This document shows positions 1 through 64,000 of a stretch of 64,000 bases of DNA, piece by piece. The position numbers and the translations under genes were made by a program. The stretch lies in contig JACQYS010000008.1 in the NCBI GenBank assembly GCA_016208105.1, positions 124,001-188,000 of the forward strand, read 5' to 3'. The stretch comes from Desulfovibrio sp. (GTDB lineage: Bacteria; Desulfobacterota; Desulfovibrionia; Desulfovibrionales; Desulfovibrionaceae). The number at the start of each line of letters is the position of its first letter. Position 1 is the stretch's first letter. A model generated the notes under the pieces. The model saw only the letters and a program-made list of their open reading frames with translations. It had not been told where the DNA came from and did no database searches.

Positions 1-661
1 CGGTCGTCCGATGCTTGATTGGTGTCTTGCGCGGGTGGAAAGGGTCAGGGGACTAGAAGCAGTGGTGACTGCCACAACTATTCTCCCAGTGGACAACGCT
101 ATCGTTGATCATTGTCAGGCCAGAGGAAGGTTTGTCCTCAGGGGGGCCGTGGACGATCTGCTCGACCGCTATATGGATGCGGCACGTTCTTTCGAAGCTG
201 ACGCCGTGGTGCGAGTGACCTCAGACTGTCCGCTCATCGACCCGGAAGTGATCGAGGAGGTTCTGTCACTTTTTTTACGAAATCAACCTGATGTCCACTA
301 CGCTTCCAATGTCCATCCATTAAGAACGTTTCCTCGGGGTATGGACGTCGAAGTAATCCGTCGTGATGCTTTGGAGCGAGCCTGGAGGGAGGATTCCCGT
401 ATTACTTGGAGGGAGCATGTCACACCTTACATCCAACGTAATTCAGACATGTTTAATGTCAGATGTCTCAAACGTGTTTCAGAATGCCCTCAGTACCGGC
501 TGACCGTAGACACTATCGAGGATTTCGAGCTGATAGAACTCATATTGACCCATTTCGGGAATGACCGGTTTAAACTCGATGACATAGTGGATTTGTTATC
601 TGCCCATCCTGAATGGACATTGATAAACAGTAACGTGGTTCAGAAACTGGTGGAGGAATGA
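1..661 (+). CDS. spsF: SpsF-family cytidylyltransferase, 5' end cut by window edge
   Basis: Cytidylyltransferase of the SpsF type, which would activate a nonulosonic acid as its CMP derivative. The reading frame is open to the left edge: codons 2-10 read G-R-P straight into the first Met, so the Met at 11 is internal. The N-terminal GSxRLPGKxL nucleotide-binding segment lies outside the window. Visible family features are the LRGAVDDLLDRY and VRVTSDCPLIDP motifs. Its stop overlaps the start of pseG by four bases (ATGA). Position beside pseG and pseI makes it the likely CMP-pseudaminic acid synthetase, though a second cytidylyltransferase domain at 7.8-8.5 kb is a rival for that role. Confidence 0.8.
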   Translation, partial: GRPMLDWCLARVERVRGLEAVVTATTILPVDNAIVDHCQARGRFVLRGAVDDLLDRYMDAARSFEADAVVRVTSDCPLIDPEVIEEVLSLFLRNQPDVHYASNVHPLRTFPRGMDVEVIRRDALERAWREDSRITWREHVTPYIQRNSDMFNVRCLKRVSECPQYRLTVDTIEDFELIELILTHFGNDRFKLDDIVDLLSAHPEWTLINSNVVQKLVEE

Positions 662-1701
662 TCCCTCCCCCCTTGCTTATTCTGAGGGCCGACGCCACGC
701 CAAGTATCGGCTCTGGACACGTCCTGCGTTGTCTGGCCTTGGCCCAGGCTTGGGAGGACGATGGGGGAGAGGCCGTATTCGTGGGGCATTTTTCAGGAGA
801 GGCCTTGGCGCAGCGTCTTGCCAAGGAGGGATTTGATGTCCATGCTTCCCCCCCCCATCTGCTGGGATTTGCTGATATCGCCCCGATATTAAAAGAGCTG
901 GCGTCGGGTAGAGATACTTGGATTACTCTCGACGGGTACAATTTTTCTCTGGATTATCAGGAGGAAGCAGCCCGTATTGCCCCGGTGTTACTGATTGACG
1001 ACTACGTCCATCAGTCAGTGTACCACGCAGACGCTCTGCTTAATTCCAGCATTGGAGCTGAGAATTTCGGTTACGACCTGCGCCCCGGAGCGATTGGACT
1101 CTTCGGGCCAAAGTATGCGCCAATCAGGCGCGAGTTCCGGCTTGCAGCCCAAGCAGATGCTGAGGTGGCTTCTCAAGCGCGAAGAGTGCTACTGAGTTTT
1201 GGGGGATCCGACCCATCGGGACTAACTATAAGAGCTGTGGAAGCATTGTCCTTGCTGCCAGGGGATGATTGGCAGTTTGTCGTCGCAATCGGTCCAAACC
1301 ACTCCGACCCGGAAGGCCTGACCAGCTCTTTAGAGAGGTTTGCTCCCCGCTTTGAGTGCCGACGTCTTGGCGTGGAAATGCCACAACTTATGGCCTGGGC
1401 GGACATAGCCGTATCAGCTGCAGGGAGCACAAGTTGGGAGTTGGCATGTTTGGGAGTGGCCAGCATCCTAGTAGTGACCGTTCCCAATCAAGAGATTATC
1501 TTTCATGGATTGCTTGCGGCTGGAGCGGCAGAGGGGCTCACATACACTGGGCCGAGCTTTGAAGTGGAAATTCGCGAGCTTGTATTGTCTCTTGCCAGCG
1601 ACTCTCGGCGCAGGATGAGATTGATCAATCGAGCCCGTACCCTTTGCGATGGACAGGGAGCTGTCCGAGTGGTCCGAGCGCTTAGAGGGAGACGACCATG
1701 A
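658..1701 (+). CDS. pseG: PseG, UDP-2,4-diacetamido-2,4,6-trideoxy-L-altropyranose hydrolase
   Basis: PseG removes UDP from the 2,4-diamino sugar precursor of pseudaminic acid in the cytoplasm. The 347-residue protein has a GT-B/MurG-like fold signature: RADATPSIGSGHVLRC near residue 10, a glycine-rich LSFGGSDPSG in the middle and AAGSTSWELACLG in the C-terminal half, all typical of the family. The start codon overlaps the previous stop, and its own stop overlaps the pseI start by four bases, so the three plus-strand genes should be translationally coupled. If the substrate is N-formylated rather than N-acetylated (see the formyltransferase at 3996), PseG must accept that variant. Confidence 0.9.
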   Translation: MIPPPLLILRADATPSIGSGHVLRCLALAQAWEDDGGEAVFVGHFSGEALAQRLAKEGFDVHASPPHLLGFADIAPILKELASGRDTWITLDGYNFSLDYQEEAARIAPVLLIDDYVHQSVYHADALLNSSIGAENFGYDLRPGAIGLFGPKYAPIRREFRLAAQADAEVASQARRVLLSFGGSDPSGLTIRAVEALSLLPGDDWQFVVAIGPNHSDPEGLTSSLERFAPRFECRRLGVEMPQLMAWADIAVSAAGSTSWELACLGVASILVVTVPNQEIIFHGLLAAGAAEGLTYTGPSFEVEIRELVLSLASDSRRRMRLINRARTLCDGQGAVRVVRALRGRRP

Positions 1702-2759
1702 GTGGTTTTTCAATTGACGGTCGGGACATTGGGCCAGGCCTGCAGGTCTATGTTGTGGCGGAATTATCAGGGAATCACGGGGGAGATTTCGAGCGGGCTC
1801 TGGCCCTAGTCCAGGCGGCCTTCGAGTCTGGTGCGGATGCCATTAAGTTACAGACCTACACCCCAGATTCCTTGACCATCGACTGCAACACTGCGCCGTT
1901 TCGAATCAAAGACACTCCCTGGGGCGGGCGTACACTCCACGATCTTTACGCGGAGGCCGCCACCCCTTGGGAGTGGCAGCCGAAATTGTTCAAGGCCGCA
2001 AGAGATCTGGGGATGGGAGCCTTTTCGTCGGCTTTCGACGAGACCGCAGTGGATTTCCTCGAATCCCTGTCTGTAAGCGTCCACAAAGTTGCCTCATTTG
2101 AAATCGTTGATTTAGCTCTCCTGCGACGGATTGCGGCAACAGGAAAGCCAGTGATGCTGTCGACGGGAATGGCCAGTTTGGCGGAAATCGAGGAGGCAGT
2201 AACGGTACTGCGCCAAGGAGGTGCTGGTCCCCTTGCTTTGCTTCGTTGCGTGAGTTCGTATCCGGCGCAGCCTGAGGACATGAACCTGCGAACAATACCG
2301 ATGCTTAGTCAGCTATTTGGAACCGTCGCAGGTTTGTCCGATCATAGCCTCGACATTGTCGTTCCTGTTTGCGCTGTTGCCTTGGGCGCGTGTCTGGTCG
2401 AAAAGCATTTGACCCTGCGGCGATCCGACGGCGGGCCAGATGCGATGTTTTCCCTGGAACCTCATGAGTTTGCTGATATGGTCCGAGCTGTAAAGACTGC
2501 TTCCACATCCATGGGTGGCGTTCGTTTCGCTCCCGTGAATGCAGAACTGCCGGGTCGAGTTTTTCGTCGATCACTGTTCGTCGTTAAAGACATGAGGGCA
2601 GGCGATGTATTCGACGAGTTAAACGTCCGTTCGATAAGACCTGGCTATGGGCTCCCCCCACGTTTCTTGGAAGTGGTGCTTGGACGCCGTGCAGCAAGCG
2701 ATATTCCCCGAGGGACTCCAGTGAGTTTTGAGTTGTTGTCCCCTGTGGGCAACGACTGA
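1698..2759 (+). CDS. pseI: PseI, pseudaminic acid synthase
   Basis: Condenses the 6-deoxy-AltdiNAc sugar with phosphoenolpyruvate to give pseudaminic acid. The 353-residue protein has the NeuB/PseI TIM barrel (VAELSGNHGGD near residue 22, DAIKLQTYTPDS near 47, LSTGMAS in the middle, GLSDHS around 210) and a C-terminal SAF (antifreeze-like) domain from about residue 285 (FRRSLFVVKDMRAGDVF). It overlaps pseG by four bases. It ends 12 bases before the convergent pseC stop, and I see no terminator hairpin between them. Confidence 0.93.
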   Translation: MSGFSIDGRDIGPGLQVYVVAELSGNHGGDFERALALVQAAFESGADAIKLQTYTPDSLTIDCNTAPFRIKDTPWGGRTLHDLYAEAATPWEWQPKLFKAARDLGMGAFSSAFDETAVDFLESLSVSVHKVASFEIVDLALLRRIAATGKPVMLSTGMASLAEIEEAVTVLRQGGAGPLALLRCVSSYPAQPEDMNLRTIPMLSQLFGTVAGLSDHSLDIVVPVCAVALGACLVEKHLTLRRSDGGPDAMFSLEPHEFADMVRAVKTASTSMGGVRFAPVNAELPGRVFRRSLFVVKDMRAGDVFDELNVRSIRPGYGLPPRFLEVVLGRRAASDIPRGTPVSFELLSPVGND

Positions 2760-2771
2760 AGGGCGTATTTG

Positions 2772-3929
2772 CTACATTAGGTGGTCGAAGGTACGGAGAG
2801 TAGCATCGATAATCCGCTCCACGGCATCGTCATCAAGGCCTGGGTGTAGCGGTAATGAAAGGACTCGTTTGGCTGCCTTTTCGGCGTTAGGACACATTCC
2901 TGGCCCATACCCAAATTTTCTTTGATAGAATGGGTGCATGTGGACCGGGGGATAGTGTACATTGACTCCGATTCCCTCAGCCCTTAAACGCCCGACCACC
3001 ATGTCTCGCATCCCGTCCGGCATTTCATCTGCAATTCGTATGACATAGAGGTGGTGGGCGTGTCTAACCCCATCACGCGTGGCGAGAAATGTGAAATCCT
3101 TGCGGGAAAGGAAGGCATCGCTATAGCGAGCTGCGATATCCCGGCGTTTGGCCAGGAAGCTGTCGAGCCGTGAGAGCTGGCTGATCCCAAGGGCGCTTTG
3201 GATATCCGTGAGGCGGTAGTTCCAACCAAGTTCCTTGATTTCATAGCCAAAAGTCCCAGCCTTCTCCCGGGAACGAGCGTCGAGGTTCATACCATGGTTG
3301 CGCAGGCAACGCATCCGGCTAGCCGCAACGGAATCGTTTGTCAGGACCATGCCGCCCTCCCCAGTAGCAATATGCTTGACCGGGTGAAAGCTCAGCACTG
3401 TGGCGTCAGCCAAAGTTCCGACAGGGCGCCCGTTCAATTCGGCGCCAAGTGAGTGACAAGCGTCGGCTATAAGGTGAAGGCTTCGAGTGTTAGTAATCCG
3501 GGCTAATGTTTTATAGTCGCAGGGTTGGCCTGCGTAGTCTACGGGGATGACGGCGCGTGTTCGCTCGGTCAGGAGCCTTTCGACGTCGCTCGGACTAACG
3601 AGCAGCGTCTCTGGATCAACATCTGCAAAGATGGGTGTAGCACCTTGGTAGACGACACAGTTGGCAGTGGCGGCAAATGTTAGGGACGGAACGATCACCT
3701 CGTCACCTGGTTCGATATCGAAAGCGGCAGTGGCAACATGCAAAGCGGCAGTGCCGCTGGAGACGGCAACCCCTTGGGAAGCACCACATCGGGATGCAAC
3801 GGCCTGCTCGAAGACATCAACGAGTGGGCCGGTAGTAAGCCAGTCCGAGCGCAAGGCCGCAACAACCGCAGCGACATCATCATCGTTTATTGATTGTCTG
3901 CCATATGGGATAAATGGCTTCGTACTCAT
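2772..3929 (-). CDS. pseC: PseC, UDP-4-keto-6-deoxy-sugar aminotransferase
   Basis: PLP-dependent aminotransferase of the DegT/DnrJ/EryC1 family making UDP-4-amino-4,6-dideoxy-L-AltNAc. I chose the ATG at 3929 (385 residues) because an AAGGAG lies nine bases upstream and the protein then begins MSTKPFIPYGRQ as in PseC; a longer open frame to 3989 has no such support. The Schiff-base lysine is K185 in SFHPVKHIATGEGG, and DACHSLGA at 156-163 is the PLP-ring contact region. It is divergent from the formyltransferase at 3996 and convergent with pseI. Confidence 0.92.
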   Translation of the reverse strand: MSTKPFIPYGRQSINDDDVAAVVAALRSDWLTTGPLVDVFEQAVASRCGASQGVAVSSGTAALHVATAAFDIEPGDEVIVPSLTFAATANCVVYQGATPIFADVDPETLLVSPSDVERLLTERTRAVIPVDYAGQPCDYKTLARITNTRSLHLIADACHSLGAELNGRPVGTLADATVLSFHPVKHIATGEGGMVLTNDSVAASRMRCLRNHGMNLDARSREKAGTFGYEIKELGWNYRLTDIQSALGISQLSRLDSFLAKRRDIAARYSDAFLSRKDFTFLATRDGVRHAHHLYVIRIADEMPDGMRDMVVGRLRAEGIGVNVHYPPVHMHPFYQRKFGYGPGMCPNAEKAAKRVLSLPLHPGLDDDAVERIIDATLRTFDHLM

Positions 3930-3960
3930 GCGAGGAGTCTCCTTGGAGCTGCCGTCCATT

Positions 3961-3989
3961 TTGACAGGCCGTGTCCAGGCTGATATCAT
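3961..3989 (+). promoter_or_regulatory. Sigma-70 type promoter for the formyltransferase gene
   Basis: A perfect -35 TTGACA at 3961-3966, a 17-base spacer and a -10 TATCAT at 3984-3989. The predicted start of transcription, about 7 bases downstream, falls on or next to the ATG at 3996, so the message would be leaderless or nearly so. Prediction from consensus only. Confidence 0.55.
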
Positions 3990-3995
3990 TTAAAT

Positions 3996-4604
3996 ATGAG
4001 GGTAATGTTCCTTGGGCCAGGGCACTCGCCAGTTTATGCGTGGCTACTAGACCGGGAAGAAATGTCTGAGCCAGTGATCAAGCCCTTATGCGTGGAACAT
4101 TATGAAGCTTTTTCTCCGGAAATAGTGGTTAGCCACGGCTACAGGCATATCGTATCCTCAGGGGTTTTGTCGCTGGCATCTGGGCGGTTCATCAACCTGC
4201 ATATCGGTTATCTTCCATTTAATCGCGGTGCCGATCCAAATTTTTGGAGTTTCGCAGAAAACACCCAGCCGGGGGTTACCATCCACATTATGGATGAAGG
4301 CTTAGATACAGGCGACATCATTGCGCAAAAGCCCGTTGTTTTTGGCCCTGACGAAACACTTGCTACGAGTTACGATCTACTTCAATCCGAGCTTCTAGAT
4401 CTTTTTTGTGCCACCTGGCCCGGCATCAGAGCTGGGACATGCCCAAGAAAACCTCAGTCTGGATTAGGGAGCTGTCACCGGCAGGTGGACATAGAGCCTT
4501 ACCGGAACAAGCTAGTCGCCGGATGGGATACACCCATCACCGCGATTCAGGGAGTCGCTTTACTGAACCCTCGGCTAGTCCAGCCAGGAGATTATGAGGA
4601 CTGA
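3996..4604 (+). CDS. Sugar N-formyltransferase family protein
   Basis: A 202-residue protein with the methionyl-tRNA-formyltransferase fold signature. The Asn-x-His pair (N67, H69) in FINLHIGYLPFNRGADPNFW and the Asp (D104) in MDEGLDTGDI match the catalytic N-H-D triad of N10-formyl-THF-dependent formyltransferases. It is much shorter than Fmt (about 310) and closer to sugar formyltransferases. It sits between pseC and the rest of the Pse genes, where PseH would be expected. I infer it formylates the 4-amino group left by PseC (future N-7 of pseudaminic acid). Met4 at 4005 is an alternative start preceded by GAGG. The 3' end overlaps the convergent radical SAM gene by 13 bases. Confidence 0.72.
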   Translation: MRVMFLGPGHSPVYAWLLDREEMSEPVIKPLCVEHYEAFSPEIVVSHGYRHIVSSGVLSLASGRFINLHIGYLPFNRGADPNFWSFAENTQPGVTIHIMDEGLDTGDIIAQKPVVFGPDETLATSYDLLQSELLDLFCATWPGIRAGTCPRKPQSGLGSCHRQVDIEPYRNKLVAGWDTPITAIQGVALLNPRLVQPGDYED

Positions 4605-6022
4605 TTCCCGCTAGAAATGCCAGCGGCCCTATAGTATTGAGTTTTGATTAGCCCGTCATCAGAAAGCCCCAGCCTCAGTTCACGGTTTAAACGCGCAAGC
4701 CATTGGCGCACAGCGCCTTCGAATTCAGAATCGGACATTGCCGTGAGGTTGACCCGCAAGTCCTGCCGATCGCCCATGGCCAAAAGATATTCCTCTTCAT
4801 CAGTAATCCGTCCGATGGACTTGGCATAGTCATAAATCGGCGTACCTGGCTGGGGTAGCAAATACCCACTGGAGGGATAAAGCCCTATATCCAGACAGAA
4901 ACCAAAGGTTTCATCAAGTGTTTTGAGTGTTTCCTGGGGATAACCAAGAACGATGCTTGTCGCGGACGCTATACCAGCAGCATCCAACAGTTCTTTTTGG
5001 CGCCGAAACTGCTCAAGGGAGCTATTCTTATTCATGGCAGCTAAAATTTCTGCGTTTGCAGATTCCAGGGAGTAGCCAAAGCGGACGCATCCAACGGCTT
5101 TCGCTCTTCGCAGAAGTTCGAGGTCGCTTTCGTCGTGGAAGAGGTTAGCCCGGATGTTGCCAGCGAAAAAGATATCCAGGCGTTCCCGCTCCAATCCTGC
5201 TACAAAGTCGGCCACATGACGGCGGGAATAGAAGCTAAGGTCATCCCACAACCAAATGTAGTTTATTCCATATTGGCGTTTGAGCCTGCGGATATCTGCC
5301 AGAACAGCCTCTGTGGACTTGTGGCGGAAGCGTGAACCGATAAAGACGTGATAACAGAAGCCACAACGGTTGATGCACCCTCGAGCAGAATTGATGGTGA
5401 AAGGTCTGAGTTGGTCACGGGGCAAGGGGAGCGGATCACTCAGGTGACTCCTTAACCCGTCTATATAGGTTTCGACGTTGAAGATGTCGTAGTCCAGGGG
5501 GATCTCATCCAGGCTCTGTATGAGCTGGCGATCCTTGGTTCGAACGACCCTTCCCGCGCGTTTCACTGCTACACCTTCCACAGTTGCTATATCCCGGCCA
5601 GACATCCAAGCCTTGACCACCTCAAGCGCTGTTACTTCCCCTTCACCCATGACAGCGACGTCTGTCTCTGTGTGATTAAGCAGAATCTCGGGGATGGAAG
5701 AGGCCACGGAGTTCCCGACTACAATCAAAGCGGCAGGGTTGGTTCGGCGGATGTCGGCTGTCAGTCTTTTGACCGTTGAGTATCCTGTGACGATAGCACC
5801 AAGCAAAACAATATCATATGGGCCTTGGGAAAGGCGGTTGATGATTTGCTCTGGGCTTGGCCTAAGCGCATCAACGTCGAAAACCTCAAATGAGACTCCT
5901 TGGCTGGACAAGCCAGAGAGAACGTAAGCTAATCCCACGGGGAATATTTTCACCGGTGAATTTGGGCGAAGCGATACGTTGATCGCTAGAATACGGGGTG
6001 CTCGAGGCTTGGTTGGATTCAT
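4592..6022 (-). CDS. B12-binding domain radical SAM protein
   Basis: 476 residues. An N-terminal cobalamin-binding-like Rossmann domain (about 10-150, with VGNSVASSIPEIL and DVAVMGEGEVTALEVV) is followed by a radical SAM core with the 4Fe-4S motif CINRCGFC at 216-223 and the barrel segments IWLWDDLSF and VRFGYSLESANAEIL. This architecture is that of class B radical SAM methyltransferases and related carbon-skeleton enzymes. The substrate cannot be read from sequence. It starts seven bases after the pseB stop and is probably co-transcribed with it. A role in C-methylating or otherwise modifying a glycan or sugar nucleotide is inference from location. Confidence 0.82.
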   Translation of the reverse strand: MNPTKPRAPRILAINVSLRPNSPVKIFPVGLAYVLSGLSSQGVSFEVFDVDALRPSPEQIINRLSQGPYDIVLLGAIVTGYSTVKRLTADIRRTNPAALIVVGNSVASSIPEILLNHTETDVAVMGEGEVTALEVVKAWMSGRDIATVEGVAVKRAGRVVRTKDRQLIQSLDEIPLDYDIFNVETYIDGLRSHLSDPLPLPRDQLRPFTINSARGCINRCGFCYHVFIGSRFRHKSTEAVLADIRRLKRQYGINYIWLWDDLSFYSRRHVADFVAGLERERLDIFFAGNIRANLFHDESDLELLRRAKAVGCVRFGYSLESANAEILAAMNKNSSLEQFRRQKELLDAAGIASATSIVLGYPQETLKTLDETFGFCLDIGLYPSSGYLLPQPGTPIYDYAKSIGRITDEEEYLLAMGDRQDLRVNLTAMSDSEFEGAVRQWLARLNRELRLGLSDDGLIKTQYYRAAGISSGNQSS

Positions 6023-6028
6023 TGGAAA

Positions 6029-7015
6029 TTAACTCTTCAGCGTCCCGAGCATGACAGACAATTCTTCCGGCGTCAGTGGACGAGCTCCAGATCCCGAGTT
6101 GTATTCGAAGTCTTCAGGCACTGGGCTTCCTCCGTTTTGGGCGATGTATGCCTCGCGGGATCGAATGGAGGCAATCACCACATAGTGATTGTCGAATTCC
6201 GTAGTGTGTGGAGCCTCTTCCCGAGAAACAAGGGTTTCGTGGAGCTTTTCCCCAGGTCGGATACCGACAACGCGTTGTTCGCAATTCGGGCATATGGCTT
6301 GGGCCAACTCCTGTAGCCCCAGACCAGGGATTTTGGGAACGAAGATTTCTCCTCCGGTCATAATCCGAATGGAGTTCAAGACAAAGTCTACCGCTTGTTC
6401 CAGAGTGATCCAGAAGCGGGTCATGCGAGGATCCGTAAGGGTCAACACACCCGTTTCTCGTTGTGCCATAAATAGCGGGGCTACGCTGCCGCGGCTACCA
6501 AATACGTTCCCGTAGCGCGCGACAGCAAATCGGGTGCCCCCTTCGCCAGAATAGGCAGAGCCGGCTAGAGCCATCTTTTCAGCGCAGAGTTTAGATGCCC
6601 CGTAGAGGTTGATAGGATTTACTGCCTTGTCAGTACTGAGGAACAAAACCTTCTCCACGCCTTGATCGATCGAACAGTCGATAATATTCTGAGCTCCAAG
6701 GACGTTGGTCTTGACCGCCTCCATTGGATTGTATTCTGCTGCTGGAACCTGTTTCAGCGCGGCCGCATGAATAATGTAATTGACCTTATGCAGCGCACGG
6801 TGCAGCCGTTCTTTGTCTCGGACATCCCCCAAAAAATAACGTAGGCAAGGGTGGCTTTCAATAGACAGTGTCTGGGCCATTTGCCACTGCTTGAGCTCGT
6901 CACGGCTGTAGATTATCAACCGTTTTGGTTCATATCGCTTAAGGATGGTCTTGATAGCCTCCTGGCCAAAGGAACCAGTGGCCCCGGTGATCAATATAGA
7001 TTTGCCGTCGAACAT
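6029..7015 (-). CDS. pseB: PseB, UDP-GlcNAc 4,6-dehydratase (5-inverting)
   Basis: First enzyme of pseudaminic acid synthesis: an NADP-dependent short-chain dehydrogenase that dehydrates and C5-inverts UDP-GlcNAc. I use the ATG at 7015 (328 residues, MFDGKSILITG as in PseB), with GGAGG five bases upstream, rather than a GTG at 7072. TGATGSFG near residue 10 is the nucleotide-binding loop, and STDKAVNPINLYGASK supplies the Asp-Lys-Tyr set found in inverting dehydratases. Separation of pseB from pseC by two unrelated genes is unusual, since they are often adjacent. Confidence 0.92.
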   Translation of the reverse strand: MFDGKSILITGATGSFGQEAIKTILKRYEPKRLIIYSRDELKQWQMAQTLSIESHPCLRYFLGDVRDKERLHRALHKVNYIIHAAALKQVPAAEYNPMEAVKTNVLGAQNIIDCSIDQGVEKVLFLSTDKAVNPINLYGASKLCAEKMALAGSAYSGEGGTRFAVARYGNVFGSRGSVAPLFMAQRETGVLTLTDPRMTRFWITLEQAVDFVLNSIRIMTGGEIFVPKIPGLGLQELAQAICPNCEQRVVGIRPGEKLHETLVSREEAPHTTEFDNHYVVIASIRSREAYIAQNGGSPVPEDFEYNSGSGARPLTPEELSVMLGTLKS

Positions 7016-7082
7016 GCGCCCTCCGGGCGGACCGTCTTCGGCAAGACGGCCGTATGTGTGGATTATCTCCACGTGTTGAGCA

Positions 7083-7808
7083 TTAAAGCGAGTTCAGCCT
7101 GTAAAGAATCGGTGCATCCGGTCCTGGCTCTTCCTCACAAAAGACGAGAGAAAAATTCTGGTCATCGACCCCCCTTTTCCCCTCGAGAAAAACGGATGGT
7201 ACGCAGGCCACCGCACCGTCAGCATCATAAAGCTCGGGCAGCCATTGGCTTCCCCTAATTTCATCAAGGTCAGGAAAGAAGTCCCTCAGCTCTGATGTCA
7301 CGTTCCCCCGTAAGAGAGCCGGCTGCGCGGGAGTGGTCAAGATCATGGCACCATCTGCACCTGTAGAACGATCTGTTCCCCACGCCCAACTTGGATGCTT
7401 ATTGTGGTGTAGTTTTTGGGCTGAAATCGTGATGCGTGAAGGTTCGAGGTGAAAAGCGGCTTCCACTGCGTCAATCCGGGCATGACCAATCCGGGCATGC
7501 AGAGGCGATAAAAGAACCAAGTGCTCAGAACGAAACGCATTCGGTGGCAGTATGCGAGATAGAAGTGTTATTGTCCTCGCGAGCCCTGGTAGGCCATTCT
7601 CAATGGATTCGCTGAAAAGCAAGGAGGTCATCCCCTTGGCTTCATATGCGAGACTGGGGTTGTTATGGATGCAAAAGGACTGGTACCCCGGATACCGATT
7701 TGCACATATCCGAGCCGCAAACGAGACAGCTTCACGAGCAAGCGCGGGGGGCGTCCCTTTCAGACTCGTGAGGCGTTCGTCAAGGAGATTGAGTATGATC
7801 AAAGGCAT
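7083..7808 (-). CDS. Divergent nucleotidyltransferase-like protein, function unknown
   Basis: I do not recognise this 241-residue protein with confidence. The middle (HLVLLSPLHARIGHARIDAVE) lines up by eye with the LxPTSPLR..D.. segment of acylneuraminate cytidylyltransferases, and the C-terminal half (KLHHNKHPSWAW, then LPELYDADGAV) recalls their P.xW and QDLPxxYxxNGA segments. The N-terminal CTP-binding motif (xPARGGSKRLPxKN) is not present; the first 20 residues read IILNLLDERLTSLKG instead. It may be an inactive or altered relative. It overlaps the upstream fusion gene by ten bases and lies 67 bases before pseB, so it belongs to the same transcription unit. Confidence 0.5.
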   Translation of the reverse strand: MPLIILNLLDERLTSLKGTPPALAREAVSFAARICANRYPGYQSFCIHNNPSLAYEAKGMTSLLFSESIENGLPGLARTITLLSRILPPNAFRSEHLVLLSPLHARIGHARIDAVEAAFHLEPSRITISAQKLHHNKHPSWAWGTDRSTGADGAMILTTPAQPALLRGNVTSELRDFFPDLDEIRGSQWLPELYDADGAVACVPSVFLEGKRGVDDQNFSLVFCEEEPGPDAPILYRLNSL

Positions 7809-9352
7809 AAGTGAGTCCCGAAGTCGAAACCATCGGTTTTGAGAATTGTCTCGGCTACATCAAAGTCCGCCTGGGTATCCACATCCAATAGTTCATACGG
7901 GTCATCAATGACGAAACATTTCTGACCTGTCTTGCCAGCTGCGAATGATCGTCCATCGAAATAACCAAGGCTTTTGTATATTCTTCTAGAAGCGGGAGTT
8001 TTTAGAAAATTTGAGAGAGCCAAGGGGGTACCATTGTGCGGTAGGTAGAGCCTACCCCAATCCACGTCAACCGGAGCGCATGCCGTAACCAGCGGGTGGT
8101 CATCAAGGGCATCGAGCATTGCCTGGACGCGTCCAAGACGTCGGAGAGGGCTGGTTGGGTAAAGCGTGACCACTCGGCTAGGTACGAATCCGTCAATCTC
8201 ACGCAGACGCTTTAAGCAATATTCAAGAGCTCCTTCGAGACTTGAGTCGAGGGCCGAAAGATCTGGAGGTCGAAGGAAAGGTGCCTCAGCACCAAAGGAA
8301 CGGGCAACTTCGGCATATTGTTCAGAATCGGTATTGATAACGATTCGATCCACACCTTTCAGTCGTTTGGCTAACAGGATGGTATAGGCCATGAGAGGCA
8401 TTCCCATCAGAGAAGCTATGTTTTTGTCTTTAAGACGGGTCGAACCAGAGCGAGCGGGGATGTGCACCAGAGTACTTTGAGTCGTGCCCAATGATACACC
8501 CAAGACGCGTGCAAGACCAAACGGAAGTAGCCTGACACCTTCAAGGGCGCGTTGGACGTCGCTGGAGTCTGGGGCATTCAGGGGAGCCCCCGAGGATACT
8601 TGACGTTCGAGCAGGGACAATAATGGGCCGCAAACCTTCAATGCCCGTTCAGCTGCATAGACAGGCAGGGACTTTGGCCAGCTTCCCGGTATTAGAAAGT
8701 GCTCGGAGATGAGGGGGCGAGAATATGAGGTCGGCTCGACCACACACTCACTGGAAACCATGTTTTTGAAACATGCGCGTACACTTTGATCTGGAGTCGA
8801 ACCTGCCAAGCGTTCGAAACGGAACAGGCGGATCGGCAAATCATGCGCAGCGATAAGCATTGCAGCCACATTTTCGCACCAAACAGAAAGCATTTCATCG
8901 AGGTTTTTACGTAACCAATCATCGGGATCCGGGGTAGGGGTCCCATTGGGTAGTGCATCGTGTAGGGCCTTACTGCCAAACAGAAGGTACAGGTCGCTGA
9001 GGTAGTCTCGAGGATCAATCAGGATGTAAGCAAGCTCTCGAGCCTGTCCGAGAATTCCACGGCAATACGACTGCAAAGTGCTGTTGGTGAGAAGTGCTCC
9101 TGGCGTCTTGATGACATCAACAGTTGTAGCAATAGCTCGGGCCGGCTCGAATGGGTGGTGCAGGGTAGGCCCATGAGCTTCAATGCTCAAACAGGCAAAT
9201 CCATCAAGATCCGGCACCGTGCCATACATGTTTGAAGCATGGGTGTTTGCCGGCAACAAGGCTAACAACCTTGGGTCTGATCCGATTGGGGCGGTCTGGC
9301 GTAAGGCCACAGCGATGTGGATGAGAGACGATCCAGCTAGAATCACGGACAT
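7799..9352 (-). CDS. Fusion: sulfotransferase-like N-terminus + CMP-sugar synthetase (NeuA/PseF-like) C-terminus
   Basis: 517 residues. From about residue 290 the protein is a NeuA/PseF-type cytidylyltransferase: HIPARSGSTRLKDKNI (CTP loop), VINTDSEQYAEVA, LYPTSPLRRLGR and a C-terminal VDTQADFDVAE. The first 280 residues are different. ILIDPRDYLSDLY and LFRFERLAGSTPDQSV resemble the RDPRD...S and YEDLxxxP segments of PAPS-dependent sulfotransferases, but I see no clear P-loop 5'-phosphosulfate binding site, so this assignment is tentative. The C-terminal half could activate pseudaminic acid or a second nonulosonic acid. The 92 bases upstream, before the next radical SAM gene, hold nothing I recognise. 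Confidence 0.7.
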   Translation of the reverse strand: MSVILAGSSLIHIAVALRQTAPIGSDPRLLALLPANTHASNMYGTVPDLDGFACLSIEAHGPTLHHPFEPARAIATTVDVIKTPGALLTNSTLQSYCRGILGQARELAYILIDPRDYLSDLYLLFGSKALHDALPNGTPTPDPDDWLRKNLDEMLSVWCENVAAMLIAAHDLPIRLFRFERLAGSTPDQSVRACFKNMVSSECVVEPTSYSRPLISEHFLIPGSWPKSLPVYAAERALKVCGPLLSLLERQVSSGAPLNAPDSSDVQRALEGVRLLPFGLARVLGVSLGTTQSTLVHIPARSGSTRLKDKNIASLMGMPLMAYTILLAKRLKGVDRIVINTDSEQYAEVARSFGAEAPFLRPPDLSALDSSLEGALEYCLKRLREIDGFVPSRVVTLYPTSPLRRLGRVQAMLDALDDHPLVTACAPVDVDWGRLYLPHNGTPLALSNFLKTPASRRIYKSLGYFDGRSFAAGKTGQKCFVIDDPYELLDVDTQADFDVAETILKTDGFDFGTHLCL

Positions 9353-9444
9353 CTGGTCATTTCCTTAAAGCGTGCTGGGAGTCGGAAAGTCGACACCCAA
9401 AATTCTACGACAAGAGACTGCATATTCCAGGCCGAGGAGGCGGA

Positions 9445-10839
9445 TCATTGCTCATTTTTTTCATCGACAAAAGCTTCAATGCGTGACGCCAGCTCACGGA
9501 AACGTTCTGGGGGAATGTTCTCACAAAAATGGTTTGCTGGGCTCTGATGGTTGTAGAGTGAGACGTCGAAATCTGGAGGGATCAATCCTTTGTCGCGGCA
9601 ATAGTCATAAGCTTCTGTGCCGGGATATGGCGTAAAAACACTGTATATTATTTTGTCAATATGCGGCGATTGCATCGCTTTGAAAGTGTCTGCGATTGTA
9701 TCCTCGGTGTCAAATGGAAATCCAATAATAAAGAACGCCCGGACCTCTATCCCTTGTGCCTTGAGCAAGGAACAAGCTTCAAGAGCCTTGGATACTGTCA
9801 CGCCTTTGCGAATTGCTCGCAACACTCCATCATTACCAGACTCAATACCTACAGCCACGGCGTTACATCCACCCTTCCGCATGGCAGTAGCGGTATCTAT
9901 GTCCACTAGGTCCGCGTGTATCTCGCAGGTCCACGTGATGCCCGGGCAATTCTCTCCAATCGAAGCGCACAACCGTTTGAGATGACTTTTATTGATGCCG
10001 AAATTGTCATCGTCGAAAAGAAAGGATCGAAGGCCCATGCCACGTAGCGCCTGCAGCTCAGCGACAACATTTTCTATGGAGCGAAGGCGCGTGCGCCGGC
10101 TCCAAACATTGCGTGATCCGCAGTAGAAGCAGGCATGAGGGCAACCACGTGTCGCAAAAATATATTGGTAAGCGTGAGGAGGATAGAGCGCATAGTCCAC
10201 GAGAGTGGTCGGAGCACTGGCATGTGGAAAAGGCAAAGAGTCGAGGTCATGGATGAGTTCCCGTGCAGAAGTCCGCTCGACAAGACTATTTCTGCGTAGT
10301 GCTAGTCCAGGAATGTCTGCCGGATCACGACCGGTCTTCAAGGCATTGAGCAGTTCGACCAGGGTGACTTCGCCTTCCCCGAGGACGCAGAAATCAATTT
10401 CGGGGACTTTCATGACCTCAGGCCATGCCATGGAGGGGTGAGGACCTCCAATGACCACCACGGTGTCTTTGTTGATGGCCTTGACTATACGTGCGAGCCT
10501 TACGGCAGAGGCAAAGTTTTGGGATTTCGAAGAGATGCCAACAACATGCGGGGCATACTCCTTGACAGTCGTTGCGGCTTGCCGCCAGACATCAGCATCA
10601 AGGTTGTTAAGATTCGCAAGATAATTACGATAACCCTCTCCGGCAAGATAGCTGATACGATAGTATTGGGGTTCTTCCGGAGAAGCGAAATCCAAATTCT
10701 GGGTCTTTACCTCCCATCCTCCCTCCTTTATGACCGCTCCGGCAAGATACCCGAGAGAAAGCGGATACTTAGTGAGAGATAGAGTGGGCCTGTAAAGGCG
10801 ATAGAACGGTGGCTCAAATAACAGTAGCCTTGGTTGCAC
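9445..10839 (-). CDS. B12-binding domain radical SAM protein
   Basis: 464 residues with the same two-domain plan as the protein at 4592: a cobalamin-binding-like N-terminus (KYPLSLGYLAGAV near 25, VVIGGPHPSMAWPEV near 130, FCVLGEGEVTLVELL near 150), then a radical SAM core with CPHACFYC at 233-240, FLFDDDNFGI and VAVGIESGNDGVLRAIRKG. The Elp3-like FIIGFPFDTEDTI stretch is near 360. It starts 18 bases after the methyltransferase stop and is probably in its operon. Substrate unknown; context points to sugar or glycolipid modification. Confidence 0.8.
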   Translation of the reverse strand: MQPRLLLFEPPFYRLYRPTLSLTKYPLSLGYLAGAVIKEGGWEVKTQNLDFASPEEPQYYRISYLAGEGYRNYLANLNNLDADVWRQAATTVKEYAPHVVGISSKSQNFASAVRLARIVKAINKDTVVVIGGPHPSMAWPEVMKVPEIDFCVLGEGEVTLVELLNALKTGRDPADIPGLALRRNSLVERTSARELIHDLDSLPFPHASAPTTLVDYALYPPHAYQYIFATRGCPHACFYCGSRNVWSRRTRLRSIENVVAELQALRGMGLRSFLFDDDNFGINKSHLKRLCASIGENCPGITWTCEIHADLVDIDTATAMRKGGCNAVAVGIESGNDGVLRAIRKGVTVSKALEACSLLKAQGIEVRAFFIIGFPFDTEDTIADTFKAMQSPHIDKIIYSVFTPYPGTEAYDYCRDKGLIPPDFDVSLYNHQSPANHFCENIPPERFRELASRIEAFVDEKNEQ

Positions 10840-10857
10840 AGTGATGTCCTTTTGGCG

Positions 10858-11541
10858 CTAGACTAGGTTCTTCACGGCTCGGATGGCGATAAGGAGTTGG
10901 TAATCTGGATCGATGTGGGCGAGTTCTTCTTCAGTCAGCTCTTCTGTTACAATTCCATGCAGAAATGAGACCGAGGTGAGTACGTTACCAAATGTCTGGA
11001 CGGAAACGTTCGTTGGGCTGAAAAAGTCTTCGAAGAGCCGGCGTACCCCGAGGTCGGTAAATCGCCAAAAGTCCCCCCAACGGTCGTAATCATAGCGACT
11101 TATCTGGCTTATGCCAGGGACGGAGGCCAGAATTACCCCCCCCGGGCGCAGAATGCGTTTGAGCGTGGTCAAGGCCGCGGCAAGGTCGTAGATAACCAGG
11201 AGAGTTTGTGTCAGGATTATGCAGTCGTAGGCATCACTTTCAAGGCCGCTCTCGACAGAGGTTATGTCCGCGATGATTGCTCCGGGCGGGGCGTCCTGGC
11301 CTACGTGGAGCACATCACAACGGGAAACATGCTCCCCTCCAAAGCGTCGAGAGTAACTATCCTCAGCGATCTCCAACACGCGGCCTCGAACATCTTCAGT
11401 ATGGGATTCCAGGAATCGCGCAATATAGTGCAGATCAATAGGAGTTCCTCGGTCAAGGCCGAAGACTCGGCTTATGGGAGTGGTCCTTCGTAGATCTCCG
11501 AAGAGTACTTTCCCGAAAGGAGGTGACGACTGCTCAGGCAA
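10858..11541 (-). CDS. Class I SAM-dependent methyltransferase
   Basis: About 227 residues of the Methyltransf_11 type: GRVLEIAEDSYS is motif I in a weak form, YDCIILTQTLLVIYDL is motif II/post-II and LKRILRPGGVILASVPG is the classical motif III region. I chose a TTG start at 11541 because AAGGAG lies seven bases upstream; an open frame to another TTG at 11574 would overlap the upstream gene by 41 bases without a ribosome site. With the chosen start the overlap is eight bases, implying coupling to the radical SAM/SPASM gene. Target unknown, likely a sugar or glycan hydroxyl. Confidence 0.75.
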   Translation of the reverse strand: MPEQSSPPFGKVLFGDLRRTTPISRVFGLDRGTPIDLHYIARFLESHTEDVRGRVLEIAEDSYSRRFGGEHVSRCDVLHVGQDAPPGAIIADITSVESGLESDAYDCIILTQTLLVIYDLAAALTTLKRILRPGGVILASVPGISQISRYDYDRWGDFWRFTDLGVRRLFEDFFSPTNVSVQTFGNVLTSVSFLHGIVTEELTEEELAHIDPDYQLLIAIRAVKNLV

Positions 11542-12688
11542 TTGAGGACTCCTTGGGAAAAGAACCCAGGTCAAGGTTGGGCCAGAGGGCTTGACAGGTC
11601 GCGATGGCGGCTGGCCCAGGCCGAGGCGGAATTCCTATTTCAAGGCTGCCCTCTCTACATAAATAGCACAGTGGATTCCCCCTGTTACCGGAGAGAAAGC
11701 TTTGTCTCAAGCTTGTCATCCGCGGACCGTTCCATATTTCCACGAGACTTTGGTGACGTAAATCCCCAAGGACGAAATCTGCATTGACGTCGCGGCAGCA
11801 GGGTACGACGCGTCCGTCCCAGAGGACTGAGACACTATGCCACGGGTAGTGACATACGTGCGCATTAAGAGCTGCGACGCGATTAGCTTCTCGTGCTTCA
11901 CTCTCGCCACCTTCAGCCAGACGTTGTGCCTGGTCCAGGATGGCAGGTACCCGTCCGGAAAAAGTTGAATACTCGCCGAGAGCTGCTTCTACGCCTTCCA
12001 TCGCACCAAAAAAAGAAAGAAAATCTTTCCACTGATGACGATTCAAGGGGTTCTTGATCATAAAGACTTTAATCGTAGGCCAAAGACTTGATGTAGATTT
12101 TTTATAATCAATGAGCCAGCGGAGGCGTTCGAGTCCCAAGGTGAAGCTTGCTCGCGGGCCTCGGATGGCCTGGAAAACATTGTCGTCCATTCCGTCAAAG
12201 ATGAGCCAAATGACTGCTTGACGGTTGTCAACAGCAGCTCTGAGTATTTCTTCCGACGGTTCGGAAGCAGTAGACGATGTGATGACGTTAAGTCCCATGT
12301 TTTGAGCCAAAGCCACCGTGCGCCCGTATTCCGGATGCAGGGAAGGTTCACCGTAATGCATGAAATTGATTATTGCTCGCCCATCTGAGTGTATGTCCTG
12401 GGCGTATGGTCGTAATTCACCCAGGACTCGTTCTAAAAGGCCGAGGTCCATATCTCCAGTAGGCCTGCTCAGCAAGAATTTACGAGGGCACTGAATGCAG
12501 CGCATCCGACAACGTGATGTTGTTTCTATTTCCAAAACTGCAGGATACGCAGAAGAAAATATACTCCCGGCATGGTAGGCCCATGCTCTTAACTCCGAGT
12601 TCCTGGAGGACGCTTCGGCCATGGGCATTTTTCCAAGCACCATGTCCGTGTCCAATGGGGTTACACAGACTTTGCTCAAGTTGGTCAT
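11534..12688 (-). CDS. Radical SAM/SPASM protein
   Basis: 384 residues from an ATG at 12688, one base after the stop of the upstream gene; a TTG at 12718 is possible. The radical SAM cluster motif is CRMRCIQC at about residue 60-67, followed by YGEPSLHPEYG. The C-terminal SPASM-type region has CHYPWHSVSVLWDGRVVPCC, DFVLGDL, IWNGPRM and a last NPLCYLC, giving the extra Cys ligands for auxiliary clusters. SPASM enzymes oxidise or epimerise alcohols, sugars or peptides. Neighbours (methyltransferase, GT-B transferase) point to a glycan role. Confidence 0.82.
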   Translation of the reverse strand: MTNLSKVCVTPLDTDMVLGKMPMAEASSRNSELRAWAYHAGSIFSSAYPAVLEIETTSRCRMRCIQCPRKFLLSRPTGDMDLGLLERVLGELRPYAQDIHSDGRAIINFMHYGEPSLHPEYGRTVALAQNMGLNVITSSTASEPSEEILRAAVDNRQAVIWLIFDGMDDNVFQAIRGPRASFTLGLERLRWLIDYKKSTSSLWPTIKVFMIKNPLNRHQWKDFLSFFGAMEGVEAALGEYSTFSGRVPAILDQAQRLAEGGESEAREANRVAALNAHVCHYPWHSVSVLWDGRVVPCCRDVNADFVLGDLRHQSLVEIWNGPRMTSLRQSFLSGNRGNPLCYLCREGSLEIGIPPRPGPAAIATCQALWPNLDLGSFPKESSIA

Positions 12689-12689
12689 C

Positions 12690-14324
12690 CTATGATGCTG
12701 CTGCCCGGAGAGGGGCAAGTTCTATGGGACGGCGATTCGGTGTCGTTAGATCGAGAAATGCCCGGTCGTTGATGAGGGAATCGCATAGGTTTTCGATGAA
12801 GACGTGCCCTCCGGGAGCGAACATACTGAGTGTTGGAATACGCCAGGAGAAAGTGTCCGACACGTAGAAGTCTGGCTTAGCGCGTAGACGCAGGAAACAG
12901 TAATGGGCGTAACGCCAAGCGGCTTCAACTTGTGCTTGGGTTGGAAGCGGAAGGGGGCTACGCGTTTGCAGAAGTTGGAGAAAAGAGTCTTTTGTGTTGA
13001 TATCGACGGTGAACCCTTTCCCTTGGTAATGGCAATCTCCAGCCACGGCACAGAGTCGGCCAAGGAGCGGAGCCTCGAGGCTAAGAGTGCCGGTATAGGT
13101 CGATGATATATCGCTCATATGAAGCAGTGCGTAGGAGCTAATCTGCGAATTGCTTTCGACCAGATGGATATTGTGCGGTAGATCACCATAGGCAGCGCGT
13201 ACGGCGTCTGCAATGAATACCCGTGAAGGGTTATGAAACTGGCGGAAACGTTCAACAGGATGTGAACGTATGATGCACTCTACGTCAGGATTGGCTGATG
13301 CGAAATCACAACATGTTCTCACCCAATCATAGAGCGAGACAAAGGCTTTGTGTCGACCGATAACGCTGGAATCATCTGTCACATTTGAAAAAAGGCATAT
13401 CGTAAAAGCGTCCGAGCGTAACTTAAGGTGATCTCGAATAGCCGTAGTATCGTCAATCGGGGATTCGTAGAAACGAAATGGAGTGTTCTTTGAATCCTTC
13501 CAAAGCTTCATGTAATTTGCCGTGCGGCGTTTTTCCTCGCCTGTTAAAGGCTGATTTTTCACAACTTCCCAAACGCCTTCTTGGAGGAAATCTACGCAAG
13601 GTGAGTTGGTGTCGAAAATGAAGAGCTCTTCCCAATCCACTGTTCGAATACCGAGGGACCTGGCAACGTCGAAGACTGGGCCTGATTCGATTGTTTTCGC
13701 GTTGCATAGGAGTAGCGCGTCGTAATTGGCTCGAGAAAGTGCCTTGGCGGCAGCACGGGCGTTCAAAACGTATGCCTCCGCACATTTGCGTAAGACCTCC
13801 TCTACGAGATCAGGATCGCTAAAATTGGCGGAGAGATGCCAGTATGCCTGTTCGTATATGCGTTTGCCCAGGGGCAGACCCTCAAATTGCAATGGCAGAA
13901 AATCCAACAGTTCCATTTCGTGTTTACGCGGAAGGTTTAGAGCCGCGGCCGTTGAGGCGGCAAGCGAGCGATCGCCGTCAGAGAGGAAATCCGCAGTACT
14001 AGCCGGGGTTGGTAAACCCCACGCAGCAAAGTTGTCCAATGCATGTGTATGGCAGGCAGTACAATTGGGCCGAAGGACGTCGGCGTGTTCCATTCCGCAG
14101 GCCGGGATGTCTCCGCCACAAATTATTTCGTCCACATGATGCCCTCGTAGCCGTAGAGCCAAGGATATCATCCTTTCTAAGTGACCCTGGTCCCAGGGAA
14201 CGGGGGAGTAGATCAAAAAACGGGAAGGGCGGCTGAGCGGGACGGGAGTGAGATCTTTAGTTCGCCATAGGCCTTCACTGGCAGCAAGCCCGCGAACAGC
14301 TTCCAACCAACTACCTGACATCAT
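12690..14324 (-). CDS. Capsule-polysaccharide-type GT-B glycosyltransferase-like protein
   Basis: 544 residues. The C-terminal half carries LLHMSDISSTYTGTLSLEAPLLGRL, which resembles the donor-binding SDIVxTxxGTLGLEAALLGKP region of capsule synthesis / KDO-transferase proteins (Capsule_synth family), and CIIRSHPVER earlier resembles their KxHP motif. The N-terminal half (FLIYSPVPWDQGHLERM, a Cys-rich stretch around residue 70-90, then VDWEELFIFD) is less typical. Likely a cytoplasmic sugar transferase; donor and acceptor are unknown. It is the promoter-proximal gene of the run down to 9445. The 150 bases before it hold no gene and only a 4-bp hairpin. Confidence 0.6.
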   Translation of the reverse strand: MMSGSWLEAVRGLAASEGLWRTKDLTPVPLSRPSRFLIYSPVPWDQGHLERMISLALRLRGHHVDEIICGGDIPACGMEHADVLRPNCTACHTHALDNFAAWGLPTPASTADFLSDGDRSLAASTAAALNLPRKHEMELLDFLPLQFEGLPLGKRIYEQAYWHLSANFSDPDLVEEVLRKCAEAYVLNARAAAKALSRANYDALLLCNAKTIESGPVFDVARSLGIRTVDWEELFIFDTNSPCVDFLQEGVWEVVKNQPLTGEEKRRTANYMKLWKDSKNTPFRFYESPIDDTTAIRDHLKLRSDAFTICLFSNVTDDSSVIGRHKAFVSLYDWVRTCCDFASANPDVECIIRSHPVERFRQFHNPSRVFIADAVRAAYGDLPHNIHLVESNSQISSYALLHMSDISSTYTGTLSLEAPLLGRLCAVAGDCHYQGKGFTVDINTKDSFLQLLQTRSPLPLPTQAQVEAAWRYAHYCFLRLRAKPDFYVSDTFSWRIPTLSMFAPGGHVFIENLCDSLINDRAFLDLTTPNRRPIELAPLRAAAS

Positions 14325-14474
14325 ACAGCCTCCTGCGCAGAAGAAATATTTGCTAAATAGAGCCTAGAGGCTTTTGAATCTGCCCTCAGGGTTTCACCCC
14401 AACTACTGAGCCCTACAAATCTCAATACCCTTCATGGGGCACAATCAGACTCATCTAAGCGTCTACACGTCAAG

Positions 14475-15188
14475 TTACTCAAGAATTTCATGTTGCCATG
14501 TAAGAGCCGCATCAATGGCGTGGCGTGTCAGGCAAACATGGGCTGCCTCCACAAGCATATTTGCGCGGGAGCATACGAAGAAGCTCAGGTTTCCAATTCC
14601 CCGGAGGCGATTTTCAGAACTAACACCAGTAAAAGTTACCACGTCCATTCCCAAGTCGCCCGCTAAACGAGTGGTGGTCAAGAGTCGCTCGGTCTCCCCT
14701 TGACTGCATATTGCGATGAAGACATCACCAGTACCACCCATCCGCTCCAAGCAATGTTCGAGATGATGTTCCTCGGCGCTGTCGGTTTGGTCGCAAAGGT
14801 TGATCGCCCTTATCCCAAGGGTGTTGGTCAGGTCATCAAACATGTGTGCAGCAATGGACCTACTGGCACCGGAGCCTGCTAAAAAAACAGCGTGTCCTCT
14901 TTCTCGTGCTTCCATCAGGAGTTTGACTAGGCGATAGTAGCCGGAGTGCATGGTCATAGGGATCAAGCCCGGACCTGTCACCGCTGTGGCACGGATATCA
15001 TCGGAGAGTTTCTCAAAGTAAGGAGATTGAAAAGAAATACTCGTAGCGTTTCGCTTAAAAAATGGCTTACATGCATTAGTCTTGTCTATGCATATCCCGG
15101 AAGTCGGGCCTCCGAAGTCGAGCCATCCAGAAAACACTCCGACTAGCAAGGCCGTTTCCTCGACCGGACACATGAAACTCTTTTCCAC
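14475..15188 (-). CDS. SIS-domain protein, GmhA-like (sedoheptulose-7-phosphate isomerase family)
   Basis: SIS-fold sugar-phosphate isomerase-like protein. VFLAGSGASRSIAAHMFDDL replaces the GmhA GNGGSAADAxHFAxEL motif, and DVFIAICSQGETERLL plus DLGMDVVTFTG match the second phosphate-binding part. The first available start is GTG 15188 (237 residues), yet the SIS fold only begins near residue 50. The preceding residues (GWLDFGGPTSGICIDK) look like the C-terminal DIGTP tail of HddC-type nucleotidyltransferases. The gene therefore seems to be the back half of an hddC-gmhA fusion interrupted at the A9 run (15193-15201). No Met, GTG or TTG codon was found between residue 6 and the SIS fold. Confidence 0.65.
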   Translation of the reverse strand: MEKSFMCPVEETALLVGVFSGWLDFGGPTSGICIDKTNACKPFFKRNATSISFQSPYFEKLSDDIRATAVTGPGLIPMTMHSGYYRLVKLLMEARERGHAVFLAGSGASRSIAAHMFDDLTNTLGIRAINLCDQTDSAEEHHLEHCLERMGGTGDVFIAICSQGETERLLTTTRLAGDLGMDVVTFTGVSSENRLRGIGNLSFFVCSRANMLVEAAHVCLTRHAIDAALTWQHEILE

Positions 15189-15697
15189 ATTGTTTTTTTT
15201 TCAAGAAATGTTTGAACCTCACCATCATGGGTCAAGACCAGTCTTCCAAATCGGGAGGTGCCTGGTACTTTTGCAGCTATAATGCCTGCTTGAGCATTTT
15301 TCTTTTGAAACCACGAAACAAACGCCCATAAATCGGCATCTACGAATGAATCACCATTAAGAACCATGATGAGACCGTTGCGAATCTCTGGGACCGCCAA
15401 TAGAAGACCACCGCCTGTGCCCAAAGGATAGTCTTCGTGGGAATAGATCAACTTAATTTTTCCATAGGCATCCCCATAGTGTGCCCGGATTGCATCTCCC
15501 ATGTATCCGGTGGACATTACAACCTTGGCAACACCAGAACTTTCGACCAAATCGAGAACAAAATCCAAAAAAGGGCGTCCGGCAACCTCAGCCATGACCT
15601 TGGGCTTTCCAGGGACGGCATCCCGCAGTCTGGAACCCAGGCCACCTGCAAGAATGACTGCGGTTACACTGCGCATGTCCACATCTTGACTCAACAT
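15143..15697 (-). CDS. hddC: HddC-like sugar-1-phosphate nucleotidyltransferase, frame broken at an A9 run
   Basis: Nucleotidyltransferase that would load a heptose-1-phosphate (or hexose-1-phosphate) with GDP or another nucleotide. VILAGGLGSRLRDAVPGKPK is the signature loop; YPLGTGGGLLLA and VLNGDSFVDAD (metal-binding) follow. The frame reads normally to VQTFLEKK and then, just after nine A's, ends in 14 unrelated basic residues and a stop: 184 residues versus roughly 230 for the family. A shift to the -1 frame at the A run joins it in frame to the SIS protein downstream. Programmed slippage, a sequencing error in the homopolymer or a real frameshift mutation would all explain it. Confidence 0.7.
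   Translation of the reverse strand: MLSQDVDMRSVTAVILAGGLGSRLRDAVPGKPKVMAEVAGRPFLDFVLDLVESSGVAKVVMSTGYMGDAIRAHYGDAYGKIKLIYSHEDYPLGTGGGLLLAVPEIRNGLIMVLNGDSFVDADLWAFVSWFQKKNAQAGIIAAKVPGTSRFGRLVLTHDGEVQTFLEKKTMWKRVSCVRSRKRPC
15193..15202 (-). other. A9 slippery run at the hddC/SIS junction
   Basis: Minus-strand G followed by nine A's and then CAA, containing the A-AAA-AAA heptamer used in -1 frameshifting and long enough for transcriptional slippage. Re-reading one A fuses the hddC frame to the SIS frame through an NNVEKSF linker. I looked for a stimulatory hairpin downstream and did not find a convincing one. Confidence 0.45.
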
Positions 15698-15949
15698 ATG
15701 ACTGCCCTGACAGGCAACTCTTCAGAGAGAAGCAGCTTGATGTAAAAATATCTTTGCACAACGCATTTTCTCATATTATATCCCAACAGAGATGCAAATT
15801 GTACATTTTATTATCGTGATTGATATTCAATAAAAAAATAAAACTTTGTTCAATTTACACAAAGAATTAGTGAAACATAAAAAACAACTTACATCTAAAA
15901 CACTGTCACATAATAAAAAATATACTGACCTCAACAAGGTCGACAAAAG
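15698..15949. other. AT-rich intergenic region with a possible -10 for the hddC operon
   Basis: About 250 bases of strongly AT-rich sequence between two minus-strand genes. A minus-strand TATAAT lies at 15775-15780, about 78 bases before the hddC start, but no good -35 is at the right distance. No coding signal seen. The composition contrasts sharply with the flanks beyond 14 kb. Confidence 0.35.
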
Positions 15950-17662
15950 TTACTTTCTATCCACTGCAATACTTGAGAGTAAATTTTTCGTAGCAGCTAG
16001 AAGTTCTTCCCAGTTCAGTTCGTAATTGCGCACACTATGAATGATTATACTTTGGCGATAATTCTCCCTAGGTGGTGTCTGACATGCGTTTGCTTCAAGC
16101 TTCAAACAGCTCTGTTCCAAGAAGCCTACTGAACCGTAGTATATCCCTGGCAGATTTGCGATAAAAGTAGTAAATAACGCCCCACCCCCTAAAGGGGATA
16201 TGAACATGTCGCATTTCCCAACTCGAAAAATCGTATCATATAGTTCACAGTGTAAAGCATTGTGAACATCAATCTTGGCATTAAGCTTAGCGCGGATCTG
16301 TAGCAACAAGTACTCTTCTTCTGGCAACCCATCGAACACTACTAACATGTCCTGATAATCCAAGTATAATTCATTCAGCAAGGATGCAAGGCCGTCAACT
16401 TGGCCGAGCCAACCACGCTTTGATCGCAACGTGACCCACAGCACGGGCCAGTGCGAACTAACCTGTGACAGCTCAAGTATTTTATTCAATGATAAATCAT
16501 GCCTAACCTTGGACTCACTCACCACTCTTGCAGCAACCTTGTTCATGAACTGGCCGTAGTAATAAATAAAACCGCATGTAAGCCTGTTTTTAAGTATATA
16601 TTGGAAGGCGTTACTGCGCCTTCTTTTTGTATCTTGCCCCTGAAGATTTTCGAACGTTCCGATTTCAGGAAACAGATCTCGGAAGTTTAGTAGATCTACA
16701 GAAACAATCATTATCCTATCAAGAGCATGATGGTAACCTTGATCAAGACAAAATTGAACACCACCAAGTTCATGAAGACCATGGTGCCCCAGGTTTGGAT
16801 GAATTCCAACAAATGAGACTCTATCGTAACCACTAGTTTCTTCACAGTAGGACTCAAGGCTTTCCAAACAATACGCTGCCTGCACTTTCAATAGATCAAC
16901 GTAATGCCACAAAGCACCATTACACCATGACTTTTCCAGACTAGGATAGCACGAAGTAAAGTCAATAAGAGCCTCTTTTTCCGGCAGATACACCCCCCAC
17001 ACCTGCGGGATGTACTTCAACACGTAGAATTCCTGACAACATAAAAACCGATAAAAGATGACTAATGCCAAATCCAAAACAGGCAAAGATTGACGTGTTT
17101 TGCAAAGCCTCCCGCAAAAGGGACACCGCGCAGCAGCCTCTCCAGTCTCAGCAATAACTCTATCAAATGGCGTGAACCTACCTTTAACAGGATAAGCGTC
17201 CCGCCACAGCACATCATTTTTTGTTAATGGATCTATAAAATCATTCTTTACACCTAATAAATCAAGAGTTCTTCTATCATCAGCAGAAGACCACTCAAAT
17301 GTTGAGACACTCCTCCTTGGCCTATTCAGACTCCACTCTCCATTACTACTCTGAAGATCAATGACCTCAACCCGCGGCTTATATTTACACAGCTCGAATA
17401 AAAGATCTTGCGCTCCGTCTAAACCACAAAATAAACATACATCAATAGTATGTATAAATTGCTTTATATTGTTGAAGCATTTAAATTGTAAACTTTGCCA
17501 CCCTGCCCCAGCGCCATAAACGCCTACAACTTCAATACCATCAAACAAATGTATATCGCAGCCAAATCGAGCAAAATCACCAGGGTATAGACCGATGCGC
17601 TTCCCTTTAAGGTGGCTCGCCAGTTCATCGAGGTTGCGTCGTATATCTTCTATAATCACCAT
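15950..17662 (-). CDS. Large AT-rich protein of unknown function with Rossmann-like N-terminus
   Basis: 570 residues; I do not recognise the family. The N-terminus (KRIGLYPGDFARFGCDIHLF, then VVGVYGAGAG) looks like a Rossmann-type nucleotide or sugar-binding domain similar in style to the last domain of the neighbouring radical SAM protein. A CPFCGRLC motif at about 180-187 could form half of a zinc site or a cluster. The C-terminal part (CDMFISPLGGGALFTTFIANLPGIYYG) resembles the donor-binding end of GT-B glycosyltransferases. Codon use is much more AT-rich than in the Pse genes, suggesting lateral gain. Probably a glycan-related enzyme, by context only. Confidence 0.6.
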   Translation of the reverse strand: MVIIEDIRRNLDELASHLKGKRIGLYPGDFARFGCDIHLFDGIEVVGVYGAGAGWQSLQFKCFNNIKQFIHTIDVCLFCGLDGAQDLLFELCKYKPRVEVIDLQSSNGEWSLNRPRRSVSTFEWSSADDRRTLDLLGVKNDFIDPLTKNDVLWRDAYPVKGRFTPFDRVIAETGEAAARCPFCGRLCKTRQSLPVLDLALVIFYRFLCCQEFYVLKYIPQVWGVYLPEKEALIDFTSCYPSLEKSWCNGALWHYVDLLKVQAAYCLESLESYCEETSGYDRVSFVGIHPNLGHHGLHELGGVQFCLDQGYHHALDRIMIVSVDLLNFRDLFPEIGTFENLQGQDTKRRRSNAFQYILKNRLTCGFIYYYGQFMNKVAARVVSESKVRHDLSLNKILELSQVSSHWPVLWVTLRSKRGWLGQVDGLASLLNELYLDYQDMLVVFDGLPEEEYLLLQIRAKLNAKIDVHNALHCELYDTIFRVGKCDMFISPLGGGALFTTFIANLPGIYYGSVGFLEQSCLKLEANACQTPPRENYRQSIIIHSVRNYELNWEELLAATKNLLSSIAVDRK

Positions 17663-17771
17663 ACTCGTTTCTCTCGCTTGGAACAGATCGGATTGGATTC
17701 CTCACCACTTCGAGCAAGTCAAAAAATACAATCCAGGTCTTGGTATCCTTTTAGTTCCAGTAGCTTTAGAG

Positions 17772-20054
17772 CTATACCCGTTCATCGAAAAAAGGGAGAA
17801 GCCGAAGAGCAGGCCGCATAATCGTATCCAGGGCGATCGTTGCAAGCCCCGGTAAATAGGAAGACAATTGACCTTCCAGGGCCCGCTGGAGCTCTCGTCC
17901 AGGTGTCGCCAAGAAAACTAAATCAGCGCCGAGTTCTTCAATCCTCCGAGGAGGGAAAAGAGGCAATCCATCAAGGACCTGAGTTTGAACGCTGCGAAAA
18001 TTATCTACGAAACCAATAACTTCTGCACCATGACGTTGCAACCTCTTTGCCATCTCCTGGCCAAAAGGACCCGCCGGAGCCAGAGCGATACGCCCCCCAA
18101 TAGCTGCAACCTGGGCACACACACCTTCGAGAGCTTGATCTCTCATACTGGCGTAGATTCGACTCGACCGACTTGCAGACAACGCCAGCACTACAGCATC
18201 CAGGTCATGTCCACTTCTGGCCAATGGCCCATTTTTGCGTGTATTTTCATATGTAGCAAGCCATCCTGGTGGAGCGATGGAGAACACACGCTCAGCGGGA
18301 ACACCCTGCTCAGCTAATAATTTTGCTGCGGTTGGCGGATGGATACTATCTGCAATCAGAGCAAAATCAGGTGCGAATTGCTCAACTTCATCCGGTGCGC
18401 AGACTGGTGATTCGAAGAACCAAGGCCAGTCGCGCAACCCGATATCGTCGATGCAACAGACTATTCGACCTGGATCAAGCCCCAAGACATCGAAATATTG
18501 AATCCCCAGACTGTTATGCCCAACACCCCAGATGGCTATCCGGCGAGCGTCTGCCAACATTTCACGTAACATATTGGCATGACGGAGGCCCGCCCCTTCC
18601 TTATATACATCAACGTACATGAGACCAAAACATGCCGGGCAATAATATTCCTGACCCAAAACCACTTCTGGTGGGAAAGAAGGCGAGACCGTCCGCCCAC
18701 ACGACGGGCACGACCCTTTCCCGCTTTCCGCATTGAAGTCTCTTATTGTCCACCTTTTAAGCAGATATGTTGCGTTTCTCCTAACCTGCCGCAAGGCAGC
18801 CCCCCATACAGCGCTGTCCGGCACAGCACTAACATTGACATAATCTGGATCAAAAAATTTTCCTGTTCGCAAAATGCTACTGTAATTCAGCCGTTCAATG
18901 TATTTAGCTTCATCCTCTATCAACCCAGAGGCAACAGCATTACGGTATATGCATGTCCCAGGGTAAGCAAGAACCATGCTAAACATTCTTCCAACAATAT
19001 CTTCTTCGATAAGCAGGTCGACAGTAGCAGCCATTTCTTCTTCATTTTCAGTTTCATTAGCAAGCATAAATGAACACCCAGCATTTATTCCTGCGGAACG
19101 TGCAGCGCTAACAAAACTCTTTATTTTCTCTATATTAGTATTTTTTCCAATCTTCTTAAGCACACGATCACTTCCACTTTCAACACCTACACCAACATAA
19201 ACACACCCAGCATCCCTCATTGTTGTTAAAATTCTTTTATCTATGTCAACCCGCAGATTGCACACCCATGTTTTTCCAGGACCATGCACAGCGTAGGCGT
19301 TACAAAAGTCTCGAATCAACTTACCAGTGGGTGCAAAGAGTTCGTTGGGAAAGACAAAATGATCAAACTCGTACGCCGCTACGAGGCGATGCATTTCTTC
19401 AAGAATATACTCCATCCGACGCATGCGATAGGCCCCATTGGTTGGCGAGCAAAACGTGCAGCGACCTACGCAACCTCTCGCCGAAAGCACAGGCATAGAA
19501 ACGGCTCTGTCCTCTGGACTGTCCGCACCGCTGTAATGACGCGCATTGACGTCGTCCCATACCGGAAAGGTATCGAACGTTCGTAGATCGAGCCAGGGAC
19601 GCATGGGGTTGACTTGGAGGCTACCACCTGGGCTGCGACTGATAACTCCTGGGATGCCTTTGGGATCACAACGCAAGCTCAAAGCATCAAGCAATTCAGG
19701 AAACGTAATCTCGGCCTCACCCAGCACGCCATAGTCCACAGCGATGCGGTCAAAGACAATATGCGCCGGTGTATCAAAATTGATCGGCCCACCCAGGATA
19801 AAAGGCGTCTCTGGGTTAATCGCTTTGACTTCTGCGGCTAAGTCACGAAAAAAACAGAAATCCGCGCTCATGCCACCAGCAGCCACCGCCAGGTACTCGC
19901 CACGGGCCAACGGCCCAGCCCAAGAGCACGAGTCTGGAAACAGCCTGTCAACGAAATCATAATCCATCCCCACCTTGCGCAGAGCACTCATGACATGCCC
20001 AAGTCCTATGGGAAAATGGTCGTAGGCTGATTTGAACAGTAGAACCTTGCTCAT
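17772..20054 (-). CDS. B12-binding radical SAM protein with zinc ribbon and two C-terminal Rossmann-like domains
   Basis: 760 residues, about 300 longer than the other B12-radical SAM proteins here. Order of parts: cobalamin-binding-like domain (1-150, FILGGPINFDTP, DYGVLGEAEITFPELL); radical SAM core with CVGRCTFC at 195-202 and VGVGVESGSDRVLKKIGKN; a CPSC/CPAC zinc-ribbon pair at 449-452 and 472-475; then two Rossmann-like units, RRIAIWGVGHNSLG near 505 and GRIALAPAGPFGQEMAKRL near 645, the latter with GFVDNF and LPLFPPRRI. The tail domains resemble those at the C-terminus of sugar C-methyltransferases and nucleotide-sugar-binding proteins. I infer that it acts on a nucleotide-linked sugar held by its tail domains. 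The 95 bases upstream are empty. Confidence 0.75.
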   Translation of the reverse strand: MSKVLLFKSAYDHFPIGLGHVMSALRKVGMDYDFVDRLFPDSCSWAGPLARGEYLAVAAGGMSADFCFFRDLAAEVKAINPETPFILGGPINFDTPAHIVFDRIAVDYGVLGEAEITFPELLDALSLRCDPKGIPGVISRSPGGSLQVNPMRPWLDLRTFDTFPVWDDVNARHYSGADSPEDRAVSMPVLSARGCVGRCTFCSPTNGAYRMRRMEYILEEMHRLVAAYEFDHFVFPNELFAPTGKLIRDFCNAYAVHGPGKTWVCNLRVDIDKRILTTMRDAGCVYVGVGVESGSDRVLKKIGKNTNIEKIKSFVSAARSAGINAGCSFMLANETENEEEMAATVDLLIEEDIVGRMFSMVLAYPGTCIYRNAVASGLIEDEAKYIERLNYSSILRTGKFFDPDYVNVSAVPDSAVWGAALRQVRRNATYLLKRWTIRDFNAESGKGSCPSCGRTVSPSFPPEVVLGQEYYCPACFGLMYVDVYKEGAGLRHANMLREMLADARRIAIWGVGHNSLGIQYFDVLGLDPGRIVCCIDDIGLRDWPWFFESPVCAPDEVEQFAPDFALIADSIHPPTAAKLLAEQGVPAERVFSIAPPGWLATYENTRKNGPLARSGHDLDAVVLALSASRSSRIYASMRDQALEGVCAQVAAIGGRIALAPAGPFGQEMAKRLQRHGAEVIGFVDNFRSVQTQVLDGLPLFPPRRIEELGADLVFLATPGRELQRALEGQLSSYLPGLATIALDTIMRPALRLLPFFDERV

Positions 20055-20149
20055 TGTTGCCCCTGCTTGCGATTGAAAAATGCCTAGTGGGAAAATTAGC
20101 CTTCGCCGTCAGTATCATGCAATTTCCGCTCCGATTGTCCCCCAGCACA

Positions 20150-21484
20150 TTATTCTTTGCGCCAAGCGGCAAAGTTGACCTCCACCTCCTCCAACCATTC
20201 AAGATGCGACTTAACCATGATCTCACGGTCAAACCGACCAACAGCGTCCAAAGCAGCGTTTAGGCCAAGGCGGGTGCGTAGATCCGAATCCGACAAAAGA
20301 ACAGCCAGCCCTTGAGCCAAGGCCTCGTAATCACCGGGGGGGGAGAGGATTCCTGTAGCCGTCTCCGACCCCACTCCGCTCGCAACACCAACACTTCGTC
20401 CCCCCAAAGGTCGTATCTGTTCTGGAATACCACCCACGGCTGTGGCCGCGACTGGTGTTCCACACGCCAGCGCTTCCAGCACTACCGTCGGGAACGTATC
20501 GGCGCATGTAGCGTGGACATAAATATCAGCGGCGCGGTAATACTCAGCAACCAGCGTCGGATCGTTAACGAATGGCACGAAGCGAACATCAGCACGGCCA
20601 TGACGCTCATTGGGGGCATCCTCCCCTAAAGCCAGAAATATGATCTCATTATCTGGGAGACGTTCTGCCAGACATGCTACAGCCAGACGCATCGTCTTCC
20701 AGTCGCGCCACATACTCTGGCGCACGGATGTAGCCGCAAACAATACAACCTTTGCTTCTGGCGGTATTCCTAGCCTCTGACGCGCAGCCGCCCGGGAGCC
20801 TGGCCGGAACACTTTCAGATCCACACCGTTTGGGATTACTTTCATCCCAGCTACAGCTGGAGCCAGAATTGACGCCACGACTTTGTCCATCAGCCAATTC
20901 GAGGGCGTGGTAACGTAGAGCCGGCTTCGGGCAAATATCGCCTTCTTGCGCCGCCAATTGTGCTCCGTGGAATCCTGGGCTAGGCCAGGATAGATTCTAA
21001 TGTTTGGACATTTGCCACAGCCTGACTTCCAACGTTCGCAGTCGAATGAGTGAGCACAATTACCAGCAAGAAGCCACGCGTCATGGAGAGTGAGGGTGAA
21101 TGGCACCTGGGCAGAAAACTTCGGCAACAGTCGGAGGTCAAAATAGCCACCGTGTAGGTTATGCGCTGCGACTACATCCGGCCTCCCATCCGGCAAAAAA
21201 TCTAGTAGTCGAGCACTGTGGGGCTGGCGAAACTCCTCCAAACCTTTACGACGATCCCTCAAACGAAGACGATCGCACTCAGAAAGATTGTCTTCTTTCT
21301 CCAGGTTCCTGAATACGGTTGGCAAGCCTCCACCCATGTCAATCACTCGAGGGTGACTGGTATTCTTCGCACCGACAATCAACCAGGCTTCTTTGCCTTG
21401 GGCCACAAACCCTTCGCAAAGCCCCCGGCAAATGTTCTCAGCCCCTCCCCCAGCGTCGAACGTATTAAGAAGCATGATCCGCAT
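20150..21484 (-). CDS. Glycosyltransferase family 4 protein
   Basis: 444 residues with a standard GT4 (GT-B) plan. The N-terminal acceptor domain starts MRIMLLNTFDAGGGAEN and has FTLTLHDAWLLAGNCAHSFDC with a Cys cluster (CERWKSGCGKCPN) around 160, as in WcaC/MtfB-like transferases. The donor domain has VIPNGVDLKVFRPG and the EX7E motif in DTFPTVVLEALACGTPVAATAVGG. It transfers a sugar from a nucleotide donor onto a growing glycan at the inner membrane. The 228 bases upstream (21485-21712) hold nothing I recognise. Confidence 0.85.
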   Translation of the reverse strand: MRIMLLNTFDAGGGAENICRGLCEGFVAQGKEAWLIVGAKNTSHPRVIDMGGGLPTVFRNLEKEDNLSECDRLRLRDRRKGLEEFRQPHSARLLDFLPDGRPDVVAAHNLHGGYFDLRLLPKFSAQVPFTLTLHDAWLLAGNCAHSFDCERWKSGCGKCPNIRIYPGLAQDSTEHNWRRKKAIFARSRLYVTTPSNWLMDKVVASILAPAVAGMKVIPNGVDLKVFRPGSRAAARQRLGIPPEAKVVLFAATSVRQSMWRDWKTMRLAVACLAERLPDNEIIFLALGEDAPNERHGRADVRFVPFVNDPTLVAEYYRAADIYVHATCADTFPTVVLEALACGTPVAATAVGGIPEQIRPLGGRSVGVASGVGSETATGILSPPGDYEALAQGLAVLLSDSDLRTRLGLNAALDAVGRFDREIMVKSHLEWLEEVEVNFAAWRKE

Positions 21485-21712
21485 TTACCCAACCTTATGG
21501 TTCCGCAGTAGAGTATAAAGCCAAAATAATGTTTGATTGTTAGTCATCAATCAACAAGAAGGCACAGCCAACGAGTCGAAAGCACTCTATAAGTAATTAT
21601 GCCTCAGGGTGAATAACCACTCATCCTCAAAGCATCACGCTACACCCAGCATGTGCACGATGCGTTGCAATTCATCTAGCCTCGACCTATGCCACACCGT
21701 CCTAATAAGAAA

Positions 21713-23380
21713 TCAGTTCCACTCAACCTTGGAGTACAACTTAAGTAGTCCATTCAATCGGCCGTCCAGGTCGTGCTCCGCCCTGTAGACGCGTACGTTC
21801 TGCCGCAATGCTTCGTAATCCACCTCATCGATCAGGCCCCCTAACCTACTGATCTCATCTTGCCCGACCACCAGCCCGAGACCATGCTCGCGCACCAGCT
21901 CTGACACTGCCTCAAGTTCCCTGCTGACAATCACCGGCAGCCCCGCCTCCAAAAAACTGAAAAATTTTGTCGGCAATATGTGTGAGAGATGAGGCCGTTG
22001 CATGGTGAACACTTCAGGGAAACGATAGACCATGCTGCCCCAGCCGAAACCGCCAATTGTTGCGGGCAGCTGATCTGGCCCCACGCCTTCATGTACGGTG
22101 AAGAGAGGCTCTGTCCGTGCCAGATACTCATAGTCCCAGAATGCGCCTCGCTCTCCCTTTCGCTGGTAGGGATTGAGAAAAACATTGAAGGCTACCCCCT
22201 GGGCGGCCAACTCACGAATGAGACCGAGAAGCTGGACATCGCCAAAGGGAGGGGCTGGGTAGTTCGAAGGGTTGAGGGTTCCACAAAAGACAAGACTTCG
22301 CCTCCCCGCAGCTCCCAAGGGGACATCCGCAAAAAATTCCTTCAACGGATGGCTGTGCAAGTGAATCAGTGGAGGTGAGGTTGAGTATTGCTCGACAAGG
22401 GTGCCAACCGACCCATCTCGATAGTTGAGCGCAACACCAGACGATGCGGACAGGGCCACGCTGATGGAATGGTGTTCCGCTGCCGCCTCCCCCTGAGCAA
22501 ATAGCCGGTCGTATTCCTCATCCGTGAAACAGTAATTCGGGAGATCGTTGAATTCGGTGATCACGGGCGACACCGAGAGCGCGGCAGCCGCTGCGGCGAA
22601 ACAGTGCAATCCCAGCCATCCCTGGAAGTGAACCGCCCGGAAACGATGCTTGGCGAGCAATCCGTAGAAAAGCTCCAGATTGGCACCAGCATTCAGGATC
22701 ACATCGAAGAAGCCTTGCTTGTGCGCCTGATTGGAAGGATTGAGGCAGAGGAAGGCTGTCTGGAAGCCTCTGCGCCGAAGGGCCATGCTAAGTTTGCCCT
22801 GGTTAAAGTAGGTGTAGATCCCAGCAAAGAGAATCGTCCGCTTGGGGTCAAGTCGGGCGATGGAGTCCGACATGGCAGAGAATAGCCCGCCCAGAGCCTC
22901 GTCGTATGCCTGCCTCCAGAACGAAGGAACTGCAAAAGGGATGTTGTTTGCTGTAAGATTAGGCACCACTTGTACGGGCCCGGCACATGCTTCGGGCAAA
23001 CCCTGTCCCTGCTCCTCGTCGAGCACGAGCAATGCCCCGGCCTGCTTGGACGCCGAAAGCGGCAAGGACTCCACGAGTCCGATGCCTGGAGCGAATAAAG
23101 GACTTGCCGGCTCGGCCTCAAGCAAAACGACCTTTTCGAAACCGTCGAGAATGCCTGATGAGAGGAGTTGGGCCCCGAGGTCTCGGTCGCCAACCACTCC
23201 AAGTACCTTTCTTTGCCCAGACCTCAGCTTGGCAACGGCAATGGAGGCGGCACGCAGCCTAAGCCTGTCAGCCATGGACTGGCGTTCACGCGGGGAGGCA
23301 GCTTCAGCGCCTTTACGTTGAAGAGTTTCCCACAAAAATGGATCGGCCTGGGCCAATGTTCTGAAAACGCTCACCGTCAC
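21713..23380 (-). CDS. GT-B glycosyltransferase-like protein
   Basis: 555 residues; a distant GT-B-type transferase. Only the C-terminal half is recognisable: RSLVFCGTLNPSNY, then FNVFLNPYQRKGE, then TKFFSFLEAGLPVIVSRELEAVSELVREHGLG. The last stretch aligns by eye with the downstream gene, so the two are paralogues. The N-terminal 150 residues have no recognisable motif. Likely a cytoplasmic transferase for the surface glycan; donor unknown. It lies 65 bases after the downstream paralogue in the same direction. Confidence 0.5.
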   Translation of the reverse strand: MTVSVFRTLAQADPFLWETLQRKGAEAASPRERQSMADRLRLRAASIAVAKLRSGQRKVLGVVGDRDLGAQLLSSGILDGFEKVVLLEAEPASPLFAPGIGLVESLPLSASKQAGALLVLDEEQGQGLPEACAGPVQVVPNLTANNIPFAVPSFWRQAYDEALGGLFSAMSDSIARLDPKRTILFAGIYTYFNQGKLSMALRRRGFQTAFLCLNPSNQAHKQGFFDVILNAGANLELFYGLLAKHRFRAVHFQGWLGLHCFAAAAAALSVSPVITEFNDLPNYCFTDEEYDRLFAQGEAAAEHHSISVALSASSGVALNYRDGSVGTLVEQYSTSPPLIHLHSHPLKEFFADVPLGAAGRRSLVFCGTLNPSNYPAPPFGDVQLLGLIRELAAQGVAFNVFLNPYQRKGERGAFWDYEYLARTEPLFTVHEGVGPDQLPATIGGFGWGSMVYRFPEVFTMQRPHLSHILPTKFFSFLEAGLPVIVSRELEAVSELVREHGLGLVVGQDEISRLGGLIDEVDYEALRQNVRVYRAEHDLDGRLNGLLKLYSKVEWN

Positions 23381-23445
23381 TCCGTCAGATATGGTATACG
23401 GGCTTCAGCTTCCGCTCGTGTTCAGTGAACGGCCCCACCTGGAGA

Positions 23446-24714
23446 TTACAGCCCCCTGAACCGTTCTATGTCTTCAATTCCCTCGTAGAGAGCCTTCAGA
23501 GCCGGGATAGCCGTTGCCACCTCGAAGCGTTCGCGGAAGCGGGCAACGCCCTCACGCAAGGCCGCGTAGTCGGCCTCAGCAAGCAGCTTAGGGAGACTCT
23601 CCAATCTTCTCAGCGAGTAGATGACTCCAATGCCATATTCACGCACCAAATCCGCGATGTAATGAAACTCCTCGTAGGCTAGAATTGGCAGGCCTGCTTC
23701 AAAGTAACTGAATATCTTTGTGGACATATTGGTGTGAAAGGCTTCGATACGGTACGTGGACAACTCCACGTTGTCGTACAGCAGTCCGTAATGGAAATGC
23801 TTGATTCCCTCCGGCAATGCATAAAAGGGCATTCCAGGTTGAAAGCTGAAATGCGGTAATCTGTCTTGCATGGAAATATAGCGGCCCTGCTCGTTCCAGA
23901 ACATGTTGCGGGCGTTCTGGTTTGCGTAGATCGTAAGTTCGAGCTCGCCGCCGGTTCCTTCGATGATCGGATCAAATACTTGGTTTGCGTGGCCGTTTTT
24001 CAAAGCCAGGTGGAAAGGCATGACCCCGCCAGCGTAGACCAACCGGTACGGCGGCATGTCCGAAGATTCTCCGCAAGAGAAAAACTCCCGACACGGCAAG
24101 GCGTGGACTTGAACACCAGGAGTATCGAGCTTCCAGGCCTGGCGGATGGCCTCGTATCCTTTGTCAGGCATCTTGTGGACCACGGCGTCTGCTCGGGAGA
24201 GCACCTCTCGTTCCAGGCGGCAATTGAACGTATCCTGATCGCGAGACATATAGTGCCAGGAATCGTACAGATCGACGACCAAGCGCCCTCCGCCGAGGGC
24301 TTCCACTGCCAGCGCTCCAAGCAGAGAAGGCTGCACATGCACCGAGAGAGCCAGCGGAGAGGCCTGTGGCAGCAAGGTCAGAAGTTCCCGGTAGTGTTCG
24401 AGCTCGTACACCTGGTCAAACCAACGCAGGCATTGCACGTCCTCGCGGGCGCAACAGGCAATAAAGGTGGTGTAGTAGTCCCCTGTCCGGCGCAGGGCGA
24501 TACTTTTCTTAATGCTGTTGAGATACGGATAGTATGACAGAAAAATGACATGCTTTTTTCCGCCCACTTCCGCACGGTCAAGGTTCTCCAGGGGTTGACG
24601 GAAGGCGAGAGCCTCGCGGCCACGCGGCATAGGAGCATCCAGCAGATCATGAACTCCGGCTCGAAGATCCGCCGGAAGCCAGCCGAACTTCCCATTTCCG
24701 ACCACCATCATCAC
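23446..24714 (-). CDS. GT-B glycosyltransferase-like protein, paralogue of the gene at 21713
   Basis: 422 residues. HVIFLSYYPYLNSIKKSIALRR begins the N-terminal Rossmann unit at about residue 54, YRLVYAGGVMPFH starts the second, and TKIFSYFEAGLPILAYEEFHYIADLVREYGIG is the donor-site helix region shared with the gene at 21713. Three tandem ATG codons at 24706-24714 follow GAGGAG, so any of them may be the start. It trails the radical SAM gene at 24822 by 107 bases of AT-rich sequence. Confidence 0.55.
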   Translation of the reverse strand: MMMVVGNGKFGWLPADLRAGVHDLLDAPMPRGREALAFRQPLENLDRAEVGGKKHVIFLSYYPYLNSIKKSIALRRTGDYYTTFIACCAREDVQCLRWFDQVYELEHYRELLTLLPQASPLALSVHVQPSLLGALAVEALGGGRLVVDLYDSWHYMSRDQDTFNCRLEREVLSRADAVVHKMPDKGYEAIRQAWKLDTPGVQVHALPCREFFSCGESSDMPPYRLVYAGGVMPFHLALKNGHANQVFDPIIEGTGGELELTIYANQNARNMFWNEQGRYISMQDRLPHFSFQPGMPFYALPEGIKHFHYGLLYDNVELSTYRIEAFHTNMSTKIFSYFEAGLPILAYEEFHYIADLVREYGIGVIYSLRRLESLPKLLAEADYAALREGVARFRERFEVATAIPALKALYEGIEDIERFRGL

Positions 24715-24821
24715 TCCTCAGAGGCCCAAAAGCCGGTGAGAGTCAGCTCCAGCCGCGCATCCGGCACGCCTGCACGGCGGAGAACTCCATTGTTGAATCA
24801 TTATGTAACACAGCATTTATA

Positions 24822-25925
24822 CTAAATAAAATTGACGTGCATGGGAGGTTCGCCAACTGGATCGGGAAGCTTTGCACCATTATGCTTGATCTCCCAGAGG
24901 GTTTCGTTGACCTTGTGCTGCAGGCACAGGGACACGCAGGTCTTACGCGCATCGAAGCGTTCCGAGCGAAGTTCTTTGAGTACATCCCAGTAATGGTCGC
25001 TTTCCCAAAGGTGCTTAAAGGACACGTCAACAAGATTTCCTATATGAAAACGCTCGAACCTGGGCATAAAGAGTCCGCCGCACGGGGCCACCAGTCCAGA
25101 GCCGCTGAACTGCATCATTATTGGCGGACCGTAACATGGTCCGTAGCAACGTTTTCCGTTCGAAAGGATCTTGGACCACTTGGCCTGAACTGTATACGTA
25201 TCCGTGGAGAGGGCCTCGGCGCTCTTGAGTATCTCCACTAGTCCGAAATACTTGTCGTACTCCACACCGAGATTGCCCTGGTCGTCGTCGCTGCAGTGCT
25301 TGATAACCAGATAGTCAACGCCGAGTTCGCGGCCCAGTCTGGCCAGCGGAAGCACCTGGCTTCCCATGTGCGGCATGAGCACCATTTGCAGACCGATGGT
25401 CACTTCGAGCTTTTTCTCGCGCTTGATCTCAACGCATCTCCGGATGGTTTGGATCACCTTCTCGTAGGCAGCAACGTCGACGCCCATGGTTTGAGCGTAA
25501 ACATCCGGTTCACCGGCCGAGATGTTAAAACGCAAATATGTGAGGGCGGTCAGGATGTCTTCGAGCTTGTCGTCGCGCAGGAGGAAGCCGTTCGTGCCGA
25601 GAGCCATGTCGATGCCGTTGGCCTTGCCGCGAAGGATTGCCTCGTAAAGATGTGGGCTGCAGGTGCTTTCGCCGTCACTGACGAAGCTGATGCCCTTAAC
25701 GCCAATTTCAGCGGCGTCGTCCAAAAAGCGCATGGCCGCATCGCGGTGTATCCGCCGGCCTTCATTCTCCTGCAATTTACCTATGCAATAGACACACTTG
25801 TATGTACACGCCCGTGTGAGGGCGCAATCGATGGTTATAGGGGCTACACGCTCGCCTGCGAGCATAGCCTCGACGCGGTCCTTATGCCAGGCGAGTTTGG
25901 TTCCGTCCAAAACGAGTTCTTTCAC
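24822..25925 (-). CDS. Radical SAM protein with Cys-rich C-terminus (NFI-tail family, copy 1)
   Basis: 367 residues from a GTG at 25925 with GGAGG five bases upstream. The N-terminus (LDGTKLAWHKDRVEAMLAGE) precedes the cluster motif CTYKCVYC at 40-47; FVSDGESTCSPHLYEA and LRFNISAGEPDVYAQTMGV are barrel strands. The C-terminal CYGPCYGPP, GLVAPCGGLF, FHIGNL and CVSLC provide additional Cys ligands of SPASM/twitch type. It ends PPMHVNFI. It is close to full-length similar to the protein at 30346 and more distantly to 33508. Its place between a TylF methyltransferase and glycosyltransferases suggests a sugar substrate. Confidence 0.82.
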   Translation of the reverse strand: MKELVLDGTKLAWHKDRVEAMLAGERVAPITIDCALTRACTYKCVYCIGKLQENEGRRIHRDAAMRFLDDAAEIGVKGISFVSDGESTCSPHLYEAILRGKANGIDMALGTNGFLLRDDKLEDILTALTYLRFNISAGEPDVYAQTMGVDVAAYEKVIQTIRRCVEIKREKKLEVTIGLQMVLMPHMGSQVLPLARLGRELGVDYLVIKHCSDDDQGNLGVEYDKYFGLVEILKSAEALSTDTYTVQAKWSKILSNGKRCYGPCYGPPIMMQFSGSGLVAPCGGLFMPRFERFHIGNLVDVSFKHLWESDHYWDVLKELRSERFDARKTCVSLCLQHKVNETLWEIKHNGAKLPDPVGEPPMHVNFI

Positions 25926-25946
25926 TCAAGCCTCCAGACCTGATTC

Positions 25947-26720
25947 CTACCAGTCCACCACAATGTAACCCGAAGGCACGCTGTGCCAGGCGAATTTGTT
26001 GATCCTCGGACGCTTGCCGAACGTCGCCCGGAAATACTCATCCACAGCTTGGGATTCTCCCCCAAAGGTCACCAAAGCGTACTCGTCCAGAATGATCACT
26101 CCGCCGGGAACCATGAGCGGCGCAAAGTGCTCGAGTGCCACCTTGGTGGGTTCATAGAGGTCACAGTCGATGTTCAAAAGAGCAATACGCAGTCCCGGAC
26201 CCTGATCTTCCACGAATCGGGGGATGGTCTGGCACATGTCTCCCTCGACAAACTGGATGCGGTTGATGTGGCGCAAGTGTTTGTCGGCGTTCATGGCCTC
26301 CTGGGCTTTGTTCAGAACCCTAGGCACGGTTTCGCCACCGAAAAGCCCACCCGGGACGCGCTCCACTTCCGGAAGCTCCTTTCCATCAGCTTCGGATACT
26401 TCGGGGAATCCCTTAAAAGTATCAAAGCCATAGACCACCTTCCGGACATCAGTCGGGCAGAAGATTTCGCAGAGTTTGGCGAATGTGAAGGTGGATGCTC
26501 CCCTGAACACTCCCAGATCCACAATAGCCCCAGGAAGCTCGTGCACTTTCTTAAAGAGTTCATAGTGCACGAGAAAACGGGCAAGGTTGTACCGCGGCGT
26601 GAACACAGGGAAGTTGCGAAACATTTCAAAGGTGGAAAAACCTGTGGAGCCGAAAAGGTCTTCCAACAATTCACGCTGCTTACGTTCGTTCTCGTGGCGA
26701 AGGGAGATGTCGTCTGCCAA
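25947..26720 (-). CDS. TylF/MycF-type sugar O-methyltransferase
   Basis: Macrocin-O-methyltransferase (TylF) family, Mg2+- and SAM-dependent, typically acting on sugar hydroxyls. About 257 residues from a TTG at 26720 that has AGGAG seven bases upstream; an open frame to 26744 lacks a ribosome site. Motifs: GAIVDLGVFRGASTFTFAKL (motif I), VVYGFDTFKGFPEVSE, LLNIDCDLYEPTKVALEHF and VPGGVIILDEYA with the metal-binding acidic residues. It lies between the radical SAM gene and the split transketolase in the same direction, so the sugar it methylates is probably the product of this cluster. Confidence 0.85.
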   Translation of the reverse strand: MADDISLRHENERKQRELLEDLFGSTGFSTFEMFRNFPVFTPRYNLARFLVHYELFKKVHELPGAIVDLGVFRGASTFTFAKLCEIFCPTDVRKVVYGFDTFKGFPEVSEADGKELPEVERVPGGLFGGETVPRVLNKAQEAMNADKHLRHINRIQFVEGDMCQTIPRFVEDQGPGLRIALLNIDCDLYEPTKVALEHFAPLMVPGGVIILDEYALVTFGGESQAVDEYFRATFGKRPRINKFAWHSVPSGYIVVDW

Positions 26721-26781
26721 AATTAGTCTCCTGGGTTGCTTCAAAGCGCGTTACTGAATCATTCGGGGAGAAAATGATTCA

Positions 26782-27708
26782 CTATATTTCTAGCAATCTC
26801 TGGGCCACACGAACAATATTCCCGGGCTCAAGGCCGTAATAAGCCAGAAGATCAGCTTGAGACCCGTATCGGTCTGGAAAGGCGTCGGGGAGGGCGATGC
26901 GTTTGAACCGCTTGGGTGTTGAATAATTCGCTTCCGCAAGCACTTCGGCGCAGGCAGAGCCCAGCCCGCCCAGCAGACTGTTCTCTTCCACCGGCACAAC
27001 AGCCCGGGTCTGCGCTGCCAAGTCCAAAAACAACTCCTGGTCGAAAGGCTTCACGGTTGGAAGATGCAGCACGCTGGATGAAATCCCCATGCCGCTGAGT
27101 CTGTCCGCGCTCTCCAGCACGGGCCCCAAGGTCACGCCCGTGGTAACGAACAGAACATCCGCCCCCTCTCTGTAGACGATGCCCTTGCCTATGGAAAAGC
27201 CTAGCTCGCGCCGGGTGACCACCGGATCGTAGCCTTTGGCAAGGCGTATGTATATGGGGCCGTCCCACTCCACGCTCTGGAGCATGAAATCTGTCATCTC
27301 CTCGGCATCCGCCGGACAGACAACCGCCATCCCGGGCAAAGTCCGCATGAGTGAGATATCCTCAGATGCGATGTGGGTGGGGCCTAGGGGGGCGTATACC
27401 AGCCCTCCACCGTTCCCGATGAGGCGCACCCTTGCTCCTTGCATGCAAACATCGACCGCTATTTGCTCGAAAGCCCGCCTGGTCAAAAAGGTGGCTATGG
27501 TGTTGACGTAAGGAATTTTGCCATCCAAGGCCATTCCGGCGGCCATCCCAACAACGCACTGCTCGCTGATCCCCTCCATGAAGAAACGCTCTGGAAGCTC
27601 CCGGCGGAATTCATCCAGGGTGCCGCTACCCAGATCCGATCCTATAAACACAATGCGTGCATCGGTTTGTGCCAATCGATAGACCATATTGAGGCAGGTC
27701 TTGCGCAT
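26782..27708 (-). CDS. Transketolase, C-terminal subunit
   Basis: 308 residues: the pyrimidine-binding and C-terminal domains of transketolase as a separate chain. I start at ATG 27708 (MRKTCLNMVYRLAQ), with AAGGA upstream and 16 bases after the stop of the N-terminal subunit gene; the longer frame to 27810 overlaps that gene. FMEGISEQCVVGMAAGMAL carries the TPP-activating Glu; VDVCMQGARVRLIGNGGGLVY and PADAEEMTDFM follow. With the next gene it would transfer a two-carbon ketol unit between sugars. Split transketolases occur in archaea and in sugar or secondary metabolite clusters, and the setting here argues against the central pentose phosphate enzyme. Confidence 0.88.
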   Translation of the reverse strand: MRKTCLNMVYRLAQTDARIVFIGSDLGSGTLDEFRRELPERFFMEGISEQCVVGMAAGMALDGKIPYVNTIATFLTRRAFEQIAVDVCMQGARVRLIGNGGGLVYAPLGPTHIASEDISLMRTLPGMAVVCPADAEEMTDFMLQSVEWDGPIYIRLAKGYDPVVTRRELGFSIGKGIVYREGADVLFVTTGVTLGPVLESADRLSGMGISSSVLHLPTVKPFDQELFLDLAAQTRAVVPVEENSLLGGLGSACAEVLAEANYSTPKRFKRIALPDAFPDRYGSQADLLAYYGLEPGNIVRVAQRLLEI

Positions 27709-27724
27709 GATGCTTCCTTGCGGC

Positions 27725-28531
27725 TCACTCGTTTTCCACAGCCAGCCTGAGGCGCTCCAGATCCTGGTCGGTGAGGGAACTTTTGTGATGCCAAGAGAGG
27801 TTGGCTTCAACGAAGTCGATCCCCTTGCCCTTGATGGTGTGGCAGATCAAGGCCGTAGGTTTCCCCGACTCTAGCGGAAGAGAGCTGAAAACGGTCCTCA
27901 AGGCGTCATGGTCGTGCCCGGGCACCTCGGCAACCGAAAAACCGAAAGCGCGCCACTTATCCGCGAACGGCTCGAGCTCCACGACCTCCGAAGTGGAGCC
28001 GTAGGATTGCTGCTTATTGTAGTCCACAATGACCACGAGGTTGTCTGCCCTGTGTTTTGAAGCACTCAGAGCGGCTTCCCAGACCGATCCCTCGTTGCAC
28101 TCACCGTCGCCCATGATCACAAACACTCGTGAAGGCCGACCATCTAGCCGAGCAGCCAGTGCATAGCCCAGCCCTAAGGGCAAACCATGGCCAAGGCTCC
28201 CGGTAGTAGCCTCCACACCTGGAACCTTGTGGAGCTCAGGATGCCCACCGAGCATGGATCCGTGACGACAAAAGCCATCTAAATCGTCCTTAGTGATAAA
28301 CCCTTTCTCCTCCAACACTGCGTAGAGGGCCAAACACCCATGCCCTTTGCTCAAGATACAACGGTCCCGGTCAGGCCATAATGGATTATCAGGATCAACA
28401 CGTAGGACATCATCATAGAGTACTCCGAGGATTTCTATGAGCGAGAGGGCCGGGGCTAGATGCCCCCGGCGGCTGGCGGCCAAAGTCCGCACCACGGACC
28501 GACGGAGCTTAGCAGAAAGGTTGCCGAACAT
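27725..28531 (-). CDS. Transketolase, N-terminal (TPP-binding) subunit
   Basis: 268 residues. The TPP motif is MGDGECNEGSVWEAA followed about 25 residues later by VDYNK. RRGHLAPALSLIEILGVLY and KGHGCLALYAVLEEKG are the usual transketolase substrate/TPP contacts, and GSLGHGLPLGLGYALAARL precedes the motif. It pairs with the downstream C-terminal subunit to make an alpha2beta2 enzyme. It starts 12 bases after the APH-like kinase stop, so it should be co-transcribed with it. Confidence 0.9.
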   Translation of the reverse strand: MFGNLSAKLRRSVVRTLAASRRGHLAPALSLIEILGVLYDDVLRVDPDNPLWPDRDRCILSKGHGCLALYAVLEEKGFITKDDLDGFCRHGSMLGGHPELHKVPGVEATTGSLGHGLPLGLGYALAARLDGRPSRVFVIMGDGECNEGSVWEAALSASKHRADNLVVIVDYNKQQSYGSTSEVVELEPFADKWRAFGFSVAEVPGHDHDALRTVFSSLPLESGKPTALICHTIKGKGIDFVEANLSWHHKSSLTDQDLERLRLAVENE

Positions 28532-28543
28532 AATCCCTGCCTT

Positions 28544-29569
28544 TTACACCATGTGAGGAGGCAATCCACTTCTTACGAAATGCTCGATGCGCGAATACAT
28601 TTCCCGGGCCTTAAGCAGTTGCGTATCCAGAATGTCCGCCTCCGGGGTCGTATCACCCAGAAATCTGCGGCGATCTATTCCCCCAGGCAAAAATACGTTT
28701 AGAAAAATAATACACCAGGCAAGGCCAAAAAGGGGCAGGAGAGCGTCCAACCTCTCAGGGAAGCCCGGTCGCTCAGGGAAAATTTTTTCAAGCGTATCCA
28801 CAAATCCGCCTTTTAGCGATTCACTTAAATCCATGCGTGGATGCAGCAGAAAATCCGCGGCTACTTTCGCAGGATCGTCCCAACCGAAGTACTCGAAGTC
28901 TAAGAAGACCAGGACACCATCCGGACGCTTGATGGCATTATGGAAACCGAAGTCCGAGGGACTTAAAGTACGCCCGTGGTAGGGAAGCAGGCATTGCAGC
29001 CCGAAGTGTGGAGCAAGCAGTTCTTCGGCCCTGACTAGATAGCGCTCCAAAGCTGGATCAAAGGATCCGACAAGCAAGTCGGCAAGTCTCTTCTCCGGAT
29101 GATGTGACAACCGAGAGCGTCGACAACGCAGGTTTGCAGCGATATCCGGCAAACTGAAAAACGCCTCGGACGCCGGTCCCGCTTCGTGCCCAAGAGGGCC
29201 AACTCCGAGATTTTTGAGTAATCGCAAGAAGGAGCAAAATTGCTCTACGTCGGATGGTTCAATGCAGTTTTCGACTTTACATCCTTCAACGAAGCAGTAG
29301 AGAGCACAACCCAACTCGCGGTTGGCTGCTACAGGTCGGGGAACCAACTCCACTCCAGCCACCCACAACCGCTCGAATGCCCCATACTCAACCGTCAGCC
29401 TGTCCCGGCTGTCTCCAGGTAAGTTCCTGTAAACTTTGAGAGTAAAGGTGCGACCGTCAAGACACGTAGCCTTGAGCACTCTACTGTTGCCAACACCTTC
29501 CAGTAGCTCCAAGGAATATGGCGAGCCGATCGTGCGGGTGGCCCAGTTCAGGACCGCGCCATCAACCAT
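28544..29569 (-). CDS. APH-fold phosphotransferase (putative sugar kinase)
   Basis: 341 residues of the aminoglycoside phosphotransferase / choline kinase fold. The catalytic loop is LSPSDFGFHNAI near 230, where Ser replaces the usual His of HGD but the Asp and Asn are kept; the metal-binding FLDFEYFGWDDPAKVAADFL follows. I use ATG 29569, overlapping the HAD stop by eight bases, rather than the longer frame to 29650. Together with the HAD phosphatase and HldE-like protein it could set or remove phosphate on a sugar intermediate. Substrate unknown; drug resistance is unlikely in this setting. Confidence 0.72.
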   Translation of the reverse strand: MVDGAVLNWATRTIGSPYSLELLEGVGNSRVLKATCLDGRTFTLKVYRNLPGDSRDRLTVEYGAFERLWVAGVELVPRPVAANRELGCALYCFVEGCKVENCIEPSDVEQFCSFLRLLKNLGVGPLGHEAGPASEAFFSLPDIAANLRCRRSRLSHHPEKRLADLLVGSFDPALERYLVRAEELLAPHFGLQCLLPYHGRTLSPSDFGFHNAIKRPDGVLVFLDFEYFGWDDPAKVAADFLLHPRMDLSESLKGGFVDTLEKIFPERPGFPERLDALLPLFGLAWCIIFLNVFLPGGIDRRRFLGDTTPEADILDTQLLKAREMYSRIEHFVRSGLPPHMV

Positions 29570-30191
29570 CGACCGCCCCCCTGAGAATAGTATCCGCAAT
29601 CCGGGCCCAGTCCCGACAAAGAATGCCTTTGAACGCTTCAGGAGCTTCACCCTCGGGCATGAAGAGCACCTGCTTGACCCCGAGCGGAAAGGAAGGATTC
29701 AGGAACACCTCAGGCAGATCGTCCACGAAAACAGTGCAGCCAAGACTTGCGATCCTAACAGCCTTTTCCTCGCGAGTGGATTCAAAGAAAACTCTCTCAG
29801 GAGAAAGCGGCGATCCATTTCCCAGGAGGCCATTTTCGGTCATGAAGTCCAACGCGGCTTGACGCAGGTTGAAGCTCTGCCCCCGGTAAGATGCGGTTGG
29901 GGTTTTGTGGCTGACCACATAGACAGGCAATCCCAGGCTTCCCAGACGGAAAAGCAACTCCCGTACCCCTTGGTGGATGGACGCCCTGGCGATATCCCTG
30001 CCATAAACCCTAGCCTGAAGAGAACGCCAGGATATCTCACCGCCAACCTTGCCCTGAATCGCGGCCCGTATCGCTGATTTTGAGGCACCAGTCCCAGTGG
30101 TCAACAGTCTTTCTTCAACTGCTGATTCCAGAAACAGCGATCCATAATCCACCAACGTGTTGTCGAAGTCAAAACCAACAATGCACTTCAT
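29562..30191 (-). CDS. HAD-superfamily phosphatase
   Basis: 209 residues. Motif I is GFDFDNTLVDY with nucleophile D8 and acid/base D10; VYVVSHKT is motif II; VFVDDLPEVF is motif IV. A cap segment lies between about residues 20 and 90. It may dephosphorylate a sugar-phosphate intermediate much as GmhB does in heptose synthesis, but the family assignment alone does not give the substrate. It overlaps the APH-like kinase by eight bases. Upstream, 30192-30345 is an AT-rich gap of 154 bases in which I found no clear promoter. Confidence 0.8.
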   Translation of the reverse strand: MKCIVGFDFDNTLVDYGSLFLESAVEERLLTTGTGASKSAIRAAIQGKVGGEISWRSLQARVYGRDIARASIHQGVRELLFRLGSLGLPVYVVSHKTPTASYRGQSFNLRQAALDFMTENGLLGNGSPLSPERVFFESTREEKAVRIASLGCTVFVDDLPEVFLNPSFPLGVKQVLFMPEGEAPEAFKGILCRDWARIADTILRGAVDG

Positions 30192-30345
30192 TTGACATCT
30201 CCGCTGATCGTGCTGCAGAGGATCGGGATAGAGATACCATCAGGGCAAACGGACAGACTAAAGTGCAACGCAAATCCGCATACACCTGCCATGAATGTGT
30301 ACATTGTAATCATATTATTGCTTCACAATATCTTCTTCTGCTCTT

Positions 30346-31449
30346 TCAAATAAAATTAACGTGCATTGGTGGTTCATCTTTAGATGGCATTACAGCACCT
30401 TCATAACGCACTATGCTCTCCAATGCTTCGTTAACCTTGTGCTGCAGACATAATGTCCCGCACATGGTACGGGCGTCGAATTTCTCTGAGGCTATCATGT
30501 TCATAACTTCCCAGTAGCGATCGCTCTGCCAGATTTCCTTGAAAGATTTATCCGCAATATTGCCGATATGATATTTTTTATACCGACTGTTAAACAACAT
30601 GCCGCAAGGAGCTACCAGACCGGATCCGGAAAGTTGCAAAATAAACGGTGGGCCATAGCATTGTCTGTAGGTCCGCTTACCCTGACTCATCAGCTTAGAC
30701 CATTTGGCTCGCACATGGTAAGCCGGACCCGACATGGATTCCGCCTGGAGCAGAAGATCAGAAAGTTGTTCGTAGGATGAATAGTCCACCCCTAGTTGCC
30801 CTTTCTCGTCGTCTGAGCAGTGTTTTATTACCAGATAATCAACGCCGAGTTCCTCACCCAGCCTCGCCAATGGCAATATCTGGTCCGCAAACTGGGGCAT
30901 GAGAACCATCTGGAGTCCAAGTGTCACCGGCAGCCTTTCTGCTTTCTTCAAGGCAACGGCTTCACGAATCGTTCCCACAACCCTGTGAAAGCATTTCTCC
31001 GAAACACCGTGAATGCTTGCATACTGCGTCGGCTCACCGGCTGAAATATTAAAGCGCAGGTAGGTGAGCGCAGGAAGAATTTCGGGCAACAGCTCGTGAT
31101 TGAGCAAGTAACCATTCGTCCCGAGAGCCATGTCCAACCCAACGGCCTTGCCATGGGTTATCGCCTCGCTAAGATAGGGACTGCAGGTTGACTCGCCGTC
31201 ACTGACCAGGCTCACAGCCTTGACTCCGATCTCAGCGGCATCATCAAGAAAACTGAGAACTACTTCGCGAGTTATGTGTTTTTCGTCATTCTGCTGAAGT
31301 TTCCCGTAGCAATAGATACATTTATACGTGCAGCGCCTGGTGAGAGCCCAATCTATTGTGATGGGGGCGATGCGTTCCCCCCTGAGCCAAGCTTGAACTC
31401 GGTCCGCGTGCCAGGCCAATTTGTGACCGTCTAGTATGAGCTCGCCCAT
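30346..31449 (-). CDS. Radical SAM protein with Cys-rich C-terminus (NFI-tail family, copy 2)
   Basis: 367 residues, the same length as the paralogue at 24822 and alike along its length: LDGHKLAWHADRVQAWLRGE, CTYKCIYC at 40-47, LVSDGESTCSPYL, LRFNISAGEPTQYAS, DYLVIKHCSDDEKGQLGV, CYGPP, GLVAPCGMLF, FDARTMCGTLCLQHKVNEAL and the final PPMHVNFI. Additional C-terminal Cys suggest auxiliary Fe-S clusters. It begins nine bases after the E1 beta stop, which ties it to the E1 pair. Two near-duplicates beside different TPP enzymes suggest related substrates or consecutive steps. Confidence 0.82.
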   Translation of the reverse strand: MGELILDGHKLAWHADRVQAWLRGERIAPITIDWALTRRCTYKCIYCYGKLQQNDEKHITREVVLSFLDDAAEIGVKAVSLVSDGESTCSPYLSEAITHGKAVGLDMALGTNGYLLNHELLPEILPALTYLRFNISAGEPTQYASIHGVSEKCFHRVVGTIREAVALKKAERLPVTLGLQMVLMPQFADQILPLARLGEELGVDYLVIKHCSDDEKGQLGVDYSSYEQLSDLLLQAESMSGPAYHVRAKWSKLMSQGKRTYRQCYGPPFILQLSGSGLVAPCGMLFNSRYKKYHIGNIADKSFKEIWQSDRYWEVMNMIASEKFDARTMCGTLCLQHKVNEALESIVRYEGAVMPSKDEPPMHVNFI

Positions 31450-31457
31450 GTTTACGT

Positions 31458-32492
31458 CTAGGCCAGCGTCTCGCGCACTGCTTGTTTAATGGCTTCCGCT
31501 CCAGGATAGTAGGCCTGTTCCAGAACAGGACTGGCCGGTGTCGGCGCGTCAGGAAACGCTACCCGCTTAAGCGGAGCCTTGAGGGCGAGTGGAATACGCT
31601 CGGCAACTAAGCACCCGATCTCGGCACATGCTCCTCCGGTCCGAGATGCCACATCAGCCACCACGAGCCTGCCGGTCTTACTCAACGATTCAAGGATGGT
31701 ATCAGCATCCAAGGGAGCAATCGTCCTGGGATCAACAACCTCCACACTGACGCCTTCCTGCTCAAGATCACGGGCAGCTTTCAGGGCCTCCAGCACCATG
31801 TAGGACAGCGCCACAACCGTGACGTCCGTGCCCGGATTTCGAATCAACGCCTGCCCCAAGGGAACAGAATAAAGCCCTTCCGGTACGAAACCTATTGTGT
31901 TGTAAAGCCAGCGATGCTCGCAAACCAAAACGGGATTCTCGTCTTCCACTGCGGCGATGAGCATTCCTTTGGCGTCATAGGGCGTTGCGGGCAAGGCAAT
32001 CCGAAGCCCTGGAACATGGAGAAACAACCCGTGCAAGCCCTGGGAATGCTGGCCAGCCGACCCCCATCCTCGGCCGATAATAGAACGCACTACAAGCGGT
32101 ACCCGGACACTCCCTCCGGTCATGTAATGCCATTTGGCCGCATGATTGATAAGCTGGTCCATGCACATAGGCAAAAAATCCATGCGCATGTGAATGAAAA
32201 TTGGTCTCATGCCCGCTGTAGCAGCTCCCACAGCAACTCCAGTCATTCCATTCTCAGCTATCGGGATGTCCATCACTCTTGAGGAGCCAAATTCCTGAGC
32301 CAATCCTTTAGTAGATCCAAAAACTCCACCTGGATCGTCAATCCCCTCCCCCAAAAGGAATACTCGCGAGTCACTTTCTAAGAGTTGCGCCTGAGCCTCT
32401 CGCAGAGCTTCAACATACTTGATGGTACGTTTCCCCTCTTGATGGAAACGTTCCAGATCTTCCTGGTCAACAAGGACTTTTGTCCAAGGCAT
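31458..32492 (-). CDS. TPP-dependent E1 component, beta subunit (AcoB/PdhB-like)
   Basis: 344 residues of the 2-oxo acid dehydrogenase E1 beta type. VFLLGEGIDDPGGVFG, RVMDIPIAENGMTGVAVGAA (activating Glu), VPLVVRSIIGRGWGSAGQHSQGLHG and VEVVDPRTIAPLDADTI are all hallmark segments. There is no lipoyl E2 or E3 gene nearby, so it probably does not feed a dehydrogenase complex; with the alpha subunit it may decarboxylate a 2-oxo acid and pass the acyl carbanion to a sugar aldehyde or ketone. It follows the alpha gene by one base. Confidence 0.88.
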   Translation of the reverse strand: MPWTKVLVDQEDLERFHQEGKRTIKYVEALREAQAQLLESDSRVFLLGEGIDDPGGVFGSTKGLAQEFGSSRVMDIPIAENGMTGVAVGAATAGMRPIFIHMRMDFLPMCMDQLINHAAKWHYMTGGSVRVPLVVRSIIGRGWGSAGQHSQGLHGLFLHVPGLRIALPATPYDAKGMLIAAVEDENPVLVCEHRWLYNTIGFVPEGLYSVPLGQALIRNPGTDVTVVALSYMVLEALKAARDLEQEGVSVEVVDPRTIAPLDADTILESLSKTGRLVVADVASRTGGACAEIGCLVAERIPLALKAPLKRVAFPDAPTPASPVLEQAYYPGAEAIKQAVRETLA

Positions 32493-32493
32493 A

Positions 32494-33495
32494 TTAAGCC
32501 CCTGACATATAATAGACGTTACGCATCACTTCCTCGGCATCTGGGAATGTGCTTTCCTGGGCGAAAAGCACCGCGCTGTCCAGAATTGCAGAAACCTCGC
32601 GATTAATGCTGTCCATAGTAGGCTCGTCGAGAATACCCTCGCGCATGAGTGTGCTGCGAAAAGCCTCTACAGGACATCGATCCATCCATTCGAGAAGCTC
32701 TCCTTTTGGCCTACAACCCTTTTGCCAATCACAGTTTGGCCCCACATGTCCCTGCCAGCGATAGGTGCGGCATTCCAGAAAATAAGGTCCCCTTCCCGCC
32801 CGCGCGTGCCTCACTGCCCTCTCTGCTGCTCTGTACACATCCCATACGTTATTTCCGTCTACCACTTCCGCTGGTGAGCCGAAGCTTGCTGCACGGCGGT
32901 GAATGTCCTGGTGAGGTTGCCTAGCTTTCAGGGGGGAATTGGTGGCGTAAAAATTGTTCTCGCACACAAAGACCACCGGCAATTCCTTAAGGACAGCGAA
33001 ATTAAGGCTCTCTTGAAAAGAACCCTCCTCGCTTGCGCCATCACCAAAAAAAACGACAGAAAGCCGTTTTTCCATTCGAAGCTTGGCGGCTAACGCATGT
33101 CCAACGCCTATTGGGATTCCCCCTCCAACAATAGCGGAAGTACCCAGAATGCCTCGTTCGGGACATGCAGCGTGCATGGAGCCCCCCTTACCGCGACAGC
33201 ACCCAGTGACCTTACCGTAGAATTCCGCAAGAAGAAGCTGCGGATCCATTCCTTTAGCCAAACAATGCCCGTGGCTACGATGAGTGCTGGACAGGTAATC
33301 ATGCGGGGTTAAATGAGCACAAACACCAGCCGCCACTGCTTCCTGGCCGATGCATAAATGAATGGGTGTTTTCATCTCCTGCTGCGGATAAAGACTTATG
33401 ACCCGTTCCTCGAAACGGCGAATGAAAAGCATCATCCGCATGAGGCTCAGTTTTGTCTCAGAGCATCCATCTTCGGAAATAATAGTTTTCGCCAT
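32494..33495 (-). CDS. TPP-dependent E1 component, alpha subunit (AcoA/PdhA-like)
   Basis: 333 residues. The TPP motif GDGASEEGSFQESLNFA is followed at the normal distance by CENNFYATNS. IHLCIGQEAVAAGVCAHL, YLSSTHRSHGHCLAKG and YGKVTGCCRGKGGSMH are typical E1 alpha segments. A C-terminal WQGHVGPNCDWQKGCRPKGELL replaces the usual phosphorylation loop region. It lies 12 bases after the third radical SAM gene and abuts the beta subunit gene, so the two should be made in equal amounts. Confidence 0.88.
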   Translation of the reverse strand: MAKTIISEDGCSETKLSLMRMMLFIRRFEERVISLYPQQEMKTPIHLCIGQEAVAAGVCAHLTPHDYLSSTHRSHGHCLAKGMDPQLLLAEFYGKVTGCCRGKGGSMHAACPERGILGTSAIVGGGIPIGVGHALAAKLRMEKRLSVVFFGDGASEEGSFQESLNFAVLKELPVVFVCENNFYATNSPLKARQPHQDIHRRAASFGSPAEVVDGNNVWDVYRAAERAVRHARAGRGPYFLECRTYRWQGHVGPNCDWQKGCRPKGELLEWMDRCPVEAFRSTLMREGILDEPTMDSINREVSAILDSAVLFAQESTFPDAEEVMRNVYYMSGA

Positions 33496-33507
33496 CGCGA
33501 TGATTCC

Positions 33508-34596
33508 TCAGATGAAATTATCGTGCGGGGCAGGGTTTCGCAGACGCCAGAGATACGCATTGATCTTATCCATCCGGCAATTGCTCCGGCACTCGGTGAT
33601 GTCCAGGTTATGCATCATTTCCAGGGAAATCCGTCTCCTCGCTCCCTCCCAGACCTCGGCGAAGCTATGCTCCTGGATGTTTCCGAGTTTGAACCGCTCG
33701 TCGCCAAGGAAGGCGCTGCAGCTGACAAGATCTCCGGTTGAAGAAACATACGCCCAGAAAAAGGGGGTGGAAAAACATGAGGAGTATGCCTTGGCCCGGC
33801 TGTAATTCTGCATGGTCGTTGCTCTAAAGACCACGGAGAAACGCTCTGTGGACATGGCATCCAAGCGTTCCTTGAGAGACAGGTGCGGTCCGTAGTCGAT
33901 GTTTTCATACTGACGGTTGTGGCTTCTCTTGTGCTGCGAGAATGGCTTTACCACCAGGTAGTCGACCCCTATTTCGTCGCGGCAGATTCTGGCCAAGTCC
34001 TCCACTTCGTGGACGTTCTCCGGCAGTAACAGGATCTGCACCCCGATGCTCACACCCCATCCATTCGCCTGACGGGCTTCCACTGCCCGGCGGAGATTGG
34101 CACGAACCTTGTCAAAATCGCCCTCCGGGCACCTGTGGATGGCCTTATACGTTTCGGGGCTCCCCGCATTACAGCTGACCTTGATCCAACTGACCTTGGA
34201 CAGGCTGCGCTCCACGAAACGGTCGCCAAGCAGCACCCCGTTGGTGGTGAAGGAGGTGTCGATCCCGGCACTGCTGGCTGCCTCGACCATCTCGTTGATT
34301 CTCGTGTTCAGTAGGGGCTCCCCCTCACCAGCGAACATCACACTGCGCACACCCTTCTCGCCCATCTCGGCCAGCCGTTCAACCATGAGCCCCGCGTCCA
34401 ACTGCTTTGGCGCATACCCCATGTAGTCCAAGGCGCAGAAAGTGCACCGGTGATTGCATGCCCCGATGGGGGATATCTCAACGTACAGGGGATAGATTTT
34501 CTTGAGGGCTTCCCAGTCGTCCCCGGCCGCCACCCAGGCGGCCACCCTGTCCGGATGGAGCATCAGCTTGTGCCCGTCGATGGCGAAGGAGTCCAT
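33508..34596 (-). CDS. Radical SAM protein with Cys-rich C-terminus (NFI-tail family, copy 3)
   Basis: 362 residues, a more distant relative of the proteins at 24822 and 30346. It starts IDGHKLMLHPDRVAAWVAAG, has the cluster motif CNHRCTFC at 47-54, FAGEGEPLLNTRIN and KVSCNAGSPETYKAIH in the barrel, DYLVVKPFSQHKRS, then a Cys-bearing C-terminus (CFSTPFFWAYVSSTGDLVSC, FKLGNI, CRSNC) and ends APHDNFI. It comes between the HldE-like gene and E1 alpha in the same direction. Whether the three copies act on one molecule or on three related ones is not decidable here. Confidence 0.8.
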   Translation of the reverse strand: MDSFAIDGHKLMLHPDRVAAWVAAGDDWEALKKIYPLYVEISPIGACNHRCTFCALDYMGYAPKQLDAGLMVERLAEMGEKGVRSVMFAGEGEPLLNTRINEMVEAASSAGIDTSFTTNGVLLGDRFVERSLSKVSWIKVSCNAGSPETYKAIHRCPEGDFDKVRANLRRAVEARQANGWGVSIGVQILLLPENVHEVEDLARICRDEIGVDYLVVKPFSQHKRSHNRQYENIDYGPHLSLKERLDAMSTERFSVVFRATTMQNYSRAKAYSSCFSTPFFWAYVSSTGDLVSCSAFLGDERFKLGNIQEHSFAEVWEGARRRISLEMMHNLDITECRSNCRMDKINAYLWRLRNPAPHDNFI

Positions 34597-34609
34597 ACCG
34601 TTCTGGTCC

Positions 34610-36154
34610 CTACTTTAAAAGCGAAATCAAATGTTTGACCATGGCCGTCTTGTCCATGGAGGTTCTGTTGGACATGGTTCCCACGGCCTGGGCACCAGCA
34701 ATGTTGGCCATTACGCCCACCATCTCCATTGGCGCGCCAAGACGGGCGAGCAGCGAGACGACCGAGAGCACCGCGTCTCCAGCGCCCACCCTGTCCACGA
34801 TGTGTCCGGTGAAGGCCGGCACATCGAAAAATCCCTCATCCGCGCTCCATGCGAGGCAGCCCTGTTTACCGCGCGTGATGAGCATACGCGGACAGTGCAT
34901 CCTCTCGGCAACGCTCGAAACAATGTCGTACAAGGGCCGGACCCGGCTGTGCGCAGCCATGCGAATCTCCTTTTCCGAGATGCATATGAAATCCGCGCGC
35001 GGATACTTGTACACCGTGTTGAATCCCATGTTTCCGGCGTTAACCTGGGTATTGAGGGCCAGAAAAGGAGACTTGTCGATGAGCCAGGAGATGCTTGCCT
35101 CATCGAACATTCCGTGGCCGTAGTCGGCGGCCACGACCAGATCAATCTCGGAGATCATTTCCGAAAGAACTGAAAGAAGCTTCTTTGAATTCTCCGCACT
35201 CTCTTCGCATCCGTTCATGATGTAGACTTCGAAGAGCTTCTGCAGAGGATATGTTTCCACGAAGCGGCGCTTCACTATCGTGGGCGCGTCTGGGAGATAG
35301 AGAAAGTGCGGCCGCACCCCATCGCGGAGATTCTCAAGAATCATCTCCTCGTGGCTCTCGCGTTCACCAAGGAAGGTCACCATCTCCACGTTATTGGTGA
35401 AAGCGGCCAGATGGTTTGCGATGGCGAGAATGCCACCGGCAGCGCGTTCTGCCTCGATGAAACGCGCCGCCAGAATGGGCTCCTTCCCCGATTTCCCCAG
35501 GGTTTCGCAGTAGTGGTGTTCGTCTATGATGGCCTCACCCAGCGCAAGCACGCGAAGCGACGACGCCTTATCAAGGTATTGTACCACCTCGTCCTGGGAG
35601 AACCTGTCGGCGAACCCTCTCAGGTATTCGGCCACGTGGCGTGGGAATGGCGAATAATAGGTATTGATGAGCGATGAGGAACTGAAGACGATATCGTTGG
35701 TGAAATGGACCCGCCCGCCAGTGTTTTCTACGGCCTGAGTCTCGTCGACGATCTTCCCCGAGGGATCGTTGGCTGCGTCTTTATACTCTCCCCCCTTGAC
35801 GTAGATGTCCGGTTTAAGGAGCGCGATGGTCTCTACCGCCGTGGGCCAACGGTTGATCGCCACATAATCGACGCAACCCAGGGCGGCCAGCGCCTCGGCG
35901 CGAAGAGTCTGGGTGAAGGCCGGACGATGAGGCCCTTTGTTCACGTGGGAATCGTCAGTCAGGGTCACCACCAGGATGTCCCCAAGTGACTTGGCCTCTT
36001 CAAGGTAACGGATATGACCGATATGCAACAGGTCGAAAACGCCGTGACAGTGTACCACCACCCGGCCCTTTCGTGTGCGAGCCAACTCCCCGGCCAGATC
36101 GGCCAGATCGAAAATCTTGCTGCTCGCCCGCTGCATCATCGTCCTGCCTTTCAT
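34610..36154 (-). CDS. HldE-like bifunctional protein with reversed domain order (nucleotidyltransferase + PfkB kinase)
   Basis: 514 residues. The N-terminal 160 are a cytidylyltransferase-fold domain of the RfaE domain-II type (CHGVFDLLHIGHIRYLEEAK with the HxGH nucleotide site, then VTLTDDSHVNKGP and IYVKGGEYKD). From about residue 200 there is a ribokinase/PfkB domain ending in VDRVGAGDAVLSVVSLLARL with the catalytic GAGD. E. coli HldE has the kinase first. Such a protein would phosphorylate a heptose or similar sugar at C1 and transfer a nucleotide to it. It overlaps the epimerase stop by four bases. Confidence 0.85.
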   Translation of the reverse strand: MKGRTMMQRASSKIFDLADLAGELARTRKGRVVVHCHGVFDLLHIGHIRYLEEAKSLGDILVVTLTDDSHVNKGPHRPAFTQTLRAEALAALGCVDYVAINRWPTAVETIALLKPDIYVKGGEYKDAANDPSGKIVDETQAVENTGGRVHFTNDIVFSSSSLINTYYSPFPRHVAEYLRGFADRFSQDEVVQYLDKASSLRVLALGEAIIDEHHYCETLGKSGKEPILAARFIEAERAAGGILAIANHLAAFTNNVEMVTFLGERESHEEMILENLRDGVRPHFLYLPDAPTIVKRRFVETYPLQKLFEVYIMNGCEESAENSKKLLSVLSEMISEIDLVVAADYGHGMFDEASISWLIDKSPFLALNTQVNAGNMGFNTVYKYPRADFICISEKEIRMAAHSRVRPLYDIVSSVAERMHCPRMLITRGKQGCLAWSADEGFFDVPAFTGHIVDRVGAGDAVLSVVSLLARLGAPMEMVGVMANIAGAQAVGTMSNRTSMDKTAMVKHLISLLK

Positions 36155-37137
36155 TTGTCGCCTAGGTACCGAAACCAGTCTGCAGTTGCAGTGTGGATGC
36201 TCTCGGAATCCCAGACCGGAGCGTCCGCCCAGTCATTGATGCGTTCGATCATGACGCCCACGCCTTTTTCAAAGGATACCGTGGGTTTCCAGCCGAGGTC
36301 CCGGACTATGGCCGTAATGTCGGCCCAGGTCACCTCCGGCTCGCCGGGCCGTTTTGGGATGTGAACCTTTCCCCCCCCCAGGAGTTTCACAAGCCGATTG
36401 ACGGTTTGCGGATTGCCGCTGCCTACGTTGTAGGCCCGCCCGCTCAGGTCCGACCCTGCAGCGCGAACAAAGGCGTCGACCACGTCTGATACAAAGATGA
36501 AATCCCGGCGCTGAGAGCCGTCCCCCACAACTGTGAAAGGCTTTCCGGCCAGTTTCTGTGCCAGAAAAACCCCGAAAACCGCTCCGTAGGCCCCGGTGGT
36601 CCGAGACCTCGGGCCATAGACATTAAAGAGCCTCAGCGAGAGCACATTCATCCCGTATGTCTGTCCCCAATGCATAACGTATTCCTCACCCACTCGCTTT
36701 GTCAGAGCGTAGGGATACATCGGCCTGACGGGGGCATCTTCACCAGTGGGGTAGACGTCCGGAATGCCATAGCACGAGGACGAGGCCGCATAGACGAATC
36801 GTTTGGCACCGGCGGTTCTGGCAGCCTCAAGCACGCAGGCTGTCCCATCTGCGTTTGATCTGTGGTAGCGAAGGGGATCCTTGATGGAAGGCACAATGTC
36901 CGCCAAACCCGCGAGGTGAAACACCCAATCTGCGCCTTCGAAGGCCTCGGCAAGGCCAGCCTCGTCGGTGACCGAAACGCGGGCTAAGCGCGCTCCCCGC
37001 TTCATCGCCGCAGCCAGGTTGCTTTCACGCCCGGTTGAAAGGTCGTCAACTACCACCACTTCATGCCCTTCGCCGATCAGGCGGTCGGCCAAGTGACTCC
37101 CGATAAAACCAGCACCACCGGTTATGATCGAACGCAC
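36151..37137 (-). CDS. NAD-dependent nucleotide-sugar epimerase/dehydratase
   Basis: 328-residue extended short-chain dehydrogenase. ITGGAGFIGSHLAD is the NAD-binding loop, AASSSCYG gives the catalytic Ser/Thr segment, and YPYALTK is the YxxxK catalytic pair. RLFNVYGPRSRTTGAYG and GDGSQRRDFIFVSDVVDAF are UDP-sugar binding segments of GalE/ADP-heptose-epimerase-like enzymes. It is the first gene of the presumed operon down to 24.8 kb and is coupled to the HldE-like gene by an ATGA overlap, so it may epimerise the sugar nucleotide that protein makes. The 139 bases to 37276 hold no gene. Confidence 0.87.
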   Translation of the reverse strand: MRSIITGGAGFIGSHLADRLIGEGHEVVVVDDLSTGRESNLAAAMKRGARLARVSVTDEAGLAEAFEGADWVFHLAGLADIVPSIKDPLRYHRSNADGTACVLEAARTAGAKRFVYAASSSCYGIPDVYPTGEDAPVRPMYPYALTKRVGEEYVMHWGQTYGMNVLSLRLFNVYGPRSRTTGAYGAVFGVFLAQKLAGKPFTVVGDGSQRRDFIFVSDVVDAFVRAAGSDLSGRAYNVGSGNPQTVNRLVKLLGGGKVHIPKRPGEPEVTWADITAIVRDLGWKPTVSFEKGVGVMIERINDWADAPVWDSESIHTATADWFRYLGDK

Positions 37138-37276
37138 GCAACCTCCAATGTCATTTCAAGCCACATTTCTTCGCAAGCAATTTGCTCATAAGCAAAACCA
37201 AGTACACGTAGCGAGACCGTATCACGCCATATCTTCGACGATCCGGACAAGATACTGACGCTTAAAACCATTACTC

Positions 37277-38092
37277 TCAGCCAGGGACTCTTCCCTCAGC
37301 TAAGGCCTTACGCGCTACTCGCACCAAAGATTTTGATTCCTCTAACAGTTTACTCCAGTTGCTCGGGCTATGCACACCCACATTGCGCTGCTCGTGGCTG
37401 CGAACTGAGTAAAGTACGCGAGGCACATGCAGGAAGCGTACCCCACCCAAAGCGAACCGGAGGAACTGCTCGTGGTCGTTGGCTAGATAGTCCACATTCA
37501 TAGGACCGAAGCGGTCCAGCAGGGAACGCCGGTATAGTTTTGAAACTCCGCAAAGGTACCAGTCTGCAAAGCAGGTTGTGAAATCGTAATCGGGCAGGGA
37601 AAAGCGACGGAGTATCCGCCCCTGATCATCGATGATGAACATGTCCGAATAGACGAAATCGGCCTTGTCTTCCATGAGAGGAGCAGCCAGTTCGGCAACC
37701 ATGCGCGGATGGCAGATATCGTCAGAGGCAACATAGGTTGTGTACTCGCCTGTGGCCGCAGCGAAACCCTTGTTGTAGGTCCATGTGGAACCCCGATTGC
37801 GCTCGTTGCGCTCCACAATCAGGTCTCGCCCTTCTTGGGGCCAACGCAAATGTTCGGTCCTCAGCAACGTGTCAGTCGCTTCGTCATAACGTGAGGCGTA
37901 GGAAGTTCTTTCCGATCGAACGCGGCGAGCATACTCTTCGAGAAACTCGCCTGTCCCATCAGTTGAACAGTCGTCCATAACTATGATTTCTATTCGTGGA
38001 TATTCCTGAAACCAGATGGAGTCCAGGCAGGCCCCAAGGTACTGTACCTGATTGTACGTAGGCACGATGATCGAAACTTTGGGAAAGTCCAT
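37277..38092 (-). CDS. Glycosyltransferase family 2 protein
   Basis: 271 residues from ATG 38092, which has GGAG nine bases upstream; the open frame to 38158 is unsupported. GT-A fold: VSIIVPTYNQVQYLGACLDS at the N-terminus, IIVMDDCSTDGTGEFL, and TTYVASDDICHPRM with the SDD metal-binding DxD equivalent. FGPMNVDYLANDHEQFLRFA is the acceptor-side ED-like region. A soluble inner-face transferase; donor unknown. It faces away from the Maf gene across 230 bases. Confidence 0.85.
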   Translation of the reverse strand: MDFPKVSIIVPTYNQVQYLGACLDSIWFQEYPRIEIIVMDDCSTDGTGEFLEEYARRVRSERTSYASRYDEATDTLLRTEHLRWPQEGRDLIVERNERNRGSTWTYNKGFAAATGEYTTYVASDDICHPRMVAELAAPLMEDKADFVYSDMFIIDDQGRILRRFSLPDYDFTTCFADWYLCGVSKLYRRSLLDRFGPMNVDYLANDHEQFLRFALGGVRFLHVPRVLYSVRSHEQRNVGVHSPSNWSKLLEESKSLVRVARKALAEGRVPG

Positions 38093-38322
38093 GTTGCGAA
38101 TCTCCAATTCTTTTACAGTTCGACTGCCTCGGTTGTTCGTCCAACTTGGCGATGCCAACTATCGTATGCCTGCAGTGGATTCAAGTCCATACGACGGAAG
38201 TGCTTCCAGTCTGACCCTCAATTCCACATGCAGAACACCTAGCCACCTGTTCCTCTCCATTGGAATGCAGGGAAAGGATTTACTAGTTGCCCTGGCGCGA
38301 CACTCTGCGTTACTGATTCTTC
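38093..38322. other. Divergent promoter region between GT2 and Maf genes
   Basis: 230 bases between divergent genes. I looked for sigma-70, sigma-28 and sigma-54 elements. A TGGCGCG...CTGCG stretch near 38290 has its GG and GC one base too far apart for a sigma-54 promoter, and I make no firm promoter call. Confidence 0.25.
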
Positions 38323-40110
38323 ATGTCATCTCTCGCCATCTTCCAGGAACTGGGTATTCTGGCGATTGGGTCAAGGACTGCGGGATCGGTACCTATCGTA
38401 AATGGCCTCCATGTCTTCCACCACCACAGTGCCCTTTGGGATTATTGCGATCCCAAGCTGGCCAACCCTTTCGTTCCAGGTGCCCAAGATTCCGAGGTTT
38501 TCGCCACCCTACCACCAGGAACCACCCTGACCGAGGCGATGGCACACAGCCGTTTCCTGGTGTTCATTGGTGCCCGCTCTTCACCAGAGCTGCAGGCTGC
38601 CCTCGCTCGGACGGATGGTGTTTGCCTGATTTTCGAGCCAGATTTGGATCAAACTGAGGCTTTTCTATCAGATGCCAAGCCCAGTGAATTAGCCCAAAAG
38701 GCAGTCTTTATTATTGGAGGCGATCCCGACTCCCTTGATGTCCCTTTGCTTTCAATGCTGCCGGAGGATGTGTGCCGCCTGGGCTATCCGCTGTTTTTCG
38801 TCCTGGACGGCCTGGCTGACGTCCTGCCGAAGTACATCCAGCGCGTGGAGGAGTTGATCGAACTTTTTTACTACCGCAACTTCATCTACCAATTGGACAG
38901 CCAGGAGAACGTGCGCGGCCTTCCTTTGCGCCCGATGACCCGCGACTACATCTACGACAGGCTCAAGCACCAGTATGAAAATTTAGAGCCTTGCCTCCGA
39001 TCTGGGACACTCGAAGACCTTCTTGGCGCCTTCACCGGGCACACGGCCATACTCGTAGCTGCCGGACCGGCCCTCCTGGACTGTTTGAAATTCATTCGTG
39101 AGAACCTGGACCGGACAGTCGTTATCGCGGTAAACAATGCCCTCAAGCCTCTTCTTGCAGAGGGTATCGAACCCCACTTTGTGGTCATTAACGACACTTC
39201 AGTGGATTCTGAGGTCGGCTTTACCGGGCTTTCCCCGCTCAAAAGAGCCTCCCTCGTGGCCCACTGCCTCTGCGGGACTGGCGACTCGATCTTCCCCAAC
39301 ATTTATTTCTTCGGTAACTTTCCGGGCCAGCCCTTTCCAAAGCGTAAATCACTCCTGCTCCACGGCTCGGTGATCACCACCGCATTCTCCCTGGCCGAAT
39401 ACTTAGGCTGCACAAAGGCCGTCCTCGCCGGTGTCCAACTGGCCTCACCTGACCCAATGACCATGAACTACGCCAAGGGAAGCGCCCATGAGGCACGGTG
39501 CTCAGAAGTGGTTGAGACAGATCTGCCAGGACGCTGGCCGCAACTCTATCCAGTAACAACAGCTGACAACAGAACGTTCTACACAACCCTCAATTTTTTC
39601 GACGCTGCTCAATGGTTCGCCGATCGTATCCGCATGGCCTCGCTTGAAGTCGTCAACCTCTGTCCAGCCAGCATCCTCAAAGGACCTGGTATTGAGTTTG
39701 ATCCTTCCCCCCCCCTACCAGAGGCCCCCGGCTTGGCCGCAAAGCTTGCTACCTTGTCACATACTGACATCTCGGCAAGGCGAGGGAAAGTGCTGGATTA
39801 TTTAAGCAAGGAAATGGCGCGATGGAAGAAGAAGCAACTAGCAGCCAGGGAGGCTGCTAAAAACCTGAACGCAGCCACATCCTTTATAACCGGCTGCGAC
39901 AACGACAATACTTCATTTATGCTGCAACGTTTTGAAGATTTCGACAATATGCATTTTCATACGACATTCTTTTGTGCTCGTTCTGACAAGGAACGCGCCG
40001 ACGGCGCCGTCTACTTCCTTGAACGCATGTCGCGGATGTGTACCGCCCTGCTTAAGATTCTCCTTGAGCAGCACCGCAGGATCGCCGCCATGCAAGAGCG
40101 CACCGGATAA
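38323..40110 (+). CDS. maf: Maf-family flagellin glycosyltransferase (DUF115 / MAF_flag10)
   Basis: 595 residues with the motility-accessory-factor core. TAILVAAGPALLDCLKFI near 245 is the AGPSL-type motif, VIAVNNALKPLLAEGIEPHFVVINDTS is the rest of the sialyltransferase-like domain, and NIYFFGNFPG then SVITTAFSLAEYLGCTKAVLAGVQLA follow. Maf proteins attach pseudaminic or legionaminic acid to flagellin Ser/Thr in the cytoplasm. Its presence in the same island as pseB/C/G/I is the strongest evidence that the sugar is used on flagella. The ATG at 38323 has no obvious ribosome site. It ends 13 bases from the convergent epimerase. Confidence 0.85.
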   Translation: MSSLAIFQELGILAIGSRTAGSVPIVNGLHVFHHHSALWDYCDPKLANPFVPGAQDSEVFATLPPGTTLTEAMAHSRFLVFIGARSSPELQAALARTDGVCLIFEPDLDQTEAFLSDAKPSELAQKAVFIIGGDPDSLDVPLLSMLPEDVCRLGYPLFFVLDGLADVLPKYIQRVEELIELFYYRNFIYQLDSQENVRGLPLRPMTRDYIYDRLKHQYENLEPCLRSGTLEDLLGAFTGHTAILVAAGPALLDCLKFIRENLDRTVVIAVNNALKPLLAEGIEPHFVVINDTSVDSEVGFTGLSPLKRASLVAHCLCGTGDSIFPNIYFFGNFPGQPFPKRKSLLLHGSVITTAFSLAEYLGCTKAVLAGVQLASPDPMTMNYAKGSAHEARCSEVVETDLPGRWPQLYPVTTADNRTFYTTLNFFDAAQWFADRIRMASLEVVNLCPASILKGPGIEFDPSPPLPEAPGLAAKLATLSHTDISARRGKVLDYLSKEMARWKKKQLAAREAAKNLNAATSFITGCDNDNTSFMLQRFEDFDNMHFHTTFFCARSDKERADGAVYFLERMSRMCTALLKILLEQHRRIAAMQERTG

Positions 40111-40123
40111 GCGTACTGGACAG

Positions 40124-41101
40124 CTAGACGAGATCGGCCCTGTTCTCGCTGAACCAGTCCATGGTGATGCTCAATCCCGCCCGCAAGACCATGTCCGGTT
40201 TGAACCCTCCGAGACTTTCCAGCTTGGAAGTATCCGCCAGAGAATGCCTGAGGTCGCCTGCCCGTTCGGGCAGGTAGGTGATGGGCAGCTTTTGCCCGGC
40301 AATATCGGCCAAAAGCTCGGCCAGTTCTGTCACCGAAGTGGACAACCCCGTGCCGACGTTGAACACGCCCGCCAGGGGCTTGCGCCCGGAAAGGCCCCCT
40401 GCCAGGAGAACGGCTTTGACCGCGTCGTACACGTAGACGAAGTCACGGGTCTGCCCGCCGTCTCCGAATATGGTCAGGGGCTGGCTGTTTAAGACCATGG
40501 CCATGAAGCGGCGGACCACCCCGTCATAGGGCCCTGGTTTGCCGCGGGCCGGGCCGTAGAGGTTGAAAAAACGCAGTGCGCACCCGAAGCCGGATTCCTC
40601 GATATGCTTGGAGGAAAGATACTTGGACCATCCGTAGGGGCTAACGGGATCCCCGGCCTGATCCTCTCGCACCGGACCGTCCACCGGCCGGCCGTACTCG
40701 GCGGCCGAGCCTGCGAAGACGAAGGCCGGCACGCCAAGATCCCGAGCTTCCTGATGCAGAGCCAGTGTGGCCGCATGGTTCACGGCCATGGTTTCCTCAG
40801 GATACTCCATGGACCAAGGAACGCTCACCACGGCCGCCATGTGCAATACAGCATCAAAGTTCCCGTGCTTTTCCGAGAGATCGGCCACGACCCCTGGTTC
40901 CACGATGGAGCGTTCATGGAAGGAGAAGTCCGGGTGCGCAACAAAGGGAGCCAGATTGGATTGCAGGCCCGAAAAAAAATTGTCCACGCCCACCACCGAG
41001 ACACCATCGTCGAGCATGGCTTGGCATAGTTTGGACCCCACGTTTCCGGCGACTCCGGTCACGAGGCAGCGGCGTTTTGCGGACGGTTTATTCGAAGACA
41101 T
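40124..41101 (-). CDS. NAD-dependent nucleotide-sugar epimerase
   Basis: 325 residues, GalE/WbpP-like. CLVTGVAGNVGSKLCQAML is the GxxGxxG loop, FAGSAAEYG the Ser region and YGWSK the YxxxK pair; RFFNLYGPARGKPGPYDGVV and GDGGQTRDFVYVYDAV bind the UDP-sugar. It is only moderately like the epimerase at 36151, so it is not a recent duplicate. It lies 13 bases after the HAD-like gene at 41114 and may share its transcript. Confidence 0.85.
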   Translation of the reverse strand: MSSNKPSAKRRCLVTGVAGNVGSKLCQAMLDDGVSVVGVDNFFSGLQSNLAPFVAHPDFSFHERSIVEPGVVADLSEKHGNFDAVLHMAAVVSVPWSMEYPEETMAVNHAATLALHQEARDLGVPAFVFAGSAAEYGRPVDGPVREDQAGDPVSPYGWSKYLSSKHIEESGFGCALRFFNLYGPARGKPGPYDGVVRRFMAMVLNSQPLTIFGDGGQTRDFVYVYDAVKAVLLAGGLSGRKPLAGVFNVGTGLSTSVTELAELLADIAGQKLPITYLPERAGDLRHSLADTSKLESLGGFKPDMVLRAGLSITMDWFSENRADLV

Positions 41102-41113
41102 TCTCGACTCCCT

Positions 41114-43057
41114 TTATGGATAGTATGCTCTGAAAAGCGACATGAGTTTGGGCCGTTGCACATAGGGTCTTAGCCAAGCCGCGGACAGGGCGGCCGAGCC
41201 TTCGATCCACTGCGGTGGTTTGCCCCGGGTTATGCTGAACCCCAGGCTGTTGAGCCATGCCCTGGCCACATCGCCCAGGGTGATTTGCCGAAGTACGGTC
41301 GCTCCGGAATCGTCCTGGTCCGGTAGCGAGGCCACCACCCTGGCCTGAGTATTTGTGGGGTCGACCAGAAACCGCCTCAGCGAATCCCGGGCGGTTTCCA
41401 GGAGCGCTTCGTAGGCGCTTTCTCCCCAGCCGCTCCCGGACAGCGCTTCGGCGAACGCGAGCACCGTGTCCTGAATATCCCTGGTATGCTCCGCCCCGGC
41501 TGGTTCCGCTCCAAGAACAGGGCGGACAGCCTCCCCGTGGCGTTCGTACCCGAGCACCCGGCCGTGTCCGGCCCGGGTAAAGGCACGCGCCATGAGCCTG
41601 ATGTTGCGGAAGAGCACTGACTCCAGGGAACCAGCTGCCGCCTGGGCGGCTCGTTCCATGAACAACGCGTGGTGCCCTCCGGCCTCCATTCGCCCCAGGC
41701 GATGGCTGGCAAGACCGAAATACCACCCTTCGACGTCCACTCCCCGATTGGCCAGCGTTTCCCTCAAAGCCCGCTGGGTGAACAACGTCCACCCCATGTC
41801 CGCCACAGCCAGAACATCACAATCCAGCGCCCCCTCCTGCTCCAGGTAGTCCAGCAGGAGCTCCCTGGCCTGAGCCGACTTGCTGGCCAGGAGTCTTCTC
41901 GCTCCTGGCGAATCTATGAGCTCCCAGAGATCGTCCAGCCCGCGCTCGTTAAGGGGTTCGTCCGACAGAAGTCCCGGCATTCTGAGCCCGGATGCGCCGA
42001 GCAGCTCTTCCGGGCTCAGCGACAGCTTCGCGAGGACGTCAACAGGCCGGCGCGACTGCCCTTCAGCCGTGAGCCAATCCAAATCCGCCCGACTCAGTCC
42101 GGCAAGCAGGGAGGCGTTCCAGGCGGACAGCGACCCCATGAGGTATCTGGGTTCTGGCCCGCCCGTCACGGGTCGCAGGATCTGGGCCAGACGGTGCAGA
42201 ATCTGCCCTTCGCGGGCAAGAAAAAAGAGGCGTTCCACACCTCGACGGTCCGCGTCGGCCATTGCCCAGGCCACGAAGGCCGTCAGAACCGGCGCCACCA
42301 CCGCAGCCGCGAAGTCGCGAACGGGCCGCATCCCCTCTCCCGGCTCCGAGCGCAGTCTGGCGAGCCTGCTGGCCGCCACCACCCGGGAGCAGTCCGGTGC
42401 GCTGGCCCGATGCAGGCTCAACAGGTATTCCTCGTGCGGCGTGAAACGGGCCTCGGGGAATGGGACCACCGAAATTCCTATGGATTTCGGAACCCTCACG
42501 TCCAGGACAGGGTCTGAGCCGCAGTGGGTGAGCTCTCCCGGATCTATGGATTCTCCAGCCAAAAGGTGCCTGAAAAGCGAGCCCGTACTTTTTCTCTTGC
42601 CGAGTTCCCCGCCGCCATAAACTTCCCCGGCAAAGCCATGGGATTCGAGAAGCCGCCTGAGGGCCGCCCCCGGAAGTATCGAGTCCGTAATGTAAACCAC
42701 CCGTTCTCCCCGGCGAATGTGTCCCCGCACCCTCTCCAGCATGGCGGGAACGGGCCGGGTGTCGGTCATAGCCAGGTTCAGTTCAGTGGAATAGAGGATT
42801 TCGGGATCCAGCTCCCAGGGATTGTTCCTGGGGAAGCGTTCGTACACCATGCCAAGCAATGCCTTTTCCAACCCTGAGCTTTCACGGGCCTCTTCCTCGG
42901 CGCGCAGGCGCATGCGAACGAACTCGTGCTGGTCCTCACGATTGACAGGTCCCGGCAGGACTTGGGCAGCCAGGGAGAAAAGCTGGTCCAAAGGGCGGGC
43001 ATGCATGCGCAGCAGGCAGGTGTCGAAAACAGAGAAGGAGTACACCACGGGGACCAT
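41114..43057 (-). CDS. Large HAD-like protein without its nucleophile (COG5610 type)
   Basis: 647 residues. The N-terminal 200 look like the HAD-like domain often linked to glycosyltransferases: YSFSVFDTCLLR at 6-17, VVYITDSILPGAALRRLL (motif II region) and LTHCGSDPVLDVRVPKSIGI (motif IV region). In this family the first motif normally reads SFDVFDT; here the nucleophilic Asp is Ser9 (codon TCT), so phosphatase activity is doubtful. The rest, from about residue 250, has AFVAWAMADADRRGVERLFFLAREGQ and DVLAVADMGWTLFTQRAL, a pattern I know only from similar large proteins of unknown role in polysaccharide loci. Confidence 0.6.
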   Translation of the reverse strand: MVPVVYSFSVFDTCLLRMHARPLDQLFSLAAQVLPGPVNREDQHEFVRMRLRAEEEARESSGLEKALLGMVYERFPRNNPWELDPEILYSTELNLAMTDTRPVPAMLERVRGHIRRGERVVYITDSILPGAALRRLLESHGFAGEVYGGGELGKRKSTGSLFRHLLAGESIDPGELTHCGSDPVLDVRVPKSIGISVVPFPEARFTPHEEYLLSLHRASAPDCSRVVAASRLARLRSEPGEGMRPVRDFAAAVVAPVLTAFVAWAMADADRRGVERLFFLAREGQILHRLAQILRPVTGGPEPRYLMGSLSAWNASLLAGLSRADLDWLTAEGQSRRPVDVLAKLSLSPEELLGASGLRMPGLLSDEPLNERGLDDLWELIDSPGARRLLASKSAQARELLLDYLEQEGALDCDVLAVADMGWTLFTQRALRETLANRGVDVEGWYFGLASHRLGRMEAGGHHALFMERAAQAAAGSLESVLFRNIRLMARAFTRAGHGRVLGYERHGEAVRPVLGAEPAGAEHTRDIQDTVLAFAEALSGSGWGESAYEALLETARDSLRRFLVDPTNTQARVVASLPDQDDSGATVLRQITLGDVARAWLNSLGFSITRGKPPQWIEGSAALSAAWLRPYVQRPKLMSLFRAYYP

Positions 43058-43097
43058 GTAATAACACTACCAAACAAGGTCCCGGGGCGGCAACGGC

Positions 43098-46000
43098 TCA
43101 GTAGCGCAAACGGACGTCCGCTCTGCTGCCCGGTTGGCCTTGGGCCTTGGGGGGAGCCAGATGGTCGCCGGTGACCGTGAAGGTCCTCTCCTGGGATATC
43201 TTCCCCTGCCCGGCCAGGAAGGCCAGGATGACGTCCTGGCGTTGCCTGGCAAGCTGTTCCCATTCCTCCTGTGAGGGTTGCGGCGGGGGTGCCTGCTGGG
43301 GCTGCCCCTTTTGCGGCTTTCCGGCGGGGCGTGACGCCGCCAGTGTCGCGGAGAAGGCCTGGGATTCCGTGCCTGGATCGACATAGGCCATGATTTCCAG
43401 ATTAAGACGAGGCCTGTTGGCGATGGCATCTCCCAGAGCCGTCAGGGTTTTCTTGGCTTCAGAGGTGAGTTCGGCTGAGCCCGGAGCGAAAGCCACATAG
43501 GCTGATTGTCCTGTCCCCTGGGCAACGTTTAAAAACGCGAAAGGGGAAAAGAGTATCTTGGCGAAGGCTCCGGCCATGGCCGTGGAAATCACGTCGTGCA
43601 GATCGGCCTTGGCCTGCGAGATGTCCCCCTTGACCGGGATATCCAGGTCGATGACTCCCTTGCTGTCCGAAAGGAGACTCACTGCCAGGTCCAGAGGCAC
43701 GTCCTTGCCCCCTGGCAGGGAGGTTTTCCGACCGAGTTGGATACCCACAGCCACGATGTTGTTTTTTAGATCCAGGGTATTGCCGGAGGCCTTGTAGTCG
43801 AGTTTCAGTCCGAGCTTGCCCCGGGTGATGGGAAAGCCCGTGAACTTCTGGCTGACCTGGGAGAGTTCTCCCAAATCCATGTTTTCCAAGAGAGCCTTCA
43901 GGTCGAGCACTGGAGCGTTCTCCACCCATCCCGCCAGGCCGTCCGCCTTGAACTTTCCGGAATGGCCCAAGCCAAATCCCAAGGAGACCTTGGCAGGACG
44001 GTTTGCCCGCACGTCTGAAAGTGTGGCCTTGATGTCCTTAACATGGCCCGTGAACGGAGGATCGAACCCCTGCGCCGCCAGGTCAATCCGGCCTCCCTTT
44101 ATCTCGACACGGTCCACTGAGTAGAGTGGCGGAGGGTCCTTTTTCCCCTTTGCCGGTTTTGCCGGAGGCGGAGATTCGAAGGGAACAATGGGCTTGCCCT
44201 CTTTGTCCAGGACAATGCTCAGCCAGGGGTCATCGATGGTCAGGCTGGATGCCTTCACGTCCAGCGGAGCCAGGGAAAATGATACTCCCTTGGCAAAAAG
44301 GCCAGACAAGGCGGCCCACGGTTCCCCTTTGCCGGGCCGGGCCAGTTTGAGATCGGCAATCCCCATATCGCCCTTGAACGTGGCGTTCAGGACATCCTTG
44401 CCGACCCACGCGGTCGTCTCCCCGGAAATGCTCGCCATTCCTGACAAGGCCGTTACAGGAAGTTGGGGAACCAACCGAGTCATATCCGCCAGGGGAAAAC
44501 CCGAGAGAGAGAGCTTCAACGCCAGCGAGGGTTCCTTGAGCCGCACTTCGCCGGAGATCTCGAAGGGAGCCTTGTTGCCTAGCGCTCCTTTGGCAAAAAC
44601 AACCAGCGGTCTCTCCAGGCTCGTGGAAAACTCCTTCACCCCGAACTCTTCCAGCTCCACCCGCTGTTCAACCTTGGCCATGATATCGCTGTACTCGGCG
44701 GCAACCTTCGCAAGGTGTACCTGGTCCACCGCAATGGACCAGGGGGCCTGTCCGCCGTCCTTGGATTCTCCCCGGCCCAAACCGAGATTCTCCAGCGCGG
44801 GAAAACGTCCCGCCTCATCTCGGGTCAGCGTCATTGCTCCGTCCGAAAGCGCCACCTGCCCCACATTCAACCGGCGGGCATCCACATCGGCCTGAACGCC
44901 TTTGATGCTGAGCGCTCCGGCGCTCAGGAGCGGCTTGCCCTGCCCTTCGGCCATGGCCCGGAGACCATGAATATCCAGATCCGCCTTGATCTTTGGCACC
45001 CACCGTCCTTCGCTCTCTCCGAGCGTGTATGCCACTTCATAGGAGGCCGATCCGGCCAATTCGAGCTTCGGCAGCAGACGTTTGAGGGCGGGAAGCGGCT
45101 TGGAGAGGTCTATCCCTTCCATGGTGGCGCTTCCTGAAAGCGCGGCGGGGGCAAAGGTCCCCTCGGCGGTGATCGCCAAGCGTTTGAACTTGTCACCGGC
45201 GGCTTCAAAGGTCGCGGAGCCGATCCGGCCCGAAGCGGTATCAAGGTCTTTCACCCTGACAAGGATGTCAGAGAGCGTCATGGTGATGCCAAGCCCTTGG
45301 TCGTTGAGCTCGGCCCGGCCGTCCTTGAACACCGCCTCGCCCAGGCTCACCTGCGGGCCCTGCCCCCCGGGCTTCTCCGCACCCCTTCCTTCCGGTTCGA
45401 GAAGCGCTATCAGATCGATTATGCCCGCCTCGTCGCGATTCACCTTGAGAAACGGCGAGTGGACTTCCACTCGGTCCACCCGGGCGCTTCCGGACTCGAA
45501 ATCGAAGGAAGCGCCTTGGACCTCCAATGTCGAAAGCCCGGCGACTTCCCGCTCCCCATCCACAAGCGCCGCTCCGGAGAGCTTCACGTTTCCCTCGACC
45601 CGCAGTGGGGACGAATCCACTTTCTTGGGGAGCATCATTCTGGCCCAGAGCCCTGCCTCGTTCATTTTAAGATCCACCGGACGCTTCAATGTCAGGAGGT
45701 AGGGCGTGTAATGCCTGAAAACCACGTCTTTGACATTCAACCGGGCTTCCACCTCCGGAGCCGGACCGGTGAGATCCGCCTTCACCGTGAGGGCCAGGCT
45801 TGATTCGTTCACCAGGCCACCCGTACTGAAAATCTCGCGCAGACCGGCCTGGTCGCTGGCCAGAGAGTCTATGGTGAAATGCAGGTCCTTTATCTCATGG
45901 AGGGTGCCGGTAAGGGCGTCGGCGAAGGAAATCGATCCTTGTGCCAAGCGGATGTCGGACAGGGTGAAGCGCAAACCCGGCGGCAACAGCTCGAAGGTCT

Positions 46001-46511
46001 GGGGTTGCCCCGGCTCTTTCGGGGAGGATTCTCCAAACAGATCCTCAAGGTTAAACCGCCCCTGCTCATCGCGAACCAGACGGAGAACCGGTTGTTCCAG
46101 ATGGAAGCGGCTGACCGTGAACCTTCTGCCCCAAATAAATGCCATGGGGTCCAGGTTCAACTCCATCCTGGAAAAGGCGGCGAACACGTCGATGCCTGCC
46201 TTGTCCATGACCGTAAGGCCCTTGGCCCGGATGTCGAAGGTGAACGGATTGAAGTGAAGCGATTCGACCCTGACCTCCCGGCCCAGATCATGGGACGCCT
46301 CTTTGCGAAGATAGCTGGCCGCGAGAGCCGGAACGAGGAGAGCACCGACCAGCGCGGTCAGCACAACACCATGCACCGCGACACACCCCGCGAGCACCAT
46401 CCGCCGAAACAGTTTCGCCCACCGGGCGTCCGCGGCCAATGCGCCGTGCGTCTCGCGCAACCTTTTTGTTACCGCCTCCAAAACGGACAGGACTTTCGGG
46501 CTTAGGGTCAT
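43098..46511 (-). CDS. DUF748 / AsmA-like envelope protein
   Basis: 1137 residues. One N-terminal membrane helix (about 45-70, VHGVVLTALVGALLVPALAASYL) anchors a long repetitive beta-rich periplasmic part, as in AsmA/TamB-type proteins. DUF748 signatures include LGREVRVESLHFNPFTFDIRAKGL near 80, MELNLDP and VSRFHLEQPVLRLVRDEQG. The C-terminus has an OmpA-like stretch (VAFAPGSAELTSEAKKTL, RPRLNLEIMAYVDP) usual for this family. Probably acts in envelope lipid or outer-membrane homeostasis. It is separated from the glycan genes by 40 bases and is likely not functionally part of them. Confidence 0.8.
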   Translation of the reverse strand: MTLSPKVLSVLEAVTKRLRETHGALAADARWAKLFRRMVLAGCVAVHGVVLTALVGALLVPALAASYLRKEASHDLGREVRVESLHFNPFTFDIRAKGLTVMDKAGIDVFAAFSRMELNLDPMAFIWGRRFTVSRFHLEQPVLRLVRDEQGRFNLEDLFGESSPKEPGQPQTFELLPPGLRFTLSDIRLAQGSISFADALTGTLHEIKDLHFTIDSLASDQAGLREIFSTGGLVNESSLALTVKADLTGPAPEVEARLNVKDVVFRHYTPYLLTLKRPVDLKMNEAGLWARMMLPKKVDSSPLRVEGNVKLSGAALVDGEREVAGLSTLEVQGASFDFESGSARVDRVEVHSPFLKVNRDEAGIIDLIALLEPEGRGAEKPGGQGPQVSLGEAVFKDGRAELNDQGLGITMTLSDILVRVKDLDTASGRIGSATFEAAGDKFKRLAITAEGTFAPAALSGSATMEGIDLSKPLPALKRLLPKLELAGSASYEVAYTLGESEGRWVPKIKADLDIHGLRAMAEGQGKPLLSAGALSIKGVQADVDARRLNVGQVALSDGAMTLTRDEAGRFPALENLGLGRGESKDGGQAPWSIAVDQVHLAKVAAEYSDIMAKVEQRVELEEFGVKEFSTSLERPLVVFAKGALGNKAPFEISGEVRLKEPSLALKLSLSGFPLADMTRLVPQLPVTALSGMASISGETTAWVGKDVLNATFKGDMGIADLKLARPGKGEPWAALSGLFAKGVSFSLAPLDVKASSLTIDDPWLSIVLDKEGKPIVPFESPPPAKPAKGKKDPPPLYSVDRVEIKGGRIDLAAQGFDPPFTGHVKDIKATLSDVRANRPAKVSLGFGLGHSGKFKADGLAGWVENAPVLDLKALLENMDLGELSQVSQKFTGFPITRGKLGLKLDYKASGNTLDLKNNIVAVGIQLGRKTSLPGGKDVPLDLAVSLLSDSKGVIDLDIPVKGDISQAKADLHDVISTAMAGAFAKILFSPFAFLNVAQGTGQSAYVAFAPGSAELTSEAKKTLTALGDAIANRPRLNLEIMAYVDPGTESQAFSATLAASRPAGKPQKGQPQQAPPPQPSQEEWEQLARQRQDVILAFLAGQGKISQERTFTVTGDHLAPPKAQGQPGSRADVRLRY

Positions 46512-46600
46512 GACCGCACCATAGCACGCAATCGCCGTAAGCGAAAATACCGTAAACCCCGAACTTGCCTTTTTTATGTCCTGCGGGCACAGACCCCCCC

Positions 46601-47800
46601 ATGGATAATGCCGACGTCGTCATAGCTGGAGCAGGCGTAATAGGCCTGACCTTGGCAAGGGAATTGGTATCGCGGGGTGTACGGGTCCTTGTCCTGGACA
46701 AGGAGGATCAGCCCGGCAGGCATGCATCCGGGCGCAACTCCGGAGTTCTTCACGCGGGCATCTACTACGCTCCGGAAAGCGCCAAGGCAGCTACCTGCCT
46801 TGCGGGCAACCGACTCATGCGGGCCTATTGCCTGGAACGCGGTCTGCCCATCCTTGAGTCTGGCAAGGTTATCGTGGCCAAGACAGAGGCTGAGCTGCCA
46901 ATACTGCGTGCGCTCTATGAACGTGCCGTAAGCTCAGGCGCCCAGGTGAGCCTTGTGGATGAAGCCGGGCTTAAGGACATCGAACCCCATGCGCGCACAG
47001 TGGGGCAGGCCATCCATTCGCCGCTGACCGCCGTGGTGGACCCCAAAGCCATTCTCAAGAGCCTGAAATCTGAATTGCGCAGTTCCGGCAAGGCCGACGT
47101 GCGCTTCGGGGTCAGGGCGCTAGGTCCGGCCGGAAAACGTACGCTGGCAACCACTGCCGGGCCGGTTGAATACACCGTGCTGGTCAATGCCGCAGGCACA
47201 TACGCCGACCGCCTGGCCCATGCCTTCGGCAGGGGAAAACGGTACGTTCTGGTGCCGTTCAAGGGCGTCTACCGCAAACTAAGCCCTACGGCGTCCCATC
47301 TGGTGCGGGGCAGCATCTATCCCGTGCCTGACCCGGCCACTCCTTTTCTCGGGATCCACTTCACCCGCTCCGTTAACAACGACGTATACATCGGCCCCAC
47401 GGCCATCCCCGCCTTTGGCCGTGAGAACTACGGCATCCTGAAAGGTCTCGATTCGGAAGCCCCTGAGATTCTCTGGCGAGACGCGCTGCTGTTCGCAACC
47501 AACAAAACCTTCCGCGCAGTGGCCATGAGCGAACCGCGCAAATACATGTTCAGACACTTTTTCGCTGACGCATCCAGGCTGGTGGATTCACTCAAACCAG
47601 ACGACGTTCTGCCCAGCACCAAGGCGGGCATCAGGCCGCAGCTGGTGGACGTGGTGTCGAACACACTGGTCATGGACTTCCTCACTGAATCCGGCGAGGC
47701 CGACCTGCACGTGTTGAACGCCATTTCCCCTGCTTTCACCAGCGCCATGGCCCTGGCCGGCATCCTGGCGGACAAGGTTCAGGCTCTCGGCGCTAAATGA
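46601..47800 (+). CDS. lhgO: FAD-dependent L-2-hydroxyglutarate oxidase/dehydrogenase family protein
   Basis: 399 residues from ATG 46601; the open frame to a TTG at 46565 is unsupported. DVVIAGAGVIGLTLARELVSRG is the FAD dinucleotide fold; SGRNSGVLHAGIYY near residue 45 and YTVLVNAAGTYADRLAHAFG in the middle are LhgO signatures; IHFTRSVNNDVYIGPTAIPA and DVVSNTLVMDF follow. The enzyme oxidises L-2-hydroxyglutarate or a related 2-hydroxy acid to the 2-oxo acid. Seven C's immediately precede the ATG and no good ribosome site is seen. It is a single-gene unit, convergent with the next gene across 113 bases with no clear terminator. Confidence 0.8.
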   Translation: MDNADVVIAGAGVIGLTLARELVSRGVRVLVLDKEDQPGRHASGRNSGVLHAGIYYAPESAKAATCLAGNRLMRAYCLERGLPILESGKVIVAKTEAELPILRALYERAVSSGAQVSLVDEAGLKDIEPHARTVGQAIHSPLTAVVDPKAILKSLKSELRSSGKADVRFGVRALGPAGKRTLATTAGPVEYTVLVNAAGTYADRLAHAFGRGKRYVLVPFKGVYRKLSPTASHLVRGSIYPVPDPATPFLGIHFTRSVNNDVYIGPTAIPAFGRENYGILKGLDSEAPEILWRDALLFATNKTFRAVAMSEPRKYMFRHFFADASRLVDSLKPDDVLPSTKAGIRPQLVDVVSNTLVMDFLTESGEADLHVLNAISPAFTSAMALAGILADKVQALGAK

Positions 47801-47913
47801 GAGACATGGTTGATCACCAATGGCCGTTGGACTTCATTCCACAAAACCCTTCGCGAATAAAAAGTGGTCCAGATTAAACCCCAGAGTCTTGGCGGGACAA
47901 GAAACGAACAGGA

Positions 47914-48696
47914 TCACGGGACGGGGTTCTGCGACAGCCGCCGGTAGCAGGCTGCCTGCAGGCACGCGAAACACCCAAGCTGGGCAGGCAGGCCGACTAC
48001 TATGGTCAAGAACTCAAGCAAGCCTTGTGGCCCCGTGGTGAATACAAGCCCTACCAACCACCCCGCGAACAGGCTTATCCCAATCGTATACACTGCGGAG
48101 AGCAGGTTCACACAGGCCAGCCTGACACCGTATCCCTCGCCCATGGTCGTGCTCTCCGTCCAGGCGTTGCCCCGGCCCAGAGAAATACCCGTTAGGTAGA
48201 GCAGCTGCCTTTTAGCTATCACCAGCTGAGCCGCCAGATACGGCAGTACGAAAGCGAGAATGGTGCCCAAGGGGGCGGGAATACCTGGTTCGGGAATCTT
48301 CGAGAGCGCGAATCCCACGGCCAGGGCCGGCGCGGCACCCATCGCCGCGACCATCACCGTACCCAGGAAGTACCGCCATGTGTTGCGTTCTTTCAGCTGG
48401 GTACTCAAGGAAGACTGGCTCCCGCCAGGGGAAAGGACCATGCGGTGGACACGTATGGAAAAGGCTGAGGCGAGAGCCGCCACGAACAGAGCGCATACAA
48501 ACGGGACGCCAAAGCCAAACAGTGGGGTGTCTGGGGCCAGGGCGATTGTCCCCACACCCAGAAGCCCTGTGGATACCACGGGAAGAGTCCAGAAGAGCAT
48601 TTTCCCCGGATTGAACGCCGCCAAAGACAGGGCCTCGGCGAAAACAACGAAGACCGGCAGGTTTCGTGACAGGAGAGGGCCTTCCGGACCTTTCAC
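47914..48696 (-). CDS. Polytopic membrane protein, paralogue 3 of a tandem trio
   Basis: 260 residues with about six hydrophobic segments (for example FWTLPVVSTGLLGVGTIAL near 35, VPFVCALFVAALASAF near 75, LGTVMVAAMGAAPALAVGFAL near 115, LGTILAFVLPYLAAQLVI near 145, two more in the last third). I do not recognise the family. Plan and spacing match the next two genes upstream, including a WRY-F or WKY-W segment before the third helix. It starts three bases after the previous stop, from a GTG. Confidence 0.6.
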   Translation of the reverse strand: MKGPEGPLLSRNLPVFVVFAEALSLAAFNPGKMLFWTLPVVSTGLLGVGTIALAPDTPLFGFGVPFVCALFVAALASAFSIRVHRMVLSPGGSQSSLSTQLKERNTWRYFLGTVMVAAMGAAPALAVGFALSKIPEPGIPAPLGTILAFVLPYLAAQLVIAKRQLLYLTGISLGRGNAWTESTTMGEGYGVRLACVNLLSAVYTIGISLFAGWLVGLVFTTGPQGLLEFLTIVVGLPAQLGCFACLQAACYRRLSQNPVP

Positions 48697-48699
48697 CGC

Positions 48700-49551
48700 T
48701 TAATCGTCCGAAGCGGATTCGGACATGGCCAGCCCCGAACGCAATCGCCTGTACATGTTCGCTCCAGCCACGCAAGACACTATCAGAGTAGCGAAGCCGA
48801 GCGCGTAGCTCACCAGCGGGAACCACCAGCTCTCGGCCAAGCTCTTCCAAACCTCCCAGCCGCTCGCCAGATAAGAAAAGGCGTTGAGCGTGTGTTCCGG
48901 TGCCCATATCATGGCCATCACCGCCACCATGCGCCAGCGCGCCTTCTTGCCTGCCTCGCCCAGTCCGCCCGGCTTAAAAAGCAATCCCTGGCCTCCCATG
49001 GCCACTTCGGGAAACACCAGAATCACCCTGGGTGCGAGCACCGCATACAAAAGACCCAGCAGGACGAACATCCCCACTGCCGGTGCGACCGACTTGACCA
49101 TCTCCGGCACTGAACCGGCCAGACCGCTCTTGGCCAGCGGCGCTGCAAACATCGCTGCGAGCAGGACTCCCGGCCCCATGAAACCGATGAACAGGCATAT
49201 GACCCGGACATAGGCCCAGAGGTATTTCCAGGTTCTGGGTTCAATAAGATCAAGACCGTAGAAGTGGCCAGGGTCTTCATCCAGAAGGGCCTTGCGATAG
49301 AGCCTCACCTCCAGAGGGATCCTGATCCAGAGGAGGATAAAGCCCAGAAGAAGCAAGCTTGGCATGAAGCCGGAAGCATTCTCCAACCCTTCCGGAGAAC
49401 TCGGCGAAAAGTAGTGGAATGCCAGACCGAAGGCCAGAGGCGCTAAAGCCCAACCAGCAATCGCCTTGAGGTGAAATGCCGTGAAGGCCAGGCTTTCGGT
49501 CACCACTGCCAAGGGTGAAAAACGCCAGGGAGCTTCCTTGCTCTCCCCCAT
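48700..49551 (-). CDS. Polytopic membrane protein, paralogue 2 of a tandem trio
   Basis: 283 residues, about six hydrophobic segments. LAVVTESLAFTAFHLKAIAGWALAPLAFGLAF at the start corresponds to the first helix of its neighbours, and PRTWKYLWAYVRVICLFIGF before the third helix recalls the middle of the downstream paralogue. The fourth and fifth segments are VGMFVLLGLLYAVLAPRVILVF and a C-terminal SYALGFATLIVSCVAGANMY. No catalytic motif seen. Function unknown; probably co-transcribed with the gene at 47914. The 198 bases upstream hold no recognisable gene. Confidence 0.6.
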   Translation of the reverse strand: MGESKEAPWRFSPLAVVTESLAFTAFHLKAIAGWALAPLAFGLAFHYFSPSSPEGLENASGFMPSLLLLGFILLWIRIPLEVRLYRKALLDEDPGHFYGLDLIEPRTWKYLWAYVRVICLFIGFMGPGVLLAAMFAAPLAKSGLAGSVPEMVKSVAPAVGMFVLLGLLYAVLAPRVILVFPEVAMGGQGLLFKPGGLGEAGKKARWRMVAVMAMIWAPEHTLNAFSYLASGWEVWKSLAESWWFPLVSYALGFATLIVSCVAGANMYRRLRSGLAMSESASDD

Positions 49552-49749
49552 GCAGAATCTCCTTGAAGCTCAATTGGCCGCAACACCTTCAGAACGCGTA
49601 GACGGGCGATTGAGCATATGTTGACAACTTTGCCCGGTGTGGCTTGGCTGGCTCGTTACACGAGCTTGGAACAACCAGGACGGGCAGGGGTTCTCTGGCA
49701 CCCCCCGAGGGGAGCGTCAAGAGCGGGCGGTGAAGACCGTACTTACGGC

Positions 49750-50661
49750 TCAATTCGTTCCCGGCGGCGCATCATTCCCCTCGCCTCCGGCAGTGCCGGA
49801 CGGAGCAGCCGAGTCGGGTGGGATTGTCTGGTTCGTGGTCCCAGTCTCATCAAGAGACTGCGGATCAGGCAAGCCGGACAGAATCCGGTACGCCACGGCG
49901 GGTACGCCCACTGAAGTCACGTAGCTGAAGAACGTCAGGATGACCTGTAACGGAACGACCGCCATGCTGATCAGCTGCGATTTTCCGGAACCGAACGCCT
50001 TGGCAAGAGAGTCGATCCCCTGTCCCAGAACGGCAAACAGGATTGCGCTTCCGACCACGCACAGAAACAGACGGAACTTTACATGCGCCCCCAATGAGTA
50101 TGCTCGATTCAGGGAGGGCTCCCGTTCTACGGAAGCCGCAGGATAGATCAGGTTGAGCGGCGATGTCAGGATGAAAAACGCCATCATGAGCGTCACTGTG
50201 ACCGCTCCTGCCATGACCACCCGCACCTGCCCGGCATCTTCAAGCCTGCCCACGCCCATCAGGATCACCGGCAGAGCCGAGATGACTATGCCGGCCACCT
50301 GGATGAAACCCACCAGTATGGCATACCCCAGATACCTGAGGCTTACGGAAGCGAACACCTTCTCCACATACCCGCCGGGTTCCACCCGGCCGGTAACCGC
50401 AAGCTGATTCACTCGGACCGCGTACGGCACCCAGGCCAGCATGCAGAATATGGCCGCCGGAACAAATGCCATCCACCAATAAGGAAAACCGGAACTCTCA
50501 CCGCCCGCCGGCTGCAACCAGAGTCCCAAACCGAAAGCCGCTCCCAAGGCTACCAGGCTCATGATGATCGGGATGAGCGACCACCTGAAAAGTTTGCCGA
50601 TGTGCAGGCCGAATATGGCCATGGCCTGGCCTATGGTGGAAAAAACAGGAAGGTGAGGCAT
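49750..50661 (-). CDS. Polytopic membrane protein, paralogue 1 of a tandem trio
   Basis: 303 residues from ATG 50661 (a TTG one codon earlier is possible). Six likely membrane segments: WSLIPIIMSLVALGAAFGLGL near 30, WWMAFVPAAIFCMLAWVPYAV near 65, YLGYAILVGFIQVAGIVISAL near 115, VTVTLMMAFFILTSPLNLIY near 150, LFLCVVGSAILFAVLG and PLQVILTFFSYVTSVGVPAV. The C-terminal 40 residues are a hydrophilic, Pro/Gly-rich tail. The overall plan matches the two genes downstream. Function not recognised. Confidence 0.6.
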   Translation of the reverse strand: MPHLPVFSTIGQAMAIFGLHIGKLFRWSLIPIIMSLVALGAAFGLGLWLQPAGGESSGFPYWWMAFVPAAIFCMLAWVPYAVRVNQLAVTGRVEPGGYVEKVFASVSLRYLGYAILVGFIQVAGIVISALPVILMGVGRLEDAGQVRVVMAGAVTVTLMMAFFILTSPLNLIYPAASVEREPSLNRAYSLGAHVKFRLFLCVVGSAILFAVLGQGIDSLAKAFGSGKSQLISMAVVPLQVILTFFSYVTSVGVPAVAYRILSGLPDPQSLDETGTTNQTIPPDSAAPSGTAGGEGNDAPPGTN

Positions 50662-50755
50662 CAAAGACCGCCGGGTTCGAGGTTGGGATTTCGGTCATGG
50701 TGACCAAAAACCCCGCCCGCGTCAAACCCGGCTGGCACTAAAATGCGCAAAGAAA

Positions 50756-51145
50756 TCAATGTCCGTAGAACTTCTTCCGGCGCTCCTTGGCCTTTTCCAT
50801 GAATGCGGTGAACTTCTCCTGCTGCCCCGGTTCCAGGACAGCTCTTATCCGGGCGGCCCCGTCCTTCAACGCTTGCTCTTCCCCGACAAGGCACGGTTCG
50901 CGGATTTCACGAATGCGGGCCAGAACATCATCGATGATCGGCCGGATGGCGTCCTTTTGATCGGAAGAAAGCTTGACAGCGTGATCCATGCGCTCAAGGA
51001 AGAAACCGGCCGGCCCTGCCTTGTCCATTCGGGCCATAGGCGACAGGCGAGCCTTGGCGAACCAAGCCATCCCGGCTCCGCCAGCCAATGCTCCAGCCAG
51101 GAAGATGCCTATTCCCAAAAGTATGAGTTTTCGTTTGTTCATCAT
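50756..51145 (-). CDS. CpxP/ZraP-like periplasmic protein
   Basis: 129 residues. One N-terminal membrane segment (KLILLGIGIFLAGALAGGAGMAWFA) serves as an anchor or signal. The rest is a helical, charged periplasmic domain (MDHAVKLSSDQKDAIRPIIDDVLARIREIREP, then IRAVLEPGQQEKFTAFMEKAKERRKKFYG) with the LTxxQ-type pattern of CpxP/Spy/ZraP stress chaperones and RsmA-like sensors. It is the third gene after the ECF sigma factor with only six bases separating it from the second, so it probably belongs to the same envelope-stress unit. Confidence 0.7.
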   Translation of the reverse strand: MMNKRKLILLGIGIFLAGALAGGAGMAWFAKARLSPMARMDKAGPAGFFLERMDHAVKLSSDQKDAIRPIIDDVLARIREIREPCLVGEEQALKDGAARIRAVLEPGQQEKFTAFMEKAKERRKKFYGH

Positions 51146-51151
51146 GAAATC

Positions 51152-51430
51152 CTAGAATCCCGCCCAGGGGTGGCCTGAAACGAGAAGCGAGAGCTCCGAA
51201 ATATATCCCGCCTGCCACAACACGGCCCAGGCCAGACCGAAACCGATGGAGGCGGCGCCTCCTCCGGCCATGAGCGGCACGGCCACCCTGCGCATGAACC
51301 AGCCTTCCAGGGCCATCTCGGCGCGTTCGCGAACGTGGGCCATCACCCTTCCGGCAAAGCCGGGAGGCACGGCCACGGTCTGGCGGCCAGAAACCACCTT
51401 TGCGCAAATGCGGTCCAATCTGTCGTTCAT
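51152..51430 (-). CDS. Small membrane protein, probable anti-sigma factor
   Basis: 92 residues from ATG 51430, which overlaps the ECF sigma stop by four bases (ATGA). The N-terminus is hydrophilic (MNDRLDRICAKVVSGRQTVAVPPGFAGRVMAHVRERAE) and the middle has one membrane helix (VPLMAGGGAASIGFGLAWAVL). Coupling to the sigma gene and the soluble-head/one-helix plan are typical of anti-sigma factors, but I see no ZAS zinc motif (HxxxCxxC), so the role is inferred from position. Confidence 0.6.
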   Translation of the reverse strand: MNDRLDRICAKVVSGRQTVAVPPGFAGRVMAHVRERAEMALEGWFMRRVAVPLMAGGGAASIGFGLAWAVLWQAGYISELSLLVSGHPWAGF

Positions 51431-52023
51431 GGCTTCACTCCCTGGCCCAACAAGCGTTCGCACTTGCGGGCCATCTTCTTGCGGGCGCGGTGCAATCGCA
51501 CCTTCACCTTGGACTCGCCCCAGCCCATCATCTCGCTGATCTCGGCCACGTCGTATTCCTCGGCATAGAAGAGCTCCACCGCAATGCGGTCCTCGGGTGT
51601 CAATTCTTCCATCAATGTGGCCACGAGCTTGGCGGCGTCCCTGCGCGCGGTCAATTCCTCGAACCTTGTGGAGGAATCCTCCACCATCACCTCTTCAAGC
51701 CAGGCCAACTCTTCGGCGCTGGAGAAATCGATCCCCCTTTCGGCACGCCTTGAATTCTCCCGCCAGAAGTCGGCCGAACGCCTGAGCGCTATGGAGGAGA
51801 GCCAGGCCTTGAACCTCTCGGGCTCACGCAGCTTGGAGAGATTGAGGAATGCGTCCAGCAGGGCTTCCTGAGCCGCCTCGGCCACTTCGCTTTTCGGCAA
51901 ATGGCGAGACAACAGCCTGAAGAGATGCCCCTCGTGCGCGCGCACCAGCACCTCGAACGCCTCCGTATCTCCATCCAGGACGCGCCGAACCGCCTGCGCA
52001 TCACTCGGGGGGGTCATTCCCAC
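51427..52023 (-). CDS. ECF-family RNA polymerase sigma factor
   Basis: 198 residues. Region 2 (DTEAFEVLVRAHEGHLFRLLSRHL, then AQEALLDAFLNLSKL, RFKAWLSSIALRRSADFWR) and region 4 (LTPEDRIAVELFYAEEYDVAEISEMMGWGESKVKVRLHRARKKM) are separated by an acidic linker. No region 1 or 3 is present, as is normal for ECF factors. The GTG at 52023 has GGAGG five bases upstream; an ATG two codons later is the alternative. It heads a three-gene unit with the small membrane protein and the CpxP-like protein, pointing to an envelope signal. Confidence 0.9.
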   Translation of the reverse strand: MGMTPPSDAQAVRRVLDGDTEAFEVLVRAHEGHLFRLLSRHLPKSEVAEAAQEALLDAFLNLSKLREPERFKAWLSSIALRRSADFWRENSRRAERGIDFSSAEELAWLEEVMVEDSSTRFEELTARRDAAKLVATLMEELTPEDRIAVELFYAEEYDVAEISEMMGWGESKVKVRLHRARKKMARKCERLLGQGVKP

Positions 52024-52040
52024 GTGAGCCTCCGCGGGGT

Positions 52041-52069
52041 ATGTCGCGGTTGCGGTGTCATCTGGTTAC
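52041..52069 (-). promoter_or_regulatory. Possible ECF autoregulatory promoter
   Basis: Minus strand: GTAACC at 52069-52064, a 17-base spacer, then CGACAT at 52046-52041, about 18 bases before the sigma gene start. The AAC -35 core and a CG-led -10 fit the general ECF pattern. Weak evidence, by eye only. Confidence 0.25.
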
Positions 52070-52086
52070 AGGAAATTGAGGGGAAA

Positions 52087-54408
52087 TCAGGAATCGCCCG
52101 ATTGAGGCACATGCGCGGGCATTCCCCATTTGGCGCGCATGTGCACGCGCCGAAGCGGCCTGACCAGTGCGAACACGGTGCGCCGCTTCTCGCGAAGGAC
52201 CTCGCGGGCAGCTTCCAACTGCGCCTGCTCGGACCCCTTGGGCTTGTATTTGACCTTGGCGGTCTGGAAAGCAACGGTGATCTTGTTCTCCTGGAGCTCC
52301 TGGTCGATGGCCGTGGCCAGGTCGGATTCCACGCGGTATTTGTCCCGGAAATCCTCGATCCAGACATACAGCTCAAACTCAAGCCCCAGTTTTCCGAACT
52401 GCCTGAGCATTACCGAGGGTGCCGGGTCCGTGAGCACGCGGTCCTGGGCCTTGGCGGTTTCCAGGAGAATCTTGCGGACCTTCTTGATCTTGGTGCCAGG
52501 CACCACGCTCACGGGAATAGTCAGACGGATACGCTTGTCCTGATAGCTCCAATTGATGATCTCGCCCTTTAAAAAACTGGAGTTGGGAATGATCACCATG
52601 GAGTTATCCAGGGTGCGAACGGTGGTGTTGCGCACGGACACGTTGGTCACTTCACCAAGGATTTTCCCGGTCTGAACCACGTCGCCCTTTTTGATGGAAC
52701 CGCCAAAGAGGATGATTAAGCCCGAGACGAAGTTATTGATGATGTCTTTTAGCCCAAAGCCCACGCCTACTGACAGGCCGGAGGCAATCCAGGTAAGCCC
52801 GGTCAGGGGCAACCCCAAGATGTGGAGCATGGCCAACAGAAAGGCCAGCCACGTCGTATACGACGCCAGCGTTGAAAGCGTGTGCGACAGCGCCGGGTCC
52901 ATTTGCTTTCCGGAAACACTGGCCCGCTCCAAGAAAGCCTCGAGCCAGGCCAGAACCATCCTGGCCGCGAAGAAAAGCACCGCCATGGCCGCCAGGGCGT
53001 CGAGCGAGAGCTTCACGGGACCAAGCGCAAGTTCCAGGGTGAACACGTAGTCCATGAACCCCGGGCCCCCCATGAACAAGAGCACCCAACTCAAATAGGC
53101 AACACCCAGAAGAGTCACGACTAAAGGGTGGACATACTTCAGCCACACTTCACCCCATCCGGCCAGCGTGGCCCTTACAGAGCGGGCAGACCCCACAGAG
53201 AGCTTGAACAAGAACCAGGCCTGAAGCGCAACCAAGCTCTGGGAACCGAAACCGCATAACGCAGCAAGGCCCAGCAGGGCGAGTCCGGCCGCATCCCCTT
53301 TCCTTTGCCGTTTCCAGCGATTCCAAATGGCAAAAGACAGGCCCAGCGGGATGACCAGGCAGAGCATTTCCGAAGGGAACAGGAGAATCTGAGCAACCGT
53401 TCCGGCAGCGTAGAGGCCCAGAAAAAACAACAGATCACCTGGAGGGAGATGGTGCTGAACGAGGATCGTTGCACCCAAAGCTCCTAATGCCACTACTCCA
53501 AGGTTCAGAGCATGGCTCGCTGTGAAAGGCAATTCCATCGTGACCAGCCATATGACCAGCCCGAACGACAGGAGAAACCATCCCAGGCGGACTCTCCGGT
53601 CACAGCCTACACCAGCTTTCGACACCCCCCAGAGCCCCACCAGCCAAAGGCCCAACCAGATCGGTACACCGTACAGGGCTAAGTCTCCCCAGTGAGTCCA
53701 GGCCAGGACAGGGGTGATGAACCTTGGAAAATCTGCTTGCCAATCGGCATAGCGGCTCTTGAGATACATCAGGCCGGATTGAGTGATAGCCGACGGAGTC
53801 CTGCTGAAAAAATGCTCTTTTAAGCTTGCTATGTATTCTTTGTTAAAATCCTTCCCAAACTCATTCAAAACGTTCTGCAAGGAATCGAATTGGGCCAGAG
53901 TATTGTCGATGTCGGCCTTGAGCAGGTCGACCTCGGTCTTCATTGCCTCAAGCTTCGCGGCCGGTGCTTCCAGGGCGGCCACGGTTGCGTTATTGTAGTT
54001 GTTGCTTGGCCCTTTGCGCCTGATTTCCCTGACTGTGGAGTTCTCTTCCTTGATGCGGTTCAAGTGTTCCTTGGCGATGTGGAGCTTCTGGGCGCTGGCG
54101 GCAAGATTTCGTTCCAGGCTTATGCGATGCCCCTTCAATGTCCGAAGCGCCCAAGGGGTGTACCCGGACACGCCTTGCAGGATGATCACCTGCGTCAGCT
54201 GGTTGTCGATACGGGCCAGCGAGTCCTGAGCCTCGGCGATCAGGCCAGGCAATTCGCGACGAATATCCTCCACCTCGGCATTGTGCCGGTCGATGTCCCG
54301 GTTGATTCCGCGCAGCACTTCTTCCCAGCCACGCCCATCCTGACCGAAGGACAATACCGGTCCTGTAAATACGAGGAAAAGCGTAAACATGATGGCCAAG
54401 CGAAGCAT
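52087..54408 (-). CDS. Large MscS-family mechanosensitive channel
   Basis: 773 residues from ATG 54408, which follows GGAGGTGAAC. A signal peptide (LAIMFTLFLVFTGPVLSFG) is followed by a coiled-coil periplasmic region to about 215 (many K/E heptads, e.g. LEAMKTEVDLLKADIDNTL), then about ten membrane segments. The MscS core is at 540-640: GVGFGLKDIINNFVSGLIILFGGSIKKGDVV and VSVRNTTVRTLDNSMVIIPNSSFL. A C-terminal beta/alpha vestibule domain follows. It resembles MscK/YbdG-type large channels more than small MscS. It overlaps no other gene with this start and lies two bases after the glycosyltransferase stop. Confidence 0.88.
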   Translation of the reverse strand: MLRLAIMFTLFLVFTGPVLSFGQDGRGWEEVLRGINRDIDRHNAEVEDIRRELPGLIAEAQDSLARIDNQLTQVIILQGVSGYTPWALRTLKGHRISLERNLAASAQKLHIAKEHLNRIKEENSTVREIRRKGPSNNYNNATVAALEAPAAKLEAMKTEVDLLKADIDNTLAQFDSLQNVLNEFGKDFNKEYIASLKEHFFSRTPSAITQSGLMYLKSRYADWQADFPRFITPVLAWTHWGDLALYGVPIWLGLWLVGLWGVSKAGVGCDRRVRLGWFLLSFGLVIWLVTMELPFTASHALNLGVVALGALGATILVQHHLPPGDLLFFLGLYAAGTVAQILLFPSEMLCLVIPLGLSFAIWNRWKRQRKGDAAGLALLGLAALCGFGSQSLVALQAWFLFKLSVGSARSVRATLAGWGEVWLKYVHPLVVTLLGVAYLSWVLLFMGGPGFMDYVFTLELALGPVKLSLDALAAMAVLFFAARMVLAWLEAFLERASVSGKQMDPALSHTLSTLASYTTWLAFLLAMLHILGLPLTGLTWIASGLSVGVGFGLKDIINNFVSGLIILFGGSIKKGDVVQTGKILGEVTNVSVRNTTVRTLDNSMVIIPNSSFLKGEIINWSYQDKRIRLTIPVSVVPGTKIKKVRKILLETAKAQDRVLTDPAPSVMLRQFGKLGLEFELYVWIEDFRDKYRVESDLATAIDQELQENKITVAFQTAKVKYKPKGSEQAQLEAAREVLREKRRTVFALVRPLRRVHMRAKWGMPAHVPQSGDS

Positions 54409-54410
54409 GT

Positions 54411-57400
54411 TCACCTCCAATCCTTTATGGCATCAAAGATTGGCACCGGTTTGTCCTGCAGCCTCACTGTCACATCGTTGCCTGAAGGATCGGCCAGTCC
54501 CAGACGGAAATTTCCCCCGGGTATCTGGAAAGGCCTGACGGAACGCGCGTCCAGATCGAATTCCGCCCACATCTTGTCCACCACCCGACGGTGCGACCAC
54601 AACTGCGCGTCCTCGCCCGTGAGTTCGGCCTTGAGCATGAAGTGATTGACCGGCTCCCTGAAGTTCAACGTGGTTGCGTGTTTCTTGAACGTATCACTCC
54701 ATTTGCCTGAACCTTCGCCGATGTAGCGCTCCACTTCCTGAAAGGTCTTTCCGTCGTCCGTGGAATAGGACAGCCTGACCATATTCTTGCCTGTGGGATC
54801 GGCCACCACCCTGGGGTACCATTCCAGGCGGGCCCGTTTCACGGGCAGGGCCGAAACGAACCGTGCGGTGAAATAACACGGGCGTTCCTCGCGGCAGGTG
54901 AGGCCTCCGTCGTTGTCGGCATCCGGCGTGGGGCGAAGATTCTCCGACGAGCTGAAATCGAGCTTGTCGAACACATCCTTTGAAAAGTCCGGAGACCAGA
55001 TGAGCATGCTCCGCCCGCCGGGATTGAGCATGAGGGTCGATCCGGCGGGCGCCACGATGGGTATGTCCACCTTCTGGTCTCCCACGAGAAGCGACGGCAC
55101 GTGCATGCGGCCGGAGAGGATGAGCCCGCGAGTCTCGAACGGACGAGAACTTGTCGTGGCGAATTCCGGGTCACGCCCGGAGAGTCGCAAAGGCAAATCG
55201 TAGAAATACGCCGCCGGTTCTCCGGAATCGTCCTTGAGGACATGAACCGGAGCCAGCTCGGGGTATCTGGCCTGGAACTCTCGAAGTTCTCCTGGCGACC
55301 CGAGCGGCTGCCCGGACCGTGCAAGCCCCTCCCTGGCGGCAAAGGCGAACAGACCGTCCAATGCGGCCGCGCCGGGCCGCCACGGCTGGACATGGTTGTT
55401 GGAAAGAAGGTTCGATAGTTCCAACTGTAGTCGAGACGTGCCACCCGTGGCTGCACCGGTTGTGTACACTTCGAAGCTTAGTTTTTCGACCTCCAGATAC
55501 CCTTCTGATATTCCGGGTAAAAAACGGAACCCTATCCAGATGTCTCTTCCTAAACCGCCTGGAAGTTTACATGTCATACTCGTCTTCGCGCACGTCTGGT
55601 ACATGGCTTGTTCTTCATATCCAGCACAGGAGCTGAGACTGAGTTGACCGGAAGGACCAACGAAATCACGCTGGGATAATATCCCTATGGGTTTTAAAGC
55701 ATGGGGATCAGGCCCACCCAGAATTTCAATTTTTGAGTCCGATGGGTGTTTGCTGTTTTTTTTGTAAAGAACTGCATTCACTCGGAGAGAGGCGTCTTTA
55801 ACAGCAACCCCATCCGGAACCTTAAAATTGTAGAACACTTCCCCTGTTTGCGAAGTCCGTACTGGAGCCATGTGACGCATGGTGAGGTCAGGAGCGACAT
55901 TTGCCGCACTATAGGCATCAGAAAGCATCCGTAGAGTTGAGAAATCGTCTTCATATACGAACCGGCCAGCGTCATCTGGCCACACCTGAATGGGGGAACG
56001 CGACGTGATTGCGACCAACTGAGTTCGCGTGCGGAAAGGTCCGAACGACTCATCCCCACAAATTCGGGCTCCTGGGACGGCGATCGTCGGTTCACGGCCA
56101 GCTTGATTTTCAACCAGGAGTATCCGGGAGTACAGTGGATGGGAGAAATCGCCTGAACTTGCGAACAGACCCGGCAAGTACCATCGTGCACCAAACCTTT
56201 TAGATTTTCGTTTCCAACCTTCCACGGATAGTTTTTCTGTAGGTTGTGCCGTTGCCCAAACCCAATAGAGATAGTCTCTATCCAGGCTGATAGATCGTTC
56301 ATAGACTTCAGGCAGTCGTTGAATCTGTGGCCAGCAAAGAGCAAGACACAATAACGTCCCTGTAGCTAAGGTGATTCGCTTACCGCCTGGTAAAAGACTT
56401 TCCAATAGTCCCCAAAGTCCTGCTGCAGGCAAGAGAGTCACTAACCCCATTAGGTTGAACAAATGCCGTGATGAGACAATCTCACTCATTACAGACTTTG
56501 ATAAAAGCACAGATGCTGTGGGAAGCAATGACCACAAGAGTAATAGGCTGAGTTCTCTCGTTTTCCGAGCGAGAAGACAGTAGAGAACTCCTGATGCCAT
56601 CAGAAGCAACAAGGTCGGAACGAACCAAGCCTGTGCGGGAAAAGCTGGATAAAAAAAGCCAGCCACGAGTTCCTGCACAAAACCCCAGGAAAGCTTTGAA
56701 AACGGATTTACTCCAGGATCGTGAAACATCTCCTGGAGAAAAACTACTGCAGGAACCCAAGGCAGATAGGTCAGGAAAGTAATAACCGCGGCCATTCCGG
56801 CAAGATAGAGTTGCTTTCCAGCACCAGGCTGACGCCGCCACCAACGCCCCCCCGTCACAGCAAGAACCCAGATCATTTGCCCCACAAAAGCTGGAAGACC
56901 AATGTAGGCCGAATAGACCATACCAATGGCCGTCAAACTCCAACCCGTCCAATACCAAACACGCCCTTGAATGGATGCGACGTATGCAAAAAAAACGGAC
57001 CAGACGGAAAAACAATAAAACAAGCCATAAGCCTTGATGGCTCGAGAATACTCCACATGAAAAAGTGACAAAGTAAGTAGGAGCGCGGAAAGAAAACCTA
57101 CTCCACATCCGAAGAGCTGACGCCCCAAGGCGAAAGTCCCCCATATGGCTAGTATTCCTGCTAAGACGCTTACTCCCCTAGCCGAGAAGGAGTTTTCGGA
57201 AATAGCAAGCGCAAGATGTGTTAGGGCAAACGATAATGGTGGCTGGAAGTCGTATGGTGTGTCCGCAGGCCCCTGCCATTTCTGGAATTCCCACATCCGG
57301 TCCAGAGGCATAAGCGCCCGGTCAATGTTGAGGTAATCATCCTCCCAAAGGGCCGGGCGGTCGAGCTGCCAAATCCTCAGTGCCGCTGCGACGACGAGAA

Positions 57401-57476
57401 CGGTCACCAAGAGTATGGTCGTCGCTTTCGCCGTGAAATTGTTCTGATTCATTTGCGGGAAAATGTGACCCAGCAT
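54411..57476 (-). CDS. GT39/ArnT-like integral membrane glycosyltransferase with large soluble C-terminus
   Basis: Up to 1021 residues. The first ~430 form many membrane helices with the PMT/ArnT first-loop acidic motif (RPALWEDDYLNIDRAL near 40-55) and YSRAIKAYGLFYCFSVWSV typical of lipid-linked sugar transferases. The second half is a long periplasmic beta-rich region, including SLRVNAVLYKK, AGSTLMLNPGGRSMLIWSPD and a final RSVRPFQIPGGNFRLG, of unknown role. ATG 57476 and ATG 57452 are both possible starts and neither has a strong ribosome site. Likely transfers a sugar from an undecaprenyl-phosphate carrier outside the inner membrane. The stop lies two bases before the MscS start. Confidence 0.7.
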   Translation of the reverse strand: MLGHIFPQMNQNNFTAKATTILLVTVLVVAAALRIWQLDRPALWEDDYLNIDRALMPLDRMWEFQKWQGPADTPYDFQPPLSFALTHLALAISENSFSARGVSVLAGILAIWGTFALGRQLFGCGVGFLSALLLTLSLFHVEYSRAIKAYGLFYCFSVWSVFFAYVASIQGRVWYWTGWSLTAIGMVYSAYIGLPAFVGQMIWVLAVTGGRWWRRQPGAGKQLYLAGMAAVITFLTYLPWVPAVVFLQEMFHDPGVNPFSKLSWGFVQELVAGFFYPAFPAQAWFVPTLLLLMASGVLYCLLARKTRELSLLLLWSLLPTASVLLSKSVMSEIVSSRHLFNLMGLVTLLPAAGLWGLLESLLPGGKRITLATGTLLCLALCWPQIQRLPEVYERSISLDRDYLYWVWATAQPTEKLSVEGWKRKSKRFGARWYLPGLFASSGDFSHPLYSRILLVENQAGREPTIAVPGARICGDESFGPFRTRTQLVAITSRSPIQVWPDDAGRFVYEDDFSTLRMLSDAYSAANVAPDLTMRHMAPVRTSQTGEVFYNFKVPDGVAVKDASLRVNAVLYKKNSKHPSDSKIEILGGPDPHALKPIGILSQRDFVGPSGQLSLSSCAGYEEQAMYQTCAKTSMTCKLPGGLGRDIWIGFRFLPGISEGYLEVEKLSFEVYTTGAATGGTSRLQLELSNLLSNNHVQPWRPGAAALDGLFAFAAREGLARSGQPLGSPGELREFQARYPELAPVHVLKDDSGEPAAYFYDLPLRLSGRDPEFATTSSRPFETRGLILSGRMHVPSLLVGDQKVDIPIVAPAGSTLMLNPGGRSMLIWSPDFSKDVFDKLDFSSSENLRPTPDADNDGGLTCREERPCYFTARFVSALPVKRARLEWYPRVVADPTGKNMVRLSYSTDDGKTFQEVERYIGEGSGKWSDTFKKHATTLNFREPVNHFMLKAELTGEDAQLWSHRRVVDKMWAEFDLDARSVRPFQIPGGNFRLGLADPSGNDVTVRLQDKPVPIFDAIKDWR

Positions 57477-57545
57477 CGCCGCGATGTCAAAGCCTCTTGC
57501 CAGAGCGGCCCCAGCGACTTAACCAGACTGTCGCGGAGTACATCC

Positions 57546-60500
57546 ATGGCCCTGACCAACAACCTGGACCTTCTCGAGGCTATCGACGCCGGCATTCTGG
57601 TGGTGAGTGCGGCCTCGAACGTCATTCTCCACGCCAATCCCAAGGCCCTGGAGCTGCTCGGCCGTTCCGAGGGTGACGTAGTTGGCCGGGAATGCCATGG
57701 GCTGGAATGTCTGTGCCATCCTGATCAAGCCCCGCCACTGGACCTCAACAAGCCCCTGCTTCCGCAGGAACGGATGCTTCAAGGTACCGGAGGGGGCCGA
57801 CTGCCGGTACTCATCGCTGCCCAGCCCTTAGACACGCCGCAGGGCCGGGTGAGCATACTGACGTTCACAGACCTCACTCCGCTCAAGCAGGCCGAACGCA
57901 AGTACAAGTCCTTCTTCAAGAACGCCGTGGAGGGCGTTTTTCAGTCCTCAGCCGACGGGCGCTTCCTGGCGGTGAACCCTGCCCTGTGCGGCATTCTCGG
58001 TTACGACAACCCTGAAGAACTGATCAGTTCCCTCACCGACCTTCGCACCCAGCTCTACGTCGATCCGGCCGACCGGGACCACTTGATCGAAGAGCTTGAG
58101 ACACATGGGCGCATAACCGGATTTGAAACCCGGTTTTGGACAAAAAACGGAGATATTCGCTGGATCATAACCAGCGCCCGCCAGGTTCGCGATCACAACG
58201 GAGCCTTTCTCTACATCGAAGGCCTGAACATCGACATCACGGAGCGCAAGAAGGCCGAGCAGTCGTTGCGCATGGCGGAAGTATCTCTTCGGGAGTCCGA
58301 GGAAAAATTCCGCCGCACGTTCGACCAGTCCCCCATCGGAGCGGCCATTCTTTCCCTGGATTGGACCTTCATCCGGGCGAACGAGGCCTTTTGCCGCATC
58401 ACCGGATACGAGGAGCAGGAACTTCTCGAAAAAAACATCATCATGCTCACCCACCCCGATGATGTGGAAGGTGCGCTGGATCGCACTGCCAAACTGCGCG
58501 GCGGCGAAATAGACAACTATGAGCTGGACAAGCGCTACATCCACAAAAGCGGCAAGGTGGTGTGGGTGCACCTTTCAGCCGGGCTGGTGCGGGACGCTTC
58601 CGGCAAGCCCAGCTACTACCTGCCCATGGTGCAGGACATCACCAAACGCAAGGAGGCCGAGGAAAAGCTCGCCCGCACCCAGGCCCGGATAAAGGCGCTC
58701 ATGACCAGCTCTCCGGCAGTCATCTATTCCAGGCGGCCGGTTGGAGAGCTTGAGCTGACGTTCATATCCGACAATGTGGAGGACCTGACCGGATTTAGCC
58801 CGAGCGACTTTCTGAACGACCACCGGTTCTGGCTCTCGCGCTTAAATCCCGAAGACGCCCCCATCATGGAGGCCGAACTGCGTCTGCAACTGGCCATGGG
58901 CCAAGGCACCCGGGAGTATCGCTTCACCAACGCCCAGGGTCTTACCCGCTGGATCCGCGACCAGTTCCGCCTGGTGCTGGACGACCTGGGCCGGCCCGCG
59001 GAAATCGTTGGCTACCTCACGGACGTTACTGCCAGGCGCCTTATCAAGGAGGCCCTTGAGTCGAGCGAAGCCCGCTACCGGGCCATAGTGGAGGACCAGA
59101 CCGAACTCGTCTGCCGGTTCCGCCCGGACGGCTCCATCACATTCGCCAACGAGGCGGTGGCCCGCTACTTCGGCAAGACCAAGGAAGAGCTTATCGGCGC
59201 CCCTTTCATGCCTGATCTTCCACCTGACGAAAGCGAACTGCTGGAGCGGCATCTGCGTTCGCTTTCACCGTCCAACCCGGTGGGCACCATCGAATACCGG
59301 CTGGTCATGCCAAACGGCGAAGAGCGCTGGCTCTCGCGAAACGACCATGCCCTCTTCGACCAGCAGGGGCGGCTTGTCGAATATCAGTCCGTGGGCCGGG
59401 ACATCACCGGCCGGGTGCTCTCGGAACGAGCCCTTGAAAAGGCCATGGATGAGAAAGAACGGCTGCGCTTGAACCTCGAAGCCGTTTTCCGCTCCATCCC
59501 GGACGCGCTTATCGTGGTGGACACCGAGATGAACGTCATCCAGACCAACCGGGCCCTTTCCGAACTGTGTTGCATCGGCGGGGAGACCACCCATGGCAAA
59601 AGCCTGCACCTTGTGGGCGGACACTGCAAACGGGCCTGTTTCGAGGTTATCTCCACCACCTTGAAAACCCGCGAGCCGGTTCTGGAATACCGCGTGGAGT
59701 GCAAGGGCAACCGACCCGGACAGACCGTGGTCATTAACTCATCGCCGCTTCTTGACCCCGAAAACAATTTCGTGGGCGCGGTGCTCGTCATCCGCGACAT
59801 CACCCGCCTGGCGGATCTGGAAAAGCGCCTCACCGACCTGCACGGACACAGGGGGCTTATCGGCAAGTCCAAGGTCATGCATTCCATCTACGCCGTGCTG
59901 GACCAGCTCTCCGAGGTGGAATCCACCGTCCTGGTCACTGGGGAATCTGGAACGGGCAAGGAACTGGTGGCCGAAGCCCTGCACTACGGTGGTCCAAGAT
60001 CCAAGGGGCCGCTCATCAAAGTGAACTGCTCGGCCCTGTCTGAGAGCCTGCTGGAAAGCGAACTTTTCGGGCATGTGCGGGGCGCGTTCACCGGCGCCAT
60101 ACGCGACAAACTCGGCCGGTTCGAGGCAGCCGAGGGCGGCACCATCTTCCTGGACGAAATTGGCGACGTTTCCCCACGTATTCAGCTGAACCTCCTGCGT
60201 GTTCTGGAGCGCAAGGAATTCGAACGCGTGGGCGATTCCAAGACCCGCAGGGCCAACGTGCGTGTCATCGCCGCCACCAATGCGGACATGACGGACAAGA
60301 TCAGGCAGGGCCTCTTCCGCGAGGACCTCTACTACCGCCTCAAGGTCATGGTGATCAACCTGCCGCCACTTCGCGAGCGAACCGAAGACATACCGCTCCT
60401 GTGCGAGCATTTTCTGGGCTTTTTCCGGGCCAGCTTCGGCAAGCACATCGCCCGTGTCGGCGAGGAGGTCATGCGAATCTTCATGACACACCACTGGCCC

Positions 60501-60797
60501 GGAAACGTGCGCGAACTCCGTTCCGCACTGGAGCATGCCTGCATCCTCTGTCCCGGCGAAGAGCTTTTGCCCGAGCACCTTCCTCCGGAACTGTCCCGGG
60601 GTACCATGCCTCCAATTCTGGCCGCGCCAATTCCAGCCCGCCACATCCCGGAGCGTTACTTCCAGAGAGGCTTGAGCCGCGAGGACATCCTTGAGGCGTT
60701 GGAGCGTTCCGCCAACAACCGGGCCAAAGCAGCCCGAATGTTGGGGGTGGATCGGCGCACCCTGTACCGGAACATGGAAAAGTACTCCATCCAGTAA
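57546..60797 (+). CDS. Sigma-54-dependent transcriptional activator with six PAS domains
   Basis: 1083 residues from ATG 57546 (GGAG seven bases upstream). Six PAS-type domains fill the first ~730 residues, linked by [19 protein letters not shown] and similar PAC ends. The first has [11 protein letters not shown] and the sixth CCIGG...HCKRAC, cysteine pairs that could sense redox or bind metal. The AAA+ domain starts at [15 protein letters not shown], with Walker [15 protein letters not shown] loop, Walker B FLDEIGD, and [19 protein letters not shown] Fis-type HTH ([23 protein letters not shown]) ends the protein. There is no receiver domain. The following operator pair and sigma-54 promoter imply that it activates dctA-frd. 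Confidence 0.93.
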
Positions 60798-60807
60798 CCC
60801 CAACCAC

Positions 60808-60845
60808 GTGTGGCAGTCGCCACACATATGTGGCGACTGCCACAC
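60808..60845. promoter_or_regulatory. Twin palindromic operators (probable activator binding sites)
   Basis: Two 16-bp sites of the form TGTGGC-N4-GCCACA at 60809-60824 and 60829-60844, centres exactly 20 bp apart (two helical turns). Together they form a 16-bp-armed inverted repeat around a 6-base loop. A lone half-site GCCACA is at 60851-60856. They start 11 bases after the activator stop codon and 110-145 bases before a sigma-54 promoter, the normal place for upstream activating sites. A terminator is less likely because no U-run follows directly. Confidence 0.75.
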
Positions 60846-60953
60846 CAATCGCCACACTTTTCCCCACCCCATCAGATTCTCTTTCCCAGCCCAATTCTAT
60901 TCAAACAGCCTAGATTAATAGCATTTTCTATCACCCTGCCGCCAAGACCCCAC

Positions 60954-60969
60954 TGGCATGTTTATTGCC
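60954..60969 (+). promoter_or_regulatory. Sigma-54 (-24/-12) promoter for dctA-frd
   Basis: TGGCATG-TTTA-TTGCC matches the consensus TGGCACG-N4-TTGCW, with GG at 60955-60956 and GC at 60967-60968, the canonical ten bases apart. Transcription should start near 60980, giving a leader of about 190 bases before dctA. Confidence 0.85.
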
Positions 60970-60980
60970 TTGTCCTGTGA

Positions 60981-61167
60981 ACCGTTTTTGGGATAGTGTC
61001 CTTACAGCTTGAACCAACCTAACCAAACCCGGCCACCCTCCCTGGTCGGCTTTAGCAAGGAGGCCCGCGGCAAGTCAGCACCGTGAGGATACAGCGCCGC
61101 CCTGGACCAAGGTGGCAAGGTCCGCAACCAACGTTCATTTAACGAAAGCGCGATCGAGGAGAGGGAA
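60981..61167 (+). other. Long 5' leader of dctA
   Basis: About 187 untranslated bases between the predicted transcription start and the dctA ATG. GAGGAGAGGG just before the ATG is the ribosome site. Short inverted pieces (around CCCTGGTC and CCCTGGACCAAGG) could pair, but I recognise no known riboswitch. Confidence 0.4.
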
Positions 61168-62544
61168 ATGGCAGGGAAAAAGATTTACAAATCGCTGTAC
61201 TTTTGGGTTTTATTCGGCATCGCCTTGGGCATCGCCTTGGGCATGATCCCCGAGACCAAGGCATTCGCCGCAAAGATGGAGCCTTTTGGCAAAGCCTTCA
61301 TTAAGATGGTCAAGATGATCATCGCCCCGATCATTTTCTGTACCGTTGTCACCGGCATCGCCAAAATGGGTGACATGACGAAGGTCGGCCGCGTTGGCTT
61401 GAAAGCCATGCTTTATTTCTGGACCATGACTCTCTTCGCCCTGGCCATCGGCCTTGTGGTCGTTAACGTATCCCAGCCAGGGGTGGGCCTCGACGACTAC
61501 GCCGCGAAGATGCAGTCCAGCCAGGCTGAGGTTAAAAAAGTGGAGGCCTTCGCCGGGCAGACCGCCAAGGTCACCAGCACCGTCGACTTCCTGATAAACA
61601 TCATCCCCTCTTCAGTGGTTGATGCCTTCGCAAAGGGCGATATTCTTCAGGTTCTTTTCTTCTCCATCCTCTTTGGCGTGGGATGCTCGGCATTGGGAGA
61701 CCGGGCCCGCAACGTGGTGCAATTCATCGACGAATTCTCACGAGGCATGTTCAAGGTCGTCCACTACATTATGTACTTCGCGCCGTTCGGCGCTTTCGGC
61801 GCCATCGCGTTCGTGGTTGCTTCCCAGGGACATGACGCCCTTCTTGCCCTCTTGAAGCTCATGATGGACGTGTACATCACCTGCATCGCCTTCATCTTCA
61901 TCGTGCTTTGGGCCGTCTGCAAGTTGGCCGGCTTCTCTCTGTGGAAGTACTTGAAGTACATCTCCGAGGAGATCCTCCTGGTGCTCGGCACCTCCTCCTC
62001 CGAGGCCGCCCTGCCCCGCATGATGGCCAAGATGGAGAACGCGGGCGCCAACCAGTCCGTGGTGGGCCTCACGCTCCCCATGGGCTACTCCTTCAACCTG
62101 GACGGGACCTGCATCTACCTGACCATGGCCGCCATCTTCCTGGCCCAGGCCACAAAAACTCCGCTGACCATGGGCGATCAGCTCTACATTCTGTTCATCC
62201 TGCTGCTCACGTCCAAGGGCGCGGCAGCGGTCACGGGCGGAGGCTTCATTACCCTGGCGGCAACTCTCCAGTCTCTGAGCGGCCCCAGCGCCATTCCCGT
62301 GGCCTCGCTCACACTGCTTCTGGGCGTTGACCGCTTCATGAGCGAAGCCCGCGCCATCACCAACCTGATCGGCAACGGTGTGGCCACCCTGGTGGTCGCC
62401 AAGTGGGAGGGCGCGTTGGACGAGAAGAAGCTCCAGTGCGTGCTTGCGGGTGACGTCACCGGCGACTTCGCCGACGATCCCGAGGAGATGCTCGCGGAGG
62501 GCAGATCCGTGACCAACGGGACCTGCCCCACCGACAAGGCATAG
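61168..62544 (+). CDS. dctA: DctA-like C4-dicarboxylate:cation symporter (DAACS family)
   Basis: 458 residues, inner-membrane carrier for fumarate, succinate and malate. The family landmarks are [21 protein letters not shown] near 45, the serine-rich re-entrant loop [20 protein letters not shown] near 270, the [22 protein letters not shown] helix near 310 and the second loop [16 protein letters not shown] near 350, followed by [23 protein letters not shown]. Start codon supported by GAGGAGAGGG. It heads the operon under the sigma-54 promoter and precedes frdC by 88 bases, so uptake and reduction of fumarate are made together. Confidence 0.93.
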
Positions 62545-62632
62545 AAACAAACCTTGAGGGGCCTGGGGGGATGTCCGGTCACGGCGATCCTTCCAGGCCT
62601 CTGCAAAGCCTCAGAAAGACCGGAGGAATTAC

Positions 62633-63292
62633 ATGTCGATACCGTCCATCGCGACCCACCAACCCGTGTCCAGCTGCAAGTGCGCGGCCTATCTGGACTG
62701 GCTCCAGATGCTTTCCGGCGCGTGTCTGGTCATGTTCATGTGGGCGCACCTGTTCCTGGTGTCCAGCGTCATCCTCGGCCCCGGGGTCATGAACGCCATC
62801 GGCCACTTCTTTGAGTCCACCGGCATGGCCCAGGTGGGCGGCCCGGTGATCTTCGCGACGTTTTTGGCGCACTTCGTGCTCGCCGCCCGCAAGATCCCCT
62901 TCACCTCCAAGGAGCAGGGGCTCATGCTGGCCAACGCCAAACGCATGCGCCACGGCGACACCTGGCTCTGGGTCGTCCAGGCCGTAACGGCCATGGTCAT
63001 CCTGATCATGGGCTCCATCCACATGTGGGTGGTGCTGACCGACCTGCCCATCACCGCAGCCAAATCCGCGGCCCGCGTCCAGGGCGGCTGGTGGATGCTC
63101 TTCTACCTGGTGCTTCTGCCCATGGTGGAACTGCACGTTGGAATCGGCTTCTACCGCATCATGATCAAGTGGGGCGTCATCGATTCCAAGGGCCGTTTCG
63201 GCTTCAAGAAGAAAGAAAACATGCTCACGGCCATCATGATAGGCATCGGCGTGGTCACCCTGCTGCGCTTCTGGTTCCTGGCCATCAAATAA
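62633..63292 (+). CDS. frdC: Fumarate reductase diheme cytochrome b subunit (FrdC)
   Basis: 219 residues with five membrane helices, of the Wolinella-type diheme family. Histidines H39, H80, H130 and H168 sit in helices as expected for four heme axial ligands, and E166, two residues before H168, matches the position of the E-pathway glutamate in the Wolinella enzyme. Ribosome site GGAGGAATTAC before ATG 62633. The protein links menaquinol oxidation to fumarate reduction (or the reverse as succinate dehydrogenase). It lies ten bases before frdA in the order C-A(-B) seen in epsilon- and deltaproteobacteria. Confidence 0.92.
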   Translation: MSIPSIATHQPVSSCKCAAYLDWLQMLSGACLVMFMWAHLFLVSSVILGPGVMNAIGHFFESTGMAQVGGPVIFATFLAHFVLAARKIPFTSKEQGLMLANAKRMRHGDTWLWVVQAVTAMVILIMGSIHMWVVLTDLPITAAKSAARVQGGWWMLFYLVLLPMVELHVGIGFYRIMIKWGVIDSKGRFGFKKKENMLTAIMIGIGVVTLLRFWFLAIK

Positions 63293-63302
63293 GGATAACG
63301 CC

Positions 63303-64000
63303 ATGCAAATCTTCCAAACCGACCTTTTGTGTATCGGAGCCGGCCTGGCTGGCGAACGCGTGGCCATCGAGGCCGCTGACAACGGCTTTTCCGTCATCTG
63401 CCTCTCCCTGGTCCCGGCCAGACGCTCCCACTCCTCCGCTGCGCAGGGAGGCATGCAGGCGGCCCTGGGCAACTCGGCCATGGGCGAGGGCGACTCCCCG
63501 GACGTGCACTTCGCGGACACCGTGAAGGGCTCCGACTGGGGCGCGGACCAGGAATGCGCACGCATCTTCGCGGACACCGCCCCCATCGCAATGCGCCAGA
63601 TGGCCTTCTGGGGCGTGCCCTGGAACCGCGTGGTGCCCGGCGAGCAGACCTACTACAAGGGCGGCAAGCCCTTCACCGCGTACGAGAAGCCCGAGAATGA
63701 AGGCCTTATCCACTCGCGCAGCTTCGGCGGCACCGCCAAATGGCGCACCTGCTACACGTCCGACGGTACCGGCCACGCCGTTCTCTACACCCTGGACAAC
63801 CGCGCCGCCCAGATGGGCGTTGAGGTTCACGACAAGACCGAAGCCATTGCGCTTATCCACGACGGCGAGACCTGCATGGGCGCCATCGTGCGCTGCTTAA
63901 AGACCGGCGAACTGCGGGCCTACCTCTCGCGCGCCACCCTCATTGCAACCGGCGGATTCGGACGCATCTACCGCGAGTCCACCAACGCCGTGATCTGCGA
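63303..64000 (+). CDS. frdA: Fumarate reductase flavoprotein subunit (FrdA), 3' end cut by window edge
   Basis: The open frame runs to the end of the window (232 complete codons visible of roughly 620-660 expected). LLCIGAGLAGERVAIEAADNG is the FAD dinucleotide fold, and RRSHSSAAQGGMQAALG contains H43, the position of the covalently bound FAD in the Wolinella protein. HSRSFGGTAKWRTCYTSDGTGHAV and LIATGGFGRIYRESTNA are typical of SdhA/FrdA. The active-site Arg/His region and the C-terminus are outside. frdB should follow. Confidence 0.93.
   Translation, partial: MQIFQTDLLCIGAGLAGERVAIEAADNGFSVICLSLVPARRSHSSAAQGGMQAALGNSAMGEGDSPDVHFADTVKGSDWGADQECARIFADTAPIAMRQMAFWGVPWNRVVPGEQTYYKGGKPFTAYEKPENEGLIHSRSFGGTAKWRTCYTSDGTGHAVLYTLDNRAAQMGVEVHDKTEAIALIHDGETCMGAIVRCLKTGELRAYLSRATLIATGGFGRIYRESTNAVIC

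Follow-up and report, generated by a model that had tools for sequence, protein, structure and literature searches.

Two-carbon branching of sugars by E1-like enzymes is known from a few antibiotics. For avilamycin and paulomycin, the E1-like pairs AviB1/AviB2 and Pau11/Pau12 are proposed in PMC4425429 to furnish a keto sugar with a two-carbon branch. The split transketolase of rifamycin, Rif15 (Rif15a/b), is described in PMC6002545 as adding a ketol unit from fructose 6-phosphate to a ketone. For lincomycin octose, PMC4351081 assigns LmbR, LmbN, LmbK, LmbO, LmbP and LmbS to a pathway of transaldolase, isomerase, kinase, phosphatase and nucleotidyltransferase. Here we analyse a run of sugar genes from Desulfovibrio sp. 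that carries both an E1 pair and a split transketolase, arranged as two modules in tandem.

Gene content and layout of the run

The run lies at positions 24822-37137 of the window, that is, of the whole 64,000-nucleotide stretch of DNA analysed. It comprises twelve genes, all on the minus strand and all with intact open reading frames. They are listed below in the direction of reading, together with one neighbour.

36151..37137, minus strand: EPI, GalE-like extended SDR sugar epimerase (profile matches, locus comparison)
34610..36154, minus strand: domain-reversed HldE-like protein, nucleotidyltransferase (N-terminal) and PfkB kinase (C-terminal); the pathway anchor
33508..34596, minus strand: RS3, radical SAM protein; C-terminal region of twitch type with one cluster (four Cys), tail HxNFI
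32494..33495, minus strand: E1a, thiamine diphosphate (TPP) E1 alpha subunit, module A
31458..32492, minus strand: E1b, E1 beta subunit, module A
30346..31449, minus strand: RS2, radical SAM protein; one further conserved Cys beside the four-Cys region, tail HVNFI
30192..30345, minus strand: 154-base gap, the sole one above 50 bases in the run; border of modules A and B
29562..30191, minus strand: HAD phosphatase, module B; DxDxT, Ser, Lys and DD motifs invariant in a 20-row alignment
28544..29569, minus strand: APH, small-molecule kinase of choline-kinase/APH fold, module B
27725..28531, minus strand: TKN, split transketolase N-terminal chain, module B
26782..27708, minus strand: TKC, split transketolase C-terminal chain with altered phosphate-site residues, module B
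25947..26744, minus strand: TylF-type methyltransferase
24822..25925, minus strand: RS1, radical SAM protein with tail HVNFI
38323..40110, plus strand: MptE-like (PF01973) protein, possible user of the sugars

Counted from RS1 to EPI, the junctions measure 21, 37, 16 and 12 bases, an overlap, then 154, 8, 1, 12, 13 and -4 bases; 10 of the 11 do not exceed 37 bases. The listed starts of TKC and APH appear too long, 27708 and 29569 being better. Pfam and NCBIfam assign the epimerase, both HldE halves, three Radical_SAM+SPASM proteins, E1 alpha, E1 beta, Transketolase_N (TKN), Transket_pyr/C (TKC) and TylF. HAD and APH gave no Pfam match at 1e-3. The kinase Asp/Asn/Asp of APH is invariant in a 25-row alignment, and its structure model (pLDDT 92.4), with corramycin phosphotransferase and choline kinase LicA as first PDB matches, predicts an APH/choline kinase fold with catalytic Asp, Asn and Asp. 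Together with the alignments, these assignments bear out the original observation: twelve genes with short gaps on one strand, belonging to the families first named.

GC3 shows no split at the border between the modules. Scans of the run gave no excess of promoters (6, against 8.7 in shuffles) or terminators (14, against 15.4), so that no separate promoter is claimed for the module junction. No RNA element reached Rfam gathering scores. The MptE-like protein is presumably a Maf-type flagellin glycosyltransferase; a relative of it also adjoins module A in locus L147. The glycan island around the run carries many sugar genes for other products, for example a pseudaminic-acid-like set.

Neighbourhoods were compared in 80 loci selected by domain-reversed HldE alone, the best 80 of at least 526 confirmed HldE relatives. 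Locus score thresholds were chosen from score lists, and each profile drew on at most 60 members from these same loci. Genome-wide listings cover 297 genomes of the class (E1a at E below 1e-80, TKC at E below 1e-90). Matches are termed strong above visible score gaps, at 404 bits or more for E1a and 336 bits or more for TKC.

The HldE-like protein is reversed relative to the canonical order, as had been predicted: its cytidylyltransferase-like domain is N-terminal and its PfkB domain C-terminal. It scores 164 bits against a curated HldE cut-off of 521. Of 56 columns conserved in the family, its kinase half has only 27 in common with E. coli HldE, so that the activated sugar could be something other than a heptose. 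The kinase motif is changed as well. Among the best 80 loci, EPI occurs in 33 and the GSU2086 family in 19, never together, so that the two are alternatives; EPI immediately precedes HldE in 29 of the 33 loci having both. A GmhA-like SIS gene is present in 48 of these 80 loci. The SIS gene nearest to the run in the window (14475-15188) is weak and adjoins another nucleotidyltransferase gene, and the window's genome has no GmhA-like gene at the curated cut-off (best 204 against 209 bits). The SIS of locus L014 scores 90 bits against the same cut-off.

The three radical SAM proteins, originally described as related proteins with NFI tails, do all end in NFI. RS1 and RS2 are 63% identical, RS3 only 28-29% identical to either. 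A terminal F followed by I or V is found in 35/35 RS3-type, 27/27 RSc-type and 10/11 RS1/RS2-type distinct sequences, and these same sequences have His at -5. In RS3, the CxxxCxxC core and four auxiliary Cys are invariant (35/35 distinct sequences). Its top profile and fold matches are to DesII, and BtrN matches over the auxiliary region, though BtrN comes only at rank 40 among the fold matches; its matches to MoaA and to peptide maturases are of about the same quality as that to BlsE, a sugar enzyme. The C-terminal tail is modelled with pLDDT below 50, too low to support its being tucked into the active site. Among the best 80 loci, RS3 occurs in 12 and the SDR oxidoreductase SDRa in 52, both together in none (p 5e-7). 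They are likewise together in 0 of 146 annotated stretches, some of which are repeated or come from one genome. RS3 is the alternative to the SDRa of other loci. RS2 follows E1b in the window, and members of its family do so in five further loci of the class. A recent tandem duplication giving RS1 and RS2 is not supported, since RS1 groups as sister with the radical SAM gene after TylF in L095 (tree support 100/99); the tree does not fix the position of RS2.

Two exchangeable modules in tandem

Since E1 pair and split transketolase rarely share a locus, the run consists of two modules, one behind the other: epimerase-HldE-RS3-E1a-E1b-RS2, followed by HAD-APH-TKN-TKC-TylF-RS1. Among the best 80 of at least 526 HldE relatives, 18 loci have the E1 pair and 38 the split transketolase; one has both and 25 have neither (p 3e-5). 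In the 146 annotated stretches, with the repetition mentioned, they occur together only in the window and in L024, another HldE locus. There the transketolase pair lies 2.8 kb beyond the E1 pair, HAD and APH are missing, and the TKC score is 239 bits, where 35 of the 38 transketolase loci reach 414-505. At the chosen score cut-offs, the window's genome is the only one of the 297 with both. By profile G278 has both as well, on separate contigs (L147 and L137), each with its own HldE.

Because the 80 loci include close pairs, association was also tested on the HldE tree. The 25 loci with neither pair were kept in the locus tables; the E1/transketolase counts on the tree omit them and two loci with both pairs. 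There were at least 12 changes between E1 and transketolase and at least 9 between RS3 and SDR. HAD or APH occurs in 28/38 transketolase loci and in 0/18 E1 loci of the best 80; on the tree they travel with transketolase in 6.9 of 8 independent pairs and are never opposed (median p 0.016). Aminotransferases were rejected as part of module A, since their link to module type by loci (Fisher p 0.004) was lost on the tree. The SIS link is non-significant there, and that of MT220 borderline (median p 0.06). As just 8 of the 25 loci with neither pair have less than 5 kb of contig downstream of HldE, the pathway can run without either pair, or with unrecognised enzymes. HldE loci also contain glycosyltransferases, sugar oxidoreductases and aminotransferases, and the same neighbour genes recur across many phyla.

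The E1 pair of module A is homologous to 2-oxo acid dehydrogenase E1 models without reaching their cut-offs (TIGR03182, 319 bits against 393.85; NF006667, 290 against 321). In agreement with the original claim of E1 without E2, PF00198 has no match in the window's genome (99.99% complete), the same search being positive in 10 of 14 control genomes; identity as a PDH complex is thereby ruled out. E2 is also absent from four of the six other strong-E1a genomes, one of the four, G278, being 81% complete. In G171, E2 adjoins the second, lower-scoring E1a about 1.2 Mb from the cluster, and in G117 it lies about 0.36 Mb from its cluster. Across the 297 genomes, strong E1a lies within 10 kb of HldE in 7/7 places and lower-scoring E1a near HldE in 1 of 57 listed places; that one (G276) is a module A locus by profile. 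The order HldE, RS3, E1a, E1b, RS12 recurs in L022, L147, L149 and L150, with a SIS and/or GSU2086 gene interposed. In Azospirillum oryzae the locus has genes of module A and none of module B. The E1 pair of the window is inside a sugar cluster in a genome without E2, as for AviB1/AviB2-type branching.

In module B, comparison of 60 of the 78 collected transketolase members points to a site with catalytic residues retained and phosphate-site residues lost. Of the residues that we take to bind TPP or act in catalysis, H26, H66, H261, H473, D155, E160, N185 and E411 are kept in 60/60 and H100 in 53/60. Of those that we take to contact phosphate or acceptor, R358 is kept in 60/60, S385 is replaced, and H461 is changed to Gly (59/60), D469 to Leu (54/60) and R520 to Lys (59/60), whereas ordinary split transketolase retains His, Asp and Arg at positions 461, 469 and 520. 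Strong TKC is near HldE in 29 of 36 places in the 297 genomes; G048, the one genome with strong TKC and no HldE among the listed matches, has a diverged HldE close to its TKC. Of 14 lower-scoring places compared, three are near HldE (one in G278, two in G190); fragments of 257 and 240 bits in G129 and G113, both from module B loci, were left out of the count. The methyltransferase slot holds TylF here and MT220 in many other module B loci. The ending TylF-RS1 also occurs in L095 and L117, which are one locus in two collections. The transketolase module is present even in an archaeal bin (L060).

Established here are the cassette structure, with modules that exclude each other and have been exchanged repeatedly, the lack of E2 in the genome and the changed site of the transketolase.

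Proposed pathway and alternatives

Our preferred reading, tentative and a little short of an even chance, is that two alternative modules for two-carbon extension stand in tandem behind a shared nucleotide-sugar front end and serve a glycan of the surface or of flagellin. All substrates given here, and the sequence of steps, are those that we infer. Judging by their families, a GmhA-like isomerase (in trans here) and the reversed HldE would yield an activated heptose-like sugar, the stereochemistry of which would be set by EPI. Through radical SAM chemistry, RS3 would turn an alcohol into a carbonyl, the oxidation for which most other loci likely use an NAD-type SDR. In module A, E1a-E1b could take acetyl from pyruvate and add it to the carbonyl made by RS3 or SDR. 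In module B, a ketose could supply the ketol unit that split transketolase adds; the APH kinase and the HAD phosphatase of this module would assist, and its methyltransferase would cap the product. RS2 and RS1 would each follow once their own module has acted, and may be epimerases that use the extra conserved cysteine.

One long pathway, in which the two TPP enzymes work on a single sugar one after the other and yield a doubly extended, methylated product, seems quite improbable. It would suit a contiguous, open, single-strand set of twelve genes with one shared HldE and RS3, as well as the combination of E1 and transketolase pairs in L024. However, the modules are alternatives elsewhere (both in 1 of the best 80 loci), G278 keeps them apart with an HldE each, and the terminal radical SAM gene of either module has relatives travelling with that module in other loci; L024 itself is devoid of HAD and APH and has a low-scoring TKC. 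What stands of the originally predicted single pathway is that its genes co-occur with reversed HldE far beyond chance. A conserved unit of all twelve genes is not supported, with a single locus having both pairs and with HAD and APH lacking from all 18 E1 loci. Because the modules are alternatives elsewhere, the proposed gene-neighbourhood check was failed by the whole set and passed by each half. Equally doubtful, as a whole, is the broader proposition of a widespread family of higher-carbon sugar pathways, with donor (E1 or split transketolase) and oxidant (radical SAM or SDR) swappable on a reversed-HldE chassis, and with both donors working in series here towards a doubly extended sugar. 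We know of no glycan containing such a sugar.

It is also unlikely that the TPP enzymes act at the front, building a ketose phosphate for isomerisation, phosphorylation and activation by SIS and HldE as in the lincomycin octose pathway, although SIS, PfkB kinase, HAD phosphatase, nucleotidyltransferase and aminotransferase all occur across the loci. Since HAD is missing from E1 loci, it is not the general phosphatase of the pathway, and APH is missing there too; E1 with pyruvate would presumably give a 1-deoxyketose, not convertible to an aldose by a GmhA-like isomerase, and the transketolase has lost phosphate-site residues. That E1 and transketolase are unrelated metabolic genes brought together by accident is very hard to credit. 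Sugar genes for other products do lie nearby, but window-type E1a (7/7) and TKC (29/36) keep to HldE, with the same neighbours in many phyla and the transketolase module reaching an archaeal bin. Accidental proximity is refuted for each module; only their having been joined could be accidental.

E1-type branching and its transketolase version appear to recur across many bacterial phyla, usually beside the same reversed-HldE activating enzyme. If true, the tandem-module reading would account for E1 and split-transketolase genes that stand as orphans in sugar clusters, and predict higher-carbon surface sugars not yet known. It would also offer a natural experiment, with radical SAM against SDR at one step and a pyruvate-using against a ketose-using TPP enzyme at another.

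Comparison with described systems

As had been expected, no description of this gene set or pathway was found in open-access literature. No transaldolase, the C-C bond enzyme of the lincosamide octose pathway, is present among the window genes given to Pfam. Like module A as proposed here, YerE of yersiniose uses TPP to put an acetyl branch on a surface sugar of bacteria, but it is described as a single TPP-dependent flavoprotein (PMC4753412); no YerE-like gene is found among the same window genes. Likened by description and not by sequence, AviB1/AviB2 and Pau11/Pau12 share with module A an E1 alpha/beta pair in a sugar cluster, the donor proposed there being pyruvate (PMC4425429). Their branch, as described, goes on C4 of a keto hexose already attached to the molecule, whereas the window pair goes with reversed HldE and radical SAM or SDR. 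Similarly by description, Rif15a/b shares the two-chain transketolase with module B but has rifamycin S as acceptor (PMC6002545).

The front end resembles the GmhA-HldE pathway to ADP/GDP-heptose in its SIS isomerase, PfkB kinase and cytidylyltransferase-like domains. It differs from it in reversed domain order, scores far below curated cut-offs and a changed kinase motif. RS3 shares with BtrN and DesII the CxxxCxxC core and four auxiliary Cys, DesII being its best profile and fold match and BtrN matching over the auxiliary region; the fold matches are at about 20% identity, and RS3 is set apart by its conserved HxNFI carboxy terminus.

Composition of the gene run

The window (contig 8, positions 124001-188000, of a 4.18-Mb genome, 99.99% complete) contains every family named in the original prediction. 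The twelve genes concerned all lie on the minus strand, between 37137 and 24822. For the HAD phosphatase and the APH-fold kinase, no Pfam match was found at 1e-3; the catalytic motifs of both are invariant, and the confident structure model of APH has a phosphotransferase and a choline kinase as top fold matches.

The genes for the GalE-like epimerase (EPI), the domain-reversed HldE-like protein (HldE), radical SAM protein RS3, the E1 pair (E1a, E1b) and radical SAM protein RS2 match one module (A), and those for HAD, APH, the two transketolase chains (TKN, TKC), the methyltransferase TylF and radical SAM protein RS1 match another (B). The only gap exceeding 50 bases, 154 bases long, separates RS2 from HAD. 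Third-position GC content is low (0.51-0.58) in E1a, E1b, RS2, HAD and APH and 0.64-0.75 in the other seven genes, a shift that does not follow the module border. Among module A loci seen in the class, six of eight carry an RS2-type gene after E1b.

Module A loci in the class
With RS2-type gene after E1b: L022, L147, L149 (in two pieces), L150, L151, window
Without: L023, L148

In L095 and L117 (the same locus in two collections) module B ends with TylF followed by RS1, and RS1 of the window is sister to the L095 copy (support 100/99). Many other module B loci end with the methyltransferase MT220 and a different tail-bearing radical SAM gene. The genes predicted to form one pathway were correctly observed, but the grouping was too large: there are two modules that can be swapped on a shared chassis, and the window's genome carries both in one run. 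This makes the separate modules of more interest than the complete set.

Exchange of modules among HldE loci

Genomes of 84,980 species were searched with an alignment of nine reversed HldE proteins, and per-family profiles were run over all loci. The best 80 loci, of at least 526 confirmed relatives, span many phyla and include two archaeal bins. The bin of L075 is labelled Klebsiella pneumoniae and looks like a mislabelled metagenome bin. On an Azospirillum oryzae plasmid, a single run comprises epimerase, HldE, a GmhA-like isomerase (SIS), an oxidoreductase (SDR), E1a, E1b, two aminotransferases and an RS2-type gene.

The E1 pair is present in 18 of these 80 loci and the split transketolase pair (TK) in 38, with one locus (L024) counted under both; 25 have neither. 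Eight of the 25 have less than 5 kb downstream of HldE, and the other 17 are not explained by short downstream sequence. RS3 (12 loci) never shares a locus with SDR (52), nor EPI (33) with the GSU2086 family (19). Of the 38 TK loci, 28 contain HAD or APH, 21 a zinc alcohol dehydrogenase and 25 MT220; among the 18 E1 loci, none has HAD or APH and two have the zinc alcohol dehydrogenase.

Since the loci are related to one another, an HldE tree of 88 rows was constructed. On it, E1 and TK change at least 12 times, RS3 and SDR nine times, EPI and GSU2086 three times. HAD/APH goes with TK in 6.9 of 8 independent pairs, never against (median p 0.016), and MT220 in 5.4 versus 0.2 against (p 0.06); module association of aminotransferases and SIS on this tree is not significant.

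As control, 297 genomes of the class were examined for genes within 10 kb of HldE. Window-type E1a (at least 404 bits) lies near HldE in 7/7 places, lower-scoring E1a in 1/57; the profiles identify this exception (L151 in G276) as a module A locus. Of 36 places with window-type TKC (at least 336 bits), 29 are near HldE, and HldE is also present in 34 of the 35 TKC genomes. The window's genome is the only one with both E1a and TKC above these cut-offs. Judged by profile, genome G278 has both as well: module A at L147 and, on a different contig, a diverged form of module B at L137, each with its own HldE; one sugar machinery per module speaks for two products.

Sugar supply and surroundings

The SIS protein found in other loci resembles GmhA, and its phosphate-site serines are conserved. 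For the window's run this function must be supplied from elsewhere; its genome has three other GmhA-like genes, the best scoring 204 bits, slightly below cut-off. Two module A loci have two tandem HldE-like regions each (L022 9473-12582, L023 7459-10601); the second in L022 consists of a nucleotidyltransferase half that shares an open frame with a GSU2086-family region.

Adjoining the run are glycosyltransferase-like genes and an MptE-like gene, probably Maf. Farther away lie the following.

Features of the window farther from the run
1-9352: pseudaminic-acid-like set at the island border (cytidylyltransferase, NeuB, DegT aminotransferase, Polysacc_synt_2, B12-binding radical SAM)
4592-6022, 9445-10839, 17772-20054: B12-binding radical SAM proteins
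11534-12718: one more SPASM radical SAM protein
14475-15697: short NTP_transferase gene whose end is overlapped by a divergent SIS; the two may form a sugar-activation pair of their own

This radical SAM density is high for a glycan island. Given these surroundings, the sugars are most likely destined for flagellin or another surface glycan.

Relation to known enzymes

DesII is the best match of RS3 in both profile and fold searches. MoaA and BlsE follow in the former; in the latter, the peptide maturases SkfB and SuiB rank ahead of BlsE. BtrN matches RS3 across its auxiliary region, with 35 bits and rank 40 in the fold search. Because BtrN, according to PMC10991966, acts in butirosin synthesis as a radical SAM 2-DOIA dehydrogenase, an oxidoreductase swap between RS3 and SDR is plausible. 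An extra cysteine, C211, is present in 11/11 RS1/RS2-type sequences and could donate hydrogen in epimerisation; RS3 has one (184) in 29 of 35 sequences, and the further tail-bearing family RSc has two. In all three divergent families, the carboxy terminus HxxF[IV], directly at the stop codon, is conserved. Distant RS3 relatives occur in phage genomes (MW202801.1 19661-20701, LR756501.1 323215-324180); they align with 90-98% of the protein, up to its last residue, at 22-23% identity, and one adjoins an annotated glycosyltransferase.

No E2 was found in the window's genome, and E1 therefore cannot supply a conventional dehydrogenase complex. For the E1-like pairs AviB1/B2 and Pau11/12, two-carbon transfer from pyruvate to a keto sugar is proposed in PMC4425429 and PMC4753412. 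A possible second two-gene transketolase-like pair lies elsewhere in the window's genome (G000, C25:35327-36651), its C-terminal part being 33% identical. The split transketolase keeps TPP and catalytic residues (60 members), with H461 replaced by Gly, D469 by Leu and R520 by Lys in 54-59 of 60. At these positions it is unlike the ordinary split transketolase 6yaj; for another split transketolase, Rif15, PMC6002545 gives a ketone as the target of attack.
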